Origin: a virus
Reading direction: 5' to 3' (one strand)
Length of the DNA stretch: 22,797 bases
Virus record (IMG/VR): IMGVR_UViG_3300032294_000887
Location: 1-22,797 of that record
Below, one piece after another: positions 1 to 22,797 of the stretch (position 1 is the stretch's first letter; each line of letters begins with the position of its first letter). Position numbers and translations under genes: made by a program. The notes below the pieces were generated by a model. That model saw only the letters and a list, made by a program, of their open reading frames with translations, ran no database searches and was not told the origin of the DNA.

Positions 1-432
1 AGAGGAAATCATGGTGCTCAACTCAATGACTTCGGTGCTGGCCTGAGAATCAAGGACGGCATGTCTGTCAATAAGCCGCAACGCCCCCAGAACATGCACG
101 AACTCCCTGAAGGCAAGCCGCAGGGTGGCGACTACATGACCAAGGGCGACAATTACATCACCAAGCCCCTCGGTGGAGAGATGAACAAATCTCCGTTCAA
201 CGCCAAGGAGTACTACAAGGGCGACATTAAATCCGCCGTTAAGAGCACCAAGTCCAAGTTCACCTTGAACGACGCTGATATCGCAATTGGCCTTGCTGGT
301 GCAACTGGTGCTGGAATCGGCGAAGCCATCAATTACGGCATGGACCAGTCCTACAAGCAGGGTGTTCAGTCCCAACAGCAGGCCCAGTCCTACTGGACCA
401 ACAAGAAGAACGCTGACAGAGGCGGCAAGTAA
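1..432 (+). CDS. Unrecognised small protein, probably continuing from left of the window
   Basis: The frame is open from base 1 with no stop before TAA at 430-432. The first 20 codons look coding (many GAC, GGT, GCT, ATC and AAG), so I read this as the C-terminal part of a larger gene. The alternative is a complete 123-residue protein starting at ATG 61, which has AAGGA a few bases upstream. The visible part is polar and Lys/Gln-rich. One glycine-rich hydrophobic stretch (about residues 76-95 counted from Met61, IAIGLAGATGAGIGEAINYG) could insert in a membrane, like those in the internal virion proteins further right. The tail is Gln-rich and basic. It sits 12 bases before the next gene in a dense virion operon, so a virion or packaging role is an inference. 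I do not recognise the family. Confidence 0.7.
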   Translation, partial: RGNHGAQLNDFGAGLRIKDGMSVNKPQRPQNMHELPEGKPQGGDYMTKGDNYITKPLGGEMNKSPFNAKEYYKGDIKSAVKSTKSKFTLNDADIAIGLAGATGAGIGEAINYGMDQSYKQGVQSQQQAQSYWTNKKNADRGGK

Positions 433-444
433 GCCGTAGCCCAC

Positions 445-1101
445 ATGGCGGAAGACGATAAATACGTTCCGTCAGAAGGGAACTACAAGTTGGACCCGAC
501 GGACCCAGTTTTTGCTGAGGACCCTAGGGTGCTCCAGCGTTATGTCATGTTCAAGGGGCTCGCCGCAGAGAAAGAACTATTCGACCTTGAAAACGAGAAA
601 GCCAACAGAAAGTTCCAAGCAGACAGGAAAGCCGCCTTCGATGAAGAATACGAAACCGATTCTGACGGGACAGTAAGAACTAAGGGGTACTGGCAGACAA
701 AGGGCGGTCAGGCCACGGCAAAAACTAGGGCCGCAAGGGCTCACATCACTGAACGTACTTGGGGCAAGTACAACAGAGGGGAGACGCAGGACATGTATGG
801 GAAAAGAAAGGCGACCCCCATGCGTCAAGCACAGATACAGCCGCCGAAAAAAAAGTCAGACATTCACAAATCAATGTCTCCCACCTACGGACAAATCACT
901 CTCGGAAAGTTCGGTGAAACAGCGGCTGGTCCTGTGGCTAGTGGATTATTGCCTTGGATTTCAAGATTTAACCCTAGCGTATGCGGTCCAATGAGGGTTG
1001 CGGCTTTCAATAACTATGGAGGCGTAATTCAGTCCAACGCACAAGAGGCGGCGAACAACGGATTCCCCATCAATTTAGAAGACACTTGGGGTAAAGCCTG
1101 A
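445..1101 (+). CDS. Unrecognised protein upstream of the large terminase
   Basis: A 218-residue protein. The N-terminal half is strongly charged and probably helical (residues about 40-70 rich in Glu, Lys and Arg), the middle is basic with a PPKKKS stretch, and the C-terminal third is more hydrophobic and Gly/Pro-rich (GKFGETAAGPVASGLLPW). Its stop overlaps the terminase start by one base (TGATG), so the two are probably translationally coupled. The place directly before the large terminase is where a small terminase often lies. I see no helix-turn-helix here, and a winged-helix candidate occurs on the other side of the terminase gene. It could equally be the last virion gene of the preceding cassette. 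No Shine-Dalgarno is evident before ATG 445. The function is unknown and the coding call is firm. Confidence 0.8.
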   Translation: MAEDDKYVPSEGNYKLDPTDPVFAEDPRVLQRYVMFKGLAAEKELFDLENEKANRKFQADRKAAFDEEYETDSDGTVRTKGYWQTKGGQATAKTRAARAHITERTWGKYNRGETQDMYGKRKATPMRQAQIQPPKKKSDIHKSMSPTYGQITLGKFGETAAGPVASGLLPWISRFNPSVCGPMRVAAFNNYGGVIQSNAQEAANNGFPINLEDTWGKA

Positions 1102-2729
1102 TGGCATTCGAGAAAGAAACAGTCTGCGGCATCGAACTGACCAAGCACCCAGTCATCAAGATGCCATCTGAAGCCGAAGTCTTGGACTTGGCTCAGGAAT
1201 TAGGCCCTGAAGCGGCTACGGAAATCCTCAAGAGGCGTGAGGAAAAGATTAGGGCAGAGCAGAACGACCCCTACAGGCATGGCTACGAGCCAGATAGTTG
1301 GGCTGAAGCCGACAAACTGCTCATGTCTGGAAACGAACTGCTAATCATGGGCGGCAATCGTGCAGGCAAGACGGAATACGCCGCCAAGCGTGTGATGCAG
1401 TTGCTGTGCTCCAGACCAGAAAGCCGTGTCTGGTGCCTGCATACGACCTCTCAGACATCCATCCAGATGCAACAGGCGGTCATCTGGAAGTACATGCCCC
1501 CAGAGTTCAAGAACGCCAAGAAGACCAAGGTAACGAACATTCAGTATTCTCAGAAAAACGGATTTACCGACGCCACGTTTGTCCTTCCCAACCGCTCCCA
1601 AATCTTCTTCATGAACTATGGTCAGGAGAAGAAGGTTATCGAGGGCGGTGAACCCGACTTTATCTGGTGCGACGAACTTGTGCCGCAGGACTGGATTGAG
1701 ACGCTACGCTACCGACTAGTCACCCGCTCTGGTAAGATGATTCTTACCTTCACGCCTATCACTGGCTTCACGCCCGTCGTCAAGGACTACGTCGCAGGGT
1801 GCAGAATCAAGAAAACGCTCTTTGCAGACCTTCTGCCAGATACACAGAATGTCCCAAGCATCCCCAAGGGGCACATGCCCTACGTTGCAGAATGCAGCAA
1901 GGGTTCGGCCAATGTAATCTGGTTTCATTCAATCCTCAACAAATACTCTCCCTTCGAACAAATCAAGTTAGCACTTCGGGGAAGAGGTCCCTATGAGGTT
2001 AAAATCCGTGCATACGGCTGGGCTGAGTCCCTTTCGGGCTCCCAGTTCCCGAGATTTGGGGAAGCCTGCATCATTCCAGACGAACACATTCCCGACGAAG
2101 GCACCAACTACATGGCCGTTGACCCCGCTGGGGCCAGAAACTGGTTCATGCTGTGGATGCGTGTAATGCCAGACGGCAACAAGTTCATCTACAGAGAATG
2201 GCCAGACATTAGCATGGGGGAGTGGGCGATGGCTGGAGAGAAGCACGACGGAAAGTCTGGCCCAGCCCAGCGTCAAGGTGCTGGCATGGGATTGGACGAA
2301 ATAAAGGCCCACATTCTCAACCTCGAACAGGGGGAAGTGATTGCAGACAGGTACATCGACCCCCGTGCTGGCGGAACGACCATCATCCAGAAGGAGGGCG
2401 GAACAACCCTAATTCAACTGCTGGATGACGGGGAGAACCCGATGTACTTTACACCTGCCGCTGGACTGAGGCTGGAAGAAGGAATCTCAATCATCAATGA
2501 CTGGTTTGCCTATGACCCTAATCAGGAAATCTCCATGGTGAACCTCCCGAAACTTTTCATCTCCGAAAAATGCCACAACCTGATTTGGTGCCTTAGGGAA
2601 TGGACTGGCCTAGACGCCGAAAAGGGGGCCAGCAAGGACCCCATTGACACTCTCAGGTATCTGGCAGTCATGGACCCGATGTATGGCGGCTCCGAATCAT
2701 ACAAGGCAATCGGAGGAGGCTCTTACTAA
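1101..2729 (+). CDS. terL: Terminase large subunit (packaging ATPase and nuclease)
   Basis: A 542-residue packaging motor that drives genome translocation into the procapsid through the portal and cuts the DNA. The N-terminal ATPase shows a Walker A P-loop, GGNRAGKT (84-91), a Walker B with catalytic acid, FIWCDE (187-192), and a coupling-type motif, LTFTPITG (215-222). The C-terminal RNase H-type nuclease shows acidic residues in the expected order: YMAVDP (Asp341), YIDPR (Asp420) and KDPIDTLRYL (Asp513 or Asp516). The length is normal for the family. The start is fixed by the one-base overlap with the preceding stop. The gene is followed after one base by a small winged-helix gene and then the portal, a typical packaging order. 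The motifs are directly visible. The packaging strategy (cos, pac or repeats) cannot be judged here. Confidence 0.96.
   Translation: MAFEKETVCGIELTKHPVIKMPSEAEVLDLAQELGPEAATEILKRREEKIRAEQNDPYRHGYEPDSWAEADKLLMSGNELLIMGGNRAGKTEYAAKRVMQLLCSRPESRVWCLHTTSQTSIQMQQAVIWKYMPPEFKNAKKTKVTNIQYSQKNGFTDATFVLPNRSQIFFMNYGQEKKVIEGGEPDFIWCDELVPQDWIETLRYRLVTRSGKMILTFTPITGFTPVVKDYVAGCRIKKTLFADLLPDTQNVPSIPKGHMPYVAECSKGSANVIWFHSILNKYSPFEQIKLALRGRGPYEVKIRAYGWAESLSGSQFPRFGEACIIPDEHIPDEGTNYMAVDPAGARNWFMLWMRVMPDGNKFIYREWPDISMGEWAMAGEKHDGKSGPAQRQGAGMGLDEIKAHILNLEQGEVIADRYIDPRAGGTTIIQKEGGTTLIQLLDDGENPMYFTPAAGLRLEEGISIINDWFAYDPNQEISMVNLPKLFISEKCHNLIWCLREWTGLDAEKGASKDPIDTLRYLAVMDPMYGGSESYKAIGGGSY
2712..2719 (+). promoter_or_regulatory. 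Shine-Dalgarno for the small winged-helix gene
   Basis: GGAGGAGG lies inside the last codons of the terminase gene, 11 bases before ATG 2731. It is one of only two strong Shine-Dalgarno sequences in the window. It supports ATG 2731 as the start rather than the in-frame ATG at 2644 inside the terminase gene. Confidence 0.6.
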
Positions 2730-2730
2730 A

Positions 2731-2943
2731 ATGCTCCCTAAAGAAACACCCCCGTTACTCAGGCTTGCTGACGCCGCCCGAGTGTTCAACTTGTCAAAGT
2801 CCACCCTGCTTAGGCTTCGCAACAGCGGAGCAATCAAGACTTTCAAGACCCTTGGAGGACAGCACATGTACTTCAGGGACGAAATCCTAGACTTCATCAA
2901 ACTTAACACCAATGAACTTCAAAAGCCCGACTCCTCACGCTGA
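2731..2943 (+). CDS. Small winged helix-turn-helix DNA-binding protein (MerR/excisionase type)
   Basis: A 70-residue protein that is almost entirely one DNA-binding domain. Residues about 10-30 (LRLADAARVFNLSKSTLLRL) form the helix-turn-helix. The following NSGAIKTFKTLGGQHMYFRD carries the wing with the conserved basic/aromatic pattern of the MerR/excisionase/BldC class, and a last helix follows (EILDFIKL). The start is one base after the terminase stop. The C-terminal 32 bases overlap the portal gene in another frame. Known relatives act as transcription regulators, excisionases or the DNA-binding part of small terminases (lambda Nu1 has a winged helix of this general type). Given its place between terL and portal, a role in recognising packaging DNA is a reasonable inference; a late-gene regulator is the alternative. 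Confidence 0.85.
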   Translation: MLPKETPPLLRLADAARVFNLSKSTLLRLRNSGAIKTFKTLGGQHMYFRDEILDFIKLNTNELQKPDSSR

Positions 2944-5146
2944 TAAACTAGCGTACCACGCAGAGAAGCCAGACATCGAACTGCTTCTCACCGAATACCA
3001 GAGGTCCGCCTTCCACGGAACCATGGTATCGAAGATGAACTACGCCGACGACATCAGGCTCACCAGATGGACTGGCCAGACCGATGACGGCAAAAAGCAC
3101 TCTTGGGCTCGTCCCGACGGAGACCCTGCCTTCCCGTTCGAAGGTGCTTCTGATGTTAGAATCAGACTTGTTGATAGACTCATTAATGACCAGAAAGCCC
3201 TTCTGCTTACGGCATACAAGGGTTGCACACTCAAGGTTGGCGGAACTGAAATCAATGACACCATGTCCGCCGCATCAGCCACAACGCTCATGCGTTGGAT
3301 GGTCGAAACAAAGATTAAGAATGAGTTGCACAAGGAGGCGGAACTGGCCGCAGACTACGCTCTTACTTACGGCTGGTCCGTAGTTCAGGTCACTTGGGAG
3401 CAACAGATGGGCACTAGAATCAACAGCATGAAACTGGATGAACTCCAGAACATGGCCATGGCAGAGGCACAGTCTGGAACCCAGAACGAAGGAACCATTG
3501 GAAAGTTGCTCAACGCCATCTTGGACCCCAAGAAGGAAGACTACGCACTCGCAGTGCTGAAAGACGTCATGCCTCAGATGAAGCAAAGAGACATGAAGAA
3601 ATTCATCAAAGGCATGAGAGAGAACGGCCTCGGAGAAATCCCAGAGGTCTACATTCAGAAAAACCTCCCACACGTCGAAGCACTTAAGCCCTTCGACGAA
3701 GTTTGCTTCCCACCAGAGACGGCTGACCTGCAAAAGGCCCGTGTCATTTTCCGCAGGCAATACATGACTGAGGTTGAACTTCGCTCCACCGCAAAAATTG
3801 CTGGATGGAATGATGAATGGGTGGAAAAGGCCGTGAACAGCATGGGTAATCACTACTACTTTAATGACCCCAACCTGATTCCCACCACTACGATGCTCAA
3901 CTCGAACATCGAAAGAGGCAACAACCTCATCGAGGTCGTCTGGGCTTACTACAGGCAGTTGGACGCAAACGACGTCCCTGCAATCTACTACACTGTCTTC
4001 AACCCTCATTGCGGTGCGGACATGTACGCCAAGCAGGACATTCTCAACTACGCCCACGGGGAGTACCCGTTCGTAGAATACAGACGTGAAAGAAACCGCA
4101 GAGCAGTTGCAGAATCCAGAGGCATTCCAGAAATCAATAAGACCGAACAGGACGAGGTTAAGGCCCAGCACGACGCAATCAGGGATAGAACCGCATTTGA
4201 GGTCCTGCCTCCCGTCAAGGTGGTCAAGCGTATCGGTGCCCTTAATCGCATCGCCCCCGCTCAGGTGCTCCCTGTTTCCAACAAGGACGATTACACTTGG
4301 CTCGAATCCCCGAGAGGCGACGCTGGCATGGCTTTCCAAGTCATCCAGCAGGTCGAGCAGAACTTGGGTAACTACTACGGATTTGCCGTCGGTGAACTTA
4401 TAGACCCCCAGAAGGTGCAGATGCTCAAGCAACTTCAGGTGGACGGCTGGCTCATGTTCTGGAACAGGGTCTACACCCAGATGTTCTCGCTCAGCCTTCA
4501 GTTCATGTCGGAGGAGGAAATCATCCGCATCACTGGTAGCCCCCTCAAGCAGGGCATGTCGGACATCCATAGCCAGTTTGATTTCAACGTACGCTTTGAC
4601 GTTCGTGACACTGACCCAGAATTTGTCCAAAAGAAACTGGAAGCCATTATCAAGACTGTGGTGCCGCTTGATAGCGGAGGCATCATCGACAGAAATAAGT
4701 TGGTCAAACTAGTCATTGAGTCCATCAGCCCTGACGCCGCCCGAGAACTGGTCATCGACCAAGCCACGGCCTCCCAGAAACTGTACAAGGACGTCGTTAG
4801 CGACATCGGAATGATGATGCTTGGCAACGAAGCGTTGTACACCGAGATGGACCCTGCCGCCTCAAGCAAGATGCAGTTCGCTCAAGACATTATGTCTAAG
4901 AATCCGAAGGCCCAGCAGGCCCTACAGAGCGACAGAATCTTCCAAATCCTGTTTGAGAACTACACCAAGCAGTTGCAGTTCTCCATCGACCAAGAAAAGA
5001 ACAAGCAAATCGGCAGAATCGGCGTATCTCCCGCTTCTGAGGAGATTCAGAAGGAGATGGGCGAGGTTCAGGCACAGCAACAGGCTACTCCCCCACCCCA
5101 GCAGACCCAAAACACGACCATTAACGTCAACACACCCATCGCATGA
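2912..5146 (+). CDS. Portal protein (podovirus type)
   Basis: A 744-residue protein immediately after the packaging genes and before scaffold and capsid, the canonical place of the portal, which forms the dodecameric DNA gate at one capsid vertex. The length matches the large portals of P22- or N4-like podoviruses rather than the shorter siphovirus ones. The sequence is mixed alpha/beta with an Asn/Asp-rich N terminus, a long helical middle (about residues 140-260), and a Gln/Pro-rich low-complexity tail (QAQQQATPPPQQTQ) that could be a flexible barrel extension. There is no Shine-Dalgarno, and the start overlaps the upstream gene by 32 bases. Met38 or Met42 are alternative starts, but they would discard coding-like sequence. 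The assignment rests on size, context and general sequence character, not on a catalytic motif. A 451-codon antisense open frame over it is a shadow. Confidence 0.88.
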   Translation: MNFKSPTPHADKLAYHAEKPDIELLLTEYQRSAFHGTMVSKMNYADDIRLTRWTGQTDDGKKHSWARPDGDPAFPFEGASDVRIRLVDRLINDQKALLLTAYKGCTLKVGGTEINDTMSAASATTLMRWMVETKIKNELHKEAELAADYALTYGWSVVQVTWEQQMGTRINSMKLDELQNMAMAEAQSGTQNEGTIGKLLNAILDPKKEDYALAVLKDVMPQMKQRDMKKFIKGMRENGLGEIPEVYIQKNLPHVEALKPFDEVCFPPETADLQKARVIFRRQYMTEVELRSTAKIAGWNDEWVEKAVNSMGNHYYFNDPNLIPTTTMLNSNIERGNNLIEVVWAYYRQLDANDVPAIYYTVFNPHCGADMYAKQDILNYAHGEYPFVEYRRERNRRAVAESRGIPEINKTEQDEVKAQHDAIRDRTAFEVLPPVKVVKRIGALNRIAPAQVLPVSNKDDYTWLESPRGDAGMAFQVIQQVEQNLGNYYGFAVGELIDPQKVQMLKQLQVDGWLMFWNRVYTQMFSLSLQFMSEEEIIRITGSPLKQGMSDIHSQFDFNVRFDVRDTDPEFVQKKLEAIIKTVVPLDSGGIIDRNKLVKLVIESISPDAARELVIDQATASQKLYKDVVSDIGMMMLGNEALYTEMDPAASSKMQFAQDIMSKNPKAQQALQSDRIFQILFENYTKQLQFSIDQEKNKQIGRIGVSPASEEIQKEMGEVQAQQQATPPPQQTQNTTINVNTPIA

Positions 5147-5388
5147 TGTCTGAAGAACGTAAGAAAATCATCAAGTCATTCCAATTCAGGACGCCTGAGG
5201 GCGAAGACCTTTACAAGAGCGTCTTGGTCGTATGCGACTTGGCCCTACAGATTGAGATGTCTAAGGTTATGTCGGCAAACACAGTCGGGGAGGCCAGAAT
5301 TCACTCCGCTGGGCGACTTGACGCCATCAATGACATGCTCCTAGAGATTCAAAGACTCAGGGAAGAGGCCAGAGCAGACCAGTCTTAA
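5143..5388 (+). CDS. Small unrecognised protein between portal and scaffold
   Basis: An 81-residue protein starting with two Met codons (ATG 5143 and ATG 5146), overlapping the portal stop TGA by 4 or 1 bases, so translation is probably coupled to portal. It is mainly helical: a basic N terminus (SEERKKIIKSFQ), a central region with LVVCDLALQIEMSKVM, and an amphipathic C-terminal helix (DAINDMLLEIQRLREEAR) likely to form a coiled coil. There is no signal peptide or membrane segment. Small proteins in this position in podoviruses are often minor head or assembly factors, but no family is recognised here. The gene is followed by the only real intergenic gap in the window. Confidence 0.8.
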   Translation: MMSEERKKIIKSFQFRTPEGEDLYKSVLVVCDLALQIEMSKVMSANTVGEARIHSAGRLDAINDMLLEIQRLREEARADQS

Positions 5389-5489
5389 GGGAAAAGCGAC
5401 TCAAAGCGTTGCGGGAGCCTCGCCACGCTTGCTGGCCAAGTAAAAATAGAGTCAACTTCCAACGCTTCTGGGAGCACTAAACCCTGACT
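5389..5489 (+). other. Intergenic region before the scaffold gene
   Basis: This 101-base stretch is the longest non-coding segment in the window. All other junctions are 14 bases or less. It holds the hairpin at 5406-5428 and, further right, a second GGGAGC word (5470-5475) that repeats the one inside the hairpin (5412-5417) in a partly similar context. I see no convincing -35/-10 pair and no T-tract after the hairpin. Its place in front of scaffold and capsid, which must be made in large amounts, makes it the best candidate for a regulatory site such as a promoter, an RNA-processing site or an attenuator. Confidence 0.45.
5406..5428 (+). other. Hairpin in the pre-scaffold gap
   Basis: The arms 5406-5415 (GCGTTGCGGG) and 5419-5428 (CTCGCCACGC) pair with one mismatch (T5410/C5424) and one G-U pair, leaving a three-base AGC loop. 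The stem is GC-rich and should be stable in RNA. It is followed by TTGCTGG rather than a T run, so it does not look like a standard intrinsic terminator. It could be an RNase processing site, a partial terminator or a stabilising structure at the 5' end of the capsid transcript. Confidence 0.45.
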
Positions 5490-6497
5490 ATGGAAGAAAA
5501 CACCAATCAGCCTAACGCTGACCTCGAACTTGGGACCGAGGTTAATCCCCCCATGACTGATAGCAACTCCGAGGTGACACCCGACTCTTCGGCTAACGAC
5601 AAACTCGCTGATTTCTTCATGCGAGCCTTATCTGACGGGCAGATGAAAGCGGAGAGCGGTAACTCCGAAACCAAAGACACTGAAGCAGAGGCAGAGGAAC
5701 CGACGCAAGAGATTGCGGAAGAACCACAAGCCGAAGCGACCACGGAAGCAGAAACCGATGATGTTCGTCAGGACTACGACGATACTCCTAAGGGGGTTCA
5801 GAAGCGTCTTAACAAACTAACGGCTCTGAGACGTGAAGCAGAGGAACGTGCAAAGAAACTCGAAGAAGAACTCGAGTCTATCAAGCGTCAACAGGCCACT
5901 CCTACCAAACCCGTTACAAATAACCCTTATGCGGAGATGGACACGGAGGAAAAACTCAAGGCCGAGTACGATAGGCAGAGACAGATTCGACTTTTCTGCG
6001 AACGTTACCCAGACGGATACTACGACGAAAGTAACTACGAAAAGAATGTCTCCAAGGACGAGATTGCCAAAGCGAAGGTAGCGGCACTCAGAGCCATGGA
6101 GGAGTTCCTGCCTCAACAGGCTCAGTACATCAATAGCACGAAGGAATACAAGAATCTGGCTCGCAAGGAGTTCCCTTGGCTAGATGACCCTACTGACAGC
6201 CGTGCATCGGCGGCCAGAAAGTTCATCGACGCAGTGCCCGAAATCAAGAAGTTCCCCGACTATGAGATTTACGCCGCCCAGTTGGCTATGGGTATGGTTT
6301 CATACAATACCCAGAAAAAGAACGCCAAGAACTTCGTAAGCAACCCAGTCGTACAGGTCCAGCCCGTGCAAACTTCGTCCGCCCCCCGTCCCACCATGCG
6401 TGTCGATGAGGTTCAGGCCAAGCAAAGCATGGAACGCTTCAGACGTTCAGGCTCAGTCGATGACCTCGCAGAAGTGTTTAAGAGTAAGTTCATCTAA
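5490..6497 (+). CDS. Scaffolding protein
   Basis: A 335-residue protein directly before the major capsid gene, the standard position of the scaffold that guides procapsid assembly and then leaves. The N-terminal 95 residues are very acidic and low in complexity (many Glu, Thr, Ala; for example EAEAEEPTQEIAEEPQAEA). A heptad-like charged coiled coil follows (about residues 105-135, LTALRREAEERAKKLEEELE), then a helical middle. The protein ends in a basic helix-forming segment (MERFRRSGSVDDLAEVFKSK), similar in character to scaffold C termini that bind the coat protein. No Shine-Dalgarno lies close to the ATG. The assignment is from context and composition, which agree well. Confidence 0.85.
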   Translation: MEENTNQPNADLELGTEVNPPMTDSNSEVTPDSSANDKLADFFMRALSDGQMKAESGNSETKDTEAEAEEPTQEIAEEPQAEATTEAETDDVRQDYDDTPKGVQKRLNKLTALRREAEERAKKLEEELESIKRQQATPTKPVTNNPYAEMDTEEKLKAEYDRQRQIRLFCERYPDGYYDESNYEKNVSKDEIAKAKVAALRAMEEFLPQQAQYINSTKEYKNLARKEFPWLDDPTDSRASAARKFIDAVPEIKKFPDYEIYAAQLAMGMVSYNTQKKNAKNFVSNPVVQVQPVQTSSAPRPTMRVDEVQAKQSMERFRRSGSVDDLAEVFKSKFI

Positions 6498-6511
6498 TCC
6501 AAAAAACTATC
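6498..6511 (+). promoter_or_regulatory. Major capsid gene leader without a Shine-Dalgarno
   Basis: Only 14 bases separate the scaffold stop from the capsid ATG, reading TCCAAAAAACTATC. There is no purine-rich GGAGG-like word here or in the codons just upstream. The A-rich leader may support initiation through an unstructured, S1-type mechanism. This is notable for what should be the most highly translated virion gene. Confidence 0.5.
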
Positions 6512-7864
6512 ATGGCTTCCCTATTCGAAAGACAGTTCCAGAATCAGCGTCCCCTTCAGGGTGCTAGAGTCGGTATCAGAGAAGAACTCTCTGACCTCAT
6601 CGCCAACGTCGATGCCAAGGACACGCCCATCACCTCGATGGCCAAGCGTGGTTCTAAACCCGGAAATACGACGTTCAGATGGCAGGTTGACCGCCACCCC
6701 GACCCCTCCATTGAACTCGGCGTTCTCGATGGTGCTGACGTTGACCCTACCTCCCCCGCCACCAACCCTGCCTTCAAGCAGTACACCCTCGGCTACAGAG
6801 AAGAAGTGGAAAACAACATCCACATGTTCCGCAGAGCCGTTCACGTGTCTAACCTGACGCAGGACATCCTCAACATCGCTGGTGTTAAGGACGAACTCAG
6901 CCGCCAGTTGGGCAAGGCCACCATCGACCTTAAGCGTTCGATGGAAATGACCTTTACCTCTGACATCCTCCCCGCCATCGACGATGGTGCGACCCCGTAT
7001 CGCACCCGCTGTCTCACGGCTTGGATTAAGAACGACCTCCTTGGTGCCACCACCAACGTTCAGGCCAAGTACGGCTCCCAGAACCAGTCCATCCGCCCTG
7101 TCGGTGAAAACTTCCGCACCCCGTCCTCGTCTATCGTGGGCACTGGCGAAAGCGTTGACCAACTCGGTGAAAACACTGTTCAGGACCTCATGACCTCGGT
7201 CTACGAGCAGACTGGTCAGTTCAAGAACCACGAAGCCGTCGTTGGCACTGCCCTCAAGCGTCAGTTCACCAACCTCGTCTACACCAAGGCTTCCCCCGCC
7301 ATGGAGTCCAGAATCACGAACAACAGAGATGCCAACTCCGACAGCATCAAGGTGTCCGTGGACTACTTCGAGGGCGATTTCGGTAAGTTGGCCCTTATCC
7401 CGACCCAGTTCCTCCATGCGGGTGTCAACCCCTACCGCATCGAAGACACTGGCTCTGGCTCTACTGGTGCCTCCTACACCGCCACTGGTCGCTACGCCGT
7501 CTATGATGGCATCACCGCCGCTGGCAACCTCGTCTGGCTCAAGGACGCTACCACCAATAAGTTCGAAAGAGTCGCCGTCGGCACCGCTAATGCCGTCCCT
7601 GCTCGTTTCGCTACCGAAGCCGAAGCCAAGGTCTACGTCAACCTCCACGCCAACAACGCTAAGACCAAGGGCTTCATCATCCCGTGGGACATGCTTGAAA
7701 TCCGCTACGGCGGCAACATCGCTCAGGTCCGTGAACTGACCGAAAACGGCGGTGGTCCTCGCAGAATGATGGAAGCGATGGCGGCTCTGGTCGTCCAGTC
7801 GCCCCTGACGTTCGGCATGCTGGACTACAAGGCGGCTAACTCCAACGGCGGTCTGCTCTCGTAA
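6512..7864 (+). CDS. Major capsid protein (HK97 fold, SU10/DUF5309-like)
   Basis: A 450-residue coat protein placed right after the scaffold. The N-terminal pattern REELSDLIANVDAKDTPITS followed by a NTTFRWQVD strand matches my memory of the SU10-type/DUF5309 major capsid family. A GYREEVENNIHMFRRAVHVS segment and a long helix (LSRQLGKATIDLKRSMEM) also fit an E-loop and spine-helix arrangement of the HK97 fold; this mapping is an inference. Codon use is more biased than in its neighbours (GCC, ATC, CTC, GAC, TTC), as expected for high expression. That bias leaves a 486-codon antisense open frame, which is not a gene. The gene contains the only CCGG and the only Pro-Gly in the window (6660-6663). 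The role is firm; the exact family name is less so. Confidence 0.92.
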   Translation: MASLFERQFQNQRPLQGARVGIREELSDLIANVDAKDTPITSMAKRGSKPGNTTFRWQVDRHPDPSIELGVLDGADVDPTSPATNPAFKQYTLGYREEVENNIHMFRRAVHVSNLTQDILNIAGVKDELSRQLGKATIDLKRSMEMTFTSDILPAIDDGATPYRTRCLTAWIKNDLLGATTNVQAKYGSQNQSIRPVGENFRTPSSSIVGTGESVDQLGENTVQDLMTSVYEQTGQFKNHEAVVGTALKRQFTNLVYTKASPAMESRITNNRDANSDSIKVSVDYFEGDFGKLALIPTQFLHAGVNPYRIEDTGSGSTGASYTATGRYAVYDGITAAGNLVWLKDATTNKFERVAVGTANAVPARFATEAEAKVYVNLHANNAKTKGFIIPWDMLEIRYGGNIAQVRELTENGGGPRRMMEAMAALVVQSPLTFGMLDYKAANSNGGLLS

Positions 7865-7876
7865 GCAGAGCGGAGC

Positions 7877-8245
7877 ATGGCTGGAATAGTACCCATCCAT
7901 GAAACCATCCCGTCCGACCTTCTTAAGCCTATGCTTGAGGAGTTTCGGACGGGGTGGGAACTCCGTAAAGTGCAGGCCCATGCACAGAAGAAACTAATCG
8001 GGCAACTAAACCAGCAACTGCACAAGCACGTAGATGGCTTGGGGCAGTTATCCATGCGAATCCCAGTGGACTCCTACCACTACTGGGGCCAGCGTCTCGG
8101 GTATGAATGCTGGAGAGACAAGGATTTCGTCAAAGGATTCCTTAGAGACAACCCTGAGTGTAAGGTAAACTCCAAAGCGGAGAACACCACTCTGCTGGTG
8201 AACGGCACAAAAGGCCTGTTCGACCAGTTTGGTAGGGCAATTTAA
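7877..8245 (+). CDS. Small unrecognised protein after the capsid gene
   Basis: A 122-residue protein located 12 bases after the capsid stop and overlapping the next start by one base (TAATG). The N-terminal half is helical and charged (EEFRTGWELRKVQAHAQKKL, then Gln/His-rich). The second half is compact and aromatic (PVDSYHYWGQRLGYECWRD), with KDFVKGFLRDNPE after it. There are two cysteines and no membrane segment. The position between capsid and adaptor suggests a head-completion or decoration role, or a small conserved protein of the podovirus neck region, but I cannot name a family. GGAG ends two bases before the ATG, too close to be a normal ribosome binding site. Confidence 0.8.
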   Translation: MAGIVPIHETIPSDLLKPMLEEFRTGWELRKVQAHAQKKLIGQLNQQLHKHVDGLGQLSMRIPVDSYHYWGQRLGYECWRDKDFVKGFLRDNPECKVNSKAENTTLLVNGTKGLFDQFGRAI

Positions 8246-8991
8246 TGCGTACCATCAACTTCAGCGAAATCCTGCATACCTCCCTGCAACTCTGCGGGTT
8301 GGACAGGAACCTGACGACCACCGACAGGTTCGCTACTGTTAGGGATTTTGCCTCCAGACGCATGCAAACTGTCTGGGAACAGCATGAATGGCCTGAACTT
8401 AAGAAGTTCCAGCAGTGCCCGACGGGCATTGTCAGCGAACGCAACAAGGTAATCCTTCCTGCTGACGTCGGTCAGGTGCTGGCCGTGTGGACAAAGGACC
8501 CACTTGCACACAATTCCATCGAAAAGGACTTCGTTCTCAACGGAAGCGACTGCTTCCTGATGAACAACCTAGACCAGAACGTATGGGTCGAGTACAGAAG
8601 CGACGCTCCCAAGTTGTTTGGGGAGCCTTGGGACACCGCAGTGTCCTACAAAAAGGGTGCACAGGTCTATTTTGATGCTGGCAGTGCGACCAGTTCGCTG
8701 GTACCTGTAAGTGGAAGTCCCGTACAGGGCAATTTTTATGAATACACTGGTGAATCGCCTTCGGGCACTGGCTCAATCCCTACTCTCGGCTCTTGGCAGA
8801 TTGTTCAAATCCCAAGACTGTTCGGCTCCTACCTCATCCACGGAGTTCACGCTGACTACCAGCGTTCGCAGGGTCAGACGGAACTCGCCCAAGCCGCAGA
8901 AGCGGACGCACAAACGGCACTCGACCAAGCCCTCGACCAAGTCCTCAGGCAACAGGGCCAAGTAAGACGCATCAATTTCAGAAACTACTAA
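8245..8991 (+). CDS. Head-tail adaptor-like protein with a CBM-like insert
   Basis: A 248-residue protein. Residues 5-55 (helical, with RDFASRRMQTVWEQHEWPEL) and 190-235 (SYLIHGVHADYQRSQGQ followed by an Ala/Gln/Leu helix) have the look of podovirus adaptor proteins, which bind the portal and carry the nozzle; the W-x-x-x-x-WPEL element is typical in my experience. Between them, residues 129-188 look like a separate small beta module: WDTAVSYKKGAQVYF, then GNFYEYTGESP, then WQIV. That is the pattern of CBM5/12-type chitin- or cellulose-binding modules (W-x-x-x-x-x-Y-x-x-G-x-x-V, F-Y-x-Y-T, W). The start is set by the TAATG overlap. The adaptor role is an inference from place and pattern; the insert is discussed as a finding. 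Confidence 0.7.
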   Translation: MRTINFSEILHTSLQLCGLDRNLTTTDRFATVRDFASRRMQTVWEQHEWPELKKFQQCPTGIVSERNKVILPADVGQVLAVWTKDPLAHNSIEKDFVLNGSDCFLMNNLDQNVWVEYRSDAPKLFGEPWDTAVSYKKGAQVYFDAGSATSSLVPVSGSPVQGNFYEYTGESPSGTGSIPTLGSWQIVQIPRLFGSYLIHGVHADYQRSQGQTELAQAAEADAQTALDQALDQVLRQQGQVRRINFRNY

Positions 8992-8992
8992 A

Positions 8993-9292
8993 ATGTCTCA
9001 CATTCACCAGCCCCAAAACATTCCCAACGTCGATGTGACTGTGTTCAACAGCATCGGCACCAAGGTCAAAGTGCTCGACGCAGTCAGAAACAGACGTGTT
9101 TTCGGCATCGTCAACACGTCGAACGACACTCTTCTCAACTTCTACCTTCAGCCTAATGGTGCTGGCTCTCCTATCGTGCTTTCTCACGAAAAGAACTTTA
9201 ACAAGCATGACGGCGGCTCGTTCGAACTGAACGGCTACAATGGTGAAGTCTGGGTAGATGGCGAAGGATACGTCTATCACTACGCACAGTAA
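8993..9292 (+). CDS. Small beta-rich virion protein, unrecognised
   Basis: A 99-residue protein starting one base after the adaptor stop and overlapping the next start by one base. It has alternating hydrophobic/polar residues typical of beta strands (VDVTVFNSIGTKVKVL, RRVFGIVNTSNDTLLNFYL), ends with GEVWVDGEGYVYHYA, and has no cysteine, signal peptide or membrane segment. Such compact beta domains serve as capsid decorations or tail attachment modules in phages. The position at the start of the appendage genes makes a base or linker for the following repeat protein plausible. The family is not recognised, and the coding call is firm from the tight junctions. Confidence 0.78.
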   Translation: MSHIHQPQNIPNVDVTVFNSIGTKVKVLDAVRNRRVFGIVNTSNDTLLNFYLQPNGAGSPIVLSHEKNFNKHDGGSFELNGYNGEVWVDGEGYVYHYAQ

Positions 9293-10689
9293 TGCCGTTC
9301 AAGGGCGACTTGAGACTAGGTGGCCCTCACGACAACGAGGCTCGCCTCAACGGAAGTTCTGACGGACCCTCCGTGCCTGCCGCAGGGACTGTTATGGGTT
9401 CTGAGCAGAGGCCCATTACTGTTTCAGTAGCGGTGTCGGTTTACCACCCCGAGCAGGGGAATGTGAACGTCCAAATAGGGACTGGCGTATTCAACTTGTT
9501 GGCTGACGGGCAGGGCGGAACTTATGAAGTGCTCGGGACGGCTGTTTACGTCCCCTCTGGCGAGTGGGTCGGACCAAGACTCGACGACGTAGAGCCGAAT
9601 ACTGGTCAATACTACGACGGAAGTGACTATTGGTCTTACCAAAACGGACGATACTCCGTGTCTAGGTACATTTCTAACGGCGTCGGCGGCGTGACTTTCG
9701 GGCAATACGCAGAGACGTATGGAGATTACTTTGCATACGGGACGCCAGTAACTGGGGCACCTGAGTACGAAATTACTCACCAAACGTCTGAACACCCGCA
9801 GACCATGGAGCAAATACCCAACGGAAGGTACAACTTCAATACGCTAGAATGGGACGGAACTGGCAATATCTACATGGGAACTGGAGGCATGAATGTTGGC
9901 GGCAACTTCTATCCAAACGGCACACTTCAATCTGACGCAAGCGACACGCATGTAGAAGTCCCAGAGTACTCTGGCAATTACTACTTTGACGGCAACGACA
10001 ACAGGTACGAGTGGGACGGAAACGGAAACATCGTTTTCCGATACAGCGGCCTGCATCCGTACGGAACCTACATCACTAACTACGGAGACAACAATTACTA
10101 CTGGAATGGTAGCGGTGGTTTCTATTCTGAGTACTCGGGCTCTAGTGGCGGCGGAGGCACGGGGTACCCCCCGAGCGGAGAATCCACTGGGAACGGCTCC
10201 TCTACCCCGATTTACGTCTGGGTATCGAACTTGGCGGCTAATTACCAAGTCGGTACGAATGACTGCGTCGAATACCACGACGGAAACGGAAGCACCTACA
10301 CTTCCTGCACAAACAATTACTACTCTTACGGGACGTGGCTAGCGAACGACAGTAGCAACAATTACTACTCCGACGGCACTGGCTCCTACTACTCAGAGTG
10401 GTATGACAGCACTGGTGGCGGGGGGTTTTCTACTGGACCAACTGGAAACACTTCCAGCGGCACTAACTACCTGTACATCCCAGAGGTTGGCAACAACTTT
10501 GAAAACGGAACATACTACAGCACGGAGTACAACGACGGAATGGGTGGTACCTACTGGGAGACTACGTACTCATACCAGCCCTACGGGTACAACTTTACGT
10601 CTGTAATCACGGGGTATGACGAAGGAATGATGCAGGACGTCTACAGTTACTACAACTCTGACGGAAACGGCTCTTACTACGCATCCTGA
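9292..10689 (+). CDS. Repeat-built Gly/Tyr/Asn-rich virion protein, likely tail fibre or surface appendage
   Basis: A 465-residue protein dominated by Gly, Tyr, Asn, Ser and Asp. After a short N terminus (about 1-40) and a beta-like region, a core motif [DN]G-x-G-[GSN]-x-[YFV] recurs at residues 72, 129, 188, 242, 272, 330, 361, 415 and 457. The last six are organised as three larger units of about 85-90 residues, separated by Ser/Gly/Thr linkers (for example SGSSGGGGTGYPPSG). Aromatic residues alternate with small ones, suggesting a repetitive beta structure exposed on the virion. It lies between tail-type genes and just before a Cys-rich repeat protein. Host-receptor or polysaccharide contact is an inference. 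There is no enzyme motif. Both starts and stops are one-base overlaps. Confidence 0.82.
   Translation: MPFKGDLRLGGPHDNEARLNGSSDGPSVPAAGTVMGSEQRPITVSVAVSVYHPEQGNVNVQIGTGVFNLLADGQGGTYEVLGTAVYVPSGEWVGPRLDDVEPNTGQYYDGSDYWSYQNGRYSVSRYISNGVGGVTFGQYAETYGDYFAYGTPVTGAPEYEITHQTSEHPQTMEQIPNGRYNFNTLEWDGTGNIYMGTGGMNVGGNFYPNGTLQSDASDTHVEVPEYSGNYYFDGNDNRYEWDGNGNIVFRYSGLHPYGTYITNYGDNNYYWNGSGGFYSEYSGSSGGGGTGYPPSGESTGNGSSTPIYVWVSNLAANYQVGTNDCVEYHDGNGSTYTSCTNNYYSYGTWLANDSSNNYYSDGTGSYYSEWYDSTGGGGFSTGPTGNTSSGTNYLYIPEVGNNFENGTYYSTEYNDGMGGTYWETTYSYQPYGYNFTSVITGYDEGMMQDVYSYYNSDGNGSYYAS
9469..10686 (+). repeat. Diverged coding repeats in the Gly/Tyr-rich protein
   Basis: Residues 60-465 contain at least nine copies of a DG-x-G-type core. 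The clearest larger units pair two cores about 30-42 residues apart (242/272, 330/361, 415/457), each with a central Y-x-x-Y-G element (HPYGTY, YSYGTW, QPYGYN). DNA identity between units is low, so this is an old protein-level repeat rather than a recent duplication. Confidence 0.7.
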
Positions 10690-11750
10690 TGCCTCTGAGG
10701 AAATACAATGCAATTAGGGCTTCTGACCGAGCCACGCATACGTCGAACGGATTCATCATTCCACGTATTAAGAACTCCTACAGGCCTCCAAACCCTCCAC
10801 CCCCTCCGCCTCCTCCATGTCCAGAGAGTGGAACTGAAATAGGCGAACCAATTATCACGGACTTCATGTACGACGCAGGTTGTGGCCCTGTAAAAATCGG
10901 AGAAACCCGCATCCAAACTGTTGCAGATGGGCAGTGTGGGTTTATGGAGGAAACCACGAATGAGTGTAGCGTAGGCGACTTTGCTAATTGCAACGGATTA
11001 ATCTACTCGTCTGACGCTCAGTGCAACGTTACCAGCAGGCCTGCCTGCCCAGATGAAGGAACTGTCATTTCTCAGCGTACCACTGGAGACATCATGTACG
11101 ACGCAGGGTGCGGCCCTGTCCAGATTGGCTACACTTACGAAACAATCGTGGCAGATGGGCAGTGCGGAGAAAGGGTGGAAACTTTCAATGAGTGTAATGT
11201 TGGTGATTTCACCACCTGTAACGGGATGGTGTACTCGTCTGACTTGCAGTGCAACGTGACTAGCAGGCCAGAGTGTTCAGCAGATGGAACTGTTATCTCC
11301 CAAAGAACCACTGGAGACGTAATGTACGACGCAGGTTGTGGACCTGTCCAGATTGGATACACGTATGAAACCATTGTGGCAGATGGGCAGTGCGGAGAAA
11401 GGGTGGAAACTCACAGCGAGTGTAGTGTGGGAGATTTTACCACATGCAATGGATACATTTACTCGTCAGACTCAGAGTGCAACGTGACCAGTAGGCCAGA
11501 GGAGCCACCTCCCCCTGAATGCCCTGAAGGTTATTACTGGGACGGCACTAGTTGCGTGCCAAACAATCCTCCACCCCCTGATTGTGGTGCTGGCTACTAC
11601 TGGAATGGCACTGAGTGTGTGCCAGAAAACACTAACTGTGGCGAAGGCTACTACTGGGATGGCACTCAATGCGTACCCAACAACCCTCCCCCTCCCGACT
11701 GTGGCGAAGGCTACTACTGGGATGGCACTAGTTGCCAGCCTAACCCTTAA
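10689..11750 (+). CDS. Cys/Pro-rich repeat protein, likely virion surface appendage
   Basis: A 353-residue protein in four parts. Residues 1-32 are basic and may attach it to the virion. A proline run follows (PPNPPPPPPPPCPE, 33-46). Three tandem 76-residue repeats fill 48-123, 124-199 and 200-275, each with MYDAGCGPV, VADGQCG, EC, CNG, and CNVTSRP. The C terminus (278-349) has four small modules C-x-x-GYYW[DN]GT-x-C spaced 18-21 residues apart, two of the joins being NNPPPPDC. Cysteines are conserved in every unit and suggest disulphides or metal sites formed outside the cell. There is no signal peptide, so it is a virion component rather than a secreted one. It starts on a TGATG overlap with the preceding appendage gene. 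The function is not recognised; adhesion is an inference. Confidence 0.82.
   Translation: MPLRKYNAIRASDRATHTSNGFIIPRIKNSYRPPNPPPPPPPPCPESGTEIGEPIITDFMYDAGCGPVKIGETRIQTVADGQCGFMEETTNECSVGDFANCNGLIYSSDAQCNVTSRPACPDEGTVISQRTTGDIMYDAGCGPVQIGYTYETIVADGQCGERVETFNECNVGDFTTCNGMVYSSDLQCNVTSRPECSADGTVISQRTTGDVMYDAGCGPVQIGYTYETIVADGQCGERVETHSECSVGDFTTCNGYIYSSDSECNVTSRPEEPPPPECPEGYYWDGTSCVPNNPPPPDCGAGYYWNGTECVPENTNCGEGYYWDGTQCVPNNPPPPDCGEGYYWDGTSCQPNP
10830..11513 (+). repeat. Three tandem 228-bp coding repeats
   Basis: The units are 10830-11057, 11058-11285 and 11286-11513, each exactly 76 codons. Units 2 and 3 are about 90% identical in protein but differ at many silent positions, while unit 1 is more diverged. 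The five cysteines and the motifs DAGCGPV and CNVTSRP are kept in all three. Confidence 0.9.
11520..11735 (+). repeat. Four Cys-GYYW-Cys micro-repeats with PPPP spacers
   Basis: Modules with Cys pairs 11 residues apart lie at residues 278-289, 299-310, 317-328 and 338-349 of the protein. Each reads C-x-x-GYYW-[DN]-GT-x-C. Pro-rich spacers separate modules 1/2 and 3/4, and VPENTN separates 2/3. This kind of short aromatic Cys module is common at the ends of extracellular and phage adhesins. Confidence 0.85.
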
Positions 11751-11752
11751 CC

Positions 11753-13138
11753 ATGCCTAGAGAAATTAAACCAGACGGCGACCTGAGATTCGAAGGATTC
11801 GCATCCTTCCCAAACAGTGCTTCCTTTCCCCCAGAGTCTGGGATGGTTGAGTACTCTGAGAACATGGAGTTTAATGAAGGTGTTGCCATGCCTAGGCTTG
11901 GTAGCGTCCTCGCTGGAACCGCTGGTGCGGCCATTGAGTACGCTTGTGCCGCCTCATCTACCAACGGGGACAGCATTCTGCTTTGGGGTGCCAACCAAAG
12001 ATTCAACTGCGACACTGGAGTGTTCACTTCGGTCAATCTGGCGGCTAAGCAAAAAGCCCGTGGTCAGGGGTATCAAGACGCACTGACCATGGAGACGGCA
12101 GATACGGACTTCGTCGCTGGGGCAAACATCGTCGAGCGGCTGGTTACGGCAAAAGGGGATAAACTTAAGTTCTCACTCTACTCTGGGAATCAGCCATACG
12201 AGCCAGATTCGGCTTATCTTGTTCAGGGGACGTACGACTCTATTCAGGCAATCGAGCCAGACATGAACGCCATGCTGGTTTTTGGCAAAAGGAGCATCTA
12301 CTCTGTTGCGGCTGGACTCGGCAGACAGGCAAACGTCAACAGATTGCCGAATCCTCAGGTGTTCCACCAGATTCAGAAGATTGCATCTCACGACGGATTG
12401 GCCGCAAAAGACGGAATCTGCCGACTGGGCCCTCAAGTGTTGTTCATGGACACGGACGGAATCAAGGTCGTAAAGTACTCTGGAGGCAGAAACGAGTACC
12501 AAGATGGTTCTTCTCCGATTACGTTCCTGATTCAGGACATCATTGACCTGATTGACTCGTCTAAACTCGGCCAAATTACTGCGGCTTCATGTCAGGGTCG
12601 TTGCTACTTCACGCTTCCGTTGCTCGCCCCGTACAACAGGACTGTCGTCTTGGCCCTAAACCTCACTAATAAGAACCCTCTGGAGTCTATCTACGTTTAC
12701 CCGCAGTCAATAGACGCCGTCGTGTCTGCAAGAAAGGACGGGAAGATGAGACTCTGGGGTGTGAACTACGGAATGGGACGCATCTACCTGCTTAACGAAG
12801 GTAGCACGGACAATGGCTCGGCCATCGTTGCGAAAATCCGTAGCCGTAGTTACATGTTCCAGTCCCACTCAGAAAAGAAGTATGACGAATGCTTCCTGTC
12901 GCTAGACACAAAAGGCCATGCCGAAGTAGAAATGAACTTCATTTCCGTAAATCCAGACGGGAAGTGGCTCATGGATAAGTTCTCCGCTAATCTTGGAACT
13001 GCTGTTAGACGTGCTTTGACCAACAAAAAGTCGATGAGCGGCAAGTTGGAAATCGTTGTTAAATCTGGTAGGCCTTGCATCTACAGCATAGGTTTGGAGG
13101 CCTCAATTGTCGGTAAGTCTATTTTCTCGTCGTTCTGA
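11753..13138 (+). CDS. Tail nozzle-like structural protein
   Basis: A 461-residue protein. The N-terminal part has SENMEFNEGVAMPRLG (residues about 35-50), a pattern I associate with tail nozzle or tail-tubular-B-like proteins of podoviruses, where an ENM-x-F-x-x-G-x-x-x-x-R-x-G element starts a beta-propeller-like platform. The body is mostly beta strands with repeated short hydrophobic segments (NAMLVFGKRSIYSVAA, GPQVLFMDTDGIKVVKY, GRCYFTLPLL, KMRLWGVNYGMGRIYLL). Such proteins form the tube below the adaptor and can hold fibres. The length is shorter than T7 gp12 but near other podovirus nozzles. It starts two bases after the previous stop and ends on a TGATG overlap. Confidence in the name is moderate; the structural role is likely from place and character. 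Confidence 0.65.
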   Translation: MPREIKPDGDLRFEGFASFPNSASFPPESGMVEYSENMEFNEGVAMPRLGSVLAGTAGAAIEYACAASSTNGDSILLWGANQRFNCDTGVFTSVNLAAKQKARGQGYQDALTMETADTDFVAGANIVERLVTAKGDKLKFSLYSGNQPYEPDSAYLVQGTYDSIQAIEPDMNAMLVFGKRSIYSVAAGLGRQANVNRLPNPQVFHQIQKIASHDGLAAKDGICRLGPQVLFMDTDGIKVVKYSGGRNEYQDGSSPITFLIQDIIDLIDSSKLGQITAASCQGRCYFTLPLLAPYNRTVVLALNLTNKNPLESIYVYPQSIDAVVSARKDGKMRLWGVNYGMGRIYLLNEGSTDNGSAIVAKIRSRSYMFQSHSEKKYDECFLSLDTKGHAEVEMNFISVNPDGKWLMDKFSANLGTAVRRALTNKKSMSGKLEIVVKSGRPCIYSIGLEASIVGKSIFSSF

Positions 13139-14058
13139 TGACTACTCCTAACCCCAATCCTTACTCGTACCCTCCGTACCCTAATCAGTCGTACGTATCG
13201 GTCCATTCCATGGACCTTCAGGGTGTCGGTGCTGGGTTCTACATCCAAGAGATGAAGAACCTGAATACGACGATTGATAATTCGACCACTCCTCCGACTG
13301 TAACAACGACGGATACGTACCCTGCTGGTACGAGTTGGGTGCGTGGTGCAAAATACCAAATCTGGAGAGGTTCTTGGGGGCAAGTCTGGGTTCCTAGTAA
13401 GACGCCTCCCTACAACGTTACGTCCAGTAGTGGTTCTGGCTGGCCGCTTTGCTTCGCAACTCTCGGGGAGGCACAACTCGCATTGTCCCAATCCGTGTAT
13501 TCCCAGCCAGAGGGATACACGTTCTGGGGACGCAATCCGAGATTTGAAATCGCCCAGACCATAGAAGCCTACAACGCCAATGCAGAGGAATTTGCCGAAG
13601 CAGACGGGAAGGTGACAACTCACCTTACCTCTAGGGCATTAACTTCGGCTAACTCAATTTTCGGGTATTACTCGGCAAAACTCGTCAATCAAGACAGTAA
13701 CAACCAGTACGTACTAGGCCTGAGTGCGGCGAGCGGTGGCGGACAGAATACGACCTATCTTGCCAACTCCCTCTCCGTGCAACAACTGGTAGACGCCGCT
13801 GACAAGGCCCTAGCATCCGCTCAGGGAATCCCAATCGTGGTTCCGTTCGAGTCTCCGCTTATCTCTGATTCTCATGCCTCAGCCGTTGAGGCAAAGAACG
13901 CTGGGGAAATCCGTGACCAGCAAATCAGACAAACTATCGCTTCCGCAGGTGGCGTCCAGCAAGGCTGGGACATTGCAAACCAGAGAGCCTATGACTGGGA
14001 GGGTGCCTCCATCGTTATGGGTGCATTCGGACAGAAAGCCGCCGCCGCACAGACTTAA
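13138..14058 (+). CDS. Unrecognised virion protein
   Basis: A 306-residue protein. The N terminus is Pro/Asn/Tyr-rich (NPNPYSYPPYPNQSYV), followed by a beta-rich region with Thr/Ser stretches and several Trp residues (SWVRGAKYQIWRGSWGQVWV) up to about residue 130. The rest is helical with Ala, Gln and Asn (FEIAQTIEAYNANAEEFAEA) and ends AAAAQT. Residues 50-130 could be an exposed beta domain, and the C-terminal half looks like a core-type helical protein. It sits between the nozzle-like gene and the internal-protein-like genes, so it may be a tail or internal protein. No catalytic motif is seen and the family is not recognised. Confidence 0.78.
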   Translation: MTTPNPNPYSYPPYPNQSYVSVHSMDLQGVGAGFYIQEMKNLNTTIDNSTTPPTVTTTDTYPAGTSWVRGAKYQIWRGSWGQVWVPSKTPPYNVTSSSGSGWPLCFATLGEAQLALSQSVYSQPEGYTFWGRNPRFEIAQTIEAYNANAEEFAEADGKVTTHLTSRALTSANSIFGYYSAKLVNQDSNNQYVLGLSAASGGGQNTTYLANSLSVQQLVDAADKALASAQGIPIVVPFESPLISDSHASAVEAKNAGEIRDQQIRQTIASAGGVQQGWDIANQRAYDWEGASIVMGAFGQKAAAAQT

Positions 14059-14063
14059 CCAAC

Positions 14064-14957
14064 ATGCAATTCAACTTCCTAGGAGGACAGTCCCAAAGGG
14101 ACACGCTCGCCGCCGCATTGGGCCAAAGAAACCCAGTCTTGGAGGCACAACTCGAGTTTAACAAGAACGCCTTTACGACTGGCGTACAAGGTGCTGGTCA
14201 GACCATGCGTACGGCCATGAGTCTCGCACAGCAACAGAAGGATTCCTTGCTTAGAAACAAGACCGCCAGAGAGGAAGGCGAACTCAACAGGGCGAGTGCC
14301 ATGGATACCCTCACCAAGAGGATGGAGTTCGACAAGAGCCAAGCCGCCGAGGCTACCGCTCAAAGGCAGGCCGAAATCGAGGCTGGCATTGCCCAGCGAA
14401 AGATTGAAAGAGAGGAAGCCTCCGCCCTGAGAAGAGAAGAGGAGGACGCTAAGAGGGCGGCCAGAAAAGCCGACCTTGATGACGCCAGAGCAAGGGACAA
14501 GGAAGAGTACGATAGGCGTCTTGCCGAAGCCGTTAAAGCCAAGGACGCCGCCGCCAAAGGCAAATTTGCCGCCGTCCTCAACTCTTACAACCAAGAGTTG
14601 GGACTCAACGACGATGACCACAAGTTTGACGACTGGGAGGAAGAAGATGTAGACATCAAGACCCCAAGCGGAGAAATCGTTGGACAAAGAAAGCGTAAAT
14701 TCAGCAAGACTAGGAGGGCCATGGAGAAGCACAGGGATGACCTGCTCGCCTCAATCAACGCAACCACTGACCCGAACGAAAGAACCGCTTTGGTCGAAAG
14801 CATCATCAACGATAAGAAACTTATTTACGGAAACGTTAGGGGCGTTCTAGACGGAAACTGGAACAAGAAACAAAAGGCCAAAACAACCAAGGCCACCGAG
14901 GACGGCGTAGACCCAGCCTCCGTAGCCCGTAGACTTTCTGGAGGAGGAAAATCCTAA
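14064..14957 (+). CDS. Coiled-coil internal virion protein candidate
   Basis: A 297-residue protein. Residues about 45-165 form one very long charged helix, rich in Ala, Glu, Arg, Lys and Asp (for example QRKIEREEASALRREEEDA), almost certainly a coiled coil. An acidic stretch follows (DDDHKFDDWEEEDVD), then basic segments (GQRKRKFSKTRR), and the end is Gly-rich (RRLSGGGKS). It has no membrane segment. Long helical proteins in this place in podoviruses are ejection proteins (the internal core of T7-like phages), which is my inference. There is no Shine-Dalgarno before ATG 14064. The Gly/Gly-encoding C terminus doubles as the strong Shine-Dalgarno of the next gene. Confidence 0.75.
   Translation: MQFNFLGGQSQRDTLAAALGQRNPVLEAQLEFNKNAFTTGVQGAGQTMRTAMSLAQQQKDSLLRNKTAREEGELNRASAMDTLTKRMEFDKSQAAEATAQRQAEIEAGIAQRKIEREEASALRREEEDAKRAARKADLDDARARDKEEYDRRLAEAVKAKDAAAKGKFAAVLNSYNQELGLNDDDHKFDDWEEEDVDIKTPSGEIVGQRKRKFSKTRRAMEKHRDDLLASINATTDPNERTALVESIINDKKLIYGNVRGVLDGNWNKKQKAKTTKATEDGVDPASVARRLSGGGKS
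14942..14947 (+). promoter_or_regulatory. Shine-Dalgarno for the gene at 14957
   Basis: AGGAGG with 9 bases before ATG 14957 is the best ribosome binding site in the window. It is embedded in the Gly-rich C-terminal codons of the preceding gene. Its presence shows that this phage uses Shine-Dalgarno initiation at least sometimes, and it fixes the start of the next gene together with the TAATG overlap. Confidence 0.7.
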
Positions 14958-16057
14958 TGGAACTTGATGCCCCAGCAAGCCTGAGGAACAAGGCCTCAGT
15001 CCCGAAGTACACTATACCCGATGTTGCCAACAAGGACTACACGGAGGGCACCGAAGGAGAGAGTTGGCTGTCAAAGGCACCCCGTGTTGGTATGGCCGTA
15101 GGCCGTCACATCGCTGGGCAAATGGCCATCCCCCCTACGCTTAGGCCAGAGTCGCTTGAAAACGACCCATCCGAAATGGCCTATCTAGGCACTGGGAATC
15201 AGGCAAGCGACCTCGCACCATGGTTAATTGACAGGGCGAACGACGTTACCACATACCGACTGGACAGGTTCATACCCAAAGCCATCGGCGGAGAGGCCAT
15301 CAGGGCTGGAACAAGCAAGTTCATGGCTGATGCCGCAACGTATGGGGCACAAAAGGGATTTCTCCCTAGCATGGCGAGGGGTATTGTTGATTCCAGAATG
15401 TTCCCAACCCTCACGGGCAAAATGGGGGCTACGGCCAACATCGGGGCTGGCCTTGGCGTCGGCGTAGGATTGCCTTATGCCGCATCATTTGTGGCAGATG
15501 AAATCCGTGGAGGCGGCAATCCGCACCAGCAGTACCAAAAGGCCATGGAGGCTGGAAACCTAGAAGAGGCAGGCCGCATAGCCGAAAGCATTAATACGAG
15601 AAACAGGGCGGCACTTGCTACTGAAACCATCGCAAATGGAGTCGCTACTGGCTCTACGATTGGCACCAAAGGCATGATTGCTGGAGGCCTTGCCGCCACT
15701 GGCGTAGTCGGACTTCAAAACATTTTCCCAGAAACAACTTTTGCCCAAGGAGACCAAGAAGCCGTCAAGAGGGCTATGGATTGGAGAAAATCCCCTCAAG
15801 GTAAGTCAATGATTTTCAGGGAAGATTTTGCCAAAAAATTTGGCACTACAGGGAAGTTCGACGAGGCCGATTTCAAGGCCTTTGAAGACCAGTATTCCTA
15901 CTACCTAGACTCGGGAGATGATGACTCTGGTGATTTTCAAACCGAATACATCGGCAAACTTAGGGCTCTCGCCAGAAGCGGAGACCCAGCCGCCATCGCT
16001 TCCATCAGAAGAATCGGTGCACTTGGGAAAGCCTATAACGCTAAAAACAACAAATGA
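14957..16057 (+). CDS. Internal virion protein candidate with glycine-rich hydrophobic segments
   Basis: A 366-residue protein. Two long glycine/alanine-rich hydrophobic stretches are visible: about residues 156-180 (MGATANIGAGLGVGVGLPYA and onward) and 222-256 (with GMIAGGLAATGVVGL). They resemble glycine-zipper membrane segments found in phage proteins that build a channel through the cell envelope during DNA ejection. The N terminus is polar, residues 185-220 are a charged helix, and the C terminus is an acidic then basic helical domain (DFKAFEDQYSYYLDSGDDD). It has no signal peptide. It overlaps the next gene by four bases (ATGA). The ejection role is an inference from the segments and the neighbours; no family is recognised. 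Confidence 0.75.
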   Translation: MELDAPASLRNKASVPKYTIPDVANKDYTEGTEGESWLSKAPRVGMAVGRHIAGQMAIPPTLRPESLENDPSEMAYLGTGNQASDLAPWLIDRANDVTTYRLDRFIPKAIGGEAIRAGTSKFMADAATYGAQKGFLPSMARGIVDSRMFPTLTGKMGATANIGAGLGVGVGLPYAASFVADEIRGGGNPHQQYQKAMEAGNLEEAGRIAESINTRNRAALATETIANGVATGSTIGTKGMIAGGLAATGVVGLQNIFPETTFAQGDQEAVKRAMDWRKSPQGKSMIFREDFAKKFGTTGKFDEADFKAFEDQYSYYLDSGDDDSGDFQTEYIGKLRALARSGDPAAIASIRRIGALGKAYNAKNNK

Positions 16058-17619
16058 CCAAAAGACTATACAGGGTGGCGGTTGAAGCCGCCGCCGACGC
16101 CGCAGATGACTTGAACGTAAAGCCAGCAAGAATGATGGTGGAGGCGGCAAATGACAAAAAGGCAAAAGAGGCCGCATTGACCGCCATCTCCCAGAACCCA
16201 GAAACTGCGGCTAGGACTAAAGGAAAGGTTGTGGTTGATGTCGAAGAGTTCAACAAACAACCAGTCACTGAGAAGTTTCAGGTGGCATCTCCTCAGGAAG
16301 TCAGAAAAGTCACAGCGGCTGGGGCAGGCAAAAAGAGCGGCGAACAGGGTGAGGTAATAATTCAGCCTCACAAACTAACAACCGCAGATGGCACGGAGTA
16401 CGACCTTCCCGCCTTTGACCCAAAAGACCCCAAGTACCAAGTCATGGGCATGCGTACTGCCACTGGGGAGGACCTGTTCACGCTCGGCGACGCCAAGTTG
16501 AGGGAGCAAAATCTTACCATTTTCCCGAATTCATGGGAAAAGGCTCTGTCCAATGAAGCGAACCCGAAAATGAGAACGCTTGGAAGGGCTTTCGGTATCC
16601 ATGACGACATGGATAAACTCAAAATCGACTCTTTGTTTGGAAGGGCTTGGAATACGGGATGGAGAGTTGGCTCTGGAGCCCTCGCAACTGAGGTAGGAAC
16701 TTCAGTTATTGATGGTACTGATTTTCAGGGAAGACAAAAGGGGGACAGATTCGTGGGAGACGGATGGGTCTCTCAAGGCATTGAGGGTGCAGGCATGGGT
16801 ATTTCATCCGCCGCCAATTTGCTCACTGGAGGCAAAACCGAAAAAGAAAAACTAGCGGAAGGCGAATCTGCCAAGAGACAGAAAATCCAAGAAGCCAAAG
16901 AAAATAAGGCATTTTCGGCAGTGCTTAGGATGTCACCCGCTGGACAGTTCTCCAAGCAAGCCATCGACAACAACACGCAAACCATTGCTAGGGTAATTGG
17001 CGATAAGTCCGAAAACGGCTCCATGGCACATAGGACTTATGAAGAGGCAATCCGCCCGTTCTTCAATACGGCACAGGGCGACAGCGATGAAGACAGAATC
17101 TCCAACGCCGCTAGGGCGATGTTCCAGCGTCTCAGTGCAGACCAAATTGTTGAGGCACTTCTTTTTGGCTCAGCCAAGGCCGAGAAAGACGTACACGCCG
17201 CTAGGTCGCAAAGGCAGGAGGCCGAAGGAGTAAGGCCAGAAGAATTCAAGCCGTCCGCACAAGACGCTTTCGCTAAATACCTGAGTAAGGTGCAGAAGGA
17301 CGACCCGAATACTCCTTACATTACTTTCCCATCCAGCATGACATCTTCATCCAAGGACGGAGTGCGAAGAACTGGCTTCATGGTAACTAGGGCCCTCCCA
17401 GACGGGACGGGCGAAAGGGTGTTCGTTGTACCTGTCATCGTTCCCAAGAAGACGCTTGCCGAGCAGACCCTTCAGGGAACTAAGGCCGCAAAAGGCGACT
17501 CGGATGTTCCGAAACTGAGCGACAGGATGAGCGAAAGCAGGTTTGAAGTCATCTACCTTGACGCAAATCCGAGAAATCCGAAAAAGCCAGAAATTCCAGC
17601 AGACCAAATCATCTGGTAA
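16054..17619 (+). CDS. Unrecognised large internal virion protein candidate
   Basis: A 521-residue protein coupled to the previous gene by an ATGA overlap. It begins with an Ala/Lys-rich helix (residues 1-55), then a Lys/Val/Glu region, a beta-like stretch with HKLTTADGTEYDLPAFDP (about 105-125), a glycine-rich mildly hydrophobic segment (about 205-260, GWRVGSGALATEVGTSV and GIEGAGMGISSAANLLTGG), and a charged helix (EKEKLAEGESAKRQKIQEAK). The C-terminal third is mixed alpha/beta with strands such as GERVFVVPVIVPKK and FEVIYLDANPRN. There is no enzyme motif that I can recognise. Place, size and the glycine-rich segment agree with an ejected or internal protein, which remains an inference. Confidence 0.75.
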   Translation: MTKRLYRVAVEAAADAADDLNVKPARMMVEAANDKKAKEAALTAISQNPETAARTKGKVVVDVEEFNKQPVTEKFQVASPQEVRKVTAAGAGKKSGEQGEVIIQPHKLTTADGTEYDLPAFDPKDPKYQVMGMRTATGEDLFTLGDAKLREQNLTIFPNSWEKALSNEANPKMRTLGRAFGIHDDMDKLKIDSLFGRAWNTGWRVGSGALATEVGTSVIDGTDFQGRQKGDRFVGDGWVSQGIEGAGMGISSAANLLTGGKTEKEKLAEGESAKRQKIQEAKENKAFSAVLRMSPAGQFSKQAIDNNTQTIARVIGDKSENGSMAHRTYEEAIRPFFNTAQGDSDEDRISNAARAMFQRLSADQIVEALLFGSAKAEKDVHAARSQRQEAEGVRPEEFKPSAQDAFAKYLSKVQKDDPNTPYITFPSSMTSSSKDGVRRTGFMVTRALPDGTGERVFVVPVIVPKKTLAEQTLQGTKAAKGDSDVPKLSDRMSESRFEVIYLDANPRNPKKPEIPADQIIW

Positions 17620-17625
17620 CACTCT

Positions 17626-18591
17626 ATGGAAGACGACAACGACTACTCTCAATACGCAGGTGACGTCAAAGGACAGGCCAACCTGACTGTTGGCCAGATG
17701 TTTGGCCAGAGGGGCATGGCCCAGCCTCAGGATGAGAGGGAAATCTCCGAGCAGTTGACTGGCAATCCGTACGCACACGTCGGATGGGGAAAGACGCCAG
17801 AATACCTTAAGGCTAGGGCGGCTTATGGTCAGGAGCAAAGAAAGGCCCTGCAAAAACAACAGGAAGCCGCCAACAATGCCGACTTCAGAATCGGAGATGC
17901 GAAGTTCTACGCTGGCATTGGTGATTACAGTGCCGTCGAATCCGTAATCAAGAGCAAGGGTCCTGCCCTGTTTCAGATTGGCGAGGCAATTGACTTTGAA
18001 GGCGAAGACGAAAACGGAAAGCCCAGCCCGTTTCAATTAGTGATGGCACCCAGAGGCAGTTATGGGGTCGATGACGGACAGGGCGGAGTCTCTACTGTAC
18101 CCGCCTATCAAATTGCCAAGCGTATGGGTGTCAGGACTGTCCCGTTCAAGGGGGGAGACCAGAAGGCAATGGATTTCAGAAACCTCACCACTAGGGTTCA
18201 GAAGTTCTACTCCATGTCTAATCAGTTGAGAAAAATCTACAAAGGCAACACGTACCTCGGAAGTCTAGACCCGTCTAATGATGCCGCTATGGCTAAGGCA
18301 CTAGAGTCCAACCTTAAGATGGACTACCTCAGCATCATGAAAGACATGAAGGGCATGGGCGGTAATGTTTCCGACAATGACATGGCCATCGCAGAGAGCA
18401 TGGTCCCCCAGAGAGCCTCAAGCATGTTCACCCGACTAGGTGGCAACGAAATGTTGCTACTGGACAACGTTCAGGAAAACGTCTTCGAAAAACTTAAAGG
18501 TGTTGCTGGAAGCAATGGAATCGACCTAATCGACACACGACAGGACTCCAAGAAGCGTAGGCTTATCAAGGGCACTGTCGAACGCCGATAA
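17626..18591 (+). CDS. Unrecognised internal virion protein candidate
   Basis: A 321-residue soluble-looking protein. It starts with an acidic Asp/Asn/Tyr-rich N terminus, then a Gln/Ala/Lys helix (EQRKALQKQQEAANNA), and a mixed middle (FQLVMAPRGSYGVDDGQGG). The C-terminal helical region contains YLSIMKDMKGMGGNVSDNDM, with ESMVP and MFTRLGGNE after it. The KG-x-G-x-VSD-x-[DE] element followed by a P and a GG resembles a short pattern seen at the C terminus of several phage internal and ejection proteins; I cannot name the family. The last residues are basic (KKRRLIKGTVERR). It sits six bases after the previous gene and overlaps the giant next gene by one base (TAATG), so it may be a partner of that protein. 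Confidence 0.75.
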   Translation: MEDDNDYSQYAGDVKGQANLTVGQMFGQRGMAQPQDEREISEQLTGNPYAHVGWGKTPEYLKARAAYGQEQRKALQKQQEAANNADFRIGDAKFYAGIGDYSAVESVIKSKGPALFQIGEAIDFEGEDENGKPSPFQLVMAPRGSYGVDDGQGGVSTVPAYQIAKRMGVRTVPFKGGDQKAMDFRNLTTRVQKFYSMSNQLRKIYKGNTYLGSLDPSNDAAMAKALESNLKMDYLSIMKDMKGMGGNVSDNDMAIAESMVPQRASSMFTRLGGNEMLLLDNVQENVFEKLKGVAGSNGIDLIDTRQDSKKRRLIKGTVERR

Positions 18592-21500
18592 TGCAAAACC
18601 CAGACGATTCCCCGACCAACCCCGACATCGAGTTAATCGAACGGGCCGCTAAGCAACTTTACAGTGGCGGGGGGTTGGACATTGCCAACCAAATCAGGTC
18701 TAAGCCAGATGCCGATGGCGACGTCATCAGCGATGGCCAGATGACCAATGACGACGTTTATGACTTCATTCAGGGAGACAGAACGAGAATCTTTGATACC
18801 ACATCCCCAGACGGGGAGTTGCTTTACCTTCAGTTTGAAGAAGCCAACAAACGTAGAAACAAGTTTACGTTCGAGAACTTCAAGCAGATGGTTAATATCA
18901 TCTCGACTGTCCCTGCCGACATACTTTCTGGGGTAGGAAGAAACATCACATCGCCAGCCGTAATGTCGGCGTCCATTGCTGACGGCGTGGCCCGTGACAT
19001 GAGGGACTTGGTAGGACTTTTGACCCAGTCTGAAGACCCCTCGTCGCCGCTGTTTTGGGCAAAAGACCTCATTCATGGAACTGGCACTGTTAAGTCCAGA
19101 ATGGAGCAGTTTAACGAGGCTAGATGGTGGGGCAACCGAAGCAACGAACTTGAAGAAGGCAAGGCCGACATTCTCTCGGATTGGGTTCCCGAAAGGTACA
19201 AAGAGACCGCAAAGAACCTAATCGACAGAAAGTTTGCAAACGCCCTGTCTTACATCGGCCTAGACGCTCCCCACATGATTAGGGACGCTTGGAAGCGTAA
19301 GGGCCTCGGAGGAATGGAGGCATCCATAAAGGCTTTCAAATCCGAGACAGAGGCATACCAGAGCATCGCAAGAGATGCCACCGCTACTCAGGATTGGTTC
19401 GATAACAATGCGGCGAAGTTTGCTAGGCTAGGAAAGAAACTTACTGGCGAGGCCATGGTCGGCACCGCCGCCGTAGTTTCCAAGCCCTTCGAAATGATTA
19501 AGGAAAGGGTCATGAGGGGCTCTGAAGAAATCGAAATGAGAGTCGGTCACATCCCGAACGAGATTTCGAATGGTGCCACTACGCTCATGACGGACACTGT
19601 TGGTGCCGTAGCAAAAGACGTAGAACTAGGCCCGTTCAGAGGCATTCTTTTCTCTCTTGGTGTTAAGCCAATCGCAGAGTATGCGAGCGTGTTTGGCAAC
19701 GAACTGATTGACGCCGCTAACGGCGTTGTTGCCGTAAAGGGAGGTCACATCGGTCAAGACCTCATGGGCAGGCTGGCCCTCAATGGTGGCCGCATCTCCA
19801 TGAGCAAAGAGGCTCAGGTCGTCGCCAAGTTCACTAATGTCGTCGTAGGATGGCCTGCTTCCATGGCTTTCCCTACCTTCAAGAGGGCAGTGGGCGACGC
19901 CGCATACATGGGACTTCTTGGCTACGCCAACGCCCGTGGCGAAGGTGCGTCAAGCGGCATGGGCGTAGGATTTGCTTGGGGTGGCCTTTCTGGCGGCCTT
20001 AGGCACATCCATAACGTCTACAACCAAAGCATCGCACACTCAAGAATCATAGACAATTACGACAACGCCCAACTTCCGCACCTCTACAAGCAGAACCCTA
20101 AGAATGCGGAAGAAATAAGGGCTTTCCTTAAGTTCGTAGATTCCAAGGGCGACAAGAGAGTTTCAGCCACAGTCAGAGCACAACTCATGGCTGGCCATGC
20201 GGCTGACGCAAAAACGGAACTTAGATACAGAACTGCCAACGAGATGGTTGAGGAGTTCGGAATGGACGCATTCATCGCTCAGGTCGGAGAGGGCGGCTCT
20301 GGTGCAAAAGGTGCCGAGATGTACATTGATGGGAAGAACATCATCTGGCTCAACAAAGACTACGCATCTCCAGAAACGCTTACCCACGAATACTCCCACA
20401 GGTTCCTAGACATACTTTTCAAGCGTAACGACAACTCATCCAGAGAAGCGATTCGCTCTTTCTTTGGAGTTGGAACTGGAACTGGTGAAGGCCCGATACC
20501 TGACGTACTCAAGGCCATCTTCATTTCAGAATACAGCAAAGACCGCTTCAAACTTGATGACAAATGGCTCAATGGCGACAGTTCAGCGGCCACCTACAAG
20601 GACAAAAACGGCGTCATTCAGAAAGACATAGGCTTCGGAAACAAGGCCTACTCTTTAGAGCAGATTAGGGAAATCAGAAGGCGTCTGCTTGAAGACCCAG
20701 AAAACATGTTCAGCCCTGTCAACATTAACGGGGTGTCTACCATTCGTCTTTTCAAGGAGTTTCCTATCGCAGAAAGGCTAATGCAGGAGGTTTTTGCCTA
20801 CAATCAGTCGAACAGTTTGCTGAGAAAGTCTCCCGACATCTTCCTGCGTAATCCCAGTTTCAAGACCATTCGCTCAACGATGGAGAACTGGTTCACCCTG
20901 ATGAACCAGAGAAAGGTCAATGACCTTGAGTCGGCAGGCGTATTGATTAGAAAGAAGCAACAGGAGAGGGCGGAGGGTTTTGACAATTCCGCCACCCTGC
21001 TGGAGTCCATCTTCTGGGACGACGGCAAGTTCATGTCGATGGGCTTGCTGGACAGTTGGAGCGACCAAGTCATGAAGGACGTCCTCAGGCACGGAGACGT
21101 CAACGTAACCACGCTGAGCGGAGACAGGCTCAAGGCATACATGGACCAGACTGGCAAGCAGAGGTTCATGAATGGCGGAAGAATCAAATCCAAGCAGGAG
21201 ATTGAGGCACAAATTACAGCCGACGCTGACCGCATCGCTGGGGTGCTTGATGCACTCCCAGACGCAGTTAAGCCCCAATGGAACACCTCCGCAACTGGCT
21301 CGAAGAGAATCAGGCTTACTGACCTGTCTTCGGAGGCTTGGAAGGCTATTGAGGATTCTGGAATCTACTCCAAGTCAGAGTTCGACCTGCTCAAGGGCAT
21401 GTCGGATGTCATCAAGGCCGTGGATGCTGGGAAGCCAGTGTTCAACACCTTTACTGGCCAATACCTAGGCAACAGCAAGCAGGTGGTCGAGGCCGCCCTC

Positions 21501-22797
21501 GGCGAAAGACTAAAAGGCCGTCAGGTGCCAGTCACGCTCAGGCACTTTGCACCTTTCTCAATCGAGTTAATCGTCAGCAAGTTCGACGAACTTGGCAACC
21601 CCCTTAAGAATCCTCGCTCCCACGTAACCATCCACGCCATGGATGTGAGCGTGTTGAACAAGCGTAAGATGAACCAGTGGCAGAAGAGCGAGGTCAAGTC
21701 GCTGTTCAGGGACTTCGGGCACTTTTCTGAAACCTTTGTCTATTGGTTCGAACAGCACTCCCTTGATGCCAGCCAGAGAAAGCCCTCCGCTGAATACCTG
21801 AAGCCCGAGTTTGGCTCCAACGCCGAAAGGGTAAGGGACATCATGTATGAAACTTGGGGTGGCCGTAAGCGTAATGACGAGGCTTACATCAACGCTCCAG
21901 AAGGCTATGCTGGAGGAAGAGACGGACCCCTTTACCCAATCCACTCTCTGAGATTCGACCTGCTGGCGAACGTTCTCAAGCAGTCTCAGATTTTCCCAGA
22001 GGCTTTTGGCGGCAACCTAGGTGCCCTCAGATACAATGAAGGCATAGCCTATGAACCCATGCGTCGTAACGCCATGGTCGGCTCGTTCGTACAAAGGGAA
22101 CTCGGAAACGGACGCAGGTTCTACACCGACGGAAACGGATACGAAATCAGAGGAGAAGAGCCCAAACTCAAGTTGTTCAACATGTTCGGCAATCTTGTCG
22201 GCGTGTTCAAGACGATGGCAAAGGCTCAGGCGGCGGCTGAAAGGAACATGAGGAAACAGCCTATCGAAGAGATGGGCCTTAAGAAGGACGATTACGGCGA
22301 CGAGCCCATCAACGACAGGCTTGTTGCATTGATGCCGAAGCGTTCTGATGTCTACGCAGGCAGGTCCAACCTGATGCTCTACAGGAATAAGAACGGAGAG
22401 TACGTATCCAGCCCTCTAAAGGTAAACCATTCTAAGGTTCAGCAGTTTGCCAACGCCGCACTGGCAAACAACCAGCACAACAATTACGACTGGAATCTTG
22501 TCACCACTGTAAAACTCAGGGACCTAGTAGACAACCCGAAGGAGTGGAGCGATGTACTTGGTGACGCTTTCGACAAACTTGAAGTCACGCACTCGCCACT
22601 TGCCAGCCTGCACGGAGGCGTAGTCTACGGACTCCGCTCTGGAGCCCAAGGCATGAGGCAGTTCGGCGTAGACCCTCAACTCTTGCAAGGCAAGGGAATC
22701 GAATCCTTCCAGTCCTATGTAGCCGTGCACCTGCAGGCGATGATTGCCCTCAAGCAGAAGGATGCACTTGCGATGCACACTGCCTTGGCGTCCTACG
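18591..22797 (+). CDS. Giant polyvalent-type internal virion protein with HEYSH metallopeptidase motif (partial, runs off right edge)
   Basis: The frame starting at ATG 18591 is open for 1402 codons to the window end, so the protein is larger still. It starts on a TAATG overlap. The first 400 residues are mostly charged helices. Residues about 415-470 are hydrophobic and glycine-rich (GMGVGFAWGGLSGGL), a possible membrane element. At 599-603 is HEYSH, inside YIDGKNIIWLNKDYASPETL followed by THEYSHRFLDILF. An aliphatic strand, a helix and H-E-x-x-H in this order are what zincin metallopeptidases show, including the metallopeptidase domains of phage polyvalent proteins. His599, His603 and Glu600 would be two zinc ligands and the catalytic base; the third ligand is not identified. 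The rest is a mosaic of helical regions without a motif I recognise. Injection into the host with the DNA is an inference. Confidence 0.85.
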   Translation, partial: MQNPDDSPTNPDIELIERAAKQLYSGGGLDIANQIRSKPDADGDVISDGQMTNDDVYDFIQGDRTRIFDTTSPDGELLYLQFEEANKRRNKFTFENFKQMVNIISTVPADILSGVGRNITSPAVMSASIADGVARDMRDLVGLLTQSEDPSSPLFWAKDLIHGTGTVKSRMEQFNEARWWGNRSNELEEGKADILSDWVPERYKETAKNLIDRKFANALSYIGLDAPHMIRDAWKRKGLGGMEASIKAFKSETEAYQSIARDATATQDWFDNNAAKFARLGKKLTGEAMVGTAAVVSKPFEMIKERVMRGSEEIEMRVGHIPNEISNGATTLMTDTVGAVAKDVELGPFRGILFSLGVKPIAEYASVFGNELIDAANGVVAVKGGHIGQDLMGRLALNGGRISMSKEAQVVAKFTNVVVGWPASMAFPTFKRAVGDAAYMGLLGYANARGEGASSGMGVGFAWGGLSGGLRHIHNVYNQSIAHSRIIDNYDNAQLPHLYKQNPKNAEEIRAFLKFVDSKGDKRVSATVRAQLMAGHAADAKTELRYRTANEMVEEFGMDAFIAQVGEGGSGAKGAEMYIDGKNIIWLNKDYASPETLTHEYSHRFLDILFKRNDNSSREAIRSFFGVGTGTGEGPIPDVLKAIFISEYSKDRFKLDDKWLNGDSSAATYKDKNGVIQKDIGFGNKAYSLEQIREIRRRLLEDPENMFSPVNINGVSTIRLFKEFPIAERLMQEVFAYNQSNSLLRKSPDIFLRNPSFKTIRSTMENWFTLMNQRKVNDLESAGVLIRKKQQERAEGFDNSATLLESIFWDDGKFMSMGLLDSWSDQVMKDVLRHGDVNVTTLSGDRLKAYMDQTGKQRFMNGGRIKSKQEIEAQITADADRIAGVLDALPDAVKPQWNTSATGSKRIRLTDLSSEAWKAIEDSGIYSKSEFDLLKGMSDVIKAVDAGKPVFNTFTGQYLGNSKQVVEAALGERLKGRQVPVTLRHFAPFSIELIVSKFDELGNPLKNPRSHVTIHAMDVSVLNKRKMNQWQKSEVKSLFRDFGHFSETFVYWFEQHSLDASQRKPSAEYLKPEFGSNAERVRDIMYETWGGRKRNDEAYINAPEGYAGGRDGPLYPIHSLRFDLLANVLKQSQIFPEAFGGNLGALRYNEGIAYEPMRRNAMVGSFVQRELGNGRRFYTDGNGYEIRGEEPKLKLFNMFGNLVGVFKTMAKAQAAAERNMRKQPIEEMGLKKDDYGDEPINDRLVALMPKRSDVYAGRSNLMLYRNKNGEYVSSPLKVNHSKVQQFANAALANNQHNNYDWNLVTTVKLRDLVDNPKEWSDVLGDAFDKLEVTHSPLASLHGGVVYGLRSGAQGMRQFGVDPQLLQGKGIESFQSYVAVHLQAMIALKQKDALAMHTALASY

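What the first reader, a model, noticed from the sequence alone, without database searches (positions are those of the whole stretch)
18591..22797. Giant injected-type protein with a zincin motif and unidentified domains
At least 1402 residues in one frame, with HEYSH at 599-603 following a strand and helix as in metallopeptidase domains of phage polyvalent proteins, and a Gly-rich hydrophobic segment shortly before it. The context is a run of ejection-type proteins. Such proteins are known to deliver counter-defence enzymes with the DNA. In a phage whose genome shows signs of heavy restriction pressure, a protease or other domain acting on host defence at entry would make sense. That link is speculative.
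Basis: partly seen in the sequence, partly recalled or inferred. Interest (0 to 1): 0.62.

Follow-up and report, generated by a model that had tools for sequence, protein, structure and literature searches.

The report
Giant phage polyvalent protein, two zincins
The window ends inside the first quarter of a roughly 5,700-residue phage protein, probably injected into the host with the DNA, that carries two conserved zinc-protease sites; the protease reading is right, the link to anti-restriction is not supported.

Summary
The ORF at 18591-22797 is open at the contig end and codes for 1402 residues, with HEYSH at 599-603. It is only the start of a much larger protein: in relatives the same gene is one uninterrupted frame of about 5,400-6,460 codons, about 36-40% of a ~48-kb genome. 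Across 34 relatives the motif is kept (HExxH, or HExxxH in one clade), and an invariant Glu (window E733) on a later helix is the likely third zinc ligand. A 269-residue model (pLDDT 83, pTM 0.76) shows the zincin layout; its best viral structural match is a 'Large polyvalent protein associated domain' protein. Beyond the window the relatives have a second zincin matching the LPD23-linked polyvalent zincins (hhalign probability 99.5%) and an EEIQSD-type domain. It is a new, very large variant of the polyvalent proteins of Iyer et al. 2017, with no relative found in 50,697 annotated phage records. But unpurged relatives carry the same protein and zinc site, so the counter-restriction link is unsupported. 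Self-processing of the giant polypeptide is the likelier role.

The parts
18591..22797 (+). N-terminal 1402 codons of the giant protein gene, cut by the contig end; relatives have 5,400-6,460 codons
19815..20042 (+). Conserved Gly-rich hydrophobic segment, about residues 409-484
   Evidence: one of the strongest conservation blocks in the family alignment
20142..20948 (+). Zincin-like metallopeptidase domain (site 1), residues 518-786
   Evidence: alignment A7, model pLDDT 83.1, pTM 0.76, fold searches
20385..20399 (+). HEYSH, residues 599-603: two zinc-ligand histidines and catalytic Glu (predicted)
   Evidence: kept in 34 relatives, as HExxxH in one clade
20787..20789 (+). Glu733, predicted third zinc ligand, in QEVFAY on a later helix
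   Evidence: invariant in 34 sequences; matches the Glu helix of the N4 virion RNA polymerase peptidase
21357..22349 (+). Most conserved domain of the window part, residues about 923-1253, function unknown
   Evidence: 54% mean column identity over 22 members, no family match
13138..18591 (+). Five packed genes (306, 297, 366, 521, 321 aa) before the giant gene; ejection proteins by position only
   Evidence: ORF table; no family match; no LUZ24 match
1101..7864 (+). Head module: terminase large subunit 1101-2729, probable portal 2912-5146, scaffold 5490-6497, major head protein 6512-7864
   Evidence: PHROGs for terminase, scaffold and head protein; LUZ24 gp66 and gp62 matched; portal by position

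Best explanation
The ORF is the N-terminal quarter of a giant (about 5,700 aa, roughly 600 kDa) polyvalent protein of an uncultivated phage with a LUZ24-type head module. By analogy it is packaged and ejected with the DNA. HEYSH plus E733 is a zinc-metallopeptidase site; in relatives a second zincin with LPD23 and an EEIQSD-type domain lie further on. Most likely the zincins cut the giant polypeptide itself, during packaging or after entry, to release its parts. Shown here: gene size, conservation of both metal sites, fold layout, relation to polyvalent modules. Inferred: packaging, injection, zinc binding, catalysis, self-cleavage.
For: Single frame of 5,420-6,460 codons in relatives. HExxH/HExxxH plus Glu kept in 34 sequences. 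Model with N-helix, three strands, motif helix and Glu helix, the layout given for polyvalent MPTases, including the HEXXXH form (PMC5512222). Best viral fold match is a polyvalent protein, E 3.6e-3, prob 1.00. Second zincin matches LPD23-bearing polyvalent proteins, prob 99.5, E 5e-23. EEIQSD domain E 2.6e-6. Both metal sites are kept in all members whatever their restriction-site state, which fits a core role such as processing.
Against: No virion proteomics. Site 1 has no significant Pfam, PHROG or PDB match. The site 1 to N4 profile match is not better than motif-kept shuffles. N4 virion RNA polymerase is packaged uncut although it holds such a domain (PMC5512222). Self-cleavage is untested.
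Confidence: 0.6

Rival explanations
1. The zincin is an effector that cuts host proteins, for example defence proteins, early in infection.
For: Iyer et al. name this as one possible role of such domains (PMC5512222). The window genome is under strong restriction pressure.
Against: The protein and its zinc site occur alike in relatives with and without restriction-site avoidance. The purge of sites is already an escape. No host target or antirestriction partner domain was found.
Confidence: 0.2
2. The giant protein mainly builds the ejection channel or fills the head, and its zincins are folds kept for packaging or structure rather than for cutting.
For: The region holding the N4 zincin is needed for encapsidation while the protein stays uncut (PMC5512222). 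The Gly-rich hydrophobic block and the N-terminal region are strongly conserved. Position after the tail and small structural genes.
Against: All metal-site residues, including the catalytic Glu of both sites, are kept, which a purely structural role would not need.
Confidence: 0.15
3. HEYSH is a chance motif in a protein that is not a peptidase.
For: No significant domain-database hit; one HExxH by chance in 1402 aa is not very rare.
Against: Conservation of motif and Glu over 34 sequences and the zincin order of elements in a confident model.
Confidence: 0.03

Closest known systems
Phage-type polyvalent proteins with zincin-like MPTase domains (Iyer et al. 2017, PMC5512222)
   Same: Very long multi-domain phage protein; zincin with HExxH or HExxxH and a Glu on a later helix; LPD23-linked second zincin; EEIQSD-type domain
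   Different: About 5,700-6,460 aa; site 1 and the most conserved domain match no Pfam or PHROG family; no antirestriction methylase/helicase module detected
N4 virion RNA polymerase (gp50, 3500 aa)
   Same: Very large phage protein with a HExxH zincin; similar SxETLxHExxH and E-x-[FM]-A-[YW] helices
   Different: N4 polymerase region not detected in the compared stretches of the giant profile; overall profile match to the N4 peptidase not better than motif-kept shuffles
Thermus phage P23-45 tape measure protein, 5,002 aa (PMC10770324)
   Same: Giant single-chain virion protein with an added enzymatic domain
   Different: It sets the length of a very long tail and carries an RNA polymerase; the present phage has a podovirus-type gene order
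LUZ24-type podoviruses and Phage C75C1 (OQ984151)
   Same: Similar gene order; TerL and major head protein related; a large gene near the end of the structural module
   Different: No sequence relation found between the N-terminal part of the giant and LUZ24 gp50, or between the giant profile and C75C1 ORFs

Membership tests
Zincin-like metallopeptidase (polyvalent MPTase), site 1 | HExxH or HExxxH motif plus downstream Glu as third ligand | tested here: met
   kept in 34 sequences
Zincin-like metallopeptidase (polyvalent MPTase), site 1 | Core of N-helix, three strands, motif helix, Glu helix | tested here: met
   model and its secondary structure; order as in PMC5512222
Zincin-like metallopeptidase (polyvalent MPTase), site 1 | Significant sequence or fold match to a known member | tested here: inconclusive
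   BFVD polyvalent protein E 3.6e-3, prob 1.00; PDB zincins top but not significant; N4 profile P 8e-4, shuffles 6/59
Zincin-like metallopeptidase (polyvalent MPTase), site 1 | Zinc bound and peptide bonds cut | not testable with these tools
   needs biochemistry
Phage polyvalent protein (Iyer et al. 2017) | Several unrelated domains in one very long chain | tested here: met
   two zincins, LPD23-like segment and EEIQSD-type domain in relatives
Phage polyvalent protein (Iyer et al. 2017) | Packaged in the virion and delivered with the DNA | not testable with these tools
   inferred from position after structural genes
P1 Dar antirestriction proteins | Sequence relation to P1 DarB or DdrB | tested here: inconclusive
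   no match in four of five stretches of the giant profile; the first stretch failed to run. Site 1 alone against DdrB: P 0.024, not significant

The most novel reading that the evidence does not exclude
A ~48-kb podovirus-type phage puts 36-40% of its genome into one ~600-700 kDa virion polyprotein that two built-in zincins cut into separate effectors during or after entry: a polyprotein strategy for injected phage proteins, larger than the 3,500-aa N4 and 5,002-aa P23-45 examples met here.
Probability: 0.3. Interest if true: 0.75.

Novelty: new variant of a known kind. Interest (0 to 1): 0.55.

Why it matters
It extends polyvalent proteins to one of the largest phage proteins known to me. 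It shows one orthologous zinc site in both HExxH and HExxxH form, and it gives a family of more than 30 genomes in which self-processing of an injected giant can be tested. It also offers a natural contrast between restriction-purged and unpurged phages that share the same protein.

Tried and rejected
Direct Pfam/PHROG/PDB sequence searches of the window protein and of full-length relatives: nothing above chance. tblastn and megablast against INPHARED: none. Bacterial and archaeal genomes: no relative of the giant protein or of the head protein, hence no host clue. First structure model (776 aa) was too multi-domain for a fold match. N4 polymerase, DarB and DdrB: no match in four of five stretches of the giant profile; the first stretch failed in the program. 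LUZ24 gp50: no relation to the N-terminal part. Insert-based explanation of why the longer clade lacks site avoidance: the extra length is scattered over the protein plus a C-terminal HTH-like tail, not one antirestriction domain.

Full report
What was checked. The ORF at 18591-22797 starts with ATG, overlaps the stop of the preceding gene (TAATG), is open at the contig end and codes for 1402 residues. HEYSH is at 599-603. The window is a whole IMG/VR record of 22,797 bases, a fragment. No annotated phage in INPHARED matches it by DNA or by this protein.

The rest of the gene. One close IMG/VR relative (27,964 b) has the same gene at 53-55% identity, still open after 5664 codons. Searching with the major head protein gave 77 related contigs. 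Of 40 records searched, 34 carry the giant gene, with frames of up to 6460 codons and no internal stops. The longest contigs are mostly 47-52 kb, and in two or three the gene runs across the contig ends, which suggests circular permutation and a genome near 48 kb. The gene therefore takes roughly 36-40% of the genome. pN/pS of 0.3-0.5 over the whole gene indicates purifying selection (synonymous sites are near saturation in most pairs). One pair (L114, L115) shows pS 0.33 over the whole gene but 0.6-0.75 in its 5' regions, a sign of recombination.

The zinc site. The aligned motif is HExxH in two clades and HExxxH in the third. In 34 non-redundant sequences the motif and a Glu about 130 residues downstream (window E733, in QEVFAY) are kept. 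The domain model (window residues 518-786) has pLDDT 83 and pTM 0.76: N-terminal helix 5-21, strands 25-30, 57-62 and 65-71, helix 78-95 with the motif, helix 208-228 with the Glu. That is the order Iyer et al. give for polyvalent MPTases, and they describe the HEXXXH form too (PMC5512222). Fold search: among PDB hits a zinc metallopeptidase (4l7a) is first, with MATCAP and DPP3 also high, none significant. In BFVD the first hit is a 'Large polyvalent protein associated domain-containing protein', E 3.6e-3, prob 1.00. Against the N4 virion RNA polymerase peptidase profile, site 1 scores P 8e-4, but motif-kept shuffles reach that score in 6 of 59. The Glu-helix block, tested alone, picks the N4 Glu helix out of 383 positions, reciprocally (56 of 2000 column permutations as high). 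Site 1 is thus well supported as a zincin, with its exact relatives unresolved.

Other modules, seen in relatives. Near residue 2158 (numbering of the 5664-aa relative) lies HExQH with an invariant downstream Glu. This region matches a widespread family of phage proteins; of six scanned, five carry LPD23 and some ART-PolyVal, LPD3 or MuF_C. hhalign gives probability 99.5%, E 5e-23; motif-kept shuffles never reach the observed score (0 of 59). Near 4757 an EEIQSD-type domain matches the EEIQSDWH domain of other large phage proteins, E 2.6e-6, with controls at or above 0.09. Some members end in an HTH-like tail (read by eye). The presence of the second and third modules in the window's own gene is inferred from orthology, since the contig stops at residue 1402.

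Context. TerL and major head protein are LUZ24-like. The order TerL, probable portal, scaffold, head protein, tail genes, five small genes, giant gene resembles LUZ24. Tube-protein and ejection-protein assignments were not confirmed by sequence.

The restriction idea. The window lacks GATC, AGCT, GCGC and CGCG and has one CCGG, where 52-76 of each are expected. A whole 47.6-kb relative has 0 GATC against 201 expected. But the clade with the longest proteins (6,326-6,460 aa) shows no such purge for these sites and keeps both zinc sites. The protein is therefore not tied to restriction pressure, and the purge is itself the escape route. The counter-restriction reading is not excluded but has no support.

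Mechanism. Best supported: a packaged polyvalent giant whose zincins process it. Shown: gene, size, conservation, fold layout, relation to polyvalent modules. Inferred: packaging, injection, zinc binding, catalysis, self-cleavage. The rivals (host-protein effector; ejection channel with non-cutting zincins) are scored in their own section.

Noticed in passing
window 1-22797; relatives L004, L113-L118, L120, L124-L126; contrast L121, L122, L129, L131: Near-total absence of five 4-base palindromes (GATC, AGCT, GCGC, CGCG, CCGG) in most of two clades, none of it in the third; L119 avoids GGCC instead of GCGC, L130 and L132 lack only GTAC.
   Followed up: partly
L121 residues 3506 and 5027; L131 residues 3499 and 5024: Two additional HExxH motifs in this sub-clade (HEIAHKP and HEIGHSRF); the second sits about 50 residues before the EEIQSD or EEVQSD motif.
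   Followed up: no
window 9292-11750: A Gly/Tyr/Asn-rich 465-aa gene and a Cys-rich repeat gene (353 aa), where relative L175 has different genes: possible variable receptor-binding region.
   Followed up: no
L114 and L115 (giant gene): 5' regions strongly diverged but whole-gene synonymous divergence low and identical C-terminal ends: recombinational mosaic.
   Followed up: no
L117, L118, L121, L122, L131 C-termini of the giant protein: Helix-turn-helix-like tails in some clades only, read by eye; no Pfam hit for the L122 C-terminal part.
   Followed up: no
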